Positions 1-64,000 of a stretch of 64,000 nucleotides of DNA are shown here, piece by piece. The notes below the pieces were generated by a model, which worked only from the letters and a program-made list of their open reading frames with translations, was not told where the DNA came from and did no database searches. The stretch is from the NCBI RefSeq assembly GCF_000382185.1, contig NZ_KB907784.1, positions 1,575,633-1,639,632 of the forward strand, written 5' to 3'. Position 1 is the first letter of the stretch. Each line of letters opens with the position of its first letter. A program made the translations under genes and the position numbers. The stretch comes from Bordetella sp. FB-8 (lineage in GTDB: Bacteria; Pseudomonadota; Gammaproteobacteria; Burkholderiales; Burkholderiaceae_B).

Positions 1-317
1 AGCGTGTAGTGAGCGGCCGCCGCATCGCGGCCGGTCACTTCGGGAGCCTGCAATACATGCAGGCAGCGCACCGCCGGGTGCAGCGAATGCGCCCTGGGGT
101 CCTTCATGCGATCTAGCCGCAGTCGCAGCAGCATCTTGTCTTCGTACATCAGCGCGGGCTCGTCCAGGCCGCTGTGCTGGCCGGGCGCGAGCGGCATCCA
201 GTACAGGCCGTCCTCGGCATAAAGCGCGTACCATTCGTCGAAACGGCCCTGGTCGATGAGCCGGGCTTCCTGGTAGATGAGGCGGGTCAAGTCCGCGTCC
301 GCGGGGGCTTGCATCAT
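1..317 (-). CDS. aromatic-ring-hydroxylating dioxygenase beta subunit (partial, 3' end outside window)
   Basis: Small (beta) subunit of a Rieske-type ring-hydroxylating oxygenase, the structural partner of the alpha subunit encoded just upstream on the same strand. I translated the minus strand from the ATG at 317. The product begins MMQAPADADLTRLIYQEARL and continues with a DEWYALYAEDGLYWMPL segment, the NTF2-like/SnoaL fold start typical of these beta subunits. About 105 residues of the usual 160-170 are visible before the gene runs off the window. An AAGGA ribosome-binding site lies before the ATG, and the alpha-subunit stop is 24 bases upstream, so the two are very probably cotranscribed. 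The substrate cannot be read from sequence. Confidence 0.85.
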   Translation of the reverse strand, partial: MMQAPADADLTRLIYQEARLIDQGRFDEWYALYAEDGLYWMPLAPGQHSGLDEPALMYEDKMLLRLRLDRMKDPRAHSLHPAVRCLHVLQAPEVTGRDAAAAHYT

Positions 318-341
318 GGCGTGTCCTTCAGTCTCGATCCG

Positions 342-1679
342 TCAGGCCGGATCCATCAGGCGCAGCCAGCCGCGATACTGGTTGCGCATCATGATTTCGT
401 TGTTGCCGTTTTCCAGCGCGAGCTCGGGACTCTGCGCTTCGCCGGCCTGGTGGCCGCGATGCAGGCTCACCCATTCGTTGCCGTCGCTGCCCAGGCCTAT
501 CTGCTGGCTTTCGAATAGATGCACATCGTCGTGCGCCACTACCGACATGGGCGAGAACACCAGGCGCGCATAGGACGCCACCCGCTGGCGCAGGCGCTGC
601 GGGGCGCCCTTGGGCGCCAGGGCCCAGGCTTCGACCAGGGTGCGGTCCGGGCCGAGCGGGCGCAGTACCCGTACCAGCGAAGGCGAGGTCTTGAACGCCG
701 CGCTGGGATAGAACACCGTATTTTGCGGTGAGAAAGACAGCAAGGCGCGGGCCTGGTCCGCGCCGTATCGTGCGGCCAATTCGGCCTCGTATTCGGGCAG
801 GGGCGCGTAGCCGGAGTGGATGCTGGCCTTGGTGCCCAGCACGCTATGGCCGTTGGGCAGCACCTTGGCGCCCATGTCGGAATAAAAACTGTAGCCCGCG
901 CCGAAGGGCAGCAGTTGCTCCATGGCCAGCGAGGTCCCGGCATCGCCTTCGGGCAGCGACTTGCCGATGCCCGCAGCCGCGGTGGCCGCCGACTCGTGCG
1001 TGGAAATCGGGTGCACCGTGTCGTTGATGTTCTCCAGGTACATCTTCCAGTTGCAGCGGATCACGTTGCGCAGCGGCGCGCCCACCACCTCCAGTTCCCC
1101 CAGCGGCGAGCGCGCCACCATATTGTCGAGCGTGGCCAGCGCTGTGGAACCGAAATAGCGGTCGAAATCCAGGCCCGCCCCGCTGATGCGCACGAACACG
1201 AAACCCTTGTAGTTGCGCACGCCGCCCGGCGCGGCCAGGCCCTGGCCCGACGGGCTGGCCGACATGCCGGTGCCCTCGTAGTCGTTCTTGAGCGGCACCG
1301 ACATCAGCTTGCCGTCGAGCTTGTAGGTCCAGGCGTGATAGGGACAGCGCAGGAATTTACCGGTATTGCCTTGGCGTTCGTGCAGCAGCCGGCTGCCCTT
1401 GTGGGCGCAGCGGTTGAACATCACGGCCAACGTGCCGTCCGCCTGGCGCAGCATGGCCAGCGACTGGCCGGCGATCTGGGCGGTGTAGTAGTCGCCCGTC
1501 TTGGGCACCAGGCTGTCGTGGCCCAGAAAGACCCAGGCGCGCTTCCACAGCCTTTCGCGTTCGAGCTCGTAGACCCGCGCGCTGAGGTAGAGGTCGCGAT
1601 GGACGCGGTCGGCCTGGACCAGGCCGGCCATCGATTCGCCGCCGGCATCGGGCGGTTGCATGGGCATGGGCTGAGACAT
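342..1679 (-). CDS. aromatic-ring-hydroxylating dioxygenase alpha subunit (Rieske 2Fe-2S)
   Basis: Catalytic subunit (445 aa) of a two-component ring-hydroxylating dioxygenase that adds O2 to an aromatic ring using electrons from a reductase/ferredoxin not seen here. The Rieske cluster ligands are visible as RCAHKG and CPYHAW, about residues 87-110. The mononuclear-iron facial triad is in ENINDTVHPISTH, about residue 210. The start at 1679 (MSQPMPMQPP) has AAGG upstream. The frame stays open further upstream into the ABC ATPase gene, but that stretch is antisense shadow, not a fusion. It sits between the transporter genes and the beta subunit, which suggests the importer supplies its substrate. 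The substrate is unknown; benzoate/anthranilate/terephthalate-like acids are family possibilities only. Confidence 0.92.
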   Translation of the reverse strand: MSQPMPMQPPDAGGESMAGLVQADRVHRDLYLSARVYELERERLWKRAWVFLGHDSLVPKTGDYYTAQIAGQSLAMLRQADGTLAVMFNRCAHKGSRLLHERQGNTGKFLRCPYHAWTYKLDGKLMSVPLKNDYEGTGMSASPSGQGLAAPGGVRNYKGFVFVRISGAGLDFDRYFGSTALATLDNMVARSPLGELEVVGAPLRNVIRCNWKMYLENINDTVHPISTHESAATAAAGIGKSLPEGDAGTSLAMEQLLPFGAGYSFYSDMGAKVLPNGHSVLGTKASIHSGYAPLPEYEAELAARYGADQARALLSFSPQNTVFYPSAAFKTSPSLVRVLRPLGPDRTLVEAWALAPKGAPQRLRQRVASYARLVFSPMSVVAHDDVHLFESQQIGLGSDGNEWVSLHRGHQAGEAQSPELALENGNNEIMMRNQYRGWLRLMDPA

Positions 1680-1699
1680 GATGGACCTTGTGGTGCGGA

Positions 1700-3553
1700 T
1701 CAGGCCGCGGTGGCCGGCAGAACGGGGGGCCAGAGGGCATTGCCCGCTTCGGGCGGCACCGCCGCGATCAGGGCGCGGGTGTATTCGTGGCGCGGCGCCT
1801 TGAAGACCTGCTCGGTCTCGCCGGCCTCGACGACCACGCCGCGGTACATGACCATGACGCGGTTGCACAGGTAGCGCACCACGGCCAGATCGTGCGAAAT
1901 GAAGACCAGGCCGATGCCCAATTCGCGGTTCAGGCGCAGCAGCAGGTTCAGGATAAGCGCCTGTACCGAGACGTCCAGGCCCGATACGATTTCGTCGGCC
2001 ACCAGCATGCGCGGTGTCAGGCACAGGGCGCGGGCGATGTTCACGCGCTGCTTCTGCCCGCCCGATAGCTGCGAAGGCAGGCGCCCGAGCGTGCTGGGCG
2101 ACAGGCCCACGGCCTGCATCAGGCGCTGCGCGGCGGCCATGCGGTCGGCGGCCTGTTCGGACCCGGCGCCGTCGGCCTCGAGTATCTGTGTGACCAGATC
2201 GGCCACCCTGCGGCGCGGATTGAGCGCCGAGTCGGGATTCTGGAACACCATCTGCACGCATTTGCGCAGGGCGCGCGCCTGCCCGGCATCCGCGGTGTGG
2301 CGGTCCTGGCCATCGATCAGGATGCTGCCGCCGGTGGGCGGCACCAGGCCCATCAGCAAGCGCGCCATGGACGTCTTGCCGCTGCCGCTTTCGCCCACGA
2401 TGCCCAGGAACTCGCCCGGCGCCACGCTGAAGGACACCGGCTGCACGACTTGTATTGGATCGGCTTTTTTCCAAAGACCGGAGCGGCCGGGATAGCTGAG
2501 CGACACGTTGCGCAATTCGACCAGCGGCTTGGCCTGGCGATCTCCGGCCGGCAGGACGGGAGCGGCTTGGGCCGCGCCGCGATCGGCTGCGGGAATGACG
2601 GCCAGACAGCGGGCCAGTCGGCCTTCGTCACGCGCCAGCAGGAACGGCGGCTGGGTTTCGCATTCGGGCTTGCGCACTGCGCAACGCGAGTAATAGCGGC
2701 AGCCCTGGATGTCGGGGAAATCGCTGACGGCGGGCATGAAGTCCGGCAGCGAGGGCAGGGCCACGCGTTCGCCTTGCAGGGCCGGCGCGGCGATCTTGAG
2801 ACTGAGCGTATAGGGATGAATGGGCTTGTCCAGCACCTGCGCGGCCGAGCCGTACTCGACCACCTCGCCGGCATATAGCACCGCCACGCGATCGCACACG
2901 TGAGCGGCCATGCGCAGGTCGTGCGTGATCAGCACGACAGCCGTGCCGTGGCGCCGCTGCTGCGCGCGCAGCACGCGCATGATCTGCGCCTGCGTCATGA
3001 CGTCCAGCGCGGTGGTGGGTTCGTCGGCCACGATCAGCGCGGGCTCGCCGCAGAAGGCCATGGCGATGAGGATGCGCTGGCACTGTCCGCCCGACAACTG
3101 GTGCGGGTAGCGCCGCAGGATGGCCTGGCCGTTGGGCAGGCCCACTTCGGCCAGGCGGTCCAGCGCCATCTGCCGCCATTGCGCCTTGGGCGCGCCCACG
3201 TGCGCCAGGTGCTCGAACAACTGCTGGCGTACGGTGAGAACGGGGTTCAGGCCCGACAGGGGCTCTTGTGGAACGAAGGCGATGCGGCGGCCCAGCAGGG
3301 CGCGATGCTGCCTGCGCGGCAGCGCCAGCAGGTCGCGGCCCTCGAAGCGCACGGCGCCCTGGGTCACCGCGAAACCGGGCGGGATCTCGCCAGCGATCAC
3401 GCGTCCTATCATGCTCTTGCCCGCGCCCGATTCGCCCACCAAGCCCAGCATGCTGCCGGGCTCGACGTTCAGGGCGATGCCGCGCAGCACGTCGGCGCGC
3501 TTGCCCGCGACGTTCAGCGACAGGGTCAGGTCATGGAATTCGACGACAGCCAT
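1700..3553 (-). CDS. peptide/opine-type ABC transporter, fused double ATPase subunit
   Basis: Energy-coupling subunit (617 aa) of a Dpp/Opp-type importer, with both ATPase domains on one chain as in GsiA. Domain 1 carries Walker A GESGAGKS, signature LSGGQCQR and Walker B IVADEPTTALD. It is followed by the oligopeptide-transporter C-terminal motif with cysteines (CRYYSRCAVRKPEC, about residues 290-305). Domain 2 has GESGSGKT, LSGGQKQR and LVADEIVSGLD. Both nucleotide sites look intact. The gene starts 3 bases after the permease stop and ends 20 bases before the dioxygenase alpha subunit, so it belongs to one minus-strand operon: SBP, two permeases, ATPase, dioxygenase. Confidence 0.93.
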   Translation of the reverse strand: MAVVEFHDLTLSLNVAGKRADVLRGIALNVEPGSMLGLVGESGAGKSMIGRVIAGEIPPGFAVTQGAVRFEGRDLLALPRRQHRALLGRRIAFVPQEPLSGLNPVLTVRQQLFEHLAHVGAPKAQWRQMALDRLAEVGLPNGQAILRRYPHQLSGGQCQRILIAMAFCGEPALIVADEPTTALDVMTQAQIMRVLRAQQRRHGTAVVLITHDLRMAAHVCDRVAVLYAGEVVEYGSAAQVLDKPIHPYTLSLKIAAPALQGERVALPSLPDFMPAVSDFPDIQGCRYYSRCAVRKPECETQPPFLLARDEGRLARCLAVIPAADRGAAQAAPVLPAGDRQAKPLVELRNVSLSYPGRSGLWKKADPIQVVQPVSFSVAPGEFLGIVGESGSGKTSMARLLMGLVPPTGGSILIDGQDRHTADAGQARALRKCVQMVFQNPDSALNPRRRVADLVTQILEADGAGSEQAADRMAAAQRLMQAVGLSPSTLGRLPSQLSGGQKQRVNIARALCLTPRMLVADEIVSGLDVSVQALILNLLLRLNRELGIGLVFISHDLAVVRYLCNRVMVMYRGVVVEAGETEQVFKAPRHEYTRALIAAVPPEAGNALWPPVLPATAA

Positions 3554-3556
3554 TTT

Positions 3557-4447
3557 TTATATCCGGGAGCTGTTGGCCCGCGGGTCCAGCGCCTGGCGCA
3601 GGCCGTCGGACAGCAGGTTGAAGCCGAGCACCGTGACCACGATGCCCAGGACCGGCGGTATCAGGTTCCAGATGTCTTCCTGCATGACCCCGCGCGCGTC
3701 GGCGATCATCACGCCCCATGCCACGGTGTTGGCCGGCACCGACAGGCCGACGAAACTCAGGATGGCCTCGACCACGATGGCCACGCCCATCTCCAGGCTA
3801 AAGAGCGTGATGATGAGCGGCACCAGACCGGGCAGCATCTCGCGCAGCATGATGCGCAGGTGCGAGAAGCCCATCAGCCGGGCCGCGATCACGTAGTCGC
3901 GGCGTCGGATCACCAGCGCCTCGGCGCGCACCACGCGGCAGAACCGCGTCCAGTCGACCACGATCACGGACAGGATCACATTGCCCACGCCGGGTCCCAG
4001 GCCCACCATCAGGATCAGCGACAGCACCACCGGCGGGAACGACATCCACAGGTCGACCAGGTAGCCGATGGCCCGGTCGACCTTGCCGCCGAAATACGAG
4101 GCCAGCAAGGCCAGCGCACAGCCCAGCAGCATGGTGCCGATGGCCGAACAAAGGCCCACCCAGAGCGCCACGCGCGAGCCGAAGATCAGGCGCGAAAGAA
4201 CGCAGCGGCCCAGGCTGTCGGTGCCCAGCGGATACCGCGCCATGCCATCGGCCATCCAGGCCGGCGGCAGCAGGGGCGAGAGCAGGTCCTGCGACAGCGG
4301 GTCGTTCGGCGCGATCCAGGGCGCGAAGATCGCCACCAGCACCAGCGCCAGCACGATGGCGCCCCCGACCAGGGTCTTGGGCGAGTGCCGCATCGCGCGC
4401 AGGGTCCGGCGCCAACGGCCGGATGCTTGCATTGCCAGGGTAGACAT
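3557..4447 (-). CDS. ABC transporter permease, DppC/OppC type
   Basis: Inner-membrane permease (296 aa) of the peptide-type importer. It has an N-terminal membrane anchor (TLVGGAIVLALVLVAIFAPW) and the DppC N-terminal pattern ending in the WIAPNDPL segment. A short conserved stretch, YPLGTDSLGRCVLSRLIFG, is typical of the DppC subfamily. The BPD_transp_1 coupling region with EALVIRRRDYVIAARLMG follows. Its ATG overlaps the stop of the upstream permease by one base (TGATG), implying translational coupling. Confidence 0.93.
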   Translation of the reverse strand: MSTLAMQASGRWRRTLRAMRHSPKTLVGGAIVLALVLVAIFAPWIAPNDPLSQDLLSPLLPPAWMADGMARYPLGTDSLGRCVLSRLIFGSRVALWVGLCSAIGTMLLGCALALLASYFGGKVDRAIGYLVDLWMSFPPVVLSLILMVGLGPGVGNVILSVIVVDWTRFCRVVRAEALVIRRRDYVIAARLMGFSHLRIMLREMLPGLVPLIITLFSLEMGVAIVVEAILSFVGLSVPANTVAWGVMIADARGVMQEDIWNLIPPVLGIVVTVLGFNLLSDGLRQALDPRANSSRI

Positions 4448-5463
4448 CAGGCGTCCCTCAGGCGCGGGTTGACCACCGTATACAGGCAGTCGACACAGGT
4501 ATTGATGACCAGGATGATGACGCAGAACACCAGGGCGATGCCCTGGATCAGCGGCAGGTCGTGGTTGCGCACGGCTTGCACCATCAGGTTGCCCAGGCCG
4601 GGAAAGGAAAAGATCATTTCAATGAGCAGCGTGCCGCCGAACAGAAAGCCGAACTGCACGCCGATGAGCGTGAGCGTAGGCAGCGCCGCGTTCTTGAGCA
4701 TGTGCCGCAGCACGATGCGCGTATCGGACTGCCCGCGCAGGCGCGCCACCATTGCGTACTGCTCGCCGGCCGCCTCGAGCAGGCTGGCGCGCAGCACGCG
4801 GATGATGAGCGGGGCAAAGCCCAGCGCCAGCGCCAGCGCCGGCAGCACCAGGTGCGAGAAGGCGTTGCCCCAGGCATGCAAATCGCCCCGCAGCAGGAAG
4901 TCGATCAAGGCAAAGCCCGTGACCTTGGGCGGGGCGATGTCGGCGCCGAAGCGGTCCGAGAAGGGCAGGACAGGCCACATCACGCCCAGCAGCAGCATCA
5001 GGAAGATGCCCCACAGGAAGGACGGCACCGAGATGAGCAGCACCACGAAGCCGTCGGCCAGCAGCTCGCCGCGCCGCTTGTGCAGCGCGTAGAGCAGCAG
5101 GCCGCCGGGGATGCTGATGATGAGCGAGAACACCAGCGCTACGACCGACAGCTCGATCGTGGCCGGCAGGTTGGTGGCGATCAGGTGGGTCACCGTCTCG
5201 CCCGAGGTGATGGAGCGTCCCAGGTCGCCATGCAGGGCGTGGGCCAGCCAGATGCCGTACTGCACCGGCAAGGACCGGTCCAGCCCCAGGGCCGCGCGCA
5301 GCGCGTCGACTTCGGCCGGCGTGGCCGTGGGCGGCAGCATCATGGCCAACGGGTCGGCCGGCAGCATGCGCAGCACCACGAAGACCACGATCGACAGCGC
5401 GAAGATCATCGGTATCGCGATGAGCACGCGCGCGAACACCTGGCGGGCTAGGACTGCAAGCAT
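4447..5463 (-). CDS. ABC transporter permease, DppB/OppB type
   Basis: First permease (338 aa) of the importer. The N-terminus has the DppB signature of one membrane helix followed by VVFVVLRMLPADPLAMMLP. About five more hydrophobic segments follow, and the EAA coupling loop is readable as LLEAAGEQYAMVARLRGQ. It ends in the usual DppB tail (DCLYTVVNPRLRDA). It lies between the SBP gene (3 bases upstream) and the DppC-like gene (1-base overlap). Together with the DppC-like subunit it would form the membrane channel. Confidence 0.93.
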   Translation of the reverse strand: MLAVLARQVFARVLIAIPMIFALSIVVFVVLRMLPADPLAMMLPPTATPAEVDALRAALGLDRSLPVQYGIWLAHALHGDLGRSITSGETVTHLIATNLPATIELSVVALVFSLIISIPGGLLLYALHKRRGELLADGFVVLLISVPSFLWGIFLMLLLGVMWPVLPFSDRFGADIAPPKVTGFALIDFLLRGDLHAWGNAFSHLVLPALALALGFAPLIIRVLRASLLEAAGEQYAMVARLRGQSDTRIVLRHMLKNAALPTLTLIGVQFGFLFGGTLLIEMIFSFPGLGNLMVQAVRNHDLPLIQGIALVFCVIILVINTCVDCLYTVVNPRLRDA

Positions 5464-5466
5464 GGC

Positions 5467-7008
5467 TTACTTTTTCCAGCTGTACTCTTGCGGCATGATG
5501 TAGCCGGTCTGGTAGGTGTCCACGTTCAGCGTCTTCTTGTAGGCGATGGTGGTCACGCTCTGGATCAGCGGTATGCACCAGGCGTCGTCGGTGGCCTTCT
5601 TCTCGATCGCCTGATAGCCGGCGATGCGCTGGGCCTGGGGCAGGGACGAGAGCTGCTTGAACGTGTCGGCCAGCTCGGGCTGCTTCCAGGCCGAGAACGG
5701 CAGGTCGGGGTTCAGGATGTAGCCGGCGAAGATCTCCGGATCGGCCGTGGCGTTGTCCCAGCTATAAAGCATGGGGCCGGGCAGCTTGGCCGAATGGCTC
5801 AGTTCCATGTACTTGGCCAGGGTCACTTCCTGCAGGTCGGCCTTGATGCCGATCTGTGCCCACATTTGCACGATGGCGCGCGCCATGTCGTAGTCGCCCG
5901 GCGTCGACCCGTTGGCCGACATGAAGGGGATCTCCAGCGGCTTGCTGGGGCTGTAGCCCGCCTTGGCCAGTTCGGCCATGGCGGCCTTCGGGTCAAACTT
6001 CACATCGGCGTCGCTGACGTAGGCCGGCGTGCCGGGCAGGGCCAGCACCGAGATCGGCTTGGCCGTGTTGGCGAAAAAGGCGCGCGACAGGGCTTGCTTG
6101 TTGATGGCCATCTGCATGGCGCGGCGCACGTGCACGTTCTGCAGCGCGGTCACGTAGCTGGGCATCTGCACGATGAAGATCTGGGTGTACGGATAGACCT
6201 TGGATACGAGCTTGCTGTCGTGCTTGAGGCGCTCGGCGTCGCGCACCGGGATCTGCACCGCCACGTCGGCGCGGCCCGATTCGAGCATGGCCACGCGCGC
6301 CGAGGTGTCGGGCACGAAATTGAAGACCACGCGCTTGATGGCGGGCTTGGGACCCCAGTAGCCGTCATAGGCCTGGAGCACCGCGCGCGAGCCGCGCTCG
6401 TAGCTCACCAGCTTGTAGGGACCGGCGCCGATCGGGTGCGCCAGGAATCCGTCCGTGCCAACCTTCTCGATATAGGCCTTGGGCAGGATATAGGCCGTCA
6501 TGAAGGCCAACCAGTCCGGCGCCGTGGGCGTGGGGTTCTTGAAGTCCATTACCGCCTCGGTGGGCGACTTGATCTCGATGCCGGACAGCTTGTTGGTGAA
6601 GGTGCTATTGATCACCAGCTTCTTGTCGGTCTTGGGCCGGTCGAAGAAGGTGTACTTGAAGTCCTCGGTGGTGAGCTTGCTGCCGTCCTGGAAGGTAACG
6701 CCGCTGCGCAGCACGATGTCCAGGCGGGTGTTCTTGTCATCCAGCCACTTCCAGGACTGGATCAGGCGCGGGGTGACCTCGAGCTTGTCGTTGATCATCA
6801 GCGGCGAATCGAAGACAGCCTTGTAGATCGACTGGACGGCGGGCCAGGTGCCTGCGGTGGGATCCCAGCTGGGCGGGTCGACCGGGTAGGCGATGGTGAG
6901 CTCGCCATTGGCGGCGCTGGCGATCGGCGCGACTGCCGCACAACCCAGGGCCACCAGGCAGCAAGCGAGCGCTCGGCGGGCAAGCGCGGACAGAGAACGG
7001 GTACTCAT
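5467..7008 (-). CDS. periplasmic substrate-binding protein of peptide-type ABC transporter (SBP_bac_5)
   Basis: Family-5 extracellular solute-binding protein (513 aa), first gene of the importer-dioxygenase operon. I place the start at ATG 7008 (MSTRSLSALARRALACCLVA) because GGAGG lies just upstream; the TTG 12 bases earlier overlaps that Shine-Dalgarno. A Sec signal peptide ending ASA-ANGE (about residue 32) precedes the mature domain. Mature features include TIAYPVDPPSWDPT and PIGAGPYKLVSYERGS, both typical of DppA/OppA/NikA-like proteins. Because a ring-hydroxylating dioxygenase shares the operon, the ligand may be an aromatic acid or conjugate rather than a peptide. That is inference. Confidence 0.92.
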   Translation of the reverse strand: MSTRSLSALARRALACCLVALGCAAVAPIASAANGELTIAYPVDPPSWDPTAGTWPAVQSIYKAVFDSPLMINDKLEVTPRLIQSWKWLDDKNTRLDIVLRSGVTFQDGSKLTTEDFKYTFFDRPKTDKKLVINSTFTNKLSGIEIKSPTEAVMDFKNPTPTAPDWLAFMTAYILPKAYIEKVGTDGFLAHPIGAGPYKLVSYERGSRAVLQAYDGYWGPKPAIKRVVFNFVPDTSARVAMLESGRADVAVQIPVRDAERLKHDSKLVSKVYPYTQIFIVQMPSYVTALQNVHVRRAMQMAINKQALSRAFFANTAKPISVLALPGTPAYVSDADVKFDPKAAMAELAKAGYSPSKPLEIPFMSANGSTPGDYDMARAIVQMWAQIGIKADLQEVTLAKYMELSHSAKLPGPMLYSWDNATADPEIFAGYILNPDLPFSAWKQPELADTFKQLSSLPQAQRIAGYQAIEKKATDDAWCIPLIQSVTTIAYKKTLNVDTYQTGYIMPQEYSWKK

Positions 7009-7049
7009 GTACACCTCCAAACACGGGATCGGAACGGATATCAGTGGCG

Positions 7050-7101
7050 CTTTAAACCATATACTGCTGATGTAAATTTACTGATTAGTTTAGGTTTAAA
7101 G
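7050..7101. promoter_or_regulatory. AT-rich divergent promoter region with nested inverted repeats
   Basis: Intergenic DNA between the SBP gene and the GntR regulator is very AT-rich for this window. Outer arms CTTTAAACC (7050-7058) and GGTTTAAAG (7093-7101) are perfect inverted repeats 34 bases apart. They enclose a perfect 10-bp palindrome GTAAATTTAC (7072-7081). The placement between divergent genes and beside a regulator suggests operator sites for the GntR protein. The role is inferred. Confidence 0.45.
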
Positions 7102-7248
7102 TGATTTAATTTATTTAAAAACAACTGCTTATTTTTATCAAGAAGAATATATTGTTTAAGTGAAAACCCTGATTAACTGCTTCTTTCGAGGTCGTTAGTC
7201 TGGGGGCCGGCCGCGCGCCAAGCCGCCGAACCGCACAAGAGGAGCGTC

Positions 7249-7938
7249 ATGCAGTCCCCCGCCAATCCCGGCAAAAAACCCAATTTGCGCGAACGCGTCT
7301 ACCTGATGTTGCGCGAGCGCATCCAGATGGGGCTGGTCGGCGCGGATGACCGTCTGGTCGACCATGACATCGCGCACGAGCTGCACGTCTCGCGCATGCC
7401 GGTGCGCGAGGCGCTGATGCAACTCAAGAACGAGGGTGTGCTGGAAGGCACGGCGCGCGGCTTCGTCCTGCGGCGCCATTCGCTGCAGCAGATCAACGAC
7501 ATCTTCGAGATACGCATCCTGCTCGAGCCGCATGCCGCGGCCCTGGCCACGGCCAATGCCGGCCCGGCCTTCCTGGCGCGGATGAAGAGCGCGCTGGACG
7601 CGGCCGAGCAGGCCTCGGTGCGCGGCGACTGGGAAACCTTCATGCGTCTGAACGCCGATTACCGGGCCGCGTGGATCGACAGCGTGCCCAACCGGGCCAT
7701 GGCCGACATGATCTCGCGCTTTATCGACCACGTGCAGACGGTGCGTTTGATGACCATGCAGGACCCGACCGTGCGCGGCATCATCCTGGACGGCATGCGC
7801 GGCCTGTACGAAGCCTACCTCTCGGGCAACGCCGATCTGGTGCGCGAACGCATGACCGCGCACTGCCGCACCGCCGCCGCCTGCTACTACCAGTGCTACC
7901 AGCGTCTGTGCGTCGCCGAGCCGCCCCCGGGCAACTGA
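7249..7938 (+). CDS. GntR-family transcriptional regulator, FCD subfamily
   Basis: Regulator of 229 aa, divergent from the ABC importer/dioxygenase operon and probably its controller. The N-terminal winged helix is clear (LRERVYLMLRERIQMG through SRMPVREALMQLKNEGVLE, about residues 10-65). The C-terminal FCD effector domain follows, with an acidic/histidine pattern including HVQTVRLM and MTAHCRTAA that in the family can bind metal and a carboxylate ligand. An AAGAGGAGCGTC ribosome-binding region precedes the ATG. The effector is unknown; a carboxylated substrate of the dioxygenase is the natural guess. Confidence 0.9.
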   Translation: MQSPANPGKKPNLRERVYLMLRERIQMGLVGADDRLVDHDIAHELHVSRMPVREALMQLKNEGVLEGTARGFVLRRHSLQQINDIFEIRILLEPHAAALATANAGPAFLARMKSALDAAEQASVRGDWETFMRLNADYRAAWIDSVPNRAMADMISRFIDHVQTVRLMTMQDPTVRGIILDGMRGLYEAYLSGNADLVRERMTAHCRTAAACYYQCYQRLCVAEPPPGN

Positions 7939-7956
7939 GACGGTGCTAGACTCTGA

Positions 7957-10296
<2,340 letters not shown>

Positions 10297-10323
10297 CCGT
10301 CGGTGCCTTCGCATTACCCAAGG

Positions 10324-10349
10324 AAAAGCCGGCCGCGTGCCGGTTTTTT
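10324..10349. terminator. rho-independent terminator between icd and the epimerase-like gene
   Basis: Stem CCGGC (10329-10333) pairs with GCCGG (10339-10343) around a CGCGT loop, preceded by AAAAG and followed by TTTTTT. The A-run before and T-run after would let it work in both directions. It lies between convergent genes: 27 bases after the icd stop and at the 3' end of the minus-strand gene. Confidence 0.8.
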
Positions 10350-11347
10350 CATTTCGTCGCGACTGCGCCGTTCCTCTTCAAATCGTTGCGGCGCAGCAGG
10401 CGCGAGCCGTTCGCAACGGCTGCCAGCGTCTGGCGTATGCCCAGCGCATACGGCGTCTTGTGGATCGGCCCGATTAGCCGCTGCAGCGCCGAGTCATCCA
10501 GGATCAGCGGCTCGGTCATCAGGTAGTTCATTTCCACCAGCTCGCGCATGAGGGGACTGAACAGACCGGCGAGGCGCAGCATTGTCTTGCCGGCCACGCG
10601 CAGTTTGAGCGTCGTGCCGGTCTGGCGTTCCATGTGCGCGACCAGCTCGCGTTGGGTCGTGGCGCCGGCCCCGGCGAGATGCCAGATCTTCCCGAAAGCG
10701 GCGGGGGTATCGGCCAGCCGCGCGACCACCGGCCCCACGTCCGGCACGAAGATGAACTCGTGCGGGCGGTCGAGCGGGCCGATCATATCGGCGGTGCCAC
10801 CGTTCACCGCTGCCTGCGCGGCGCGGTGCAGCAGGCTGGCCTGCACGCCGGGGCCGTAGAAGTCCGGCAGGCGCAGCACGGCGGCGCGGATGCGGCCGTC
10901 GGCGTGGGCCTGCATCAGCAGGTCCTCCTGGGCCTTGCGCATGCGGCCTTTGAAAGTATGCGGTTCGCGCGGATGGTCTTCGCGCACCGGGTTGAATTGC
11001 GCCCGGCCATAGGGATATACGGTGCCGATCAGGATCAGGTTCCGCACGCCGGCGGCCGCCGCGCCATCCAGCGTCTTGCGCATCAGCTGCGGGTGCAGTT
11101 CGAATTGCCAATAGTTCACGCCCACCAAATAGACCAGCGTGTCCACGGCTTCGGCCGCGGCGCGCACCGAAGCCGGCGAGTCCGGGTTCCAGGTGACGAT
11201 CTCGGCCAGCGGATCGGTGCCAAAGGCCTTGCGCAGGCCAGCCGCGTCGCGGCCCACAACACGGTAGGGACGGCCCTGGCCGCCGAGCACGGCGGCGATG
11301 CTTTGGCCGATGGCGCCGGCGGCGCCGAATAATGCGATTTTGGACAT
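10349..11347 (-). CDS. NAD-dependent epimerase/dehydratase-family (extended SDR) protein
   Basis: A 332-aa Rossmann-fold protein. The N-terminal dinucleotide motif GAAGAIGQS (residues 8-16) is the GxxGxxG of extended/atypical SDRs. An LYLVGVNYWQFE-like region and IGTVYPYGRAQFNPVREDHP fit sugar-nucleotide-epimerase-like proteins, with YPYG perhaps carrying the active tyrosine, although the classic YxxxK is not obvious. Substrate and reaction are unknown. It is divergent from a LysR gene, which likely regulates it, and convergent with icd across the terminator. Confidence 0.8.
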   Translation of the reverse strand: MSKIALFGAAGAIGQSIAAVLGGQGRPYRVVGRDAAGLRKAFGTDPLAEIVTWNPDSPASVRAAAEAVDTLVYLVGVNYWQFELHPQLMRKTLDGAAAAGVRNLILIGTVYPYGRAQFNPVREDHPREPHTFKGRMRKAQEDLLMQAHADGRIRAAVLRLPDFYGPGVQASLLHRAAQAAVNGGTADMIGPLDRPHEFIFVPDVGPVVARLADTPAAFGKIWHLAGAGATTQRELVAHMERQTGTTLKLRVAGKTMLRLAGLFSPLMRELVEMNYLMTEPLILDDSALQRLIGPIHKTPYALGIRQTLAAVANGSRLLRRNDLKRNGAVATK

Positions 11348-11425
11348 ATTGGTTTTCCTTCGGTTTGGGAGCTGGAGAGACGAGGTGCGAACGACTGCAG
11401 TTTGCGGATGGACAGCTAAAAAGAA

Positions 11426-11445
11426 AATTGCCTAGAATTGCCTAG
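11426..11445. repeat. tandem 10-bp direct repeat in the divergent promoter
   Basis: AATTGCCTAG occurs twice back to back (11426-11435 and 11436-11445), exactly one helical turn apart. It lies between the epimerase-like gene and the LysR gene. Such spacing would put two half-sites on the same DNA face, so it is a plausible regulator-binding site. Confidence 0.5.
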
Positions 11446-11467
11446 TTGCTATAAAAATTGGCATACC

Positions 11468-12364
11468 GTGGCCGACAGCGAACCGAATTGGGAGTGGTAT
11501 CGAAGCTTTCTCCAGGTTCTGGAAACGGGTTCGCTATCTGCGGCGGGCCGGGCACTGGGCCTGACGCAACCGACCGTTGGCCGGCACATCGACGGCTTGG
11601 AAGCCGCACTGGGCCTCAAGCTCTTTATCCGCTCTTTCGACGGCTTTTCCCCTACGGATGCCGCGCAGGAACTCAGCCCCTATGCCGCGGGCATCGCCGC
11701 CACGGCGGCCGCCTTGCGGCGGGCGGCCAGCAGTCACGGATCGGGCGTTCGCGGCACGGTACGGCTGACGGCTAGCGAAGTCATCGGTGTCGAAGTCCTG
11801 CCGCCGATTCTCGCGGCCTTGCATCGCAAGCACCCCGAGTTGGTCATCGAGCTGGTGGTGTCCGACCGGACCGACGACCTGCTGCATCGCGAGGCGGACA
11901 TCGCGGTGCGCATGTTCCAGCCGGTGCAGGATGCGCTGGTGGCCAAGCGCGTCGCAGGCATCGGGCTCGGCTTGTACGCCCACGAGCGCTACCTGGCAGA
12001 TCGAGGTGTACCCCGATCAATGGATGCCTTGTCCGGCCACGCGGTCATCGGCTTTGACCACGAGAGTGCCTTTATTCGGCGGTTTCAAGAGCAGGTTCCC
12101 GCTTTTTCGCGGGATCGGTTCGCGTTCCGTGCCGACAGCGGTTTGGCCCAGTTAGGAGCGATCCGGGCGGGCCTGGGCATCGGCGCCTGCCAATCGGCGC
12201 TGGCCGCACGGGACAAGCGGTTGGTTCGAGTCCTGCGCAGCCAGTTCTCGCTGTCGATGGACGCCTGGATCGCCATGCATGAAGATTTGCGGGCAAGCCC
12301 GCGTTGCGCGGCGACCTTTGCCGCGCTTGCGGCAGGATTGGCGGCTTACGCGAAGAGCGCTTAG
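11468..12364 (+). CDS. LysR-family transcriptional regulator
   Basis: DNA-binding regulator (298 aa from the chosen start). The winged helix-turn-helix reads FLQVLETGSLSAAGRALGLTQPTVGRH, and the substrate-binding domain spans about residues 85-290. No ATG is available. I prefer GTG at 11468 (VADSEPNWEWY) over TTG at 11438, because the TTG lies inside the tandem repeat; neither has a clear Shine-Dalgarno. It is divergent from the epimerase-like gene and probably controls it. The effector is unknown. Confidence 0.85.
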   Translation: MADSEPNWEWYRSFLQVLETGSLSAAGRALGLTQPTVGRHIDGLEAALGLKLFIRSFDGFSPTDAAQELSPYAAGIAATAAALRRAASSHGSGVRGTVRLTASEVIGVEVLPPILAALHRKHPELVIELVVSDRTDDLLHREADIAVRMFQPVQDALVAKRVAGIGLGLYAHERYLADRGVPRSMDALSGHAVIGFDHESAFIRRFQEQVPAFSRDRFAFRADSGLAQLGAIRAGLGIGACQSALAARDKRLVRVLRSQFSLSMDAWIAMHEDLRASPRCAATFAALAAGLAAYAKSA

Positions 12365-12400
12365 CGCCGCCGGGCAGCGATACTCACTTGGGGAGCCGTT

Positions 12401-12508
12401 ATGAGAGCGTATGTACTCGCACTGATCGACATACACGATGAGCAAGGCTACAAGGCCTATGCGCAAGGCGTGCCGGCGACGATCATCGAGGGATGGAACG
12501 GCGAATAG
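12401..12508 (+). pseudogene. truncated DUF1330-family gene (35-codon remnant)
   Basis: A GGGGAG ribosome-binding site precedes an ATG giving MRAYVLALIDIHDEQGYKAY, then about 15 more residues and a TAG. The first ~28 residues match the N-terminal pattern of DUF1330 proteins (xxAYVIALIDVTDPEGYKAY...VPATI), which are normally ~95 aa. The remainder is missing, and the minus-strand tautomerase gene starts its 3' end right at the stop. I read this as a deletion remnant that may still be translated as a 35-residue peptide. Confidence 0.6.
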
Positions 12509-12697
12509 CTATTTTCGTTGCGACATCAGGGTCCCGCCGGTCGCCCAGTTGCTCTTTTTCACGTCTTCGATGACCACGAAGATGCTGTCGGGCTTGGCGC
12601 CGGCGTGTTCCACCATGGCATTGGTGATGGCCTGGGCGAGCTTGGCTTTTTGCTCGTCGCTGCGGCCTTCGAGCATTTCGACGCGGATGTAAGGCAT
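12509..12697 (-). CDS. 4-oxalocrotonate tautomerase-like protein
   Basis: A 62-aa member of the tautomerase superfamily. It starts MPYIRVEMLEGRSDEQKAKL, so the catalytic N-terminal proline appears after Met removal. The length and the EHAGAKPDSIFVVIEDVKKSNWATGG tail are standard for the short 4-OT class. In other 4-OTs an arginine near position 11 assists catalysis; R12 is visible here. The gene starts 2 bases after the MDR oxidoreductase stop, so the two form an operon. The substrate is unknown. Confidence 0.9.
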   Translation of the reverse strand: MPYIRVEMLEGRSDEQKAKLAQAITNAMVEHAGAKPDSIFVVIEDVKKSNWATGGTLMSQRK

Positions 12698-12699
12698 GT

Positions 12700-13707
12700 T
12701 CAGAATCCTTCGAGAACGATTTTGCCGCGCGTCTTGTGGCTTTCGAGCATGGCATGCGCGCGGCGCAGGTTTGCCGCGTTGATCTTACCGTAGTGATCGG
12801 CCAGGGTCGTCTTGAGCACGCCGTCCTCGACCAGGCGGGAGACGCGGTTCAGCAGTTCGTGCTGGCGCGCCATGTCGGCGGTCTCGAAGAGCGAGCGCGT
12901 GAACATCAGTTCCCAGTGCAAGGAAATGGACTTGCTCTTGAGCGGCACGGCGTCCAGCGTGGCCGGGTCGTCGATCAGGGCCAGCTTGCCTTGCGGCGCC
13001 AGGGCCTGGACGATCTGGGCGTAGTGCTCGCCGGTATGGGTCAGGCTTGCGACCATGTCCACCTGCGGCAGGCCGATGCGGGCTAGTTCCTCGGTCAGCG
13101 GTTTGCCGTGGTCGATGACGTGGTGGGCGCCCAGATCCTGAATCCACTGGACGGTCTCGGCGCGCGAAGCGGTGCCGATGACCGTCAACCCGGTGAGATT
13201 GCGCGCCAATTGCACAAGCATGGAACCCACGCCGCCGCCGGCGCCGACGATGAGCAGGCGCTGGCCCGTGCCCCCGTCCTCGGGTACGCCCAGGCGGTCG
13301 AACAGCAGTTCCCAGGCGGTGATCGTGGTCAGCGGCAGGGCGGCGGCCTGGGCGTCTGAGAGGGTTGCGGGCTTGGTGCCCACGATGCGTTCATCGACCA
13401 GATGGAATTCGGCATTGGTGCCCGGACGCGTCAGCGCGCCGGCGTAATAGACCTCGTCTCCCGGCTTGAACAGAGTGACTGCGCTGCCAATCGCGGCAAC
13501 CGTGCCCACGGCATCCCAGCCCAGAACGCGCGGCGTCGTGGTGGCCGCGCCCCTGCGCACTTTGGTGTCGACCGGATTGACTGAAACAGCGCGAACGGAC
13601 ACCAGCAAGTCCCGCGGTCCGGGCTCGGGCACAGGTAGCTCCACATCGATCAAGGACTGGGGATCGTCGGCAGGCAGGTCGTTGCGGATATAGGCGATGG
13701 CTTTCAT
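12700..13707 (-). CDS. zinc-independent MDR oxidoreductase (quinone oxidoreductase-like)
   Basis: NADPH-dependent medium-chain dehydrogenase/reductase of 335 aa. The GroES-like N-terminal domain includes SVRAVSVNPVDTKVRRG. The Rossmann motif is VGAGGGVGSMLVQLAR (about residues 153-168). It lacks the structural-zinc cysteine cluster of alcohol dehydrogenases, as in quinone-oxidoreductase/ZADH-like members. The start MKAIAYIRND at 13707 matches the family; a longer frame upstream runs into the promoter. It is divergent from a LysR gene and coupled to the tautomerase downstream. Confidence 0.87.
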   Translation of the reverse strand: MKAIAYIRNDLPADDPQSLIDVELPVPEPGPRDLLVSVRAVSVNPVDTKVRRGAATTTPRVLGWDAVGTVAAIGSAVTLFKPGDEVYYAGALTRPGTNAEFHLVDERIVGTKPATLSDAQAAALPLTTITAWELLFDRLGVPEDGGTGQRLLIVGAGGGVGSMLVQLARNLTGLTVIGTASRAETVQWIQDLGAHHVIDHGKPLTEELARIGLPQVDMVASLTHTGEHYAQIVQALAPQGKLALIDDPATLDAVPLKSKSISLHWELMFTRSLFETADMARQHELLNRVSRLVEDGVLKTTLADHYGKINAANLRRAHAMLESHKTRGKIVLEGF

Positions 13708-13811
13708 GGCGGGTTCCGGTTTTGAGGGGAGTCGCACGTTCAGTGTGCGTGCAGTGGGGGTCACTTTGCGCGCCCTCGATCTATCCATAAAGAGGCAATA
13801 TTAGTTAGAAC

Positions 13812-13830
13812 TTTCACTAAAATAGTGAAA
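13812..13830. promoter_or_regulatory. perfect inverted repeat, LysR-type operator candidate
   Basis: TTTCACTA (13812-13819) and TAGTGAAA (13823-13830) are perfect 8-bp inverted arms around AAA, abutting the ATG at 13831. The position, between a LysR gene and its divergent target, suggests autoregulation and control of the MDR gene. Confidence 0.6.
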
Positions 13831-14793
13831 ATGATCCGCATAGACGACCTTTCCCTTTTCATTCGCTCGGCGGCCTTGGGCAGTTTTTCCAACGCCGCGC
13901 GCGAGGCCGATCTGCTTCCCGGGCAGGTCAGCGCCGCAGTCCTGCGGCTCGAGCGCGAACTGAATGTGCGCTTGTTTGCCCGTTCCACGCGCAGCCTGCG
14001 GCTGACCGGCGAGGGCGAGCGCTATTTGCCTTATGCCGAAGAAGTGTTGTCCACCCTGCAGGCCGGTCAGGATCGACTGCATGGGAACGGCGGCGAGCCC
14101 AGCGGCCTGCTGCAAGTGTCCGCGCCTTCGGACTTGGGCCGCAATGTGCTGCTTCCCTGGCTGACGCAATTTCGCCGCAAGCACCCCGCGCTGGTGCTGC
14201 GGCTGCAATTTTCGGATCATGTCGCCGATGTCTTTCGCGACCCGGTGGATGTAGCCATACGCTATGGCGGCCTGGACGATGCCAGCTATATCGCGCTGCC
14301 GCTGCTGCCGGACCTGCGCCGCGTGCTGGTGGCCTCGCCGGATTATCTGGCTCGCCATGGCAGGCCCAAGACCCTGGAAGATCTGGCTTCGCATTCTTGC
14401 CTGCTGTATCAGCTGGGCGGCCGCATCTACGACAAATGGCGGTTCCCGCTGGAAGGCGGCCGGCGTGTGGTGGCGGTCCAAGGCAAGCTCCATTCCGACG
14501 ACGGGGACACGGTGCGCCGCTGGGCGCTGGCGGGAGAAGGGATTGCCTATAAATCGTGGCTGGATGTGCGCGACGACCTGCGGGCCGGGCGCCTGCAAGC
14601 CTTGTTGCCGAAAATCCCGTGCGACCCGACGCCGCTCTACTTCGTTTGCCCGCACCGCAAGCAGTTTTCGCCGGCGGTGCGGCAGCTGTACGACGCGCTC
14701 AGGGACCACTGCGGACAAATCATTGCCGAGTCGCGCGATACCGTCTCCAGTTCGGGCGGCCGCGCCGCGCGCGTCAGGCGGCGGTCTGCATAG
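13831..14793 (+). CDS. LysR-family transcriptional regulator
   Basis: Regulator of 320 aa. The helix-turn-helix reads FIRSAALGSFSNAAREADLLPGQVSAAV followed by the linker helix RLERELNVRLFARSTRSLRLT, the CrgA/DsdC-like LysR subgroup pattern. The ATG at 13831 is preferred to GTG 13825, which falls inside the inverted repeat. It is divergent from the MDR/tautomerase operon and the likely regulator of it. Its 3' end overlaps the Ada-like gene by 20 bases on the opposite strand. Confidence 0.9.
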   Translation: MIRIDDLSLFIRSAALGSFSNAAREADLLPGQVSAAVLRLERELNVRLFARSTRSLRLTGEGERYLPYAEEVLSTLQAGQDRLHGNGGEPSGLLQVSAPSDLGRNVLLPWLTQFRRKHPALVLRLQFSDHVADVFRDPVDVAIRYGGLDDASYIALPLLPDLRRVLVASPDYLARHGRPKTLEDLASHSCLLYQLGGRIYDKWRFPLEGGRRVVAVQGKLHSDDGDTVRRWALAGEGIAYKSWLDVRDDLRAGRLQALLPKIPCDPTPLYFVCPHRKQFSPAVRQLYDALRDHCGQIIAESRDTVSSSGGRAARVRRRSA

Positions 14794-15637
14794 CCTCTCT
14801 GTCGATCAACACCTGCTTGCGCGCCACGCCCCAGCGGTAGCCCGACAGATTGCCGTCGCTGCGCACCACGCGATGGCAGGGAATGGCCACCGCCAGCTTG
14901 TTGGCGGCGCAGGCGCCCGCCACGGCGCGCACCGATCTGGGCATGCCGATGCGCTGCGCGATTTCGGAATAGGTGGTGGTCGTTCCGGGCGCAATGTCGA
15001 GCAGCGCGCGCCAGACGCGTTCCTGGAAGGCAGTGCCGCGCACGTCCAGCGGCAGGGCCAGGCCCAGGCGCGGCGTCTCCACCATGCCTACCACTTGGGC
15101 GACCCATTGCTCGAATTCGGCGTCGGCACCGATCAGGCGCGCCCGGGGGAACTGGTCCTGCAAGCCCCGCACCAGGGCATCCGGGTTGTCGCCCAGGGAG
15201 ATGGCGCAGATGCCGCGCGGGCTGCCGGCTACCAGGATCGCGCCCAGGCTGCACTGGCCCACGGCGAAGCGGATATCCGTATTGGCGCCGCCGGCGCGGT
15301 AGTCGCTGGGCCGCATGCCCAGCCGTTGCCCGGCTTTTTCGTAGAAGCGGCTGTTGGCGTTGTAGCCGGCCTCGAAAATGGCCTCGGTGATCGTGCCCTC
15401 GCCGGCCAACATGGCCCGCATGCGGCGCGCCTGGTCCGCCGCGGCATAGGCTTTGGGCGTAAGGCCGGTCTCGGCCTTGAACAGGCGGTGAAAATGGTGC
15501 GGACTCAAGCCCGCGTCGGCCGCCAGCTCGCTGAGACGGGGCGGTGTCTGCGCCGCTTCGATGCGGCGGCAGGCTGCGGCGATCAGGGCGGCATGTGGGG
15601 TGGCGTTCGGCATGATGGCTGCGGCTAAAGTGTCCAT
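14774..15637 (-). CDS. Ada-like protein: AraC domain plus methylated-DNA-[protein]-cysteine methyltransferase
   Basis: A 287-aa fusion of an AraC helix-turn-helix region (LSELAADAGLSPHHFHRLFK and YNANSRFYEKAGQRLGMRPSDYR, about residues 35-115) with an O6-alkylguanine methyltransferase domain. The acceptor cysteine is in PCHRVV (Cys254), with the arginine-finger region GMPRSVRAVAGACAANK just before. E. coli Ada (354 aa) has an additional N-terminal zinc domain with the Cys38 methylphosphotriester acceptor. That domain is absent here, so the protein can repair O6-methylguanine but cannot be activated in the classical way. Confidence 0.9.
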   Translation of the reverse strand: MDTLAAAIMPNATPHAALIAAACRRIEAAQTPPRLSELAADAGLSPHHFHRLFKAETGLTPKAYAAADQARRMRAMLAGEGTITEAIFEAGYNANSRFYEKAGQRLGMRPSDYRAGGANTDIRFAVGQCSLGAILVAGSPRGICAISLGDNPDALVRGLQDQFPRARLIGADAEFEQWVAQVVGMVETPRLGLALPLDVRGTAFQERVWRALLDIAPGTTTTYSEIAQRIGMPRSVRAVAGACAANKLAVAIPCHRVVRSDGNLSGYRWGVARKQVLIDREAMQTAA

Positions 15638-15687
15638 GGCGCTACTTTAGACATCAAGACCGGACCGGACACTCCGTTTCTTGCGTT

Positions 15688-16179
15688 TCAATCTTCCTGG
15701 GCCGCGTTCTCAAGCATATGGCGGCCGACGCGGTCCAGCAGGCTGCCCAGCTGATCCTGCTCGGCGGCGCTCAGGCAGCCGAAGATCTCCCGATTGCGCG
15801 CCTGGATCAGGCGGATGACGCGTTCGTACATGGCGGAACCCGGCGGCGTGAGGGTGAGCCATACGCCGCGCGCATCCGTGTGGCTGGTGGTCTTGTCGAC
15901 CAGGCCGCGCTCGACCAGGCACTGCGCCGAACGGCTGGCCTGGCCCTTGTCCAGGTTGGCGGCGCGCGCCAAGTCCTTGACCGACAGGGGTTCGAAGCGG
16001 CCGATGGCCGCCAGGCAGCGCGCCTCGCCCAGCGGCAGTTCGAGCTGCTCCAGATAAGCCCGGTGGGTGTCGCGGTCGGACAGCTTGTTGACCACATGCA
16101 GCCGGTAGGTGAGGAACCGTTCCAGATCGGGCAGCCGCCCCTTGCGAGGTGTGCGTGCGGATGCGCGCGGGGAAGGCAT
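15688..16179 (-). CDS. MarR-family transcriptional regulator
   Basis: A 163-aa winged-helix regulator. The recognition region reads LSVKDLARAANLDKGQASRSAQCLVERGLVDKTT (about residues 65-98), followed by the basic wing DARGVWLTLTPPG. It starts 13 bases after the Bug-protein stop and is the last gene of the hydroxylase operon. MarR members in aromatic-degradation operons usually repress in the absence of the aromatic acid. A matching palindrome lies upstream of the operon's first gene (19163-19184). Confidence 0.88.
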   Translation of the reverse strand: MPSPRASARTPRKGRLPDLERFLTYRLHVVNKLSDRDTHRAYLEQLELPLGEARCLAAIGRFEPLSVKDLARAANLDKGQASRSAQCLVERGLVDKTTSHTDARGVWLTLTPPGSAMYERVIRLIQARNREIFGCLSAAEQDQLGSLLDRVGRHMLENAAQED

Positions 16180-16192
16180 GGCGGCTCGTTCC

Positions 16193-17167
16193 TTACTCGA
16201 TAGTGATGTGGGCGTTCTGGATCACCCTGGTCCACTTGGCGCGTTCGGCGCGGGCGTAGTCGTCCAGCTGGCGCGGCGTGCTGGGCGTGATTTCCAGGCT
16301 CAGGGCCTTGAACTTGGCGATGACCTCGGGCGACTTCAGCGTTTCGTTCAGCGCCGCATTGAGCGTGTTGACGATTTCTTCGGGCGTGCCCTTGGGTGCG
16401 ACCAGGCCCTGCCAGGCATAAGCCTCGAAACCGGGCAGGCCCGATTCGATCAGCGTGGGCACGTTGGGCAGGACGGGCAGGCGGGTCTTGCTGGCTACGG
16501 CCAGGGCGCGCAGCTTGCCGCTGGCGATGTACTGCTGGCCACTGGCAGAGTCCACGAACATCATCGGAACCTGGCCGCTCATCACGTCCTGGATGGCCGG
16601 CGCTGCGCCGCGGTAGGGCACGTTGATCAGGTTCAGGCCCGTGCGCAGCGCGAACAGCGCGGTGGCCAGATGGTGCGGGGTGCCCGTTCCCGGTGTGGCG
16701 TAATGCACGCCGTTTTTCTGCGCCTTGGCCCAGGTCATGAACTCCTTCATGTTGTGAATCGGGAGCGCAGGGTTCACCACCAGGATCAGATTAAAGCGCG
16801 CCATCATGCCGATGGGCGTGAAATCGCGCTGCGGGTCATAGCCCAGGTGCGGATAGAGCGGCGGATTGGCCGACAGCGTGGCGGTGTCGCCCGACAGGAT
16901 GCTGTAGCCGTCGGGATTGGCGTGGGCGACGAATTCGGCGCCGATGGCCGTGGCCGCGCCCGGCTTGTTCTCGACGACGATATTCTGATCCAGGATCTTG
17001 GACATGCCTGCCTGCAGGGTGCGCGCCACGATGTCGGTGCCGCCGCCGGCCGGGTAGGGCACGATCCAGTCGATGGGGTGTTCCTTGGGAAAGTCGCTGG
17101 CGGCATGCGCCGGCGCGAGGCTGGCGGCCAATAGAAGCGCGGCGGCCGCGCGGATGAGGGTACGCAT
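16193..17167 (-). CDS. Bug-family tripartite tricarboxylate transporter-type substrate-binding protein
   Basis: Periplasmic binding protein (324 aa) of the TctC/Bug family, heavily expanded in Bordetella relatives. The signal peptide MRTLIRAAAALLLAASLAPA ends AHA-ASDF. The mature start DWIVPYPAGGGTDIVARTLQ and the VVENKPGAATAIGAEF block are family hallmarks. The start at 17167 gives a normal length; the upstream in-frame extension is not a signal peptide. No TctA/TctB membrane genes are nearby, which is normal for orphan Bug genes. Its ligand is probably the substrate of the adjacent hydroxylase, by context only. Confidence 0.92.
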   Translation of the reverse strand: MRTLIRAAAALLLAASLAPAHAASDFPKEHPIDWIVPYPAGGGTDIVARTLQAGMSKILDQNIVVENKPGAATAIGAEFVAHANPDGYSILSGDTATLSANPPLYPHLGYDPQRDFTPIGMMARFNLILVVNPALPIHNMKEFMTWAKAQKNGVHYATPGTGTPHHLATALFALRTGLNLINVPYRGAAPAIQDVMSGQVPMMFVDSASGQQYIASGKLRALAVASKTRLPVLPNVPTLIESGLPGFEAYAWQGLVAPKGTPEEIVNTLNAALNETLKSPEVIAKFKALSLEITPSTPRQLDDYARAERAKWTRVIQNAHITIE

Positions 17168-17278
17168 AGTCGTTTGTCTCCGAAGGTCTGTCGTTATCGT
17201 GTGATGCGGATATTGCTTGTGTGCGCAAGCATAGCCGGCTTGCGCAGCGAGCATTCGCTTTTCGGCGCTGCCCGAGGG

Positions 17279-17458
17279 TTAAGCCGAATGCTGCGCTTCG
17301 GCCTGTTCAATCAGCGCCAGCACCTGGCCCAGATCCGGGTTGCGGCGCATCAGCGACAGGCACAGCATGGAAAGGAACAGGGGCGATTTTTCCTGGCCCA
17401 CGCGGGTCAGGGCGTGGGCCAGGGCGGTATAAGCGGTGTCCAGTTCGGCGCTGGTCAT
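17279..17458 (-). CDS. small DUF2783-type protein
   Basis: A 59-aa ORF starting MTSAELDTAYTALAHALTRV, then a segment reading LFLSMLCLSLMRR, and ending with QAEAQHSA. Its size and position, 20 bases after an FAD-monooxygenase stop, match the DUF2783 proteins often found beside such hydroxylases. The function of that family is not known to me. The 111 bases between it and the Bug gene hold no further gene but include an inverted GCTTG/CAAGC pair. Confidence 0.7.
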   Translation of the reverse strand: MTSAELDTAYTALAHALTRVGQEKSPLFLSMLCLSLMRRNPDLGQVLALIEQAEAQHSA

Positions 17459-17478
17459 GGCGGGCGATCCTTGCTCGG

Positions 17479-19080
17479 TCAGGCGTAGAAGGGAGCGACG
17501 GCGGCCAGCGCGCTGGCCGCCGCGGCGGCATGGGTCCAGCGGCCCATGACGTAGCCGTCGGGGCGTATCAGGTACACGAGGCCGGGCTGCGCGCCGTAGT
17601 GCTTGCGCATCTGTCCATGCGGGTCGGCGTAGCCGCCTTCCCCGATGGCCACGACCTGAAAGGGCGAAGCCGTGCCGCGCGTCTTGTCTTGCAGCGCCTT
17701 GAGCTGATCCAGGCCAGGTGCCTCGCAGCCGGCCAGCGCGACGAAACCGCGACCGAATAGGCGGGTCAGATGGACAGGCTCGCCGTCCAATTCGAGCAGC
17801 GCCTCGGGCGCGGGCTGGCCAGGCGCGGCGGCGCTGCCGGCCGATGGCGCTGCGTCAGGCTGGTTCAGCTGCGAGTCCGCATAGGCGATGGGGCAAGACT
17901 GGCGCGGATTGATCAGTTCGCTCACGCTGGCATCGACCAGCGCCAGGCGCAGCGCGGCATCGCGCAGCAGGCGAAAGCCGTAGTCCGGCGGCGCCATGAA
18001 CTCGGTGCTCTTGGCGCCGTATTCGATGTTCTGGCGCGTGGCGTGGACGCGCTCCTGGCTGTAGGTATCGAGCAGGCTTTCGGGCGCCGCGCCGCGCAGC
18101 ACCCAGGCCAGCTTCCAGGCCAGGTTGCCGGCATCGTCCAGGCCCGAATTCAAGCCGCGCACGCCAAAGATGGGCACCAGGTGGCCCGCGTCGCCGGCGA
18201 ACAGCACGCGGCCTTGGCGGTAGCTGTCCAGCGTCAGGCACTTGGCGTTGTAGATCGAGATCCACAGCGGCTTCCAGGGCGCGGTCTCGCCTATCATGTC
18301 CAGGTGGCTCTGTACGCGCGGCAGCACGTTCTCGGGTTTGACGGCCTGGACGGCGTCCTCGTCATCGCTGATCTGGTAGTCGATGCGCCAGACCTTGTCG
18401 GGCTGGCGGTGCATGAGGATGGTCGAGCCGGGATTGGACGGCGGATCGAACCAGGCCAGGCGCTCGACGGGGCGCTTGGTCTCTTGCTCGATGTCGACGA
18501 TCACGTAGCGGCCCTCGTACTGCATGCCGTGCAAATGCAGTCCGAGCAATTCGCGCACGGTGCTGCGGCCTCCGTCGCAGGCCACGACCCAGCCAGCGCG
18601 CACGGTGCGCCGCCCGCCCGCGGTTTCGATGGCGACTTCGATGCCGTCGCCCAGGTCCTTGACGCCGCTCACGCGGCTGGACCAGGCGATGCCGGCCAGA
18701 TCGCCGTGACGCTGCATGGCGCGGTGCGCGTATTCCTCGACATAGAACTGCTGGACGTTGACCATGGGCGCATAACGCTGCAGCGGGTCGCTGGGCATCT
18801 CGAAGTGCAGCACTTGCCTGTGGCGAAAGTAGCTGCGCCCGCCGGTCCAGGCCAGGCCCTTCTCGGACAGGGGCTTGTCGGCGCCCACCCAGCTCAGGAT
18901 CTCCTGCGAGCGGCGCGACATGCAAATGGCGCGGCTGCCGGTGCAGTAGCCCTCGTCGGCCTCGACGGTCAGGCTGGCGATGCCCTGCTCGGCCAAAAGG
19001 GCCGCCAGGGTCAGGCCGACGGGGCCGCCGCCAGCGATGAGCACGGGTACCCGGTCGGGCAGGGGGGCGAAAACTTCCAT
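17479..19080 (-). CDS. FAD-dependent aromatic hydroxylase (MhpA/PheA-like flavoprotein monooxygenase)
   Basis: Class A flavoprotein monooxygenase of 533 aa that would hydroxylate a phenolic or aromatic acid using NAD(P)H and O2. The FAD-binding GxGxxG is IAGGGPVGLTLAALLAEQG (about residues 15-33). The DG motif is CDGGRSTVRELLGL, and the second FAD motif is VLFAGDAGHLVPIFGVRGLN. A C-terminal thioredoxin-like tail follows, typical of phenol hydroxylase-like members. It is the first gene of a minus-strand operon with DUF2783, Bug and MarR genes. The exact substrate is unknown. Confidence 0.92.
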   Translation of the reverse strand: MEVFAPLPDRVPVLIAGGGPVGLTLAALLAEQGIASLTVEADEGYCTGSRAICMSRRSQEILSWVGADKPLSEKGLAWTGGRSYFRHRQVLHFEMPSDPLQRYAPMVNVQQFYVEEYAHRAMQRHGDLAGIAWSSRVSGVKDLGDGIEVAIETAGGRRTVRAGWVVACDGGRSTVRELLGLHLHGMQYEGRYVIVDIEQETKRPVERLAWFDPPSNPGSTILMHRQPDKVWRIDYQISDDEDAVQAVKPENVLPRVQSHLDMIGETAPWKPLWISIYNAKCLTLDSYRQGRVLFAGDAGHLVPIFGVRGLNSGLDDAGNLAWKLAWVLRGAAPESLLDTYSQERVHATRQNIEYGAKSTEFMAPPDYGFRLLRDAALRLALVDASVSELINPRQSCPIAYADSQLNQPDAAPSAGSAAAPGQPAPEALLELDGEPVHLTRLFGRGFVALAGCEAPGLDQLKALQDKTRGTASPFQVVAIGEGGYADPHGQMRKHYGAQPGLVYLIRPDGYVMGRWTHAAAAASALAAVAPFYA

Positions 19081-19162
19081 GGTCCCATGTCTCCAGAATG
19101 TCTCGGCGGTCGTCGTGGCGCGACCGGGGAAACGTTGTTCTCTGGAGGAGACTATAAATTCA

Positions 19163-19184
19163 ATTGGTTGCGTTTACAACCAAT
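19163..19184. promoter_or_regulatory. 22-bp inverted repeat, MarR operator candidate
   Basis: ATTGGTTG (19163-19170) and CAACCAAT (19177-19184) are perfect 8-bp arms around a 6-base spacer. They lie 83 bases upstream of the hydroxylase start, in the promoter region between it and the thioesterase. Length and symmetry fit a MarR dimer site. Confidence 0.6.
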
Positions 19185-19237
19185 ATGTCCGCTACGAGCA
19201 TGCGGTTCTTGCCGCTTACGCTCCTGCTCCGGACGGC

Positions 19238-19735
19238 TCAATCGACGCCGTCGGGAAATCTCTGCACGATGGCCTGGTGGCGCTTTTCCATTTCCTCGCG
19301 CAGGGCGCGGCGCTGCTTGGCGCTCTCAAAGCGCTGCACTTCCTCCGGGTCGGTGGGCTTGAGCGCAGGCACCGCCGTGGTTTTGCCCGTGTCGTCGACC
19401 GCCACCATGGTGAAGTAGCAGCTGTTGGCGTGACGCACGCATTTCTTGCGAATGTCCTCGGCGACCACTTTGATCCCGATCTCCATCGACGAGCGGCCGG
19501 TGTAATTGACCGCGGCCAGGAAGGTCACCAACTCGCCCACATGTATAGGCTGGCGGAACATGACCTGGTCTACCGAGAGCGTGACCACATAGGAGCCGGC
19601 ATAGCGGCTGGCGCAGGCATAGGCCACCTGGTCGAGCAGCTTGAGGATGGTGCCGCCATGCACGTTGCCGGCGAAATTGGCCGTGTCGGGCGTCATGAGG
19701 ATGGTCATCGACAATTGATGGCTGGGAGTGTCCAT
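19238..19735 (-). CDS. acyl-CoA thioesterase, hotdog fold (YciA/BFIT-like)
   Basis: Cytosolic acyl-CoA hydrolase, 165 aa. The catalytic region NFAGNVHGGTILKLLDQVAYACA (about residues 20-42) contains the Asn/His/Asp pattern of YciA/Acot-type hotdog enzymes, followed by SVDQVMFRQPIHVGELV. A lysine/glutamate-rich C-terminal helix ends the protein. It is divergent from the formate dehydrogenase operon. A possible -10 (TATACA) lies about 34 bases before its ATG on the minus strand. It is a housekeeping-like gene unrelated to the hydroxylase. Confidence 0.93.
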   Translation of the reverse strand: MDTPSHQLSMTILMTPDTANFAGNVHGGTILKLLDQVAYACASRYAGSYVVTLSVDQVMFRQPIHVGELVTFLAAVNYTGRSSMEIGIKVVAEDIRKKCVRHANSCYFTMVAVDDTGKTTAVPALKPTDPEEVQRFESAKQRRALREEMEKRHQAIVQRFPDGVD

Positions 19736-19850
19736 TGGGTCGGCCCGCAGAGTGGAAAGCCGTTACTGTATAGGGCGGCCGGCGAGGCGTCGAGTGTTGC
19801 GGCGCAACATGAAAAAGACGGCGCGCGATTGGAAAATTCACCCTGCCGTT

Positions 19851-19868
19851 GATAGGGGCGCCCTATAC
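19851..19868 (+). promoter_or_regulatory. inverted repeat overlapping a -10 element before fdnG
   Basis: ATAGGG-GCG-CCCTAT (19851-19865) is a perfect 6-bp inverted repeat that overlaps a -10-like TATACT (19863-19868), about 100 bases before fdnG. No good -35 is visible. A similar CCTATACT element lies before fdhE (28824-28831). Confidence 0.4.
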
Positions 19869-19967
19869 TGGCCCGGTGTTTTGTGTAAGCAAAAGCCGTA
19901 CCGCGTGGTCGAGCATCGCGCAACGCCCGCGCGGACAACCCATCATTCACCGAGAAGGGAGTGCTTC

Positions 19968-22900
19968 ATGGTCAACATGAATCGCCGCCAGTTCTTCAAG
20001 ATGACAGGGGCGACGTTGGCGGGTTCGAGTCTGGCCCTGCTGGGGGCTGCCCCCAGCAACGCGCTGGCCGAGGTGCGTCAGTACAAACTGACGCGCATGA
20101 CCGAAACGCGCAATACCTGTCCCTATTGTTCCGTGGCATGCGGCATTCTGATGTACGGTCTGGGCGACCGCGCCAAGAACGTCGCGGCGAACATTGTGCA
20201 CATCGAAGGCGACCCGGATCATCCCGTCAATCGCGGCACGCTCTGCCCCAAGGGCGCTGGGCTGATCGACTTTATCCACAGTCCCAGCCGGCTCATGTAT
20301 CCCGAGTACCGCGCCGCGGGCTCGGACAAATGGACGCGCGTGTCCTGGGACGAGGCGCTCGATCGCATCGCCAAGCTGCTCAAGCAGGATCGCGACGCCA
20401 ACTTCGTCGAAAAGACGGGCGATGGCAAGACAGTCAACCGCTGGTTGACCACGGGCATGCTGGCTGCCTCGGCGGGTAGCAACGAAGTCGGCTACCTCAC
20501 TCATAAAGTCGTCCGCAGTCTGGGCGTTCTGGCGTTCGACAACCAAGCCCGTGTCTGACACGGCCCGACGGTGGCAGGTCTTGCCCCGACGTTTGGCCGT
20601 GGAGCGATGACGAACCATTGGGTCGACATCAAGAACGCGGACGTGGTGTTGATCATGGGCGGCAATGCCGCCGAGGCTCACCCCTGCGGCTTCAAATGGG
20701 TAACCGAAGCCAAGGCCCACAACAAGGCCAAGCTCATCGTCGTGGATCCGCGCTTCACGCGCTCGGCTTCCGTGGCGGATTTCTATGCGCCCATACGTAC
20801 CGGCACGGACATCGTGTTTCTGGGCGGGGCCATACGCTACCTGCTCGAGAAGGACCAGATCCAGCACGAGTACGTCAAGAACTACACCGATTTCTCGTTC
20901 ATCGTGCGCGAGGATTTCGCCTTCGACGAAGGCGTGTTCTCCGGCTACGAGGCCCAGAAGCATATGTACAACAGGGACTCGTGGGACTACGAGCGCGCAG
21001 ACGACGGCTATGTGAAGACGGATCCGACCTTGCAGCATCCGCGCACGGTCTACCAGTTGCTAAAGCAGCACTACGAGCGCTATACGCCTGAGATGGTCGA
21101 GAGCGTCTGCGGCACGCCCAGGGAAAAATTCCTGAAAGTGTGCGACATGCTGGCTTCCACGGCCGTGCCGGGCCGCGCGGCCACCATCATGTATGCGCTG
21201 GGCTGGACGCAGCACTCCGTCGGCTCGCAGATGATCCGCACCGGCGCCATGTTGCAGCTGCTCCTGGGCAATATCGGCGTGGCGGGAGGCGGCATGAACG
21301 CTTTGCGCGGGCATTCGAACATCCAGGGCCTGACTGACCTGGGCCTGATGTCCAATCTGCTGCCCGGCTACATGACGCTGCCCAACGAGCCCGAGCAGGA
21401 CTTCAACGGCTATATCGCGGCCCGGGCCCTGAAACCGCTGCGCCCGGGCCAGCTGAGCTATTGGCAGAACTACAAGAAGTTCCATGTGAGCTTCATGAAG
21501 GCTTGGTGGGGCGCTGCGGCGACCGCCGACAACAACTGGGCCTACGACTACTTGCCCAAGCTCGACAAGATGTACGACATGCTGCAGACGTACGAGCTGA
21601 TGAATCAGGGCAAGGTCAACGGCTACATCTGTCAGGGCTTCAACCCCCTGGCGGCCGCACCGGACAAGGCCAAGATGCTGTCGGCCTTCTCCAAGCTGAA
21701 GTTCCTGGTCATCATGGATCCGCTGCGCACGGAAACCTCCGAATTCTGGAAGAACTACGGCGAGCACAACGACGTCGACTCCCGCCAGATCCAGACCGAG
21801 GTCTTTCGTCTGCCGACCACCTGCTTTGCCGAGGAGGACGGCGCGCTGGTCAATTCGGGCCGCTGGTTGCAGTGGCACTGGAAGGGCGCCCAGCCTCCGG
21901 GGCAAGCCAGGAGCGACATCGACATCATGTCGGGTCTGTTCGTGCGCCTGCGCGACATGTACCGCAAGGAGGGCGGCAAGTTCCCCGACCCCATCGTCAA
22001 CCTGTCCTGGCCTTACGCCGATCCGGCCTCGCCCACGCCCGCCGAACTGGCCAAGGAATACTCCGGCCGCGCGCTGGCCGACCTGAAGGATGCGGCCGGT
22101 ACGGTCACGCGCAAGGCGGGCGAGCAGTTGGCGGGTTTTGCCGAATTGCGTGACGACGGCACCACGCTGTCGGGCTGCTGGATCTTTGCCGGCGCATGGA
22201 CGCAGGACGGCAACCTGATGGCCCGCCGCGACAATAGCGACCCGACCGGCATCGGACAGACGCTGAACTGGGCCTGGGCCTGGCCGGCCAACCGCCGGGT
22301 GCTCTACAACCGCGCTTCCTGCGACCTGACGGGCAAGCCCTTCAACCCCCAACGCGCGCTGATTTCCTGGAACGGCGCGAGCTGGAGCGGCGCCGACGTG
22401 CCTGACTTCGTCGTCACGTCCAAGCCCGCCGACGGCATGGGCCCCTTCATCATGAACCCTGAGGGCGTCGCGCGCTTTTTTGCCCGCGCGGGTATGGCCG
22501 AAGGTCCTTTCCCGACGCATTACGAACCGTTCGAGAATCCACTGGGCTACAACCCGGTCTATCCCAAGAACAAGGCGGTAACCAGCAATCCGGCGGCGCG
22601 CCTGTTCAAGGACGACCAGCAGGCCTTGGGTACGGTAGACCGATTCCCCTACGTGGCCACCACCTACCGGTTGACGGAACACTTCCACTACTGGACCAAG
22701 AACGTCCAGATCAACGCGATCCTGCAGCCCGAGCAATTCGTCGAAATCGGCGAGGCGCTGGCGCAGGAGTTGGGCATTCCCAACGGATCCATGGTCAAGG
22801 TTTCCTCCAACCGCGGCTACATCAAGGCCAAGGCGCTGGTCACCAAACGCATCAAGCCGCTCAAGGTCGAAGGCAGGACCGTGCATCACGTGGGCATACC

Positions 22901-23030
22901 CATACATTGGGGCTTCGTGGGCATCGCCAAGCCTGGCTTTCTTGCAAACACGCTGACCCCGTTCGTGGGCGATGCCAATAGCCAGACGCCGGAATTCAAG
23001 TCCTTCCTCGTGAAGGTCGAGAAGGCATAG
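19968..23030 (+). CDS. fdnG: formate dehydrogenase-N alpha subunit, selenocysteine-containing
   Basis: Catalytic subunit oxidising formate to CO2 at a Mo-bis-MGD/Sec site on the periplasmic side. The full product is 1020 aa, with selenocysteine encoded by the in-frame TGA at 20556-20558 (Sec197; E. coli FdnG has Sec196 and 1015 aa). The flanking residues [21 protein letters not shown] are those of FdnG. A SECIS hairpin follows the TGA. The Tat signal [10 protein letters not shown] starts the protein; the 4Fe-4S ligands are [11 protein letters not shown] (about residue 50) and LCPKG. GAGAAGGGAG precedes ATG 19968. A standard gene caller would split this into two ORFs. First gene of fdnGHI. Confidence 0.96.
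20556..20601 (+). promoter_or_regulatory. bacterial SECIS element in fdnG
   Basis: Counting the UGA U as 1, CACGGCC (20559-20565) pairs perfectly with GGCCGTG (20595-20601). An upper stem GG-[U]-GGCA / TGCC-CC has a bulged U at 17 (20572) and loop GGTCT with G23 and U24 (20578-20579). These are the nucleotides E. coli SelB requires in the fdhF SECIS. Confidence 0.92.
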
Positions 23031-23041
23031 GAGCGCAAGCC

Positions 23042-23938
23042 ATGTCCCTGCAATCCCTAGACATCAAGCGGCTTTCGGCCACCACCACGCCGCCGCCCCA
23101 GGTGCGCGAGCCTGCCACCGGCGCCTTGGCCAAGCTGATCGATGTGTCCCAGTGCATTGGCTGCAAGGCCTGCCAGGCCGCGTGCATGGAGTGGAACGAC
23201 CTGCGCGACGAGATCGGCACCAACGTGGGCGTCTACGACAATCCGGCCGACCTGACCGAGCACTCCTGGACGGTGATGCGTTTTGCCGAATACGAGGACG
23301 AGCAGGGCAACCTGGAGTGGCTGATCCGCAAGGACGGCTGCATGCATTGCGAGGACCCGGGCTGCCTGAAGGCCTGCCCTTCGCCGGGCGCCATCGTGCA
23401 GTACACCAACGGCATCGTGGATTTCCACGAGGAAAACTGCATAGGCTGCGGCTACTGCGTGACCGGCTGCCCGTTCAACGTGCCGCGCATCTCCAAGAAG
23501 GACAGCAAGGCCTACAAGTGCACGCTCTGCTCTGACCGCGTCGCGGTCGGCCAGGAACCGGCCTGCGTCAAGAGCTGCCCCACCGGCGCCATCACCTTCG
23601 GCACCAAGGATGACATGCACGCGCACGCGGCCGAGCGCATCGAGGACCTCAAATCGCGCGGCTTCGAGCATGCCGGCCTGTACGATCCGCAGGGCGTGGG
23701 GGGCACGCACGTGATGTACGTGCTGCATCATGCCGACAAGCCGCAGCTCTACCACGGCCTGCCGAAAGACCCGCGGATCAGCCCCATGGTGTCGTTCTGG
23801 AAGGGCATCGCCAAGCCGCTGGGCGTGGCCGTCATGGCCTTCTCGGCGTTGGCGGGGTTCTTCCACTATGTTCGCACCGGCCCCAACGAAACGTCCGAAG
23901 AGGATGAGCGCAAGGCCCAAGAGGAGACCAAATCATGA
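23042..23938 (+). CDS. fdnH: formate dehydrogenase-N beta subunit (iron-sulfur, membrane-anchored)
   Basis: Electron-transfer subunit of 298 aa carrying four 4Fe-4S clusters from FdnG toward FdnI. Four cysteine groups are visible: [35 protein letters not shown] and CTLCSDR...CVKSC. A C-terminal transmembrane anchor ([25 protein letters not shown], about residues 252-276) ends in a charged tail, as in E. coli FdnH/FdoH. It starts 11 bases after fdnG and overlaps fdnI by 4 bases (ATGA). Confidence 0.96.
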
Positions 23939-24558
23939 GTGGCGACCGCAAACTCATACAGCGCTACAGCGCCGACGAGCGCAGCAACCATTGGTTTACC
24001 GCCATCTGTTTCGTGCTGCTGGCGCTGTCCGGTCTGGCGCTGTTTCATCCGGCGTTCTTCTGGCTCACCAACCTGTTCGGCGGCGGGCCCTGGACCCGCA
24101 TTCTTCATCCTTTCGTGGGCGTGGCGATGTTTGTCTCGTTCTCCATTTTTGCCGTTCGCGTGTTCAAGCACAACCGCATCACGGCCGCCGACCGGCAGTG
24201 GCTCGGACAGATCAAGGATGTGCTGGCCAACCGCGATGAGAAACTGCCCGAGGTGGGCAAGTACAACGCCGGCCAGAAGGTGCTGTTCTATGTGCTGATC
24301 CTGTGCATGATCGGGCTGCTGCTTTCGGGCCTGGTCATCTGGCGTGCGTATTTTTCGCTGTATTTTCCCATCGGCGTGATCCGTGCGGCGGCCGTGCTGC
24401 ATGCGATCTGTGCCTTTGTCATAATCTGCTCGATCATCGTGCATATCTATGCCGCGATCTGGGTGAAAGGGTCGGTGCAGGCGATGGTGCGTGGAACGGT
24501 CACGCCGGGATGGGCGTGGAAGCACCATCGCCTGTGGTTCCGCGCAATGCGCAAATAA
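23935..24558 (+). CDS. fdnI: formate dehydrogenase-N gamma subunit (cytochrome b556)
   Basis: Membrane cytochrome b of 207 aa that takes electrons from FdnH to the quinone pool. Four hydrophobic segments are visible. Likely haem-ligand histidines match E. coli FdnI: His19 (SNHWFTA), His58 (RILHPFVG), and one in each of VLHAICAF and VHIYAAIW near residues 156 and 170. The start overlaps fdnH by ATGA. A strong terminator follows. A formate:quinone oxidoreductase of this type can support nitrate or oxygen respiration; no partner reductase is in the window. Confidence 0.95.
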
Positions 24559-24578
24559 TCGCGCGGCGCGTGCTTTGC

Positions 24579-24612
24579 CGCGCCCACGCAGCGTGGGCGC
24601 GCCGTTGTTTTT
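24579..24612 (+). terminator. rho-independent terminator of fdnGHI
   Basis: CGCGCCCACG (24579-24588), loop CAG, and CGTGGGCGCG (24592-24601) form a 10-bp GC-rich hairpin followed by a T-rich stretch ending TGTTTTTA. It begins 21 bases after the fdnI stop. Confidence 0.8.
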
Positions 24613-24907
24613 AGCCGCGCCGGTTTTTTCGACCAAGGGTGGCGGACCGGCGCACTTCTCCCCCATCGCTCTCCCAGATTTCGTCGAACTCGGGTTCGAC
24701 ATCGGACCCCTCTGGCGTGCGTGTTTTTTCCGATTGTCCGGCGTCGGAATATTCATGCATGACAGGCCGCTTCGGTGGCGGATCCTTTTTCGGCATTTCG
24801 CCGGATTTGTGCGCCCTCAGTATTTCGCGCTTGACCGGCTCGTCATGCGCCGCGGCGTCGGGTTTTGCCGAAAGGTGACTTGCTTGATGCGTTGCTGGCT
24901 TGTTCAT
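24611..24907 (-). CDS. hypothetical hydrophilic protein
   Basis: A 98-aa ORF beginning MNKPATHQASHLSAKPDAAA and rich in charged residues, with a PKKDPPPKRP stretch and an acidic DVEPEFDEIWES segment. There is no signal peptide or membrane segment. GGAGGG sits 5 bases before the ATG at 24907, a strong Shine-Dalgarno that supports real translation. I do not recognise the family. It is convergent with fdnI and divergent from the P-type ATPase gene. Confidence 0.6.
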   Translation of the reverse strand: MNKPATHQASHLSAKPDAAAHDEPVKREILRAHKSGEMPKKDPPPKRPVMHEYSDAGQSEKTRTPEGSDVEPEFDEIWESDGGEVRRSATLGRKNRRG

Positions 24908-25020
24908 ACTGCCCTCCATGGGGCACTGAGCGCGGCGTGATTGCAGCGCTTTGCATGAACAATGACGACTTCTGCTCCGTCCATCTGTCCCATATCGGAC
25001 CAAGGCAGCCCAATCCCCGT

Positions 25021-25037
25021 TCGTACGCTTTCGTACG
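25021..25037. repeat. paired TCGTACG repeats upstream of the P-type ATPase
   Basis: TCGTACG occurs at 25021-25027 and 25031-25037, 10 bases apart. Because CGTACG is self-complementary, the pair is also an inverted repeat. It lies between the divergent hypothetical gene and the P-type ATPase, so it may be an operator. Confidence 0.35.
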
Positions 25038-25102
25038 GTTTGTCTTTGTGCACCGGCTTATTGTCCAAGTGAGAATCAACCCACAAAGAGAACGCCTACA
25101 TC

Positions 25103-27472
25103 ATGTCAGTGCCGACAATAAAGACTGCTTCTGCGTCTGTTTCGGCGAGTCCGCCGGAAACGCCGCCCGCGGGCGGCCTGAGCAGTGCCGAGGCGCGCCG
25201 CAGATTGGCCCAGTCCGGTCCGAACGCGACGCCGGATGCCTCGATCCATCCATTGCGCAGGGCGCTCGTGAAATTCTGGGCACCGGTTCCGTGGATGCTC
25301 GAGGCCGCCATCGTGCTCGAGTGCGCCCTCGGGAAATTCGTCGAGGCGGCGGTCATTGCGGGACTGCTCGTGTTCAACGCCGCGCTCGGGCTCTTTCAGG
25401 AAAGCCGGGCGCAGGCGACGCTCAAGGCGTTGAAATCGCGGCTTGCGCTCAACGCTTCGGTGCAGCGCGACGGAGTATGGTCGAGCGTGCCGGCCGCGGA
25501 TCTGGTCCCGGGGGACGTGATCAAGTTATCGCTGGGCGCGGTGGTGGCTGCCGACGCGAAGCTCACTTCGGGCAATGCGCTGCTTGACCACTCGATGCTC
25601 ACCGGCGAATCGGTGCCGATCGAAGCCTCAGCCGGCGTGCAAACCTATGCCGGCGCGCTGGTGCGCCGCGGCGAAGCGGTGGCGGTGGTGACCGCGACCG
25701 GGGTTCATACCCGCTTTGGCCGCACGGCGGAGTTGGTCCGCACCGCGCATGCGTCAAGCTCGCAGCAGAAGGCGGTGTTGCTGGTCGTGCGCAATCTGGC
25801 GATCTTCAGCGGCGTAGTCATTGCGATGCTGTTTGCTTGGGCTTTGTACCTTCACATGCCGACAGTGGATATCGTGCCGCTCGTGCTGACAGCCGTGCTT
25901 GCGTCGATTCCCGTGGCCTTGCCGGCCACCTTCACGCTGTCGGCTGCGCTCGGCGCGCGCGCCTTGGCGGGACGTGGCGTATTGTCCACGCGCCTGGCCG
26001 CCGTAGACGAAGCAGGCACCATGGATGTGCTGTGCGCCGACAAGACGGGCACCTTGACGCGCAACGCGCTGACGGTCACGACCGTGCGGCCGATGCCCGG
26101 CTTCGACAACCAGCACGTCTTGACGCTCGCGGCGCTGGCGAGCGCAGAAGGCACAGGCGACCCGGTCGATATGGCGATTCGCGCAGCCGCCGCGGGCCAA
26201 GGTACCCCCGATGTGCCGAAACTGACCCGATTTACCGCTTTCGATCCGGACAAAAAAACGTCCGAGGCAAGCGCGACCGATTCAGCCGGCAATGTTCAGC
26301 GGATTGTGAAGGGTGCTTTCGCGGTCGTGGCAGGGCTTGCTGAGCCATCCCCGACCGCGGCAACGCCGGTCAATGAACTTGAGGCTCAAGGTTTTCGGGT
26401 GCTTGCCGTGGCCGCAGGCGCGCCTGCGGCCTTGAAACTGGTCGGCCTGATCGCGTTGAGCGACCCGCCGCGCGAAGATTCGGCCGCGCTCGTTACCGAA
26501 CTTCATCGCCTTGGAGTGCGCGCTGTAATGGTGACTGGAGACGCGCCAGCCACCGCGGCCATCGTTGCCCGCGCGGTCGGCCTGGATGGCGCGGTCAGTC
26601 CACCGGGGCCGATTCCAGAGGGTGTCAGGCCGGAATCATTCGCGGTCTTCGCCGGCGTGCTGCCGGAGGATAAATACAAACTCGTCAAGGCTTTCCAACA
26701 GGGCGGGCACGTCGTTGGCATGTGTGGCGACGGCGCCAACGATGCGCCCGCGCTGCGTCAGGCGCAAATGGGCATCGCGGTGTCGACGGCGACCGATGTG
26801 GCCAAATCCGCCGCCGGGATGGTGCTGATCGAGCCGGGGCTCGCCGGCATCGTGGCGGCGGTCAAGGAGGGTCGCGTCACATTTCAGCGCATTCAGACTT
26901 ATACGCTGAACTCGATCATCAAGAAGATCACGACCGTTCTTCTTCTGGTGTTCGGACTGGTCATGACTGGGCACGCGGTCCTGACGCCGCTATTGATGGT
27001 GATCCTGATGATTACCGGCGATTTTCTCGCCATGTCGCTGACGACGGATAACGTCAATCCTTCGACGGCACCGAATACATGGCGCATCGGCAATCTGACG
27101 CTCGCGGGTACGGCCGTCGGCATCGCACTGCTGGCGTTTTGTATTGCCGTACTGGCAATGGGCAAGTTCGAGATGGCTCTTGATGCGGGCGCGCTTCAGA
27201 CCTTGACTTTCGTGGTCCTGGTATTTAGCGGCCAGGCGACCTTATACGCCATTCGCCAACGCCGCCGCATGTGGGGTGCCCGGCCCAGCCTCTGGCTGAT
27301 CGCCTCGTCGGTCATCGACGTCGTGACCGCCGTGGTCCTTGCCGTGGGCGGGTTCGCGATGACGCCGCTGTCCGCCATGCTGGTGGCAGGGGTGTTCATC
27401 GCGGCCGTGATTTATTCGCTTGTTCTGGACGCGTTGAAGATTCCAATTTTTTCCCGCCTGAAAATTGTGTAG
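25103..27472 (+). CDS. P-type ATPase, plasma-membrane proton-pump type (P3A)
   Basis: Cation-pumping ATPase of 789 aa. The phosphorylated aspartate is in DKTGT (Asp313). The A-domain loop is LTGESVPIE, and the hinge is [19 protein letters not shown]. The membrane motif [12 protein letters not shown] and the absence of a heavy-metal CPx motif or N-terminal metal domain place it with H+-ATPases rather than copper or calcium pumps. The N-terminus is extended and Ser/Ala/Pro-rich. It is followed 77 bases later by a PPK2 gene. Codons look less GC-biased than the flanking fdn and sel genes, suggesting separate acquisition. The ion is inferred from subfamily. Confidence 0.85.
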
Positions 27473-27549
27473 AACGCGATGACCTTCCCGTCTTAGACGG
27501 GGCATGCGATAGAAGGGCGGCAGCCGACTTGACTAGGGATGGTATTGAG

Positions 27550-28419
27550 ATGAAAACAGGATCGGAAGATTTCCGTGTGCAAGAGGGCGATGACGTCAGC
27601 CTCGAAAAATGGCCCACCATGGTCGACCCCCTGTACAGTTCGAAAGAGGACTATCAGAAAATGCTGGCCGCGCATGTGGCGCAATTGAGTTCGCTGCAGC
27701 AGCTGTTCTACGCATCGAATCGCCATGCGCTTTTGCTGATCTTCCAGGCCATGGACGCGGCCGGAAAGGACGGCGCGATCAAGCATGTGATGTCGGGCGT
27801 GAACCCACAGGGCTGCCAGGTCTTTAGCTTCAAGCACCCCACGCCGGTCGAGTTGGAGCATGACTTTCTCTGGCGCACCACCCGCGATTTGCCGGCGCGC
27901 GGGCAGATCGGCATATTCAATCGTTCCTACTACGAGGAGGTGCTGATCGTGCGCGTCCACCCGGAGATTCTGCTTGGCGAGGGCTTGTCGGATGTTTCGC
28001 TCGGCGACGGATCGGTCTGGCAAGATCGGTATCGGTCGATTGTCGATCTGGAGCGCCACCTTGCGCGCAACGGAACGCGCATTATCAAGTTTTTCCTGCA
28101 TCTCTCGAAGGCGGAACAGCGCAGGCGCTTTCTCGCGCGCATCGACGATTCGGACAAGAACTGGAAATTCAGCGCGGCAGACGTGACGGAGCGCAAATTC
28201 TGGAAGCAGTATATGAAGGCTTACGAACAATGCCTTGGCGCGACCAGCACCCACGACGCGCCCTGGTTCGTCGTGCCGGCCGATGACAAGAAGAATGCGC
28301 GCCTGATCATCTCTCGCATCGTATTGGATGCGCTCGAATCGTTGAAGATGGCCTATCCGAAATCCACCGCGAGGCGGCGGCGAGAATTGCAGGAAATACG
28401 CAAGGAGCTTGAGCAATGA
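27550..28419 (+). CDS. ppk2: polyphosphate kinase 2 family protein
   Basis: PPK2 enzyme of 289 aa that transfers phosphate between polyphosphate and nucleotides. The P-loop-like [20 protein letters not shown] motif and the lid/base-binding [19 protein letters not shown] are class signatures, followed by [15 protein letters not shown] and [13 protein letters not shown]. One PPK2 domain is present, so class I or III. The start ATG 27550 fits the family; the longer frame upstream is a shadow of the ATPase gene. Pairing with a P3A ATPase suggests ATP or ADP regeneration from polyphosphate for the pump, which is inference. Confidence 0.9.
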
Positions 28420-28878
28420 TGTCTGGGACTCGATTCCCGGCATAAATGAAAGGTATGGCAGGAGTGTCTTGCGTCGAATTTCCCTGCACATCCGGGGCGC
28501 AGGGATTCAATACACCGAGCAGAGTCCTTGCCCTTGAGATTTCTTCCGATCTGCTCGGTCCCTTAGTGCGGCGCGGGCGTCTGGGTCATTTCACCGCGGG
28601 CAAGGCAGATGCCCGGCAGGATCGGCAGCCAGAATGGCATGCTTGGCGCGCGCGAGTGGCGTGACGACAAGGGCCGTCGCTATCGGTGCGCTCGGCAGAT
28701 GCAGTATGCCTGCCGACGCCGACTCGAATGTTCTCAGGCCCAATGGAGTCGGACCGGTCGTGGCAACCATCGAGACAATCGCGAAGCGGGTGAAAAACGC
28801 CCAAGGCGCCCGACCGAATCCCGCCTATACTTTTACGGCCGTCATGACTGACGGCCGTATTCATTTCCGGAGATTGCC
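28420..28878. other. 459-bp intergenic region upstream of fdhE
   Basis: No convincing gene is seen. A minus-strand frame 28591-28770 (59 codons, MVATTGPTPLGLR...) has no recognised family and no ribosome-binding site. The region ends with a -10-like TATACT (28826-28831) and a long perfect palindrome just before fdhE, so at least its last 60 bases look like promoter/leader DNA. Confidence 0.5.
28834..28859 (+). promoter_or_regulatory. 11-bp-arm palindrome/hairpin in the fdhE-selAB leader
   Basis: TACGGCCGTCA (28834-28844), TGAC, TGACGGCCGTA (28849-28859) is a perfect inverted repeat directly after TATACT (28826-28831) and 19 bases before the fdhE start. It could be an operator or, in RNA, a stable 5' hairpin. 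No T-run follows, so it is not a simple terminator. Confidence 0.6.
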
Positions 28879-29838
28879 TTGCAGCGCATTCTTTCCCGCG
28901 GCGAAATCGAAGACCTCGATCACAATTCCATCGCCCGCGTGAGATTGCCCACGCGCGATTCGGTGTTCGCCACGCGCGCGGCCCGGCTGCGCAAGCTGGC
29001 CCAGGACAGCCCGGTGGCCGATTATCTGCACCTGATGGCGCACGTGGCCGATGCCCAGCAGGCGGTGCTGGCCGGATGCCAGGCGCCGGGGGCCTGGACT
29101 CAGCAGATCGAACGGGCGCAGGCGCACGGCATGCCGCCGCTGCAAGCCGTGGGCTACAGGCGTGATCCGCTCTGGACAGGCCTTTTGCGCCAGATATTGA
29201 TGCGGCTGGAGATGACCGCCGGCGTGCCTGCCGAGGCGATCGAGGTCTGTCGCGACTTGCGGCGCGCCCTGCAGGAGCAGCCTGACGCCATCGAGGCGAT
29301 GGCCGACGCGGTTCTGGCAGAGCGCGACGGCGAAGTCGACAGCGCCGCCGCGCCTTTCATTGCGGCGGCGTTGCAGGTCTATTGGACGGACCTGGCCGGT
29401 CGCTTCGATGCCAGGCAATTGCCGGTGGCCAGCCCCTTCGGGGTTTGCGCCGTGTGCGGCAGCCTGCCCGTGGCCAGCGTGGTGCGCGTGGGCGGGCAAT
29501 TCGACGGCTACCGCTATCTGTGCTGCGCGCTGTGCGCCAGCGAATGGCATCTGGTTCGGGTCACGTGCTCGCACTGCGAGGATACCGAGACGGTGGCCTA
29601 TCACGCCATTGAGGGCGGCGCGCAGGCCATCCGCGCCGAATCCTGCGACAAGTGCCATACCTATCGCAAAATTTTCTACCAGGAGCAGGACTTCGACGTC
29701 GAGCCGGTGGCCGACGATCTGGCCAGCCTGATGCTCGACGTGCTGATGGGCGAAGCCGGCTACATGCGCGCCAGCGGCAATCCCCTGCTATGGCAGGACG
29801 AGGATGGCGAAGGCGGCGAGCAGGCCGGCATGTTATGA
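28879..29838 (+). CDS. fdhE: formate dehydrogenase accessory protein FdhE
   Basis: Cytosolic chaperone of 319 aa needed for maturation of FdnG/FdoG-type enzymes. Four zinc-type CxxC pairs are visible in the second half: [21 protein letters not shown] and CDKCHT. The segments [25 protein letters not shown] and [13 protein letters not shown] match E. coli FdhE closely. The start is TTG at 28879 with CGGAGA about 6 bases upstream; no ATG fits. The stop overlaps selA by ATGA. It is probably the first gene of fdhE-selA-selB. Confidence 0.94.
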
Positions 29839-31267
29839 CGGCGCCGTTTTTTCCCGGAGGCGATAGCGCGCCGGCGGCGCCCGCCGATCTCCCGGCGCTC
29901 GATCGGGTGCTGGCCGCCGCGTCGGCGCAGGCCCTGCTCGATGCTTTCGGACGCGCGCGGGTCGTGGCGGCACTGCGGGATCGCATGGCCGCCTTGCGCG
30001 CCGATGCGCTGGCCGGCCGCATGCCGGCCGCAAGCGCCCAGCCCGAAGCGATCTTGCGGGAAGCGGGAGAGGCCTTAAAGCGCGATTCGCAGCCTCGCCT
30101 GCGGCCGGTCTTCAATCTTACGGGTACCGTGCTGCACACCAATCTGGGGCGCGCCCTGCTGCCCGACGAAGCCGTTCAGGCAGTGGCGCGCGCGCTGACC
30201 GCGCCGGTCAATCTGGAGTTCGACCTGCAGGACGGCGGCCGCGGCGACCGCGACGATGTGGTTGAAGGGCTGCTGCGCGAACTCACGGGCGCCGAGGCTG
30301 CCACCGTCGTCAACAACAACGCGGCAGCCGTGCTGCTCATGCTCAATGCCCTGGCCGACAAGCGCGAGGTCGTCGTCTCGCGCGGCGAACTGGTCGAGAT
30401 CGGCGGCGCTTTTCGCATCCCGGATATCATGAAGCGGGCCGGCGCCAGGCTGGTCGAGGTGGGCACCACCAATCGCACCCATGAGGCCGACTACGAGCAG
30501 GCCATCGGCCCGCGCACGGCCATGTTGATGAAAGTCCATTGCAGTAACTACGCCGTTACCGGCTTCACCAAGAGCGTGTCCGTGGCCGAAACGGCGCGGA
30601 TCGCGCACGGTCGTGGCCTGCCCGCGACCGTGGACCTGGGCAGCGGCACCTTGATCGATCTTGTGCAATGGGGTCTGCCGCGCGAGGACACGGTACGCGA
30701 CACGGTGTTGGCCGGCGCCGACCTGGTCACCTTCAGCGGCGACAAGCTGCTGGGTGGGCCGCAGGCCGGTCTGCTGGTGGGACGCGCTGACCTGATACGC
30801 AAAATCAAGAAGAATCCGCTCAAGCGCGCACTGCGTGTAGGCAAGCTCACCCTGGCCGCGTTGGAGCCGGTGCTGGCCCTGTACCGTTCGCCCGAGTTCC
30901 TGGCCGAGCGCCTGACCACGCTGCGCCTGCTCACGCGGCCGCAGCGCCTGATGCAGGCCGCTGCCGAGCGTCTGCGCGACATCGTGCAGCACGCGGCAGG
31001 CCCGGCCTACCGGGTCCAAGCCGCGGCCATGTTCAGCCAGATCGGCAGCGGCGCCTTGCCGGTGGACCAGTTGCCCAGCTGCGGCCTGTGCATACGCCAT
31101 CTCGGTCCAGGGCGACCGGGCCGCCATCTGGTTCGCCTGGAGGCCGGGCTGCGCGGTTTGCCGCGCCCGGTCATCGGCCGTCTGGACGATGACGCCCTGT
31201 GGCTGGACCTGCGTTGTCTGGAAGAGCGCGACGAAGCCGAGTTCTCGGCGCAGTTGGCCCATTCTCT

Positions 31268-31271
<4 letters not shown>
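29835..31271 (+). CDS. selA: L-seryl-tRNA(Sec) selenium transferase
   Basis: PLP enzyme (478 aa) that converts seryl-tRNA-Sec to selenocysteinyl-tRNA-Sec using selenophosphate. The PLP lysine lies in [39 protein letters not shown] and [18 protein letters not shown] are further hallmarks. The start at 29835 overlaps the fdhE stop by ATGA, and the stop overlaps selB by ATGA, so the three are translationally coupled. The upstream extension of the frame is fdhE shadow. Confidence 0.96.
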
Positions 31272-33187
<1,916 letters not shown>

Positions 33188-33238
33188 TTCCAGGCGCCCG
33201 GGACGGGTATTGCACAATAACAATGGAAAGAACGAGAC

Positions 33239-34036
33239 ATGACCTTACGCATGCAAGGCAAGATCGTGCTTGTGACCGGCGCTGGATCGTCCGGTCCGGG
33301 ATGGGGCAACGGCAAGGCCGCCGCGGTGCTGTATGCGCGCGAAGGCGCGCGGCTGTTCGCGGTCGACTATCGGCTCGATGCGGCGCGGGAGACGCAAGGC
33401 ATCATCGAGTCCGAGGGCGGACAGTGCGTCGCGTTTCAGGCTGACGTATCCAAGTCCGACGATGTCCAACGCATGGCCCAGGCCTGCGCCGAACATTACG
33501 GCGGCATCGACGTGCTGCACAACAACGTCGGTATCGTCGAGACGGGCGGCCCGGTCGAGACCTCGGAAGAAAGCTGGAACCGCGTGATCGCCGTGAACCA
33601 GACCAGCGTCTTCCTGACCTGCAAGCACGTCATTCCCTATATGCTCGAGCGCAAGAAGGGCGCCATCGTCAACATCGGGTCGGTGGCCGGCATGCGTTGG
33701 GTGGGGTTTCCGTATCTGGCGTACAGCGCGACCAAGGCGGCTCTGATTTCCATGACGTCCAATATCGCCTTGCAATATGCGGGCGACGGCATACGCGCCA
33801 ATTGCGTGGTGCCCGGCATGCTGAACACGCCCCTGATCCGCGAGCCGCTCAAGGAGGCGTACGGCGGGGATGCGGATTCCATGATTTCTCAGCGCGACAG
33901 AATATCGCCGACGGGCGCCATGGGCGACGCCTGGGACACGGCCTACGCGGCCTTATTTCTCGCGAGCGACGAGGCGCGCTATGTGAACGGGTCGACCCTG
34001 GTGGTGGACGGCGGCCTGTCGGCGCGCTGCGCTTGA
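33239..34036 (+). CDS. short-chain dehydrogenase/reductase
   Basis: Classical SDR of 265 aa. The cofactor motif is a variant, VTGAGSSGPGWGNGKAAA, with an insertion compared with the usual TGxxxGIG. NNVG is at the usual place, and the catalytic serine plus YxxxK read as NIGSVAGMRW and YSATK. The Asp after the second strand (FAVDYRLD) hints at NAD. It lies 51 bases after selB and ends 22 bases before tRNA-Sec, so it is sandwiched inside the Sec unit though functionally unrelated. The substrate is unknown. Confidence 0.88.
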   Translation: MTLRMQGKIVLVTGAGSSGPGWGNGKAAAVLYAREGARLFAVDYRLDAARETQGIIESEGGQCVAFQADVSKSDDVQRMAQACAEHYGGIDVLHNNVGIVETGGPVETSEESWNRVIAVNQTSVFLTCKHVIPYMLERKKGAIVNIGSVAGMRWVGFPYLAYSATKAALISMTSNIALQYAGDGIRANCVVPGMLNTPLIREPLKEAYGGDADSMISQRDRISPTGAMGDAWDTAYAALFLASDEARYVNGSTLVVDGGLSARCA

Positions 34037-34058
34037 ACGGCTATCATGGGTTTGCTGC

Positions 34059-34154
34059 GGAAGGCATCCGTGCCCGGCGGCACGGCCGGGCTTCAAACCC
34101 GGTTGGGGGCGTCAGACGCTTCCAGGTCGGTTCGACTCCGGCTGCCTTCCGCCA
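34059..34154 (+). tRNA. selC: tRNA-Sec (anticodon UCA)
   Basis: A 96-nt selenocysteine tRNA. The acceptor stem is 8 bp, GGAAGGCA (34059-34066) with TGCCTTCC (34143-34150), followed by encoded GCCA. The D stem is 6 bp, CGTGCC/GGCACG, with a 4-base loop. The anticodon arm is CCGGG-CTTCAAA-CCCGG with TCA at 34093-34095. A long variable arm and a T arm (GTCGG-TTCGACT-CCGGC) complete it. The 8-bp acceptor and long D stem are specific to bacterial tRNA-Sec. Confidence 0.96.
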
Positions 34155-34182
34155 GGTTAAGTGTTCGCGCGCCATGCATTGC

Positions 34183-37100
34183 CTACGCCAATATCGTTTC
34201 GCGCGTGCGCAGCCATTGCATGAGGGCGTCGTTGGACAAGGGCTGCGCATAGAGAAAGCCTTGGAATTCGTCGCAGCCGATGCGGCGTAGCGCATCGGCT
34301 TCATGCGGGTGTTCAACGCCCTCGGCCACCACGCGCAGCCCGAGGTCGTGGCCGAGTTCGACGATCGCGCGGATCACGGCCAGGTCGGCGGTGTCGTTGA
34401 GGCGTCCATGCACGAACGCTCGGTCGATTTTTATCCGGTCTATCGGGTAGCGGTGCAGATAACTGAGGCTCGAATATCCCGTACCGAAATCGTCAAGAGA
34501 CAGCCTGACGCCCAAAGCACGGATCTTCTTGATGGTGTCGAGATAATGGCCGACGCTTTCCATCAACACCGTTTCCGTGATTTCCAGTTCCAGACAGTCC
34601 GCGGGCACGTCGTGCCTGGCCAGACTGTTGCGCAGGCGGTCGACGAGCTTTTCATCATCGCGCATCTGTATGGCCGAAAGATTGATCGATACGCGTATGT
34701 CGGGAATGCCTGCTTTGCGCCAGCTTGCGATCTGGTGGCACGCTTGCTCGATCACCCAGGCGCCGATTGGCAAAATCAAGCGCGTTTCTTCGGCGACGGG
34801 AATGAATTCCGACGGCCGCACCAGCCCGAGATGGGGATGCTGCCAGCGCAGCAAAGCCTCGACGCTCATCAATTCCCCCGTCGACGCGTCCACGCAAGGC
34901 TGATATGCCAGCCACAGCTCGCCGCGTTCGACCGCCGCGCGCATATGCGTTTCGAGTTCGAGTCTGTGTCGTGCGCGTTCGGCCATGTCCGCCGCGAAGA
35001 ATTTCACGAGATTGCGCCCGCTCGATTTTGCGTGATACATGGCGGCATCGGCGTTCTGCATCAGGACTTCGATCGTTTCGCCGTCATCGGGATACATGGC
35101 GATGCCAATGCTGCACTCGACCTGCAATGTCCTGCCTTCGAGCGAGTGCGGTTCGCGGATCAGCGGCAGCAGTCTATCTTCGATCAGGCGGGCCACGTCG
35201 GCGGCGCTGCTTACGACCGAGAGCAGCACCGTGAATTCGTCGCCGCCGAGCCGGCTAACGGTGTCGCCGGTGCGCACCGATTGCAGCAGGCGCCGCGAAA
35301 CGGAGCGCAGCAATCCGTCGCCCGCGTGATGGCCGAGTGTGTCATTGATGTCCTTGAAACGGTCGAGATCGATAAATAGCACGGCCATGCGGCCGCGTGC
35401 GTGTTGCGCGTGCTCGATGGCTGCCCCGACGCGTTTTGCGAAAAGCGCGCGGTTCGGCAGTTCCGTGAGCACGTCATGCTCGGCCAGGAACTGAATGCGC
35501 GCCTCGCTTTTCTTGCGATCCGTAATGTCGATGAGCGTACAGATATAGTGCGATACGCTCGAATGCTTATCGCGCACGGCGCTGATCATGATCCATGCCG
35601 GATAATCTCCCCCTTCGCGACGATGCACGATGGCTTCGCCGTTCCAGACGCTCGATATATCGACGAGTACGACCAAACTGTCCATCAGCGGCTCGCCGTT
35701 TGTTGGCGAAACGATGAAATCGGGCACCGTGCCGCACACGATTTCGGCGCGATAGCCCGTTGTCCGATAGAAAGAGGCGTTTGCGGTAAGCAGGCGTCGA
35801 TTTGCGTCGAGGATCAGAATGGACTCCGATGACGCTTCGAATACCTTGGCCCATAATTCCAGCCTCTGTTCCATGAGCTTTATCTGATTGATCGGGGTGA
35901 ACGCGGTCAGCACGGCGTCGTGGCCCTGGAACGTAAGACGGCGCGCCGACAGCATGGCCCACGTGGGCTCCTCGCTCGCCATCCAGCGCACCTCGAATTC
36001 GTCGACTTCGTCGTGGTCGGAAAGCTGCTGGAAAAAGCGCGCGCGTACAGCGGAATCCAGGCCGAAAGCCCACGGATCCGATGTGCGGCCGTTGAGCCAG
36101 TAAAGAGCGGGACGGTTCGCGTGCAGGACTTCGTGTCCCGGTACGGCGGTGACCACCATCGGCACGGGTGTTGCCTCGACCAAAGCGTGCTGCGCCTGCG
36201 ATGCGCGCGCGGTGGCCGCGAGTTCTTGCCTTACGTCGCGTTCATGATCCAGTTGCGCGAGCATGTCGTTAAAGCCGGTGACCAGTTGGCCGATTTCGTC
36301 CTGGCTATGCCAAGAAGAGCGTACGCTGTGATCGCCGGTACGCCGTATGGTGTCCATCACCCGCGCGAGCTCACGCAGTGGCCGGGATATCTGCTGCGCG
36401 ACGAGGTAGACCATGGAAAGAATGCCGCACAATAAAAAAAGCGCGGTGCCCAGATGGAGCCACATGAGCGAGAACAGACCGTGCACGCGCGCATGCAACA
36501 GCGCTCCGAGTTTGGTGCCGGTGGCACGCCAGGCCTGGTCCACGCGTGCCACCAGCGCTTCTTGTGCGGCTTGCGCGGCCGCATAGTTCGTGGCGTCGCC
36601 GCCGGGTTGCACAACAACTGATCGCGCGGCTGCGCGATACGCCTCGATTGCGTCGAGCAAATTCTCGATGGGCACGGCTAAAGCAAGTTTCACATCCTGG
36701 TTGGCGGTGCTCGCCTCGACAAAATCGGAGCGCAGATTCTGTGATACGGCATCGAGTTGACCTTCGAGAACGAGATAGCGTGTACTGAGTTCGCGAGGGG
36801 CCTGCGTGTCCTGAGCGCCTGGGGTGCCTTCTTGCAAAATCTGACCAATACCGTTCGCGATGTCGAGCAACGCCGGATAGCGCAGGATCGACAGCGACAT
36901 CGAGTAATAACTGTCTAGGTCAGGGTCAAGAATCAGGTTCGATTGATTGCCTACGCGTGTGATGAGTGCGCGGCTCGCATCAAGAGCGGTGCGCACGCCT
37001 TGCGACGAAGGCTGATGTGGCTCGCGCGTCGAAGCGACCATATCTGTCAGCGTGCGGCGAAGGGTCGAATTCAGCTCGCCGCTTTGCAGGTGGGCGCCGT

Positions 37101-37386
37101 ATCGTTCCTGGGCAGTCGAAAGAGCGGATATCGTGCGGTGGATCTGTCGCGCATCGACGCGGCCCGAGGCGCCAGCCTTGGCCACGTCGATCAGCGCCTC
37201 GCGCACCGTGGCGAGATAGTCGTTCCCGACGATTTCTTTTCGTGAGAAGTCGATCGAGATGTATTTTTCGTGAATCAGGATGCCGCTGATATAGAACACG
37301 GCGCTCAGATCGAGCAGATAAATCAGCAGCAGCTTGCGGCCGACACGCAATCGCCCGAGCAGGCGGAATAACGGATTGTGTTTCAT
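34183..37386 (-). CDS. membrane GGDEF-EAL cyclic-di-GMP protein with HAMP and PAS domains
   Basis: A 1067-aa c-di-GMP enzyme. The layout is an N-terminal membrane helix (~17-37), a periplasmic sensor of ~280 aa, a second helix (~325-347, ALFLLCGILSMVYLV), HAMP (~348-400), two PAS-like domains (~405-640), GGDEF (~645-805) and EAL (~820-1060). The cyclase site is RLGGDEF, with an RTGD inhibitory I-site before it. The EAL domain keeps VEALLRW, LEITETVLM, DDFGTGYSS and AEGVE, so both activities look possible. It starts 28 bases beyond the tRNA-Sec end, transcribed toward it. The sensed signal is unknown. Confidence 0.93.
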   Translation of the reverse strand: MKHNPLFRLLGRLRVGRKLLLIYLLDLSAVFYISGILIHEKYISIDFSRKEIVGNDYLATVREALIDVAKAGASGRVDARQIHRTISALSTAQERYGAHLQSGELNSTLRRTLTDMVASTREPHQPSSQGVRTALDASRALITRVGNQSNLILDPDLDSYYSMSLSILRYPALLDIANGIGQILQEGTPGAQDTQAPRELSTRYLVLEGQLDAVSQNLRSDFVEASTANQDVKLALAVPIENLLDAIEAYRAAARSVVVQPGGDATNYAAAQAAQEALVARVDQAWRATGTKLGALLHARVHGLFSLMWLHLGTALFLLCGILSMVYLVAQQISRPLRELARVMDTIRRTGDHSVRSSWHSQDEIGQLVTGFNDMLAQLDHERDVRQELAATARASQAQHALVEATPVPMVVTAVPGHEVLHANRPALYWLNGRTSDPWAFGLDSAVRARFFQQLSDHDEVDEFEVRWMASEEPTWAMLSARRLTFQGHDAVLTAFTPINQIKLMEQRLELWAKVFEASSESILILDANRRLLTANASFYRTTGYRAEIVCGTVPDFIVSPTNGEPLMDSLVVLVDISSVWNGEAIVHRREGGDYPAWIMISAVRDKHSSVSHYICTLIDITDRKKSEARIQFLAEHDVLTELPNRALFAKRVGAAIEHAQHARGRMAVLFIDLDRFKDINDTLGHHAGDGLLRSVSRRLLQSVRTGDTVSRLGGDEFTVLLSVVSSAADVARLIEDRLLPLIREPHSLEGRTLQVECSIGIAMYPDDGETIEVLMQNADAAMYHAKSSGRNLVKFFAADMAERARHRLELETHMRAAVERGELWLAYQPCVDASTGELMSVEALLRWQHPHLGLVRPSEFIPVAEETRLILPIGAWVIEQACHQIASWRKAGIPDIRVSINLSAIQMRDDEKLVDRLRNSLARHDVPADCLELEITETVLMESVGHYLDTIKKIRALGVRLSLDDFGTGYSSLSYLHRYPIDRIKIDRAFVHGRLNDTADLAVIRAIVELGHDLGLRVVAEGVEHPHEADALRRIGCDEFQGFLYAQPLSNDALMQWLRTRETILA

Positions 37387-37508
37387 CGTAGAAATCAGAG
37401 TGGGGATCCGACTTTTTTCTAACGACGATAGGCTACGCGATATTTAGAAAATCAAGACGCTTGCACCAAGATGGCACGTCTTTTCTTTGGCATGGTGCGT
37501 GCAGCGCC

Positions 37509-38078
37509 CTATAGCAGCGCAGCGATCGGGTCGAGCACTGCGGATCGCGTCCAGTCCAGTTCGCCCAGGTGCCACAAGCGCAGCGTTCCGCTGCGGTCCA
37601 CGACGAAATTGGCCGGCATGCCCACTACATGCCAGTCGTGCATGGCGATGCCGTTGCGGTCGTCCAGCACCAATCCGTGAACAGGCAGCCGCGCGAGGAA
37701 GGCGTCGATTCTTGCGCGCGCTTCGGCGGTATTGACGGCGACAAGCCGCAGGCCTTTGTCGTGGTAGCGATCCGCCAGCGCCGACAGGACGGGAATTTCC
37801 TGCTGACAGGAACTGCACCATGTGGCCCAGAAGGTCACAAGGACCACGTGGTCCAGAAACTCGTTCAGGCTTCTCGTGCGGCCATGCAGGTCGGGCAGAT
37901 TGAGCGCGGGCGTCGGGCCGCCTTGCCAGGCGGCCCAGTCCGGACCCGTGGCGGCCTTGAGCGCGGCTTCCTCGGCGGCTACGCCGCGTGGCGCTGGCGC
38001 GGCTGCGGCCTTGCATATGGCAGGCGCCGCAACGCCTGCGAGGCCCGCTCGCAGCAGGCGGCGTCTGAGCGTGTTCAT
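37509..38078 (-). CDS. TlpA/ResA-like thioredoxin-family protein
   Basis: A 189-aa exported redoxin. An N-terminal twin-arginine-like or Sec signal (LRRRLLRAGLAGVAAPAIC) precedes a thioredoxin fold with the active site WATWCSSCQQEIP (about residues 98-110). PANFVVDRSG carries the cis-proline region (VGMPANF). It most likely works as a periplasmic thiol reductase for a client protein. The start ATG 38078 fits the signal; a longer frame is unsupported. It lies 7 bases after the transglutaminase-like gene stop, so the two are an operon. Confidence 0.88.
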   Translation of the reverse strand: MNTLRRRLLRAGLAGVAAPAICKAAAAPAPRGVAAEEAALKAATGPDWAAWQGGPTPALNLPDLHGRTRSLNEFLDHVVLVTFWATWCSSCQQEIPVLSALADRYHDKGLRLVAVNTAEARARIDAFLARLPVHGLVLDDRNGIAMHDWHVVGMPANFVVDRSGTLRLWHLGELDWTRSAVLDPIAALL

Positions 38079-38085
38079 GGGACGC

Positions 38086-39195
38086 CTACGCAGAGATCGG
38101 ACGCGCAGAGATACGATAGCGGAAGTTGTCAGGGTCCAGGCTGTCGATGCGCCCCGCACTGGTTTCGCCGTTGGGGTACATGAGGAAAGGAATGGCCGGC
38201 AGCAGGGACCCGGGCAGCGAAACGTCGTGGCCGTGGTTGTAGGCCACCCAGTTCATTTCCCAGGAGCCGAACAGCATCACGCGCGCGGCCTGCACCTGGG
38301 GGTTGTCCATCGGCAGATGGCCCGGAGGCTCTTCGAGCATGACCTTGCGCACGTCGGCCGGATCCACCGGTATCCAGCCATAGCCTTCGGCGTAGAACTC
38401 GGCGCGGCAGTGCTGCGCGTGGGTGACGTCGCCCGATTTTCCCAGGCTTTTGTAGCCCAGCTGGGAGTCGGCCACGCGGATGCCGTAGGCGTCGCGGGCC
38501 GGCACGCCGGCTGCGCGCGACAGCGCAACGAAGATCGCGCTGATGTCGGCGCACTTGCCGCCCATGTTGTGGGTGGTGAGCATGTAGCGCACATCGCCCA
38601 CGCCGCAGCCCCGCGTGGCCGCGACGCGCTGGGTGTTGTCGATTACCCATTCATAGATGGCGCGCGCTTTGGCGATGTTGCCGCGCAGGCCGCGCGTGAT
38701 TTGATCGGAGGTTGTCTTGACGATGCCGTCGGTAGGCAGCAACGCGGTGGGCTGCAGATAGCGGCGCAGCGTCTCACGGTTTTCGCGCGGCGCGTGCCGG
38801 TTGGGCGGCAGGCTCAGATCAACGCGCCGGTCGCGGGTCTGGAAGCGGCTGGTGACGGTCAGGCTGCGCTGCGCGTGGGGTGTGTTGTCGGGCCACTGCG
38901 CAACGACCGTCTGCACGTCGTAGCCGGGCACCTGGACCAGCACCCCGGTGCCTTCGCCCTGGACCTGCCAGGTGGTCTGCGCATTGCGCTGATAGTCGGT
39001 GTTTTGCGCAAAAGGCACGGGCACCCAAACGCGGGCCTGCTTGCCCGGATCGAGCACGTGGATTTCGGTGACCAGTTCGAAGGTGCGCCAGCCCGAATCC
39101 AGCGCGGCGGCGCGCGCGGCCTGTTCGAAGCCCAGGCCGCTGGCCGACAGCGCCCCTGCTACGGAGGTAAGACGAAGAAAATCGCGACGATCCAT
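38086..39195 (-). CDS. exported transglutaminase-like domain protein
   Basis: A 369-aa protein with a twin-arginine signal (MDRRDFLRLTSVAGALSASG). The transglutaminase-like core has its cysteine in MGGKCADISAIFVALSRAAG, His in AQHCRAEFYAEGYGW and Asp in IPVDPADV, the papain-like Cys-His-Asp triad order of this superfamily. An N-terminal beta-rich domain with repeated Trp/Val strands fits the DUF3857-like region. Function is unknown; it may be a periplasmic protease or cross-linker. It is divergent from selD and followed by the thioredoxin-like gene. Confidence 0.85.
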   Translation of the reverse strand: MDRRDFLRLTSVAGALSASGLGFEQAARAAALDSGWRTFELVTEIHVLDPGKQARVWVPVPFAQNTDYQRNAQTTWQVQGEGTGVLVQVPGYDVQTVVAQWPDNTPHAQRSLTVTSRFQTRDRRVDLSLPPNRHAPRENRETLRRYLQPTALLPTDGIVKTTSDQITRGLRGNIAKARAIYEWVIDNTQRVAATRGCGVGDVRYMLTTHNMGGKCADISAIFVALSRAAGVPARDAYGIRVADSQLGYKSLGKSGDVTHAQHCRAEFYAEGYGWIPVDPADVRKVMLEEPPGHLPMDNPQVQAARVMLFGSWEMNWVAYNHGHDVSLPGSLLPAIPFLMYPNGETSAGRIDSLDPDNFRYRISARPISA

Positions 39196-39329
39196 GGAGC
39201 GTTTCCGATGCACGATGAAGGGGATTGGGCCATCTCGGCGCCGAGTCTCGGAATCGGGCCGAACTGCGCGCGACAAGGCTTGGCGCGCGGAAGTACTATT
39301 CTAATCGACGTCAATCGGGGGGTATTTTC

Positions 39330-40391
39330 ATGCCGCAAACTTCTTCCATCACCGCACCGCGCCTGACTTCGCTTTCGCACGGCGGCGGCTGCGGCTGCAA
39401 GATCGCGCCCGGCGTGCTGTCGGCCTTGCTGGCCCGCCATGCGCCCCTGTTCAAGCCCAGCGCGGATCTGCTGGTGGGCAACGAAACCGCCGACGATGCA
39501 GCCGTCTATCGCCTGAACGATGAGCAGGCGCTGATCGCCACCACCGATTTCTTCATGCCCATCGTCGACGATCCCTACGACTTCGGCCGCATCGCCGCGA
39601 CCAATGCGCTGTCGGACGTCTACGCCATGGGCGGCACGCCCATTCTGGCGCTGGCCATCGTGGGCATGCCCATCAATGTGTTGCCGCACGAAGTCATCGC
39701 CGACGTGCTGCGCGGCGGCGAGTCGGTGTGCGCCGAGGCGGGCATCCCGGTGGCGGGCGGCCATTCGATCGATTCGGTCGAACCCATCTACGGACTGGCC
39801 GCCATGGGCCTGGTGCATCCCAAGCGCGTCAAGCGCAATGCCGATGCGCGCGCGGGCGACGTGCTGATCCTGGGCAAGCCGCTGGGCGTGGGCATTTTGT
39901 CCGCCGCGCTCAAGAAGAATCTGCTCGATGCGGCCGGCTATCGCGTCATGATCGAAGCCACCACACAGCTTAACCGGCCCGGTGCGACCCTGTCCGAGTT
40001 GCCCGGCGTGCATGCCATCACCGATGTCACCGGCTTCGGCCTGCTGGGCCACGCGCTGGAGATGGCGCGCGGCGCGGGTCTGGCCGCGCATGTGCGCCTG
40101 GCCGACCTGCCGTGGTTGGACCAGGCGCAGGCCTATGCGGCGCAGGGCGTGATCACCGGCGCCTCGGGACGCAATTGGGCGTCGTACGGCGAGTCCATAC
40201 GCCTGGGCGCCGGCGTGGACGACACGGCCCGCGCGCTGCTCACCGATCCGCAGACCTCCGGCGGGCTGCTGGTGGCCTGCGCCGCGCAAGAAACCGAGCG
40301 CGTACTCGACATCTTCCGCAGCCAGGGCTTCGGCCATGCCGCCGTTATCGGGGAGATGCGCGAGGGCGAGCCCGGCGTGCATGTCGAGTGA
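39330..40391 (+). CDS. selD: selenide, water dikinase
   Basis: Makes selenophosphate from selenide and ATP, the selenium donor for SelA. The 353-aa length is normal. The glycine-rich motif HGGGCGCKIAPG carries the catalytic Cys21 and Lys24; Cys is encoded by TGC, not UGA. ATTDFFMPIVDDPYDFGRIAATNALSDVYAMGG and ITDVTGFGLLGHALEMA are family motifs. GGGGGG precedes ATG 39330. It is 5 kb from tRNA-Sec, separated by the GGDEF-EAL and TlpA/transglutaminase genes, and has its own promoter region (39196-39329). Confidence 0.96.
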   Translation: MPQTSSITAPRLTSLSHGGGCGCKIAPGVLSALLARHAPLFKPSADLLVGNETADDAAVYRLNDEQALIATTDFFMPIVDDPYDFGRIAATNALSDVYAMGGTPILALAIVGMPINVLPHEVIADVLRGGESVCAEAGIPVAGGHSIDSVEPIYGLAAMGLVHPKRVKRNADARAGDVLILGKPLGVGILSAALKKNLLDAAGYRVMIEATTQLNRPGATLSELPGVHAITDVTGFGLLGHALEMARGAGLAAHVRLADLPWLDQAQAYAAQGVITGASGRNWASYGESIRLGAGVDDTARALLTDPQTSGGLLVACAAQETERVLDIFRSQGFGHAAVIGEMREGEPGVHVE

Positions 40392-40436
40392 TGCTTCCAG
40401 GCGGTCGGCCACACTCCTAGGAAATAGGCACTGCAT

Positions 40437-41192
40437 ATGACAACGCAATCCAAAGTCATGCTCGTCACCGGCGCCAGCCGGGGCATAGGCGCCGCAACGG
40501 CGCTGCTGGCGGGCAGTCGCGGCTACGCGGTCTGCGTCAACTACCACCAGCGCGGCGATGCCGCCGACGCCGTGGTCCAGGCCATACGCGCGCAAGGCGG
40601 CCAGGCCATCGCAGTGCAGGCCGACATGGCGCAGGAGGACCAGATCATGACCCTGTTCGAGCGCGTGCAGCAGGCCTACGGCCGGCTCGACGCGCTGGTC
40701 AACAACGCCGGCGTGCTCGACAGACAGGCTACGGTCGAACAGATGAGCGCGGCGCGCATACGCCGCATCCTGGACACCAATGTGCTGGGCACCTTTCTGT
40801 GCTGCCGCGAAGCCGTGCGGCGCATGGCGCCGCGCAACGGCGGCCTGGGCGGTGTCATCGTCAATATCTCGTCCATGGCGGCCCGCCTGGGTGCGCCCAA
40901 CGAATACGTGGACTATGCCGCCAGCAAGGGAGCGGTGGATACGCTGACCCTGGGCCTGGCCAAGGAGGTCGCCGGCGACGGCATACGCGTGAACGCGGTG
41001 CGGCCCGGGCTCATCCACACGGAAATACACGCCAGCGGCGGCGAACCCGGCCGCATCGACCGCCTCAAGGACGCCGTTCCGCTCAAGCGCGGCGGCACAC
41101 CTGATGAAGTGGCCGCCGCCGTGCTGTGGTTGTGCTCGGACGAGGCCTCATATACCACCGGCACATTCATCGACGTGTCGGGCGGGCGCTGA
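40437..41192 (+). CDS. short-chain dehydrogenase/reductase (FabG-like)
   Basis: Classical SDR of 251 aa. The cofactor motif TGASRGIGAATALLA, NNAG, NISSMAARLG and YAASKG provide the full catalytic set. It ends with the common FIDVSGGR tail. The lack of Asp after strand 2 (NYHQRGD) suggests NADP preference. It starts 45 bases after selD and is probably unrelated to selenium. The substrate is unknown. Confidence 0.9.
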   Translation: MTTQSKVMLVTGASRGIGAATALLAGSRGYAVCVNYHQRGDAADAVVQAIRAQGGQAIAVQADMAQEDQIMTLFERVQQAYGRLDALVNNAGVLDRQATVEQMSAARIRRILDTNVLGTFLCCREAVRRMAPRNGGLGGVIVNISSMAARLGAPNEYVDYAASKGAVDTLTLGLAKEVAGDGIRVNAVRPGLIHTEIHASGGEPGRIDRLKDAVPLKRGGTPDEVAAAVLWLCSDEASYTTGTFIDVSGGR

Positions 41193-41231
41193 AGCGCAGC
41201 CCGACACGCCGGGCCGTCGGCATGCCGGCCG

Positions 41232-41582
41232 CTACGGCGCGGCGGCCGGCGAGGGTGGCATGCAGACCGTCGAGCGGGTCAGAAAGCGCACCTCCCGGCC
41301 GTTGTCCAGGGAGAACATGCCGCCGCGGCCCGGCACCACGTCGATGATCAGATCCGTGTGGCGCCATGCGGCGTGCTGCGCGGCGCCAATGTAGAACGGC
41401 GCCCCGCCGATCTCGCCCAGCAGCACGTCGCCGTCGCCCACCAGCAGATCCCCTTGCGCATAGCACATGGGGGAGCTGCCGTCGCAGCAGCCGCCCGATT
41501 GATGGAACATGATCGGGCCGTACTGCGCCGTCAGTTCCGCGATCAGCGCGAGCGCGGCCGGTGTCGCGGCGACGGTGCTCAT
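41232..41582 (-). CDS. DUF779-domain protein
   Basis: A 116-aa protein with the conserved cysteine-rich FHQSGGCCDGSSPMCY motif (residues 27-42) of DUF779, a family almost always beside an AldB/AcoD-type aldehyde dehydrogenase. The cysteines suggest metal or cofactor binding; the function is not established. Its ATG overlaps the dehydrogenase stop by one base (TGATG), so it is translationally coupled as the second gene. Confidence 0.9.
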   Translation of the reverse strand: MSTVAATPAALALIAELTAQYGPIMFHQSGGCCDGSSPMCYAQGDLLVGDGDVLLGEIGGAPFYIGAAQHAAWRHTDLIIDVVPGRGGMFSLDNGREVRFLTRSTVCMPPSPAAAP

Positions 41583-43111
41583 CAGAAGAATCCGAGTTTC
41601 TTCGGGCTATAGCTCACCAGCAGATTCTTGGTCTGCTGGTAGTGATTGAGCATCATCTGATGGTTTTCGCGGCCGATGCCCGATTGCTTGTAGCCGCCGA
41701 AGGCCGCATGCGCGGGATAGGCGTGATAGCAATTGGTCCAGACACGTCCGGCCTTGATGGCGCGGCCCATGCGATAGCAGGTGTTCGCGTCGCGCGACCA
41801 GACCCCGGCGCCCAGACCGTACAGCGTGTCGTTGGCGATGGACAGCGCTTCTTCAGTGTCTTTGAAGGTCGTGACCGACACCACGGGGCCGAAGATCTCC
41901 TCCTGGAAGATGCGCATCTTGTTCGTTCCCTGGAACACCGTGGGCTGGACGTAATAGCCGCCCTTGAGGTCGCCGTCCAGATCGGCGCGCGCACCGCCCG
42001 TCAGCACCTTGGCGCCTTCCTGCTTGCCGATATCGAGATAGGAGAGGATTTTCTCCAATTGCTCGCTGGAGGCCTGGGCGCCGATCATGGTGTCGGCATC
42101 GAGCGGGTTGCCCTGCTTGATGGCTTTGACGCGCGCCACGGCGCGTTCCATGAAGCGATCGTAGATCGAGGCCTGGATCAAGGCACGGCTGGGGCAGGTG
42201 CAGACCTCGCCTTGGTTGAGCGCGAACATCACGAAGCCTTCGATGGCCTTGTCCAGGAAATCGTCGTCTTGCGCCGCCACGTCGGCAAAGAAAATGTTGG
42301 GCGACTTGCCCCCCAGCTCCAGCGTGACCGGTATCAGGTTCTGCGACGCGTACTGCATGATGAGACGGCCGGTGGTGGTTTCGCCGGTAAAGGCGATCTT
42401 GGCGATGCGCGAACTCGATGCCAGGGGCTTGCCCGCTTCCAGGCCGAAACCGGTGACGATGTTCAGCACGCCCGGGGGCAGCACGTCGGCGATCAGCTCG
42501 GCGAAGATCATGAGCGTGAGCGGCGTCTGCTCGGCCGGCTTGATCACCACGCAGTTGCCGGCTGCCAGCGCGGGCGCCAGCTTCCAGGCGGCCATGAGCA
42601 GGGGGAAATTCCACGGAATGATCTGGCCGACCACGCCCAGCGGCTCCTTGAAGTGATAAGCCACGGTGTCGTTGTCGATCTCCGACAGCCCGCCTTCCTG
42701 CGAGCGGATCACCGAGGCGAAGTAGCGAAAGTGATCCGCCGCCAGGGGCAGGTCGGCGGCGCGCGATTCGCGGATGGGCTTGCCGTTGTCCCAGGTCTCG
42801 GAGGTTGCCAGCAGTTCGAGATTGGTTTCGATGACGTCGGCGATGCGGTTGAGCAGGCGCGAGCGTTCCGTCACGGAGCTCGAACCCCAGGCCGGGGCGG
42901 CCTTGTGCGCCGCGTCCAGCGCCGCGTCGATGTCGGCCGCGCAGGAGCGCGCGTGGCGCGATAGGACTTTGCCGGTCACCGGCGTGACATTGTCGAAGTA
43001 CTGGCCGTCGGCCGGCGCGCGCCAGCGGCCGCCGATGAAGTTCTCGTACTGTTTCTTGATGTCGATGGGCGAGCCATAGACGCCCGGAGCGATGCGGGTT
43101 GCGGTATCCAT
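41582..43111 (-). CDS. NAD(P)+-dependent aldehyde dehydrogenase (AldB/AcoD type)
   Basis: A 509-aa ALDH. The catalytic cysteine is in [15 protein letters not shown] and the general-base glutamate in [23 protein letters not shown] and [13 protein letters not shown] are cofactor-region motifs. The CTCPSR signature is typical of acetaldehyde/AcoD-AldB enzymes used in ethanol or acetoin metabolism. The start at 43111 gives [15 protein letters not shown], the family N-terminus. A sigma54-type promoter lies 54 bases upstream, and an AcoR-like activator is divergent. Confidence 0.92.
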
Positions 43112-43164
43112 GCGTGTCTCCTGTTTGTTTGAATGTAGGGAATGAAAGCCCCGCTTCATTCCAT

Positions 43165-43179
43165 GCAATAAGCGTGCCA
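43165..43179 (-). promoter_or_regulatory. sigma54 (-24/-12) promoter of the aldehyde dehydrogenase operon
   Basis: On the minus strand the sequence is TGGCAC-GCTTA-TTGC, matching the consensus TGGCAC-N5-TTGC exactly. Initiation would fall about 40 bases before the dehydrogenase ATG. The neighbouring AcoR-like protein has the GAFTGA loop needed to activate it. Confidence 0.85.
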
Positions 43180-43288
43180 GAGCTTGTGCCGCGTCGCGGC
43201 AGTGATGGACAGCCCATATGCCGCCATGCGAAAGTAAAGACCTCGGCTCCAAGAGCGGTCCGCCTGAACGGCGGATGCGCCAGACAGC

Positions 43289-43303
43289 GTCGCAAAATGC
43301 GAC
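43289..43303. promoter_or_regulatory. enhancer-site candidate for the AcoR-like activator
   Basis: GTCGCA-AAA-TGCGAC is a perfect 6-bp inverted repeat about 110 bases upstream of the -24 element, with a further TGTCGCA half-site at 43319-43325. Position and symmetry fit an enhancer-binding-protein site. Confidence 0.65.
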
Positions 43304-43347
43304 AACGGGCCGAAACAGGTGTCGCAGCACACCGATCGGAGACAGTC

Positions 43348-45276
43348 ATGGCTAACCCCCGAATCCCGCGGCTGGAAAGCGCGCGCCGCCAGTTTCTCGA
43401 ACAGGGCGTTGTGCCCGCCAGCGTTCTCGCCGAACCGATTCTTCGATCCTGGCGCCGTTGCGCCGACATCGGACACGACATGTCTGGCTCCAGCCGCATG
43501 CAGCTGCCCACCCAGGGCGAGTTGCGTGAACTGCGCCAGCGCAACGAAGACCTGCGCAGGTTCGGCCGGCCCATCATGGCGCTGCTGGCGCAAGAGGTGC
43601 GCCAGTCCAGTGGACTGGTCCTGCTTACCGATGCCGCCGGCAGCGTGCTGGATGCCGCCGGCAACGACGCGTTCGCCGATTGTGCCGCCAAGGTATCGCT
43701 CATGCCCGGCGCGCTTTGGAGCGAGTCGGCCGCCGGCACCAACGCCATCGGAACGGCGCTGGTCGAACATCGGCCCATCGAAGTGCGCGGGCATGAACAC
43801 TATTTCGAATCCAACCGCATCCTGACTTGTGCCGCGGTGCCGATTTCCGACCCTCGCGGCCGCACGCTGGGATTGCTGGACTTGTCCGGCCCGGCCGCGC
43901 AAGGCAGCGGCCATGCGCTTGCCCTGGTGACCTGGGCGGTGGACCAGATCGAGCGGCGCCTGTTCGACCAGGACTATGCGCATTGCCTGCGGTTGGCCGT
44001 GCACGATGAGCCGGGCCTGCTCGGCAGCGCGCACGAGGGCTTGTTGGCCTTCGACGGCGGCAGGCTGGTCGCGGCCAACCGGCATGCTCTGCGCCTGCTG
44101 GCCTTGGACGCGAGCGCGCTGGGCGTGTTGTGCTATGAAGATCTGTTCGTCCAGGCTCCGGCCCAGGCGGCCGCGCGCGGAACTTTACGCCGGCTGCACG
44201 GTGCGCTATTGCATGTCCGCCTGGTGCAGTCCGCGTCCGCCGCCGCGCCAAGCCCTGTGTCCGTTCCGGGCGAAGCCGAGCGGGCCGCGGTCCTCGATCT
44301 TGCGCGCGAGTCGCTGCCTGTTCCGCGTCGGGAGGCAAGACCATCCACGTCGGCGCGCCTGTCCCGGCCCGGTGAACCCGCACCCTGGTTCGATGCGGGG
44401 GCGCTGGCCGACCTGGCCCGCGCCGTTCGCCTGCTCGATGCGGGCGTTGCAATACTGCTGCAGGGCGAGACCGGAACGGGCAAGGAAGTCTTTGCGCGGC
44501 AGATGCATGCCCGCAGCGCGCGCGCCGATGGTCCCTTCGTGGCCATCAATTGCGCCGCGCTGCCCGAGAGCCTGATCGAATCCGAGTTGTTCGGCTACGA
44601 GGAGGGCGCCTTCACCGGTGCGCGCAGACAGGGCAGCAAAGGATTGCTGCGCCAGGCGCAAGGCGGCGTGCTTTTCCTGGACGAGATCGGCGACATGCCC
44701 CTGCCTGCGCAGGCCCGCTTGCTGCGCGTGTTGCAGAACCGGGAAGTGACGCCGCTGGGCGGCGCGCGTTGCGTGCCGGTGGATTTCCTGCTGATCTGCG
44801 CCACGCACCGACCCCTGGGGCCGGCCGAGCAGAATGTCTTGCGCGCCGATCTGTACTTTCGCATCGCCGAGTACACGATGTGTCTGCCCGCCTTGCGCGA
44901 TCGCGCCGACCGTGCCCGCATTGTGCAGGCCTTGTGGTCGTCGGGCGCCTTGCCGGCGCACGACGGGCCGGACCTGCCGCAGGAAGTCCTGCAGGCACTG
45001 ACTGCCTACGATTGGCCGGGCAACTTCCGGCAGTTGGTCGCCACGCTGCGCACCTTGCGGGTCCTGGCCGAAACCGAAGGCCAGACGCGGCTGGACATGC
45101 TGCCAGCGGACATGGCGGCGCAGGCGCGCGCGCCCGCCGATCTCAAGGTTCTGACCGATGCCGCGGTGCGGGAAGCGCTGGCTGCGTGCGGCGGCAGCAT
45201 GAGCGGCGCGGCGCGGCGCCTGGGCGTGCATCGCAGCACGCTGTATCGTTGGGCCAAGCCGGCGCGCGCAAAATGA
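43348..45276 (+). CDS. AcoR-like sigma54-dependent enhancer-binding protein
   Basis: Activator of 642 aa. The N-terminal GAF region (~70-210, with ALWSESAAGTNAIGTALVEHRPI) is followed by the AAA+ domain with Walker A GETGTGKE, the sigma54-contact loop GYEEGAFTGARR and Walker B GVLFLDEIGD. The C-terminal Fis-type helix-turn-helix reads GSMSGAARRLGVHRSTLYRW. The ATG at 43348 has CGGAGA upstream. Divergent from the aldehyde dehydrogenase operon, it almost certainly drives the sigma54 promoter there. The inducer is unknown; acetoin or alcohols are family examples. Confidence 0.93.
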   Translation: MANPRIPRLESARRQFLEQGVVPASVLAEPILRSWRRCADIGHDMSGSSRMQLPTQGELRELRQRNEDLRRFGRPIMALLAQEVRQSSGLVLLTDAAGSVLDAAGNDAFADCAAKVSLMPGALWSESAAGTNAIGTALVEHRPIEVRGHEHYFESNRILTCAAVPISDPRGRTLGLLDLSGPAAQGSGHALALVTWAVDQIERRLFDQDYAHCLRLAVHDEPGLLGSAHEGLLAFDGGRLVAANRHALRLLALDASALGVLCYEDLFVQAPAQAAARGTLRRLHGALLHVRLVQSASAAAPSPVSVPGEAERAAVLDLARESLPVPRREARPSTSARLSRPGEPAPWFDAGALADLARAVRLLDAGVAILLQGETGTGKEVFARQMHARSARADGPFVAINCAALPESLIESELFGYEEGAFTGARRQGSKGLLRQAQGGVLFLDEIGDMPLPAQARLLRVLQNREVTPLGGARCVPVDFLLICATHRPLGPAEQNVLRADLYFRIAEYTMCLPALRDRADRARIVQALWSSGALPAHDGPDLPQEVLQALTAYDWPGNFRQLVATLRTLRVLAETEGQTRLDMLPADMAAQARAPADLKVLTDAAVREALAACGGSMSGAARRLGVHRSTLYRWAKPARAK

Positions 45277-45349
45277 TGCTGTCTGAAGCTGCGTAGGGCG
45301 GCCGCGTAGCAGCCGCGCGCCGCGCACGGTGGACTGACGCGCCAGCCGA

Positions 45350-46276
45350 TCACGCCCGGCGCGCCACGCGCATGGCAGGGCCGGTCGTCGGCCGCATCTG
45401 CAGCATCAGGTCGTACAGCTGTTGCGCGGCTGGCGAGAGGCTGGCCCCGCGGCGCCGGATCAGACAGATCTTGCGTACCAGCCCCGGCATGCTGAGCGGC
45501 CGGCTCACCAATCCCGGGCGGTCCAGTTCGTACAAGGTCAGGGCGGGTACGACAGTTATGCCCAGCCCCGCGGCAATCATGCCGGTCAGCGTGGCCAACT
45601 GTTCGACTTCCAGAACGATATTCATAGGCATGGGATGGAAGGCGCGCTCGAGCTGCATTCGCACGCTGTGCGAACGGGCCAGATGAATGAAGGGGGCGGC
45701 GGCGAGGTCGCGCGCGCTGATGCGGGGCCGGCTTGCCAGCGGATGATCCTGCCGGCATACGAGGTGGAAATGGTCGTTGCACAGCAGTTTGGATTCCAAG
45801 TCCTGAGCTGGCGTGTCCGACGAGGCCAGGGCGAAGTCCACGCTGTTGGTGCGCACCAGCTCCAGGCTGGGCGCAGAGAGTGTATCCGCCAGTCCCAGGT
45901 CGATGCCGGGATGGCGCTGGCGAAATTCGGCAAATACTCCAGGCAGCCAGCCGGCGGCGATCGAAGGCAGAGCGGCGATCGAGACGCGGCCCTTGCGCAA
46001 GGTGGCATAGCCGCGGAATTCGTCGATCATCGCGTCGAACTGCCCCACCATGCGGCGTGCCGATTCCTCCAGCATGCGCCCTTGCGGGGTCAACTCGACG
46101 TTGCGGGTGTCGCGGTCGAACAGCCGCGCACCCAGCGTGTCTTCGATGGCGCGGATCAGCGAACTGAACGCCGATTGCGACAAATGACAGACTTGCGCGG
46201 CGCGCGTGAAACTGTGCTGGTCGGCCAGCGCAAGGAAGGCGCGTAGATCGCGGCTAGACAGATTTATCTCTTTCAT
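45350..46276 (-). CDS. LysR-family regulator, divergent from the TRAP/RLP cluster
   Basis: Regulator of 308 aa with helix-turn-helix FLALADQHSFTRAAQVCHLSQSAFSSLIRAIEDTLGARLFDR and a standard effector-binding domain. It is divergent from the TRAP transporter-RuBisCO-like-kinase cluster, with 115 bases between starts, and is therefore its likely regulator. The intergenic sequence is AT-rich near the LysR start. The effector would be the transported acid or an intermediate, by context. Confidence 0.9.
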   Translation of the reverse strand: MKEINLSSRDLRAFLALADQHSFTRAAQVCHLSQSAFSSLIRAIEDTLGARLFDRDTRNVELTPQGRMLEESARRMVGQFDAMIDEFRGYATLRKGRVSIAALPSIAAGWLPGVFAEFRQRHPGIDLGLADTLSAPSLELVRTNSVDFALASSDTPAQDLESKLLCNDHFHLVCRQDHPLASRPRISARDLAAAPFIHLARSHSVRMQLERAFHPMPMNIVLEVEQLATLTGMIAAGLGITVVPALTLYELDRPGLVSRPLSMPGLVRKICLIRRRGASLSPAAQQLYDLMLQMRPTTGPAMRVARRA

Positions 46277-46391
46277 CGCTTAATCGATTTGAATTTTCTG
46301 TTTTTCCAATTTTAGTCCTGACGGTAAATTGTGCGAACTGAAGAGGCGACGGCCGGTAGGCGGCACATCGCCCGTTTTCAAGGAGACACCC

Positions 46392-47405
46392 GTGTTCGCC
46401 AAACGTCGCACATTTCTGAAGACGCTCGCCGCGTCGCCTGCCTTGTACCTGGGCGTGCCGCGGTTCGCCCGCGCCGCGCCCGAGTTTGTCTACAAGTACG
46501 CCAACAACCTGCCGATGTCGCATCCGCTGAACGTGCGTGCGCAGCAGGCGGCCGACCGCATCAAGAAGGAGTCCAACGGCCGGCTGCAGATCAATATCTT
46601 CCCCAACAACCAGTTGGGCGGCGACACCGACATGCTGACCCAGGTACGGGCCGGCGCCGTGGAGCTGTACACGCCGTCGGCGCTGGTCATCGCCACGGTC
46701 GTGCCCGAGGCGGCCATCAGTGCCGTGGGGTTCGCGTTTTCCAACTACGACCAGGTGTGGGCAGCCATGGACGGCAAGCTGGGCACCTTCGTACGCCAGC
46801 AGATCGGCAAGTCCCATCTGCACACCTTCGAGAAAATGTGGGACAACGGCTTTCGCCAGGTCACGACCAGTTCCAAGCCCGTAAAGACCGCGGCCGATCT
46901 GCACGGCGTCAAGATCCGGGTGCCGGTCAGTCCCTTGAGCATCTCCATGTTTAAGGCGCTGTCCTCGTCGCCGACCAGCCTGCAATTTAGCGAGCTGTAC
47001 ACGTCGCTGCAGACCCACATTGTCGATGCGCAGGAGAATCCGCTGGCCATCATCCAGTCGGCCAAGCTGTACGAGGTGCAGAAGTACTGTTCCCTGACCA
47101 ACCATATCTGGGACGGCTATTGGTTCGTCGCCAATCAGCGCGCCTTCGACAAGCTGCCTGCCAATCTGCGGACGCTGTGGGAAACCGCGTTCAACGACGC
47201 AGGCATGAAGCAGCGCGAAGACTTGCGCAAGATGAACGAGTCGATCCAGTCCGATCTGCAGAACAAGGGCATGGTGTTCAACACGACCCAATCCGACAGT
47301 TTCCAGGCTGCGCTGCGCAATGCCGGGTTCTACAAGGAGTGGCGCGGCAAGTTCGGCGAACAGGCCTGGAGCCAGCTGGAAGGCGCCGTCGGAAAGCTGG
47401 CCTGA
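46392..47405 (+). CDS. TRAP transporter solute-binding protein (DctP type)
   Basis: Periplasmic binding protein of 337 aa from the GTG at 46392, which follows AGGAGA by 5 bases; the frame continues upstream without a Shine-Dalgarno. The signal is Tat-like (FAKRRTFLKTLAASPALYLG) and ends ARA-APEF. The DctP fold motifs YKYANNLPMSHPLNVRAQQA, VKIRVPVSPLSISMFKALSS and LYTSLQTHIVDAQENPL are clear, with the conserved arginine (IRVP) that binds the ligand carboxylate. It probably imports an organic or sugar acid for the RuBisCO-like/kinase pathway downstream. Confidence 0.92.
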   Translation: MFAKRRTFLKTLAASPALYLGVPRFARAAPEFVYKYANNLPMSHPLNVRAQQAADRIKKESNGRLQINIFPNNQLGGDTDMLTQVRAGAVELYTPSALVIATVVPEAAISAVGFAFSNYDQVWAAMDGKLGTFVRQQIGKSHLHTFEKMWDNGFRQVTTSSKPVKTAADLHGVKIRVPVSPLSISMFKALSSSPTSLQFSELYTSLQTHIVDAQENPLAIIQSAKLYEVQKYCSLTNHIWDGYWFVANQRAFDKLPANLRTLWETAFNDAGMKQREDLRKMNESIQSDLQNKGMVFNTTQSDSFQAALRNAGFYKEWRGKFGEQAWSQLEGAVGKLA

Positions 47406-47409
47406 AGCG

Positions 47410-49275
47410 ATGTGCGCGGCTTCAACCTGCCAGAGCAGCGGCGCCGGCAAGTCAGGCCTGGCAGCCGGTTGCAGCCGCGTGCTCGGCCGGATGGTCGAGC
47501 TCGTCGCCGCCGTGCTGGTATTGGCCGAGATCGTCGTGCTGTTTTCAGGTGTCCTGGCGCGGTATGTGTTTCACAATCCATTGGTGTGGTCCGACGAACT
47601 GGCCGGCCTGTTATTTCTCTGGCTGTCCATGCTGGGTTCGGCGGTGGCCTTGCGCCGCGGTGAGCACATGCGCATGACCGTGGTGGTCGCGCGTGTTTCT
47701 CCCGGCGTGCGCGCGCTGCTTGACGTGATGGCCATCGGGGCGTCGATCGCCTTTCTGACGCTGATCCTGCCGCATGCGTTTGAGTTCGCCGCCGAAGATG
47801 CCCTGGTGTCGACGCCGGCGCTCGGTATTTCCAGTGCCTGGGGTTCCTGCGCGCTGCCGGCCGGTTTCGGCCTGATGCTGCTGTTCGGATTGTTGCGCCT
47901 GGCCGATGCCGCAAGGCCGCGCGATATCGCCGTGGCCCTGGCGGCGGTGGTTGCGGCGGTGCTGCTGTTCTGGTTCGTCCGGCCCTTGTTGCTGCCGTTG
48001 GGCAAGTTGAACCTGCTGGTCTTTTTCGTCGGTGTCGTATCGGTAAACGTCTTTCTCGGCGTGCCGATCGCATTCTCATTTGCGCTGGCTACCTTTGGCT
48101 ACCTGGCGCTGGCTACGCACACACCGCTCTTGGTGATGGTGGGCCGGATCGACGAAGGCATGTCGAGTCTGATCCTGCTGGCCGTACCCATGTTCGTCCT
48201 GTTGGGCCAGCTCATGGAGATGACGGGCATGGCGCGCGCCATGGTCGGGTTCCTGGCCAGCCTGCTGGGCCATGTGCGCGGCGGATTGTCCTATGTGCTG
48301 ATTGGGTCCATGTATCTGGTCTCGGGCATTTCGGGCTCCAAGGTGGCCGACATGGCCGCGGTGGCCCCGGCGCTGTTTCCCGAGATGAAGCAGCGCGGCG
48401 CGGCGCCGGGCGATCTGGCGGCCCTGTTGTCCTGCACGGGCGCACAGACCGAGACCATCCCGCCCAGTATCGTGCTCATTACCATCGGGTCGGTGACCGG
48501 CGTGTCGATCGCTGCCCTGTTTACCGGCGGCATGTTGCCGGGCGCCGCGCTGGGATTGACGCTGGGACTGATCGTGTGGGTGCGCAGCCGCAGCCAGACC
48601 CCGAGCCAGGCGCGCCGCGCATCCACGGCCCAGATCGGGCGCCGGCTGGTCAAGGCTTTGCCGGCGCTGGTGCTGCCCGTCGTAATCCGCGCTGCCGTGG
48701 TCGAGGGCGTGGCCACGGCCACCGAAGTGTCGACGATAGGAATCGTGTATTCGGTGCTGGTGGGACTGTTGCTCTATCGCTGCTTTGACTGGAAGCGGTT
48801 GCCCGCTATGCTGGTCGATACCGCCGCGCTGTCCGGCGCGATCCTCTTCATTGTCGGTGCGGCCACGTCCATGGCCTGGGGACTGACACAGTCGGGCTTC
48901 TCGAGCGATCTGGCAGCATGGATGAAGGCGCTGCCGGGCGGTTCCGTCGGCTTCCTGCTGGTATCCATCGCAGTCTTTGTTCTCCTGGGCAGCGTCTTGG
49001 AAGGCATTCCGGTCATTGTGCTGTTCGGGCCGCTGCTTTTTCCCATCGCACGCCAGATGGGCGTCAATGAAGTGCACTATGCGATGGTGGTGGTTCTCTC
49101 CATGGGTCTGGGCCTGTTCGCGCCTCCGTTCGGCGTGGGCTTCTACGGCGCCTGCGCCATCAGCAAGGTCGATCCGGACGAGGCGATGCCGTATATGTGG
49201 GGCTATCTGGCAGCCCTGGTCGCAGGGGTGTTCCTGGTGGCCTTCATCCCTTGGATTTCTACGGGTTTTCTTTGA
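47410..49275 (+). CDS. TRAP transporter fused permease (DctQM)
   Basis: Inner-membrane permease of 621 aa combining the small DctQ part (four helices, about residues 25-190, with LARYVFHNPLVWSDELAGLLF) with the large DctM part (about 195-621). DctM hallmarks are GVPIAFSFALATFGYL, SGISGSKVADMAAVAP and EGIPVIVLFGPLLFPIA. The fused arrangement is known but less common than separate Q and M genes. The start ATG 47410 lies 4 bases after the SBP stop. It is sodium-driven uptake by family. Confidence 0.9.
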   Translation: MCAASTCQSSGAGKSGLAAGCSRVLGRMVELVAAVLVLAEIVVLFSGVLARYVFHNPLVWSDELAGLLFLWLSMLGSAVALRRGEHMRMTVVVARVSPGVRALLDVMAIGASIAFLTLILPHAFEFAAEDALVSTPALGISSAWGSCALPAGFGLMLLFGLLRLADAARPRDIAVALAAVVAAVLLFWFVRPLLLPLGKLNLLVFFVGVVSVNVFLGVPIAFSFALATFGYLALATHTPLLVMVGRIDEGMSSLILLAVPMFVLLGQLMEMTGMARAMVGFLASLLGHVRGGLSYVLIGSMYLVSGISGSKVADMAAVAPALFPEMKQRGAAPGDLAALLSCTGAQTETIPPSIVLITIGSVTGVSIAALFTGGMLPGAALGLTLGLIVWVRSRSQTPSQARRASTAQIGRRLVKALPALVLPVVIRAAVVEGVATATEVSTIGIVYSVLVGLLLYRCFDWKRLPAMLVDTAALSGAILFIVGAATSMAWGLTQSGFSSDLAAWMKALPGGSVGFLLVSIAVFVLLGSVLEGIPVIVLFGPLLFPIARQMGVNEVHYAMVVVLSMGLGLFAPPFGVGFYGACAISKVDPDEAMPYMWGYLAALVAGVFLVAFIPWISTGFL

Positions 49276-49288
49276 GACAGGAAAAATC

Positions 49289-49828
49289 ATGAGTCGATTT
49301 TTTGGAGAAGTACGCCAGTTGGGGTACGTGGTGCACGATATACATAAGGAAATGCGTCACTGGAGCGACGTGCTGGGCGTAGGCCCGTGGTACTACGCCG
49401 ACCGCGTGCCGGTGAAGAATTTCCACTACAAGGGTAGGCCCTCGCCCATCCAGACGTCGGTGGCCCTGGCCAATTCCGGACCGCTGCAAATCGAACTCAT
49501 CGAGCAGCGCAACGACGCGCCGTCCATGTACAAGGACTTCCTGGATGCGGGCCGCACGGGATTGCAACATCTGGCCTACTGGACCGAATCATTCGAGGCC
49601 GACCTCGAACGCCTGCAGGCTCAGGGTCTGGTTGTCGGCATGAGCGGCGAGGTCGGCGAGAAGGGGCGCTACGTGTATTTCGAGACCGAAACGCATCCCG
49701 GTACGGTGGTCGAACTATCCGAAGTCGCCGGGCCGAAAGGCAGGCTGTTCAAAATAATCCGCGAGGCTTGCATCGGCTGGGACGGGAGCGACCCCGTACG
49801 GCCCTTCCCCGACCTGGGTACCCTGTAA
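49289..49828 (+). CDS. VOC (glyoxalase/bleomycin-resistance/dioxygenase) family protein
   Basis: A 179-aa protein with one full two-module VOC fold. It begins MSRFFGEVRQLGYVVHDIHK, and metal-ligand candidates are a His in YVVHDI, Glu in LQIELIEQ, His in GLQHLAYW and Glu in TVVELSEV. This is the His/Glu/His/Glu spacing of the glyoxalase-4/epimerase-like subgroup (methylmalonyl-CoA epimerase-like). It lies 13 bases after the TRAP permease and 3 bases before the RuBisCO-like gene, so it probably acts in the same pathway, perhaps as an epimerase, isomerase or lyase. The reaction is unknown. Confidence 0.85.
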   Translation: MSRFFGEVRQLGYVVHDIHKEMRHWSDVLGVGPWYYADRVPVKNFHYKGRPSPIQTSVALANSGPLQIELIEQRNDAPSMYKDFLDAGRTGLQHLAYWTESFEADLERLQAQGLVVGMSGEVGEKGRYVYFETETHPGTVVELSEVAGPKGRLFKIIREACIGWDGSDPVRPFPDLGTL

Positions 49829-49831
49829 TCC

Positions 49832-51097
49832 ATGACTGACGCTGCGCGCGCCGAATTCGAGGCGACCTATCTCATCGAGACTCCGTATCCGCCGGACCAG
49901 GCGGCCCAGGTGCTGGCCGGTGAACAGTCCAGCGGCACTTTCGTGCGCGTGGCGGGCGAGACTGACGATCTGCGCGCGCGTTCGCGGGCACAGGTGACGG
50001 CCATACGCGAGTTCGAGCCGGTGGCCCAGCCCAGCTTGCCTAATGCTTTTCTCGACCGGCGCAAGGTTGCGGGCCCGTATCGCCGCGCCCAGATCACCGT
50101 GCGCTTTCCGATCGAGAACGTCGGCGCCAACCTGCCCACGCTCGTCGCCACGGTGGCGGGCAATATCTACGACCTGGGCGAGATGACCGGCGTGAAGCTG
50201 ATGTCGCTGCGTCTGCCTCCCGACTATGTGCGCGCCTTCGATGCGCCGCGCCAGGGCGTGGCGGGCACGCGCGCGCTGACGGGCATCGCCGCCGGTCCCA
50301 TCCTGGGCACCATCATCAAGCCCAACGTGGGAATGACGCCCGAGCAGACCGCCGCCACCGTGGCCACGCTGTGCCAGGCCGGCGTCGATTTCATCAAGGA
50401 CGATGAAGTCATGGCCAATCCGCCGAATGCGCCGCTGGCGGCGCGCGTGGCGCAGGTCATGAAAGTGATCGAGGCGCACGCGCAGCGCACTGGCCGCAAG
50501 GTGATGTATGCCTTCAATATCTCGGACGAGACCGACGCCATGCGCCGTAATGCCGAGATGGTCGAGGCGGCCGGCGGCACCTGCGTGATGGCCAGCCTGA
50601 ATTGGTGCGGCTACGGCGCGATACAGTCGCTGCGCCGCGCCACGCCGCTGGCATTGCACGGGCATCGCAACGGCCTGGCGGCGATGGCGCGCCATCCCAT
50701 GCTGGGCATCGATTTTCATGCCTATCAAGTGCTGTGGCGCCTCGCCGGCGTCGACCAGCTGCACGTCAACGGACTGGGCGGCAAGTTCTACGAAGCCGAC
50801 CAGAGCGTGGTGGCGTCCGCGCGGGCCTGCCTGCAGCCCTTGGCCGGCGGCGACGCGATAATGCCGGTGTTCTCGTCGGGGCAGTGGGCGGGCACGGTGC
50901 CGGCTACTTTCGATGCGGTCGGCAGCGACGATCTGATCTTTCTATCCGGCGGCGGCATACTCGGCCATCCGCACGGTCCGGCCGCGGGCGTGCAGAGCAT
51001 ACGCGATGCCTGGGAGGCTGCGCGCAGCGGCGTGGCGCTGCCGCGCCACGCCCAGACTCATCCCGCGCTGGCGGCCGCATTGGACTTCTACGGCTGA
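49832..51097 (+). CDS. RuBisCO-like protein (form IV), OiaX/OiaC-type candidate
   Basis: A 421-aa member of the RuBisCO large-chain family. The KPxxG motif is IIKPNVGMTPEQ (Lys163), and the carbamylation lysine with Mg ligands is DFIKDDE (Lys189, Asp191, Glu192). HGHRNG and the phosphate loop SGGGILGHPHG are kept, and a loop-6 lysine is visible in GLGGKFYE (Lys318). Metal-dependent enolisation or decarboxylation chemistry is thus possible. Known relatives include 3-oxo-isoapionate-4-phosphate decarboxylase (OiaC) and transcarboxylase/hydrolase (OiaX). The adjoining DUF1537 kinase would make the phosphorylated substrate. It is unlikely to be a CO2-fixing RuBisCO, as no small subunit or phosphoribulokinase is present. 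Confidence 0.9.
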   Translation: MTDAARAEFEATYLIETPYPPDQAAQVLAGEQSSGTFVRVAGETDDLRARSRAQVTAIREFEPVAQPSLPNAFLDRRKVAGPYRRAQITVRFPIENVGANLPTLVATVAGNIYDLGEMTGVKLMSLRLPPDYVRAFDAPRQGVAGTRALTGIAAGPILGTIIKPNVGMTPEQTAATVATLCQAGVDFIKDDEVMANPPNAPLAARVAQVMKVIEAHAQRTGRKVMYAFNISDETDAMRRNAEMVEAAGGTCVMASLNWCGYGAIQSLRRATPLALHGHRNGLAAMARHPMLGIDFHAYQVLWRLAGVDQLHVNGLGGKFYEADQSVVASARACLQPLAGGDAIMPVFSSGQWAGTVPATFDAVGSDDLIFLSGGGILGHPHGPAAGVQSIRDAWEAARSGVALPRHAQTHPALAAALDFYG

Positions 51098-51108
51098 ATT
51101 CTCATCGC

Positions 51109-52473
51109 ATGTCCTCCCCGACCGCACCCGACACCTCGGCGCGTCGTCCGCGCATCGCCTATTACGGCGATGATTTCACGGGCGCCACCGACACGCTGTC
51201 GGTGGCCGTGCGCGGCGGCTTGCGCGCCGCACTGTTCTTGCAAACGCCCGGCCCGGCCGATCTGGCGGCCTTCGGCGAGCTCGACTGTGTGGGCCTGGCT
51301 GGCGGCGCCAGGTCCTGGTCGCCGCAGGAAATGGACCTCAGGCTGCCGGACATCTATGCGGCGCTGGCGGCTACCGGCGCCCAGGCCGTGCACTACAAGA
51401 CCTGTTCCACCTTCGACAGCGCGCCGCATGTGGGCAGCATAGGAAGGGCCGTGCGCCTTGGCTTGCGCGCATTGGGGCAGTCTACGGCATATATCGTCGG
51501 CGGCCAGCCGAATCTGGGCCGCTATTGCGCGTTCGCCACGCTCTATGCCCGCGCCGGCCAGGGCGGCCGGGTGTATCGCCTGGACCGGCATCCCACCATG
51601 CGCTGCCATCCCGTCACGCCGATGGACGAGGCCGATCTGCGCCTGCACCTGGGACGGCAGGGCCTGGAAGGGGTCGTCTCCTTCGCGCTCGACAAGTTGG
51701 CCGGCGCCGCGCCCGCGGCGTTGGACGCCATGCTGGCGGACTTGCCCGCGGCCGTGCTCTTTGATGTGCTGGGCGACGAGCATCTGGCTGCCATCGGGCG
51801 GATGCTTTGGGGCCGCATTGCACGCAGCGCCGACGGTCCGGCCTTGCTGGTGGGACCCAGCAGCGTCGAGCAGGCGCTCCTGACCGCCTGGCCAGGACAG
51901 ACGCGGGAAACGCAAGCGGCCGTACAGCGGCCCGCACCGGTGTCCGCCGAACAGGTTTTCATCGTGGCGGGCAGCCGGTCGCCGGTGACGGCGCAGCAGA
52001 TCCGGCGCGCCCGCGACGATGGCTTCGCGCTGCTGGACGTCGATCCGCGGCGCGTGGTGCAGGAGGCCGGCGAGAATGACGGCGGACCATACTGCCGGGA
52101 ACTGGCGGACAAGGTGGTGCAGTGCCTGCGCACCGGACGCAGCGTAATAGCCCAGACGACCCTGACGGAAACGGCGCCAGCCGGCAGCGGACCCAAACTG
52201 GCCGCCGCGGCGGGCCGGTTGATGCACCAGGTATTGCGGCGCCATCGGCTGGCCCGGGTGGGTTTTGCCGGCGGCGATACGTCGAGTCTGGCGATCCAGG
52301 CCTGGAACGCGCGCGCGCTCACGCTGGCTTATACGCTGAGCCCTGGCGTGGCCGTTTGTGCGGTGCATTCGGACGATGCCGTCCTCAATGGCGTCGAGCT
52401 CATGCTCAAGGGCGGTCAGATGGGGCCGCAAGATGTGTTCGAGGCACTGCGCCAGGGGCGCCGTGCCGCTTAG
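51109..52473 (+). CDS. DUF1537 / four-carbon acid sugar kinase family protein
   Basis: ATP-dependent sugar-acid kinase of 454 aa. The N-terminal domain has the family motif YYGDDFTGATDTLSVAVRGG (about residues 18-37). The C-terminal nucleotide-binding domain includes VAGSRSPVTAQQIRRA and VGFAGGDTSSLAIQAW. Known members phosphorylate C4 acids (erythronate, threonate) or 3-oxo-isoapionate (OiaK). It starts 11 bases after the RuBisCO-like gene. The substrate here should be a branched or short acid imported by the TRAP system, by context. Confidence 0.92.
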   Translation: MSSPTAPDTSARRPRIAYYGDDFTGATDTLSVAVRGGLRAALFLQTPGPADLAAFGELDCVGLAGGARSWSPQEMDLRLPDIYAALAATGAQAVHYKTCSTFDSAPHVGSIGRAVRLGLRALGQSTAYIVGGQPNLGRYCAFATLYARAGQGGRVYRLDRHPTMRCHPVTPMDEADLRLHLGRQGLEGVVSFALDKLAGAAPAALDAMLADLPAAVLFDVLGDEHLAAIGRMLWGRIARSADGPALLVGPSSVEQALLTAWPGQTRETQAAVQRPAPVSAEQVFIVAGSRSPVTAQQIRRARDDGFALLDVDPRRVVQEAGENDGGPYCRELADKVVQCLRTGRSVIAQTTLTETAPAGSGPKLAAAAGRLMHQVLRRHRLARVGFAGGDTSSLAIQAWNARALTLAYTLSPGVAVCAVHSDDAVLNGVELMLKGGQMGPQDVFEALRQGRRAA

Positions 52474-52476
52474 GCT

Positions 52477-53271
52477 TTAGGCCGTGCCCATCATGCGCGC
52501 CAGTTCCATGCCCGGTTCAGGCGCGCGCATGAAGGCCTCGCCCACCAGGAACGCATTTACGCCGTTCTCGCGCATGAGTTTGACGTCCTCCGGCGCGAGG
52601 ATGCCGCTTTCGGTCACCACGCGCTTGCCCGCGGGCACGCGCGGCAGCAGGTCGATCGTGTTCGAGAGCTTGGTTTCGAAGGTGCGCAGATTGCGGTTAT
52701 TGATGCCCAGCAGCGGTGTCTTCATGCTCAGCGCGATGTCGAGTTCGGCCGGGCCGTGTACTTCGACCAGCACATCCATGCCCAGGCCCATGGCCACGTC
52801 TTCGAAGTCGCGCAACTGCGCCGCGTCGAGCGCGGCCACGATGAACAGCACGCAATCGGCGCCCATGGCGCGGGCCGAGACAATCTGGTAGGGATCGATG
52901 ATGAAATCCTTGCGCAGCACCGGCAGCGGGCAGGCCGCGCGGGCCATGCGAAGATTGTCGTGCGAGCCCTGGAAGAACTGTACATCGGTCAGCACCGACA
53001 GGCAGGCCGCGCCGTGTGCGGCGTAGGACGCCGCAATCTCGGCCGGATTGAAGTTTTCGCGCAGGATGCCCTTGGAGGGCGAGGCCTTTTTGATCTCGGC
53101 GATCACGCCGGGCAGGCCGCGCGCGATCTTGTTCTCGATGGCTTGCGTAAAACCGCGCACGTCCTGTCTGGCCAGCGCTTCGCGCAGCAATTCGGACTCG
53201 CTGCGCATCTGGCGCGCCGTGGCTACCTCTTCGGCTTTGATTGTCAGAATCTTTGCGAGGATATCGTTCAT
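52477..53271 (-). CDS. trpC: indole-3-glycerol phosphate synthase
   Basis: Tryptophan-pathway enzyme (264 aa) that closes the indole ring of CdRP. The TIM-barrel motifs are [43 protein letters not shown] and [10 protein letters not shown], with VTESGI near the end. It is monofunctional, with no PRAI domain. It overlaps the trpD stop by ATGA. Its 3' end lies 3 bases from the convergent kinase gene. Confidence 0.97.
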
Positions 53272-54302
53272 TTTTTAAATGTCTGGGTATAGGCGCAGAA
53301 TTTTTCGAGCGAGGCCCGGGCTGCGCCGTTGGCGATGAGTTCGAAGGCCAGCTTCAGGGCCTCGGGAATGTCGCTTGCCTTGTTGCCCGCGTAAATGGCC
53401 AGGCCGGCGTTGAACGCGACGATGTCGCGCGCTGGGCCTTCGACATTATTTAGCGCTTCCATGACAAGTTGACGAGATTCTTCGCGATTGGACACCTTGA
53501 TGCCGCGGTTGGACATCATGGATAGTCCGTAGTCCTCGGGGTGGATCTCGTACTCGTGCACCGCACCGTCTTTGAGTTCACCCACCAGGGTGGCCGCGCC
53601 CAGCGATGCCTCGTCCATGCCGTCCTTGCCGTGCACGATCAGCACGTGACGGGAACCCAGGCGCTGCAGAACCCTGACCTGGATGCCGACCAGGTCGGGA
53701 TGAAACACGCCCATCAACTGGTTGGCGGCGTTGGCCGGGTTGGTCAGGGGGCCCAGGATGTTGAAGATGGTGCGCACGCCCAGTTCCTTGCGCACGGCCG
53801 CCACGTTCTTCATGGCGCCGTGGTGGGCGGGAGCGAACATGAAGCCGATGCCGGTGGCCTGCAGGCATTCGGCCACCTGTTCGGGACTGAGTTCCATATT
53901 GGCGCCCAAGGCTTCGAGCACATCGGCGCTGCCTGACGAGGACGAAGCGCTGCGGTTGCCGTGTTTTGCGATAGGCACGCCCGCGGCCGCAGCCACGAAC
54001 ATGGCCGCGGTCGAGATATTGAAGGTGTGGCTGCCGTCGCCGCCGGTGCCGCACATATCGAGCAGATCCTGCGGATTGGGCGTTTCCACCGTGGTGGCGA
54101 ACTCGCGCATCACCTGCGCGGCGGCGGTGATCTCACCTATGGTTTCCTTCTTGACGCGCAGGCCCATGAGCAGCGCGCTGGCCAGCTGTGGCGACATCTC
54201 GCCGCGCATCAGCATACGCATCAGTTCGAGCATTTCGTCGTGAAAGATCTCGCGATGCTCGATGCAGCGCGTCAGGGCTTCGCTGGGAGTGATCAGGGTC
54301 AT
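53268..54302 (-). CDS. trpD: anthranilate phosphoribosyltransferase
   Basis: Transfers phosphoribosyl to anthranilate; 344 aa. Motifs are [20 protein letters not shown] (PRPP binding), [21 protein letters not shown] and [16 protein letters not shown]. The start at ATG 54302 with GGAGC upstream is preferred over the longer frame. It lies 36 bases after trpG and overlaps trpC by ATGA. Confidence 0.97.
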
Positions 54303-54338
54303 GATGGTTGCTCCATGTCTTTTTATGCTTGGCACCGA

Positions 54339-54908
54339 TCAGGCGCGGTATTGTAGGAAATTGCGCAGCATGGCGTGGCCGTGCTCGCTCAGTACGGATT
54401 CAGGGTGGTATTGCACGCCGAAGACGGGCAGCGCCTTGTGGCGCACGCCCATGATGTCGCCGTCGTCGGCCGTCGCCGTCACCTCCAGGCAGTCGGGCAG
54501 GCTGTCCGGGTCGATGGTGAGCGAGTTGTAGCGAATGGCGGTGTAGGGCGAGGGCAGGCCCTGGAATATGTCGGTGCCCTGGTGCGTGATCCGGACTGTT
54601 TTGCCATGCATCACGGTCTGAGCCTGCACGATCTTGCCGCCGTAGGCCGCGCCGATGGACTGGTGGCCCAGGCATACGCCCAGGATGGGAATGCGTCCGG
54701 CAAAACGCTGGATGACGCCTACCGAGATGCCGGCCTGGGCCGGAGAGCAGGGGCCGGGCGAAACGCACAGGTGATCGGGCGCCAGGGCTTCGATTTCGTC
54801 CAGGGTGATCTGGTCGTTGCGTGCGACCCGCACTTCGCAGCCTAGTTCACCGAAATACTGCACGATGTTGTAAGTGAAGGAATCGTAATTGTCGATCATG
54901 AGCAACAT
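54339..54908 (-). CDS. trpG: anthranilate synthase component II (glutamine amidotransferase)
   Basis: Supplies ammonia from glutamine to TrpE; 189 aa. The start [20 protein letters not shown] is diagnostic. The catalytic cysteine is in [12 protein letters not shown], and the His-Glu pair is in [13 protein letters not shown]. It is separated from trpE by 1.1 kb that carries a plus-strand GAF-GGDEF gene, so it may need its own promoter or read-through past an antisense gene. Confidence 0.97.
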
Positions 54909-55006
54909 GCAAGCGCTCCTGGGGTATAAGGTTTTTCGTAGGCAATGTCGTTAAACAAGGACGCCGCGCCACGCATGGCGTCCGATGCGAACTCTGGGAG
55001 ACGTCC

Positions 55007-56011
55007 GTGGTCGATTCCAGTACTCAAGCGATCCACGCCGTGCGTCAAATGCCGCGCGAAGCGGACCGCTTGGCCGCGCTCGCCGACCTGCACGTGACCG
55101 AGGGCGGCCCGGAAGCTTCCTTCGACCGCATCGCCCGCATCGGGCGCGCCGCCCTGCGATTTCCCACGGTGCATATCACGCTCATCACACAGAGTCTGCA
55201 TATTTACAAAACCAGCGGCTCGTCGGCGAGCAACGCGATACCTCGCAACCAGTCCATCTGCAATTTCACCATCCAGGACTACGAACCGCTCATCATTTCC
55301 GATACGCAGCTCGATGCGCGCGTGCGCGACTTTCCGGCAGTGACGGGAGAGGCCAGTGTGCGCTCGTACTGGGGCATGCCCCTGACCACGCGCCGCGGCT
55401 ATAACCTGGGCGCCTTGTGTGCGTTCGATATCGTGCCAAGGCATCCGGCGCAAGCGGACCTGGATATCTTGCGTGACCTGACCCGGCTCACGATGGAATG
55501 CATGGAGCTGCGCGCCCAGGCCACGGTGGACGTGCTCACCGGCGCAGCGTCGCGCCGCGCGCTGCACGAAGAAGGCGACCGCCTGTTCAAGGTGCTGGGT
55601 CGGGAAGAAAAACTGGGCTGCATCCTGCTGGACATCGACCACTTCAAGCTCATCAACGACAACCTGGGCCATGCCAAGGGCGACGAAGTGCTGCGCGACA
55701 TGGTCGTGCTGATGCACAGCGCCCTTCGCAACGACACGCTGTTCGGCCGCGTCGGCGGCGAGGAATTCGTCATTCTGCTGCCCGGGGAGGGACTGGCGGG
55801 AGCCTATGCCGTGGCCGAACGCTTGCGCCGCCTGCTGGAATCGACCCGTGTCGCCGGCCTGCAGGTCACCGCCAGCTTCGGCGTGGCCGAGAGGCTGCCT
55901 GGCGATGGCGCGCTGAACGATATGCTGGCGCGCGCCGACGAGCAGACTTACGAGGCCAAGCGCGCCGGACGCAACTGCACGCGTCCCCTCCTGATGCTGG
56001 CCGAAGGCTGA
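55007..56011 (+). CDS. GAF-GGDEF diguanylate cyclase, antisense inside the trp cluster
   Basis: A soluble 334-aa protein. A GAF domain (~20-170) is followed by a GGDEF domain (~175-330) with the active RVGGEEFVILL site and the Asp-containing LLDIDHFKLINDNLGH. The usual RxxD product-inhibition site reads RNDT, so feedback inhibition may be weak. The start is GTG 55007 with GGGAGA upstream. It lies on the strand opposite trpE and trpG. What it senses is unknown. Confidence 0.92.
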   Translation: MVDSSTQAIHAVRQMPREADRLAALADLHVTEGGPEASFDRIARIGRAALRFPTVHITLITQSLHIYKTSGSSASNAIPRNQSICNFTIQDYEPLIISDTQLDARVRDFPAVTGEASVRSYWGMPLTTRRGYNLGALCAFDIVPRHPAQADLDILRDLTRLTMECMELRAQATVDVLTGAASRRALHEEGDRLFKVLGREEKLGCILLDIDHFKLINDNLGHAKGDEVLRDMVVLMHSALRNDTLFGRVGGEEFVILLPGEGLAGAYAVAERLRRLLESTRVAGLQVTASFGVAERLPGDGALNDMLARADEQTYEAKRAGRNCTRPLLMLAEG

Positions 56012-56045
56012 GTTGGTTTCCATTGCTGTTCGCGTCCCGGGCCGC

Positions 56046-57566
56046 CTAGATGGGCGCGTCCAGTCCGTGCTGCACCTGTTCGGCCGCGCGCAGCACGGCG
56101 CGGGCCTTGGCTTCGGTCTCGGCCCATTCGGATTCGGGATTGGAGTCGGCGACGACGCCGGCCGCGGCCTGCACGTATAGCGTGCCGTTCTTGATGACGC
56201 CGGTACGGATGGCGATCGCCAGGTCCATTTCGCCGCCATAGCTCAGGTAGCCGGCCGCTCCGCCGTACAGGCCGCGCCGCACGGGTTCGAGTTCGTCGAT
56301 CAGTTCCATGGCGCGCACTTTGGGCGCGCCGGTCAGCGTGCCGGCGGGAAACGAGGCGCGCAGCACGTCCATATTGCTCATGCCGGGTTTGAGCGTGCCG
56401 GCCACGTTGGACACCAGGTGCATCACATGCGAATAGCGTTCGATGGCCATGGTGTCGGTCACCTTGACGGTGCCCGGCTCGCTCACGCGGCCCACATCGT
56501 TGCGCGCCAGGTCGATCAGCATCACGTGCTCGGCGATTTCCTTGGGGTCGGCCCTCAGCTCGTCGGCCAGCGCGGCGTCCTGCTCGGGCGTGGCGCCGCG
56601 CTTGCGCGTGCCGGCCAATGGGCGGATCGTTATCTGCGACCTGGGTTCGTTCTGGTGCGTGGTGCGCTCCTGGCGCACCAGGATTTCGGGCGAAGCGCCC
56701 ACCACCTGGAAGTCGCCGAAATTCCAGAAATACATATAGGGCGAGGGATTGAGCGAACGCAGCGCGCGGTACAGCGATAGTGGCGCATCGCGAAAGGGCT
56801 TGGCAATTACCTGGCCTACCTGCACCTGCATCAGATCGCCGGCCATGATGTATTCCTTGGCCCGGCGCACAGCGGCCAGGTAGTCCTCTTTCTCGAAGTC
56901 GCGGCGCTCCTGCGTGACCATGCTGGCATGGCTGTAGGGAATATCAGCGGGCTTGCGCAGCTGGATCCGCAGGTCCAGCAGCCGCTGCTGCGCGCGGCTG
57001 TAGCTCTCGGGGCGAGCGGGATCGGCGTAGACCATCAGGTAGATGCGCCCGGCCAGGTTGTCCACGATCACCAGCTCGTCCACCTGCATCAGCAGCAGGT
57101 CGGGTATGCCTTCTTCCATGCCGGCGGGAAAAGGCTTGACCGCGGGCCCCAGGCGCGGCTCCATGTGGCGCACGGTGTCGTAGCCGAAGTAGCCTGCCAG
57201 GCCACCGCAAAAGCGCGGCATGCCGGGACGCACGGCCACTTTGAAGCGCTTCTGGAATTGCTCGATGAAGGCCAGTGGATCGCCCTGGTGGGTTTCCTGT
57301 ACGACGCCGTCGGCCAGGACCTCGGTGGTGCTGCCGCTGGCGCGGATGACAGTGCGAGCCGGCAGGCCGATGAAGGAATAGCGCCCGAAGCGCTCGCCGC
57401 CCACCACCGATTCCATCAGGCAGGTGTAGGTGCCTGCTTTTGCGCCGCCGTGCGCGAGTTTCAGGTACAGCGCCAGCGGCGTGTCCAGATCGGCGTAGGT
57501 TTCGGCGACCAGGGGGATGCGGTTGTAGCCTTGGGCCGCCAGGGCTTTGAATTCCAGTTCGGTCAT
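56046..57566 (-). CDS. trpE: anthranilate synthase component I
   Basis: Makes anthranilate from chorismate; 506 aa. Chorismate-site motifs are [48 protein letters not shown] and [21 protein letters not shown]. The start ATG 57566 ([16 protein letters not shown]) matches the family. It has its own leader peptide and attenuator directly upstream, so it is controlled by tryptophan supply. Confidence 0.97.
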
Positions 57567-57610
57567 GTCGGGTCCAGGTGAGTAGGGTTGTGGCGACCGG
57601 GACATGCCAA

Positions 57611-57645
57611 ACAAAAAGCCCGGTCCTGTTCAGGTTCCGGGCTTG
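57611..57645 (-). terminator. trp attenuator terminator
   Basis: On the minus strand AGCCCGG (57643-57637) and CCGGGCT (57623-57617) form the terminator stem, followed by TTTTGTTT. It lies 25-51 bases after the leader-peptide stop and about 45 bases before trpE. Confidence 0.88.
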
Positions 57646-57667
57646 GCTTTTCGTGTCGTGCGAGGCA

Positions 57668-57775
57668 CTAGGCGGCGTTTGCGTCCAGTGCCAGGCGAGC
57701 CGATTGCCACCCGGAGGTCGAGCGCCACCAACGCCAGGTGGCGTTGCGAAGGGGGGCGGCGAGGCGGGCGTTCAT
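57668..57775 (-). CDS. trpL: trp operon leader peptide with four Trp codons
   Basis: A 35-codon ORF in the trpE leader. It starts MNARLAAPLRNATWRWWR and then carries one more tryptophan (SGWQ), four Trp in all, with three within four residues. Ribosome stalling at the WRWW run during tryptophan shortage would favour an antiterminator over the hairpin at 57611-57645. The RNA around the Trp codons can itself form a hairpin (CGCCACC with GGTGGCG), the expected 1:2 structure. Confidence 0.88.
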   Translation of the reverse strand: MNARLAAPLRNATWRWWRSTSGWQSARLALDANAA

Positions 57776-57833
57776 GGTGGGCAGTGAAATTTAGATCGAG
57801 CGTTTCAGTTCGAATCGACAAATCGTGCCAGCG

Positions 57834-57842
57834 ACTATAGCA
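57834..57842 (-). promoter_or_regulatory. extended -10 promoter of trpL-trpE
   Basis: On the minus strand TGC-TATAGT is an extended -10 element about 58 bases before the leader-peptide ATG. The -35 region is not convincing. Confidence 0.45.
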
Positions 57843-57879
57843 CGGCATTTTGCATTTTTGGGCGCCCCGGCGGCAAAAG

Positions 57880-59403
57880 TCAGACCGCCGAAACGCCACT
57901 CGCCGTTACGCCTCCCAGGATGGGCGGTGCGGTCACGATGGACTTGAGCGCGGGCTGCGCCGGGCGCAGCGCCGCCAGGTCGGGCAGCGGCCTGCCCAGC
58001 CCGTCGATGCGGGCGAAGGCATGTTCCAGGGCTTGCGCGGCCGCCAGCAGGGCGTGGTCGCCGCGGAAACGGCCCGTCACCTGCAGGCCGAACGGCATGC
58101 CCTGGCGGTCGCGGCCGCAAGGCAGGGCGATGGCCGGATGCGTGGTCAGCGTGACGACGTAGGTCAGGGCCAGCCAGCGATAGTAATTCTGCTGCTTCTC
58201 GCCGTTGATGGTGTCGGCGTAGGGCTGCGTCCAGGGAAAGGGCGAGACCGGCGTAGTGGGCGAGAGGATCAGGTCGTAGCCGGTGTAGGCCTGCTGGAAG
58301 CGCTGCAGGATGCGGGTCTGCTCGGACTGCGCCCAGGCGCAGTCCTTCAGGCTCATGGCCGCGCCCATCTCGTAGTTGGCGCGGGGATTGGGACCCAGGC
58401 TGTCCGGGTCCTGCTCGTAGGCTTGCTGCATGCCGGCCACGAAAGCCTCGGCGCGCAGCACGTCGAAGCAGCGATGCGCCTGGCCCAGGTCCAGCTCGAT
58501 GGGATCGCAGGCTGCGAACAGATGGCGCATTGCGGCGATCTTCTCGCGGAAGACGGCGCGTATGCCGTCGTCCACGGCGCACAGGCCGAAGTCCTCGGTG
58601 TAGGCCACGCGCAGCGAGCCCGGGTCGGCGGTACCGGGGTGCAGGAACGACAGCGGATCCAGCGGATAACTCAGCGGGTCGCCCGCATGCGGGCCTGCCG
58701 AGGCAGCCAACTGCAGGCAGGCGTCGGCGACGGTACGGCCCATCGGACCGACGACCGAGAGCGGCGTCCAGCCCAGCGGCTTGCGCGTGCTGGGGACCAC
58801 GCCGGGCGATGGGCGAAAGCCCACCACGCCGCATTTGGCTGCGGGAATGCGCAGCGAGCCGCCCGTGTCGGATCCGGTGCAGACCGGCAGCATGTCGCAG
58901 GCCAGCGCGGCCGCGGAACCGCCCGACGAACCGCCGGCATTGAGATTGGGATTGAACGGGTTGCCGGTGGCGCCCCACACAGGGTTGCGCGAGTTGGCGC
59001 CTGCGCCCATTTCGGGCACGTTGGTCTTGGCCGTGACCACGGCGCCGGCGCGCCGCAGCCGCGCGACCAGTTCGACATCCTGCTCAGGTACGTTGCCGCG
59101 ATGAATGGGCGATCCGTAGGTGGTGAGCAGGCCCGCGGTGGGTTCCAGGTCCTTGACGCCCAGCGGCAGGCCGTGCAGCAGGCCCAGCGGCTCGCCGCGC
59201 ATGACGGCCTGCTCGGCCGCGCGGGCTGCCGCGCCCGCGCGCTCGTAGTCGGTGGCCGTGATGGCGTTGATATAGGGGTTGACCGCCGCGATGCGATCCA
59301 TGCAGGCCTGCAGCAGTTCGACCGGCGAAACCTGGCGGGCGCCGATCAGCCGCCGCAGTTCAACGGCTGAAAGAGAGACGAGCGTATCGTTGGGCGAGAT
59401 CAT
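57880..59403 (-). CDS. amidase (amidase signature family)
   Basis: A 507-aa amidohydrolase. The Ser-cisSer-Lys catalytic triad is visible: Lys in LGVKDLEPTAG (about residue 80), the cis-serine in NAGGSSGGSAAALA and the nucleophile in GSDTGGSLRIPA. It is similar in layout to GatA but has no gatB or gatC nearby, so it is more likely a catabolic amidase. The start ATG 59403 is chosen from the family N-terminus. A Bug protein precedes it in the same operon, 31 bases away, with a divergent LysR gene. Confidence 0.92.
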   Translation of the reverse strand: MISPNDTLVSLSAVELRRLIGARQVSPVELLQACMDRIAAVNPYINAITATDYERAGAAARAAEQAVMRGEPLGLLHGLPLGVKDLEPTAGLLTTYGSPIHRGNVPEQDVELVARLRRAGAVVTAKTNVPEMGAGANSRNPVWGATGNPFNPNLNAGGSSGGSAAALACDMLPVCTGSDTGGSLRIPAAKCGVVGFRPSPGVVPSTRKPLGWTPLSVVGPMGRTVADACLQLAASAGPHAGDPLSYPLDPLSFLHPGTADPGSLRVAYTEDFGLCAVDDGIRAVFREKIAAMRHLFAACDPIELDLGQAHRCFDVLRAEAFVAGMQQAYEQDPDSLGPNPRANYEMGAAMSLKDCAWAQSEQTRILQRFQQAYTGYDLILSPTTPVSPFPWTQPYADTINGEKQQNYYRWLALTYVVTLTTHPAIALPCGRDRQGMPFGLQVTGRFRGDHALLAAAQALEHAFARIDGLGRPLPDLAALRPAQPALKSIVTAPPILGGVTASGVSAV

Positions 59404-59434
59404 GTGCGCAGTTGGCGTGAAAAGGTCCCGGGGT

Positions 59435-60457
59435 TCAGTTGGCCGTGATGTGGGCGCGCTGGGCGAGTTCACGCATCTGCGGCAGTTCCTTGGCAATCAG
59501 CGCTTCGCCTTGCTTGGAATCCTCGAAGCCGGGTTCCATGCCCATTGCCAGCATGGCCTTGCGGGCTTCGGGGTCCTTGGTGAAGTCGGCAAGCGCTTTT
59601 TCCAGCTTGGCCTCGGCCTGCGCGGGCGTGCCGCGCGGCACGACCGCCATCAGCCAGGTGTCCATGGCGACCTGGGGGTAGCCTTGTTCGGCGAACGTCG
59701 GCACGTCGGGCAGGAAGACCGAGCGGTGCGGGCTGGATACCGCGATGGCTTTGACCTTGCCGGCCTTCAACTGCGGCAGGGCCGCCGCCACGGTGTCCAC
59801 GGAAAAGGGGATCTGGCCGCTGATCAGGTCGGTCATGGCCGGAGCGCTGCCGTTGTAGGGAATCTGCGTCAGATGGATGCCGGCGGCCGCGGCGAAGGCC
59901 GCCCCGACGAAATTGGCGGTCGTGCCGCTACCGAAGGTGCCGTAAGGCGTGTCTTTATGGGCCGGGTCCTTGACGTAGGCCAGGAAGGACTTCACGTTGT
60001 CGGCGGGTACCTTCGGGTTGGCCAGCAGGATCAGGCCGGTGCGCGCCACGATGGCCACGGGTTGGAAATCCTTGATCGGATCGTAGGACAGGGTTTTGTG
60101 GATCGCGGGATTGATCGTGAAAGTGGTGCCCGAACTGAGCAGCAGCGTGTAGCCGTCGCGGGGCGAATGCGCGACATACTGCGCGCCGATGATGGTGCCG
60201 GCACCGGCCTTGTTCTCGACGATGACGCTCTGGCCCAGCGACTTGGTCAGATACTTTGCGATCAGCCGCGCGCTGATGTCCGTCGCGCCGCCGGGCGCAA
60301 AGGGGACGATCAGCGTGATGGGGCGCTCGGGGTACTGGGCGGCGGCGGGGGCGGCCGCGCCCAGCAGGCCACCCAGGGCGAGGGAAGCGATGGCCAGCGT
60401 GCGCGCAATGCGGCGGACAGCATCGTGACGGAAGCGGGAGGGGGAGGCTATGACCAT
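59435..60457 (-). CDS. Bug-family substrate-binding protein
   Basis: Periplasmic binding protein of 340 aa. The signal peptide contains a hydrophobic stretch (TLAIASLALGGLLGAAAPAAA) ending AAA-QYPE. The mature motifs ITLIVPFAPGGATDISARL, VIVENKAGAGTIIGAQ and DVPTFAEQGYPQV are Bug hallmarks. It is the first gene of a two-gene unit with the amidase, divergent from a LysR gene. The ligand is plausibly an amide or carboxylate that the amidase processes. Confidence 0.92.
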   Translation of the reverse strand: MVIASPSRFRHDAVRRIARTLAIASLALGGLLGAAAPAAAQYPERPITLIVPFAPGGATDISARLIAKYLTKSLGQSVIVENKAGAGTIIGAQYVAHSPRDGYTLLLSSGTTFTINPAIHKTLSYDPIKDFQPVAIVARTGLILLANPKVPADNVKSFLAYVKDPAHKDTPYGTFGSGTTANFVGAAFAAAAGIHLTQIPYNGSAPAMTDLISGQIPFSVDTVAAALPQLKAGKVKAIAVSSPHRSVFLPDVPTFAEQGYPQVAMDTWLMAVVPRGTPAQAEAKLEKALADFTKDPEARKAMLAMGMEPGFEDSKQGEALIAKELPQMRELAQRAHITAN

Positions 60458-60542
60458 GGCGTCGTAGGGAGAAAGAGGGAAGGAATCTTCATCCTAGAGG
60501 ACAGGTGACCCATGCAGCAAGATCAATGACTAGAATTATGAT

Positions 60543-60557
60543 TTGCCAAAAAGGCAA
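60543..60557. promoter_or_regulatory. TTGCC-N5-GGCAA inverted repeat, LysR box candidate
   Basis: TTGCC (60543-60547), AAAAA, GGCAA (60553-60557) is a perfect inverted repeat between the divergent Bug and LysR genes. It carries the T-N11-A core expected of a LysR binding site. Confidence 0.55.
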
Positions 60558-60578
60558 TGCATATTCATAGGTGCGGCC

Positions 60579-61496
60579 ATGATCAACAAGCAGGTTCTGC
60601 AAGGCACGGCCTTGCGCTATTTCCTGGAGGTCGCCCGCACCGGCTCGATCACCGAAGCGGCCGGCCGGCTCGACGTGGCGCCCTCGGCAGTAAGCCGCCA
60701 GATCGCCCGGCTCGAGCGCGAGCTCGATGTTCTGGTGTTCGAGCGGCGAGCCCGGGGCATGTCTCTCAATGCCGCGGGAGAACTGCTGGCGGCCTACGCC
60801 AAGCGTGTGCAGCAGGACATCGACCGCGTGGCCGGCGACATCCTGGCCCTGCGCGGCCTGCGGCAGGGCCGGGTGCGGCTGGCCAGTACCGAAGGTTATG
60901 CCTTTGATTTCCTGCCCTCGGCCATCGCGTCATTCCGGCGTACCTATGGCGGCATCCACTTTTCGCTGGAAGCCTACTCGTCAAAGGAGATTTCGAATTG
61001 CGTGCGCAAAGGCGACGCGGATATCGGCGTCACGCTGACCATGACTTCCGAGCGCGACATCCGCGTCGAGCTGCGCCGTCCGGCGCCGGTGCTGGCCATT
61101 ATGGCGTCCGATCATCCCCTGGCGGGCTTGCGCCGCCTGTCGATCAGCCAGCTCGTGTCCTATCCGCTGGCGCTGCCCGGGCAGGACTCGACAGTCAGGC
61201 AGCTGTTCGACATCAGCTGCAGCCGCCAGCAGCTGCGCTGCGAGCCGGTGTTCGTCAGCCGCCATCTCGATGCGCTGATCAATTTCGCGATCGAGGGTGG
61301 CGGTGTGATGCTGTGCGGCGAACTGGCGGTCCGCAGTCATCTGCGCCGGGGCGGGGTTGCGGCCGTACCTCTGCGCGATCGCGAAATGAACGAACGTCAG
61401 TTCGAGGTGCAGACCCTGGCCGGCCGGGTCCTGCCCAATGCCTGCCAGGCCTTTCTCGAACACATCCGCCGGGCGGTGCAGGAGTCGGGGGTGTGA
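60579..61496 (+). CDS. LysR-family transcriptional regulator
   Basis: Regulator of 305 aa. The helix-turn-helix is FLEVARTGSITEAAGRLDVAPSAVSRQI and the linker helix is RLERELDVLVFERRARGMSLN. The ATG at 60579 is favoured over the longer frame, which starts within the inverted repeat. It is divergent from the Bug/amidase pair and is likely its regulator. Its 3' end lies 9 bases from the convergent gph stop. Confidence 0.9.
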   Translation: MINKQVLQGTALRYFLEVARTGSITEAAGRLDVAPSAVSRQIARLERELDVLVFERRARGMSLNAAGELLAAYAKRVQQDIDRVAGDILALRGLRQGRVRLASTEGYAFDFLPSAIASFRRTYGGIHFSLEAYSSKEISNCVRKGDADIGVTLTMTSERDIRVELRRPAPVLAIMASDHPLAGLRRLSISQLVSYPLALPGQDSTVRQLFDISCSRQQLRCEPVFVSRHLDALINFAIEGGGVMLCGELAVRSHLRRGGVAAVPLRDREMNERQFEVQTLAGRVLPNACQAFLEHIRRAVQESGV

Positions 61497-61505
61497 GGCG
61501 AGCGG

Positions 61506-62219
61506 CTATCGGGCCGCGGCGTTCCATTGGGCGATGACCTGGGCCGCGTCGGTGAGCCGCGGCACGATGCCGTCCACGTCCAGCAGGTAGACGTCCTGCC
61601 CTTCGTTGTAGCCGTAAGGCACGGCCAGCACGCGGGTGCCGGCCGCCCGGCCGGCCTGGGCGTCGTTCAGGGAGTCGCCGATGGTGACGGCCTGCGCGGG
61701 CGCCACGCCCAGGCGTTCGCAGGCATGCAGAACCTGATCCGGATCCGGCTTGCGGCGCGCGCAGGTGTCGCCGCATACGATCACGGAGAAAAAACCGGCA
61801 AGTCCGGTGCGCGTCAGCAGCGGGCCGGTGAATTCCGTGGGCTTGTTGGTGACCACGGCCAGCTTCAGACCCTGGTCTTGCATGGCCCGCAGGCCTTCGA
61901 TTACGCCGTCGTACACCGCAGCCATATCGCCATTGATCAGGCCGTAGTGACGGCGAAACGACGCGAGGCCCTGGGCAAAGAGGCCTGCATCGGGCTCGCC
62001 GCCCGACAATCCCTTGCCGCCAAGCGAACCGGCCAGCGTGCGGCGCACCAAGTTGTCGATGCCCTTGCCCACGAAAGTGGTCAGCACTTCCAGGCCCAGG
62101 GGCGGCATGCCCAGTTCGAGGCGCATGGCGTTGGCGGCGGAGGCCAGGTCGGGAATGGAATCGACCAGCGTGCCGTCCAGGTCCAGCAGCACGACGAGGA
62201 TGGGGGTTCGGGAAGTCAT
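61506..62219 (-). CDS. gph: phosphoglycolate phosphatase
   Basis: HAD-superfamily phosphatase of 237 aa. Motif I is LLDLDGTLVDSIPDL, motif II is LAVVTNKP, and the later motifs are CARRKPDPDQVL and TIGDSLNDAQAGRAAG. It would hydrolyse 2-phosphoglycolate from DNA repair or metabolism. The start ATG 62219 lies 2 bases after the GST stop. In many relatives gph lies directly after rpe and before trpE; here a GST and an amidase module intervene. Confidence 0.93.
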   Translation of the reverse strand: MTSRTPILVVLLDLDGTLVDSIPDLASAANAMRLELGMPPLGLEVLTTFVGKGIDNLVRRTLAGSLGGKGLSGGEPDAGLFAQGLASFRRHYGLINGDMAAVYDGVIEGLRAMQDQGLKLAVVTNKPTEFTGPLLTRTGLAGFFSVIVCGDTCARRKPDPDQVLHACERLGVAPAQAVTIGDSLNDAQAGRAAGTRVLAVPYGYNEGQDVYLLDVDGIVPRLTDAAQVIAQWNAAAR

Positions 62220-62221
62220 GG

Positions 62222-62881
62222 TTACACCAGGGGCTGGACTAGCCCTTCGGTCCGAATCGCCCGCTGGACCGCCGGCCGTTCGAGCATGCGCTGAAGATAC
62301 GCGCCCAGCAGCGGCCATTCACGCGCGGGCTTTGCAAAGCCGCGTGTCCAGCGGCAAAGCATTAGCGCATAGGGATCCAGAACCGTATATTGCTGGCCCA
62401 GCAGCCACGGGCCCTTGCTCGAATTCAGCTGCGCTTCCAACTGGTCCAGAAGGGTCGCGACTTTCGAGGCGGCGTGGGTCTGCACTTGCTTGGCCCCCGA
62501 CGCGTTATCCGCATCGACCCATCTTTCGGGATAGAAATAGACGATCAGCGATGTTTGCAGCGTATTGGTCAGCCACATCAGCCACTTGTAGAGCTGCGCG
62601 CGCGCCGGGGTTCCCAATTCGGGAGCGAGCCGGCTTTCCGGATGCGTATCCGCCAGATGCAGGCAGATGGCGGCGGTTTCGTACAGTACCAGGTCGCCAT
62701 CGACTAGCACGGGAATCAACCCGTTCGGATTGAGCCGCAGGTATTGCGCGGATTTGTGCGCTCCCTGTGTGCGGTCGACCAGATCGAGTTCGAAGGGGCG
62801 ACCTATCTCCTCCAGCACGATGTGGGGCGCCATGCTTGCATTGCTGGGGTAATAAAAAAGTTTTTTCATTGTCGTCGCCAT
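62222..62881 (-). CDS. glutathione S-transferase family protein
   Basis: A 219-aa cytosolic GST. The N-terminal thioredoxin-like domain includes YYPSNASMAPHIVLEEIG (a serine near the catalytic position) and the cis-proline/phosphate motif NPNGLIPVLVDGDLVLYETAAICLHLAD. The helical C-terminal domain follows. Starts at 62881 or 62869 are both possible. It is wedged between rpe (6 bases) and gph (2 bases), which implies cotranscription with them. The substrate is unknown. Confidence 0.9.
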   Translation of the reverse strand: MATTMKKLFYYPSNASMAPHIVLEEIGRPFELDLVDRTQGAHKSAQYLRLNPNGLIPVLVDGDLVLYETAAICLHLADTHPESRLAPELGTPARAQLYKWLMWLTNTLQTSLIVYFYPERWVDADNASGAKQVQTHAASKVATLLDQLEAQLNSSKGPWLLGQQYTVLDPYALMLCRWTRGFAKPAREWPLLGAYLQRMLERPAVQRAIRTEGLVQPLV

Positions 62882-62887
62882 GCAGGG

Positions 62888-63589
62888 TCAAGACGCTTGG
62901 CCGATGGCGATCTGCGCGCGCAGCGCCGTGATCACGGCCCGGTAATCGGGTTTGCCGAAGATCGCCGAGCCAGCCACGAAGGTATCGGCGCCGGCCGCGC
63001 GGATTTCGGCGATATTGTCCACCTTCACGCCGCCGTCGACTTCCAGCAGTATGGGTTGCCCGCCTTCCTGCGTCCAGCGTTCGATGCGCGCGCGCGCCTG
63101 GCGCAGCTTATCGAGCGTGGACGGGATGAACGATTGGCCGCCGAAACCGGGGTTGACCGACATCAGCAGCACCACGTCGAGCTTGTCCATCACGTAGTCC
63201 ATGTAGGACAGCGACGTGGCTGGATTGAACACCAGGCCGGCCTTGCAGCCGTTGTCGCGGATGAGCGACAAGGTGCGGTCAACGTGGCGCGAAGCCTCGG
63301 GGTGAAAGGTGATGATGTCCGCGCCGGCCTTGGCGAACTGCGGCACGAGGGCATCGACCGGCTCGACCATCAGATGTACGTCGATGGGCGCCTGCACGTG
63401 CGGGCGTATGGCCGCGCACACCATGGGGCCGATGGTGAGGTTGGGCACGTAATGGTTGTCCATCACGTCGAAGTGGATCCAGTCGGCGCCGGCGTCGACG
63501 ACGTTGCGCACCTCCTCGCCCAGGCGGGCGAAATCGGCGGACAGGATGCTGGGGGCGATGCGGGCCGTGGCGGCCTGGGGGGTGGACAT
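62888..63589 (-). CDS. rpe: ribulose-phosphate 3-epimerase
   Basis: Pentose-phosphate enzyme interconverting ribulose-5-P and xylulose-5-P; 233 aa from ATG 63589. TIM-barrel motifs are [57 protein letters not shown] and [13 protein letters not shown], with the catalytic Asp pair and metal histidines in place. The in-frame ATG at 63613 would add 8 residues and leave only 46 bases before the divergent apaG start; I prefer the shorter form. Confidence 0.95.
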
Positions 63590-63659
63590 GGTGTTCGGCG
63601 CTTCCGAAGGCATAATGTGCGGTATTGTATTTTCCCCGAAAGCCTTCCGGGACCGCCAT

Positions 63660-64000
63660 TTGAAACCCTATAACCTGACCGTCTCTGTTACGCCGCGATT
63701 CGTCCCTGAGGAGTCCAAGCCCGGCCAGCAGCTATACCTGTTCGCCTACACGGTGCGCATCACCAATTCCGGCGAATTTCCGGCGCAGATCATCAGCCGG
63801 CACTGGACCATCACCGACGATAACCAGCAGGTGCGCGAAGTGAGCGGCCTGGGGGTGGTGGGTCAGCAGCCGCTGCTCGCTCCCGGGGAAACCTTCGAAT
63901 ACACCAGCGGCTGTCCGCTGCCCACGCCCATGGGCACCATGAAAGGCACCTATCATTGCGTGGGCGAGAACGGCATCCCGTTCGACGTACCCATCGCGGA
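63660..64000 (+). CDS. apaG: ApaG protein (partial at right edge)
   Basis: Small fibronectin-III-like protein of about 125 aa in other bacteria, linked to Co2+ tolerance and the apa operon. About 113 codons are visible from a TTG start at 63660 (reading [20 protein letters not shown]). The diagnostic [33 protein letters not shown] and [19 protein letters not shown] segments are present. No good ribosome-binding site is seen. It is divergent from rpe. Confidence 0.92.

Follow-up and report, generated by a model that had tools for sequence, protein, structure and literature searches.

Two of the described systems closest to the locus analyzed here contain a RuBisCO-like protein (RLP): the OiaX/OiaK branch of D-apionate catabolism, reportedly described by Carter et al. 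in 2018, and the D-hamamelose pathway with its RLP oxygenase, said to come from Kim et al. in the same year. The RLP of Xanthobacter autotrophicus carries out transcarboxylation/hydrolysis of 3-oxo-isoapionate-4-phosphate (PMC6302742), an RLP of Ochrobactrum anthropi lies among hamamelose genes and its product yields 3-phosphoglycerate and glycolate (PMC8914248), and known RLP activities are "only a handful," with oxygenation among those listed (PMC10176493). The operon found in the window, that is, the whole 64,000-nucleotide stretch of DNA analyzed, is related to, yet distinct from, the known apiose pathway. It resembles the OiaX/OiaK branch in its adjacent RLP and DUF1537 kinase genes and in a putative 3-oxo-acid 4-phosphate substrate. 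Its likeness to the D-hamamelose pathway, by description and not by sequence, lies in a putative last-step RLP whose products would be close to 3-phosphoglycerate and glycolate, but the genes of that pathway are absent from the operon.

The original prediction described six genes, five of them tightly packed and divergent from a LysR-type regulator, and both the coordinates and the Pfam matches agree with this layout, including the GTG start of the solute-binding protein (SBP) (Table 1). The gaps between the five genes, from SBP to kinase, are 4, 13, 3, and 11 bp, and the 3′ end of a convergent trpC (IGPS) gene lies 3 bp past the kinase stop. For the fused permease (QM) we chose 47410 as the start, although our gene-calling script favored 47491. 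LysR orthologues occupy the equivalent position at L002, L009, L004 to L008, and L131 to L135. A promoter scan returned two sites against a shuffle mean of 1.4, which is no excess, and eight terminator-like sites were found against a shuffle mean of 5.6. Compared with Bordetella genomosp. 13 (L002), dN and dS are 0.069 and 0.54 for the RLP, 0.076 and 0.63 for the VOC protein, 0.144 and 0.59 for the SBP, 0.138 and 0.74 for QM, and 0.198 and 0.84 for the kinase, so all five genes are under purifying selection. The RLP is the only one found in its own genome.

Table 1. Features of the operon, its regulator, and selected residues (window positions)
Feature	Coordinates	Strand	Basis
LysR-type regulator	45350..46276	-	Pfam HTH_1 + LysR_substrate (1.1e-47); divergent from operon
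Upstream region shared by LysR gene and operon, 115 bp	46277..46391	.	From coordinates
TRAP SBP, DctP family, GTG start	46392..47405	+	PF03480, 1.1e-72
TRAP small/large permease fusion (QM, DctQ-DctM)	47410..49275	+	PF04290 + PF06808
VOC-superfamily enzyme, candidate isomerase/epimerase	49289..49828	+	Glyoxalase_4 (PF13669), 5e-24
VOC Gln10, putative metal ligand	49316..49318	+	Invariant in 25 VOC proteins and 22 further sequences including 3gm5
VOC Glu69, putative metal ligand	49493..49495	+	Invariant as Gln10
VOC His94, putative metal ligand	49568..49570	+	Invariant as Gln10
VOC Glu142, putative metal ligand	49712..49714	+	Invariant as Gln10
Form IV RLP, VOC-linked subfamily	49832..51097	+	RuBisCO_large (PF00016), 1.3e-70
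RLP Asn165, replacing RuBisCO Lys177, clade signature	50324..50326	+	Asn in 33/35 and Ser in 2/35 clade members
RLP Lys189-Asp190-Asp191-Glu192, RuBisCO metal-site motif	50396..50407	+	K189, D191, and E192 identical in 35/35 clade members
DUF1537 (four-carbon acid sugar) kinase	51109..52473	+	PF07005 + PF17042

For comparison we assembled 129 RLP loci with distinct RLPs, picked by similarity as the best 80 of 242 matches of one scan together with chosen regions and plasmid records; the set is a non-random sample with gene calls from our own script, and neighbors were counted within six genes. A VOC gene lies immediately upstream of the RLP gene on the same strand at 35 of the 129, which exceeds chance, and all 35 carry the kinase. 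The importer is of the TRAP type at 29 of them and a PAAT-type (amino-acid-type) ABC transporter at the other six. The VOC protein, first pointed out as an added component, turns out to be a fixed part of the set. As the importer varies and the VOC-RLP-kinase core does not, the VOC protein appears to be part of the chemistry. In the order-level search, all five genomes with a VOC protein matching at 68% identity or higher have its gene beside an RLP gene. Clusters of this type are present in many Alcaligenaceae and Alphaproteobacteria, so the arrangement is widespread and no local oddity. Among the entries listed, a literature search found no account of this gene set or its function, most subscription journals being outside its scope, so that one may already be in print.

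Genes for ApnO, ApnL, TIM, RpiB, and Asp/Glu-racemase-like proteins were found within six genes at none of the 35 VOC loci. In the same range no locus of the 129 has any two of VOC, ApnO, and the Asp/Glu-racemase-like protein, as if these were alternative entry enzymes in one slot; this mutual exclusion is confounded by kinship among the loci, and at three OiaX loci (L155, L158, and L159) ApnO is present but more than six genes off. The racemase-like gene occurs at 48 loci from Bacteroidota and Verrucomicrobiota and gives at most a weak hint of racemization; three Cys columns are frequent in its products (40, 47, and 45 of 48). An SDR gene stands first in the operon at L173 and L253 and 68 to 69 bp past the kinase at L005 and L006, so an oxidation step may be needed in some strains and be encoded elsewhere in others.

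The RLP matches RuBisCO_large_N (PF02788, 2.7e-8) besides the domain given in Table 1, and the RuBisCO fold domains with an incomplete catalytic set, Asn165 replacing K177, make it a form IV RLP. In our trees, which are quick searches with a midpoint root, 34 of the 35 VOC-linked RLPs form one clade with L010, a locus without VOC (SH-aLRT 99). The OiaX clade (five rows, support 100) lies apart from it, as do the ApnO-linked RLPs, and an SDR-linked clade stands beside it (SH-aLRT 99 for the grouping). The one exception is L166, where a LacI gene and TRAP and VOC genes of the window type accompany an RLP and a kinase that are both of ApnO-linked type; with this swap, a single clade for all VOC-linked RLPs is rejected (p-AU 3.9e-5, the tree having been seen before the test). 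It is as if the substrates of the two RLP/kinase pairs were interchangeable, at this one locus. The closest solved chain is 3nwr (583 bits), presumably the RLP of Burkholderia fungorum. BLAST with 3NWR places 34 VOC rows and L010 ahead of every SDR or ApnO row, so this structure, titled "A rubisco-like protein" in an entry listing that names no function, is most similar to VOC-clade RLPs.

With RuBisCO numbering assigned by motif, 14 of 15 active-site positions are kept in all 35 clade members, Lys189, Asp191, and Glu192 being what we take for spinach K201, D203, and E204. The 15th, K177, is Asn or Ser; nearly all other clades have Ser or Ala there. OiaX keeps 11 of the 15, with Asp, Gly, Gln, and Ala at E60, N123, H327, and K177, and the first three of these are retained in the window RLP. 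The OiaX model (NF042437) gives the window RLP 461.1 bits and the OiaK model (NF042436) gives the kinase 324.5 bits, both under the cut-off of 700, whereas five of 299 phylum-sample genomes pass the OiaX cut-off at 772 to 786 bits. Given these low scores and the separate RLP clade, the two proteins do not fall within characterized OiaX/OiaK clusters; a place inside them is what the original prediction had named as speaking against it. That prediction is partly supported: both proteins are indeed relatives of OiaX/OiaK outside the curated families, but OiaX is too narrow a comparison, as the residues and the nearest clade favor other RLPs. At the OiaX loci (L155 to L160) ApnL, ApnO, TIM, or RpiB genes are found and VOC is not, the reverse of the window operon.

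If the ApnO-linked RLPs at loci without TIM or RpiB are of the OiaC type, the X. autotrophicus RLP probably keeps the same RuBisCO residues as the window RLP, a likeness drawn from these loci and not from an OiaC reference sequence; they also carry ApnO, which is absent here. The operon might be a variant of D-apionate catabolism with an OiaC-type RLP, in which 3-oxo-isoapionate or a tautomer is imported and the VOC protein makes 3-oxo-isoapionate without oxidation. The match in catalytic residues to ApnO-linked proteobacterial RLPs, the transcarboxylation/hydrolysis described for X. autotrophicus in PMC6302742, and the VOC/TRAP set of L166 with its ApnO-type RLP and OiaK-like kinase (551 bits) agree with such a route. 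We nevertheless consider it unlikely. The apionate lactonase and oxidoisomerase, already noted as missing by the original prediction, are found neither in the operon nor at any of the 35 VOC loci, and PGDH_C (oxidoisomerase-type) has no match in the window's own genome or in two other VOC-type genomes (G077 and G153), although the same search was positive in five of eight genomes. The kinase is only 37% to 39% identical to ApnO-linked kinases, and the clade-specific changes at A241, T355, N165, and D114 point to a different substrate.

In its catalytic residues and its closest clade, the window RLP resembles the RLPs that yield 3-phosphoglycerate and glycolate more than it does OiaX, a decarboxylase. 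A D-hamamelose/hamamelonate (2-C-hydroxymethyl pentonate) branch, in which an RLP oxygenase would convert 3-oxo-hamamelonate 5-phosphate to 3-phosphoglycerate and glycolate, would accord with the O. anthropi products (PMC8914248) and the listing of oxygenation (PMC10176493, which credits the same study), and with the SDR and hydrolase genes that such a route would need in the nearest SDR-linked clade (L178). The window operon, however, has neither a dehydrogenase nor a lactonase, and we regard this branch as improbable. 

The kinase has the SBD_N (1.9e-45) and NBD_C (5.4e-23) domains and, as DDFTGAT and GGDT, the motifs known as DDFTGA and GG(D/E)T, which place it among DUF1537 kinases; GG[DE]T is found in 35 of 35 VOC-linked kinases and exact DDFTGA in only 23. 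Kinases of ApnO-type loci fall short of the OiaK cut-off too (L164, 589.5 bits; L166, 550.9 bits), so this cut-off alone is not decisive for function. A match to the 3-oxo-tetronate kinase model (133 bits) would fit an unbranched C4 acid, with the VOC protein interconverting 2-oxo- and 3-oxo-tetronate (or epimers), the kinase forming 3-oxo-tetronate 4-phosphate, and the RLP decarboxylating it to dihydroxyacetone phosphate, which requires no more enzymes; otnK and otnC adjoin such a cluster in Cupriavidus (L178). With a far better fit to the OiaK model and no otnC in the window operon, there is little to expect from this reading.

The TRAP system is complete, with a DctP SBP (TIGR00787, 237.8 bits, over the cut-off) and a permease containing both DctM (9.6e-103) and DctQ (9.8e-29) (TIGR00786, 291 bits, over the cut-off). 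The use of TRAP in place of ABC had been read as a mark of a different substrate. This does not hold, since eight ApnO-linked loci have TRAP permeases and six of the 35 VOC loci have ABC importers; we therefore rejected TRAP as a distinguishing mark, and the distinguishing feature of the cluster is the VOC protein. The closest solved chain to the SBP is 4oan (429 bits), whose modeled ligand we take to be (S)-2-acetolactate. A methyl-branched 3-oxo acid analogous to acetolactate (2-C-methyl-3-oxo-tetronate type), cleaved by the RLP to acetate and 3-phosphoglycerate, would accord with that chain. The ligands found for TRAP proteins by the EFI screen include 2-acetolactate, with the structure unnamed (PMC5812351). 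However, in G918, which encodes 4oan exactly, and in three close relatives, the SBP gene has QM and a 549-residue gene as its neighbors (in L245 the latter is an acyl-CoA synthetase) and no RLP, and the window SBP is only about 59% identical to the 4oan type. The acetolactate ligand is thus not transferable, we rejected its assignment to the window SBP, and a methyl-branched substrate seems very unlikely.

The putative metal ligands of the VOC protein, assigned by motif, form a Q/E/H/E set that is isomerase-like. Human glyoxalase I binds its metal through Q, E, H, and E, and extradiol dioxygenases through two His and one Glu (2-His-1-carboxylate); with a single His among Q10, E69, H94, and E142, the VOC protein lacks the latter site. 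It shares fold family and ligand type with the glyoxalase I/methylmalonyl-CoA epimerase group but scores only 24.2 bits with the epimerase model TIGR03081, far under the cut-off of 114.95, and its closest solved chain is 3gm5 (70.6 bits). Paralogues of 50% to 64% identity occur without RLP at 20 loci inspected, with no common pathway among their contexts, so the VOC family is not bound to RLPs. Although such paralogues stand alone in many alphaproteobacteria, a VOC protein outside the carbon path, as a detoxifying or oxygenase-type enzyme co-transcribed by happenstance, is the least credible reading, given its place directly before the RLP at 35 of 35 loci, whichever of the two importer types is present and even where the RLP and kinase have been swapped (one locus), and a metal set unlike that of a dioxygenase.

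The genes, the conserved unit, and the separate RLP clade are observed directly, and from them we infer the steps of a pathway. The reading we favor, held tentatively and at somewhat less than even confidence, is a complete and self-contained catabolic operon for one small acid, with import, isomerization or epimerization by VOC, phosphorylation, and RLP cleavage near 3-phosphoglycerate. The TRAP system would import a sugar acid at the keto-acid level or one isomerization away from it, the first candidate being a C-branched acid resembling apionate or hamamelonate. By proton transfer, the metal-dependent VOC enzyme would isomerize or epimerize it to a 2-hydroxy-3-oxo acid for the enzymes that follow, and the kinase would phosphorylate the terminal hydroxyl. 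The RLP may then form a RuBisCO-type enediolate from the 3-oxo-acid phosphate, an analogue of RuBisCO's 2-carboxy-3-keto intermediate, and break the C2-C3 bond to give 3-phosphoglycerate and a short acid such as glycolate, probably by transcarboxylation/hydrolysis or oxygenation and not by mere decarboxylation as in OiaX. Both products would enter central metabolism with no further dedicated enzymes. As to downstream genes, RpiB has no match in the own genome (control positive in seven of 14 genomes), but a GlcD-like set is present there, at best with 529 bits, under the cut-off of 568. In the neighboring SDR clade, L178 carries genes for enolase, PEP carboxylase, and pyruvate kinase, and L223 one for pyruvate kinase; enolase or pyruvate kinase genes were found at just two of its four annotated loci and at none of the annotated VOC loci. 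The order VOC, kinase, RLP is the proposed one, but the VOC protein could instead act on the phosphorylated intermediate or the RLP product. We are more doubtful that it is a new sugar-acid keto-isomerase/epimerase replacing the apiose/hamamelose oxidoreductases, with the keto acid itself as the nutrient and the 3NWR-subfamily RLP cleaving C2-C3 of the phosphorylated acid to 3-phosphoglycerate by RuBisCO chemistry, either oxygenation or transcarboxylation/hydrolysis.

The RLPs of the VOC clade are common in Proteobacteria, include a solved member in 3NWR, and come with a minimal set of importer, VOC protein, RLP, and kinase, which makes their function directly testable. If the keto-isomerase/epimerase reading is true, the pathway would be a three-enzyme route across proteobacteria, and its substrate would be new as a described nutrient. 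The function of these RLPs would add one reaction to those related to RuBisCO, would show what a RuBisCO site with nearly all of its residues kept does when carboxylation is not its job, and might reveal an acid sugar on which soil, plant, or marine bacteria feed.

The original prediction had given a six-gene layout for this locus, with a TRAP solute-binding protein (SBP), a fused DctQ-DctM (QM) permease, a VOC protein, a form IV RuBisCO-like protein (RLP) and a DUF1537 kinase divergent from a LysR gene, and this layout is borne out by gene coordinates and domain matches. The gaps among the five operon genes are 4, 13, 3 and 11 bp, a convergent trpC-type gene has its 3′ end 3 bp beyond the operon, and dN is far below dS in all five genes between the window and Bordetella genomosp. 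13. A single RLP copy was found in the host genome (4.08 Mb, 99% complete), and the nearest named loci to the window are from Bordetella (L002 and L009), where the flanking aldehyde dehydrogenase/activator pair listed below also adjoins the operon. Within the genus the RLP is patchy, being full-length in five genomes including the host, matched by a 41-residue remnant in genome G176, and not found in at least five.

Features flanking the operon in the window
Feature	Position	Strand	Basis
Aldehyde dehydrogenase and divergent GAF-AAA+-Fis sigma-54 activator, adjoining the operon	41582-45276	- and +, respectively	
trp block	52477-57614	-	trpC by Pfam; trpD, trpG, trpE by eye
ORF with GGEEF motif, between trpG and trpE	55007-56011	+	sequence motif

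RLP loci were drawn from named genomes (the best 80 of 242 matches), from chosen family- and phylum-sample genomes and from 14 plasmid records. Genes were called by script, and 129 loci remained once short loci, duplicate RLPs of identical sequence and those with fewer than 380 residues had been removed. In 35 of these the VOC gene immediately precedes the RLP (gaps of -4 to 66 bp), and all 35 have the kinase. Of the 35, 29 carry a TRAP SBP and permease, and six carry a polar-amino-acid-type ABC permease (L140, L142, L145, L146, L149 and L170). A LacI-type gene is at most six genes away in 22 of the 35 and a LysR-type gene in 18, while ApnO (oxidoisomerase, PGDH_C), ApnL (lactonase), TIM, RpiB and an Asp/Glu-racemase-like gene are absent within six genes from all 35. 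SDR-type genes occur within the same distance in five. In L173 the SDR heads the operon, in L005 and L006 it closely follows the kinase, and in L142 and L145 it is not part of the operon; locus L253, outside the 129, has an SDR 77% like that of L173 in the same place. Two further full clusters (L250 and L251) lie beyond the 35. Named hosts include Bordetella, Achromobacter, Schauerella, Azospirillum, Roseomonas, Roseivivax, Alloyangia, Sulfitobacter, Paracoccus and Neorhizobium. A further group of genes, L252:9827-13135, consists of LacI, SBP, VOC and an MFS efflux-type gene and has no RLP, kinase or TRAP permease; it is perhaps a decayed or rebuilt cluster.

When the 129 RLPs were placed in a quick maximum-likelihood tree, 3 changes accounted for the VOC label, against a shuffled mean of 30.9 (0 of 500 shuffles as low). 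One set unites 34 VOC rows with L010 (SH-aLRT 99), whose 21 kb contain no VOC match. Six SDR rows form a set (98) that, with L168, joins the VOC set at 99, and OiaX, the RLP of the apionate route, forms a separate five-row set (100). The exception is L166 (genome G416), which has a 69% identical VOC, an SBP and permease of the VOC type and LacI; its RLP has L162, L165 and related ApnO/SDR-linked rows as closest neighbours, and its kinase most resembles that of L164 (60%), with 551 bits against the apionate kinase OiaK. A single clade for all VOC rows is rejected (p-AU 3.9e-5, 70-row tree, the group having been named after the first tree was seen). In this one case it looks as if apionate-type genes replaced RLP and kinase inside a VOC operon, which argues for similar intermediates.

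The nearest NCBIfam models to the window RLP and kinase are OiaX (461 bits) and OiaK (324.5 bits), both well under the cut-off of 700. The OiaX cut-off is passed by 5 of 299 phylum-sample genomes (772-786 bits, a single family), and the window RLP and those of eight other genomes in this sample score 379-463. Among the best 120 of 7999 matches in a protein search, the closest RLP relatives form one group at 76-93% identity, followed by a group at no more than 72%. The solved chain 3nwr most resembles the VOC-linked clade. Fifteen RuBisCO catalytic positions (RuBisCO numbering) were matched by motif. Fourteen are kept in 35 of 35 VOC-clade RLPs, of which 33 have Asn and two have Ser at the K177 position. 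OiaX, in contrast, has E60 as Asp, N123 as Gly, H327 as Gln and K177 as Ala; E60, N123 and H327 are also kept in the ApnO-linked, SDR-linked and Bacteroidota sets. Judged by these conserved positions, the VOC-clade RLP is closer to RuBisCO than OiaX is, and cleavage to 3-phosphoglycerate would fit it better than mere decarboxylation. Clade-specific residues, including D114, N165 (the K177 position), A241, G317 and T355, suggest that it acts on a substrate of its own.

The host genome gave no PGDH_C match. The domain was found in 5 of the 8 genomes searched alike, and besides the host the genomes negative for it were G077 and G153, both of the VOC type. It also has no RpiB match, and the best member of its GlcD-like set scores 529 bits, just below the cut-off of 568. 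With this gene content, products such as glycolate and 3-phosphoglycerate are easier to reconcile than a tetrulose phosphate, which would need RpiB. Among solved structures, the window SBP is closest to 4oan (429 bits), reportedly modelled with 2-acetolactate. The exact 4oan gene (L245) and three close relatives (L246-L248) belong to another TRAP system, next to a QM permease and a gene of 549 residues, which in L245 encodes an acyl-CoA synthetase. As these genes adjoin no RLP, 2-acetolactate, named among TRAP-protein ligands in a review (PMC5812351), is no evidence on the ligand of the window SBP.

Other RLP loci differ in content. The five true OiaX loci (L155-L160 minus L157) have both ApnL and ApnO along with sugar ABC genes, and four of them also TIM/RpiB genes. 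Many others combine RLP and kinase with ApnO, lack TIM and RpiB, and may be of the transcarboxylase/hydrolase type; eight of these have TRAP permeases. In the SDR-linked clade neighbouring the VOC set, pyruvate kinase was found in L223, and L177 and L221 have no enolase, PEP carboxylase, pyruvate kinase or otnK/otnC. Also in this clade, a Cupriavidus pinatubonensis plasmid cluster (L178) adds to its SDR-linked RLP and kinase a PGDH_C gene, otnK/otnC and genes for enolase, PEP carboxylase and pyruvate kinase. In 48 loci the RLP/kinase pair has nearby an Asp/Glu-racemase-like gene (PF01177 in a representative); these are mostly of Bacteroidota and Verrucomicrobiota (e.g., L163 and L012); we know of no function for this gene set.

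The VOC residues Q10, E69, H94 and E142 are invariant in 25 orthologues and 22 further sequences including 3gm5. The isomerase human glyoxalase I has Q/E/H/E as its metal set. The same four ligands are conserved in VOC paralogues (51-64% identity) at 20 loci without RLP (L287-L306).

Related known routes exist for apionate and hamamelose. Published work covers the apiose gene cluster (PMC11747546), the hamamelose RLP and its products (PMC8914248) and the range of RLP activities (PMC10176493), and describes the A. radiobacter K84 RLP as a decarboxylase and that of X. autotrophicus as a transcarboxylase/hydrolase (PMC6302742; see also PMC5788505, PMC7486775 and PMC10173188). The literature searched yielded no account of the VOC/RLP/kinase gene set. 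The proposed pathway, in which the product of the kinase, made from a putative acid substrate, would be cleaved by the RLP, is sound in outline.

The operon type is real and conserved. Counting six genes on each side, the 129 loci comprise VOC (30), VOC+SDR (5), ApnO (21), ApnO+SDR (4), racemase-like (45), racemase-like+SDR (3), SDR near the RLP/kinase pair (10) and none of these (11). VOC, ApnO and the racemase-like gene never occur two at a time in one locus, which suggests that the three are alternative entry enzymes, although kinship alone could give part of this pattern.
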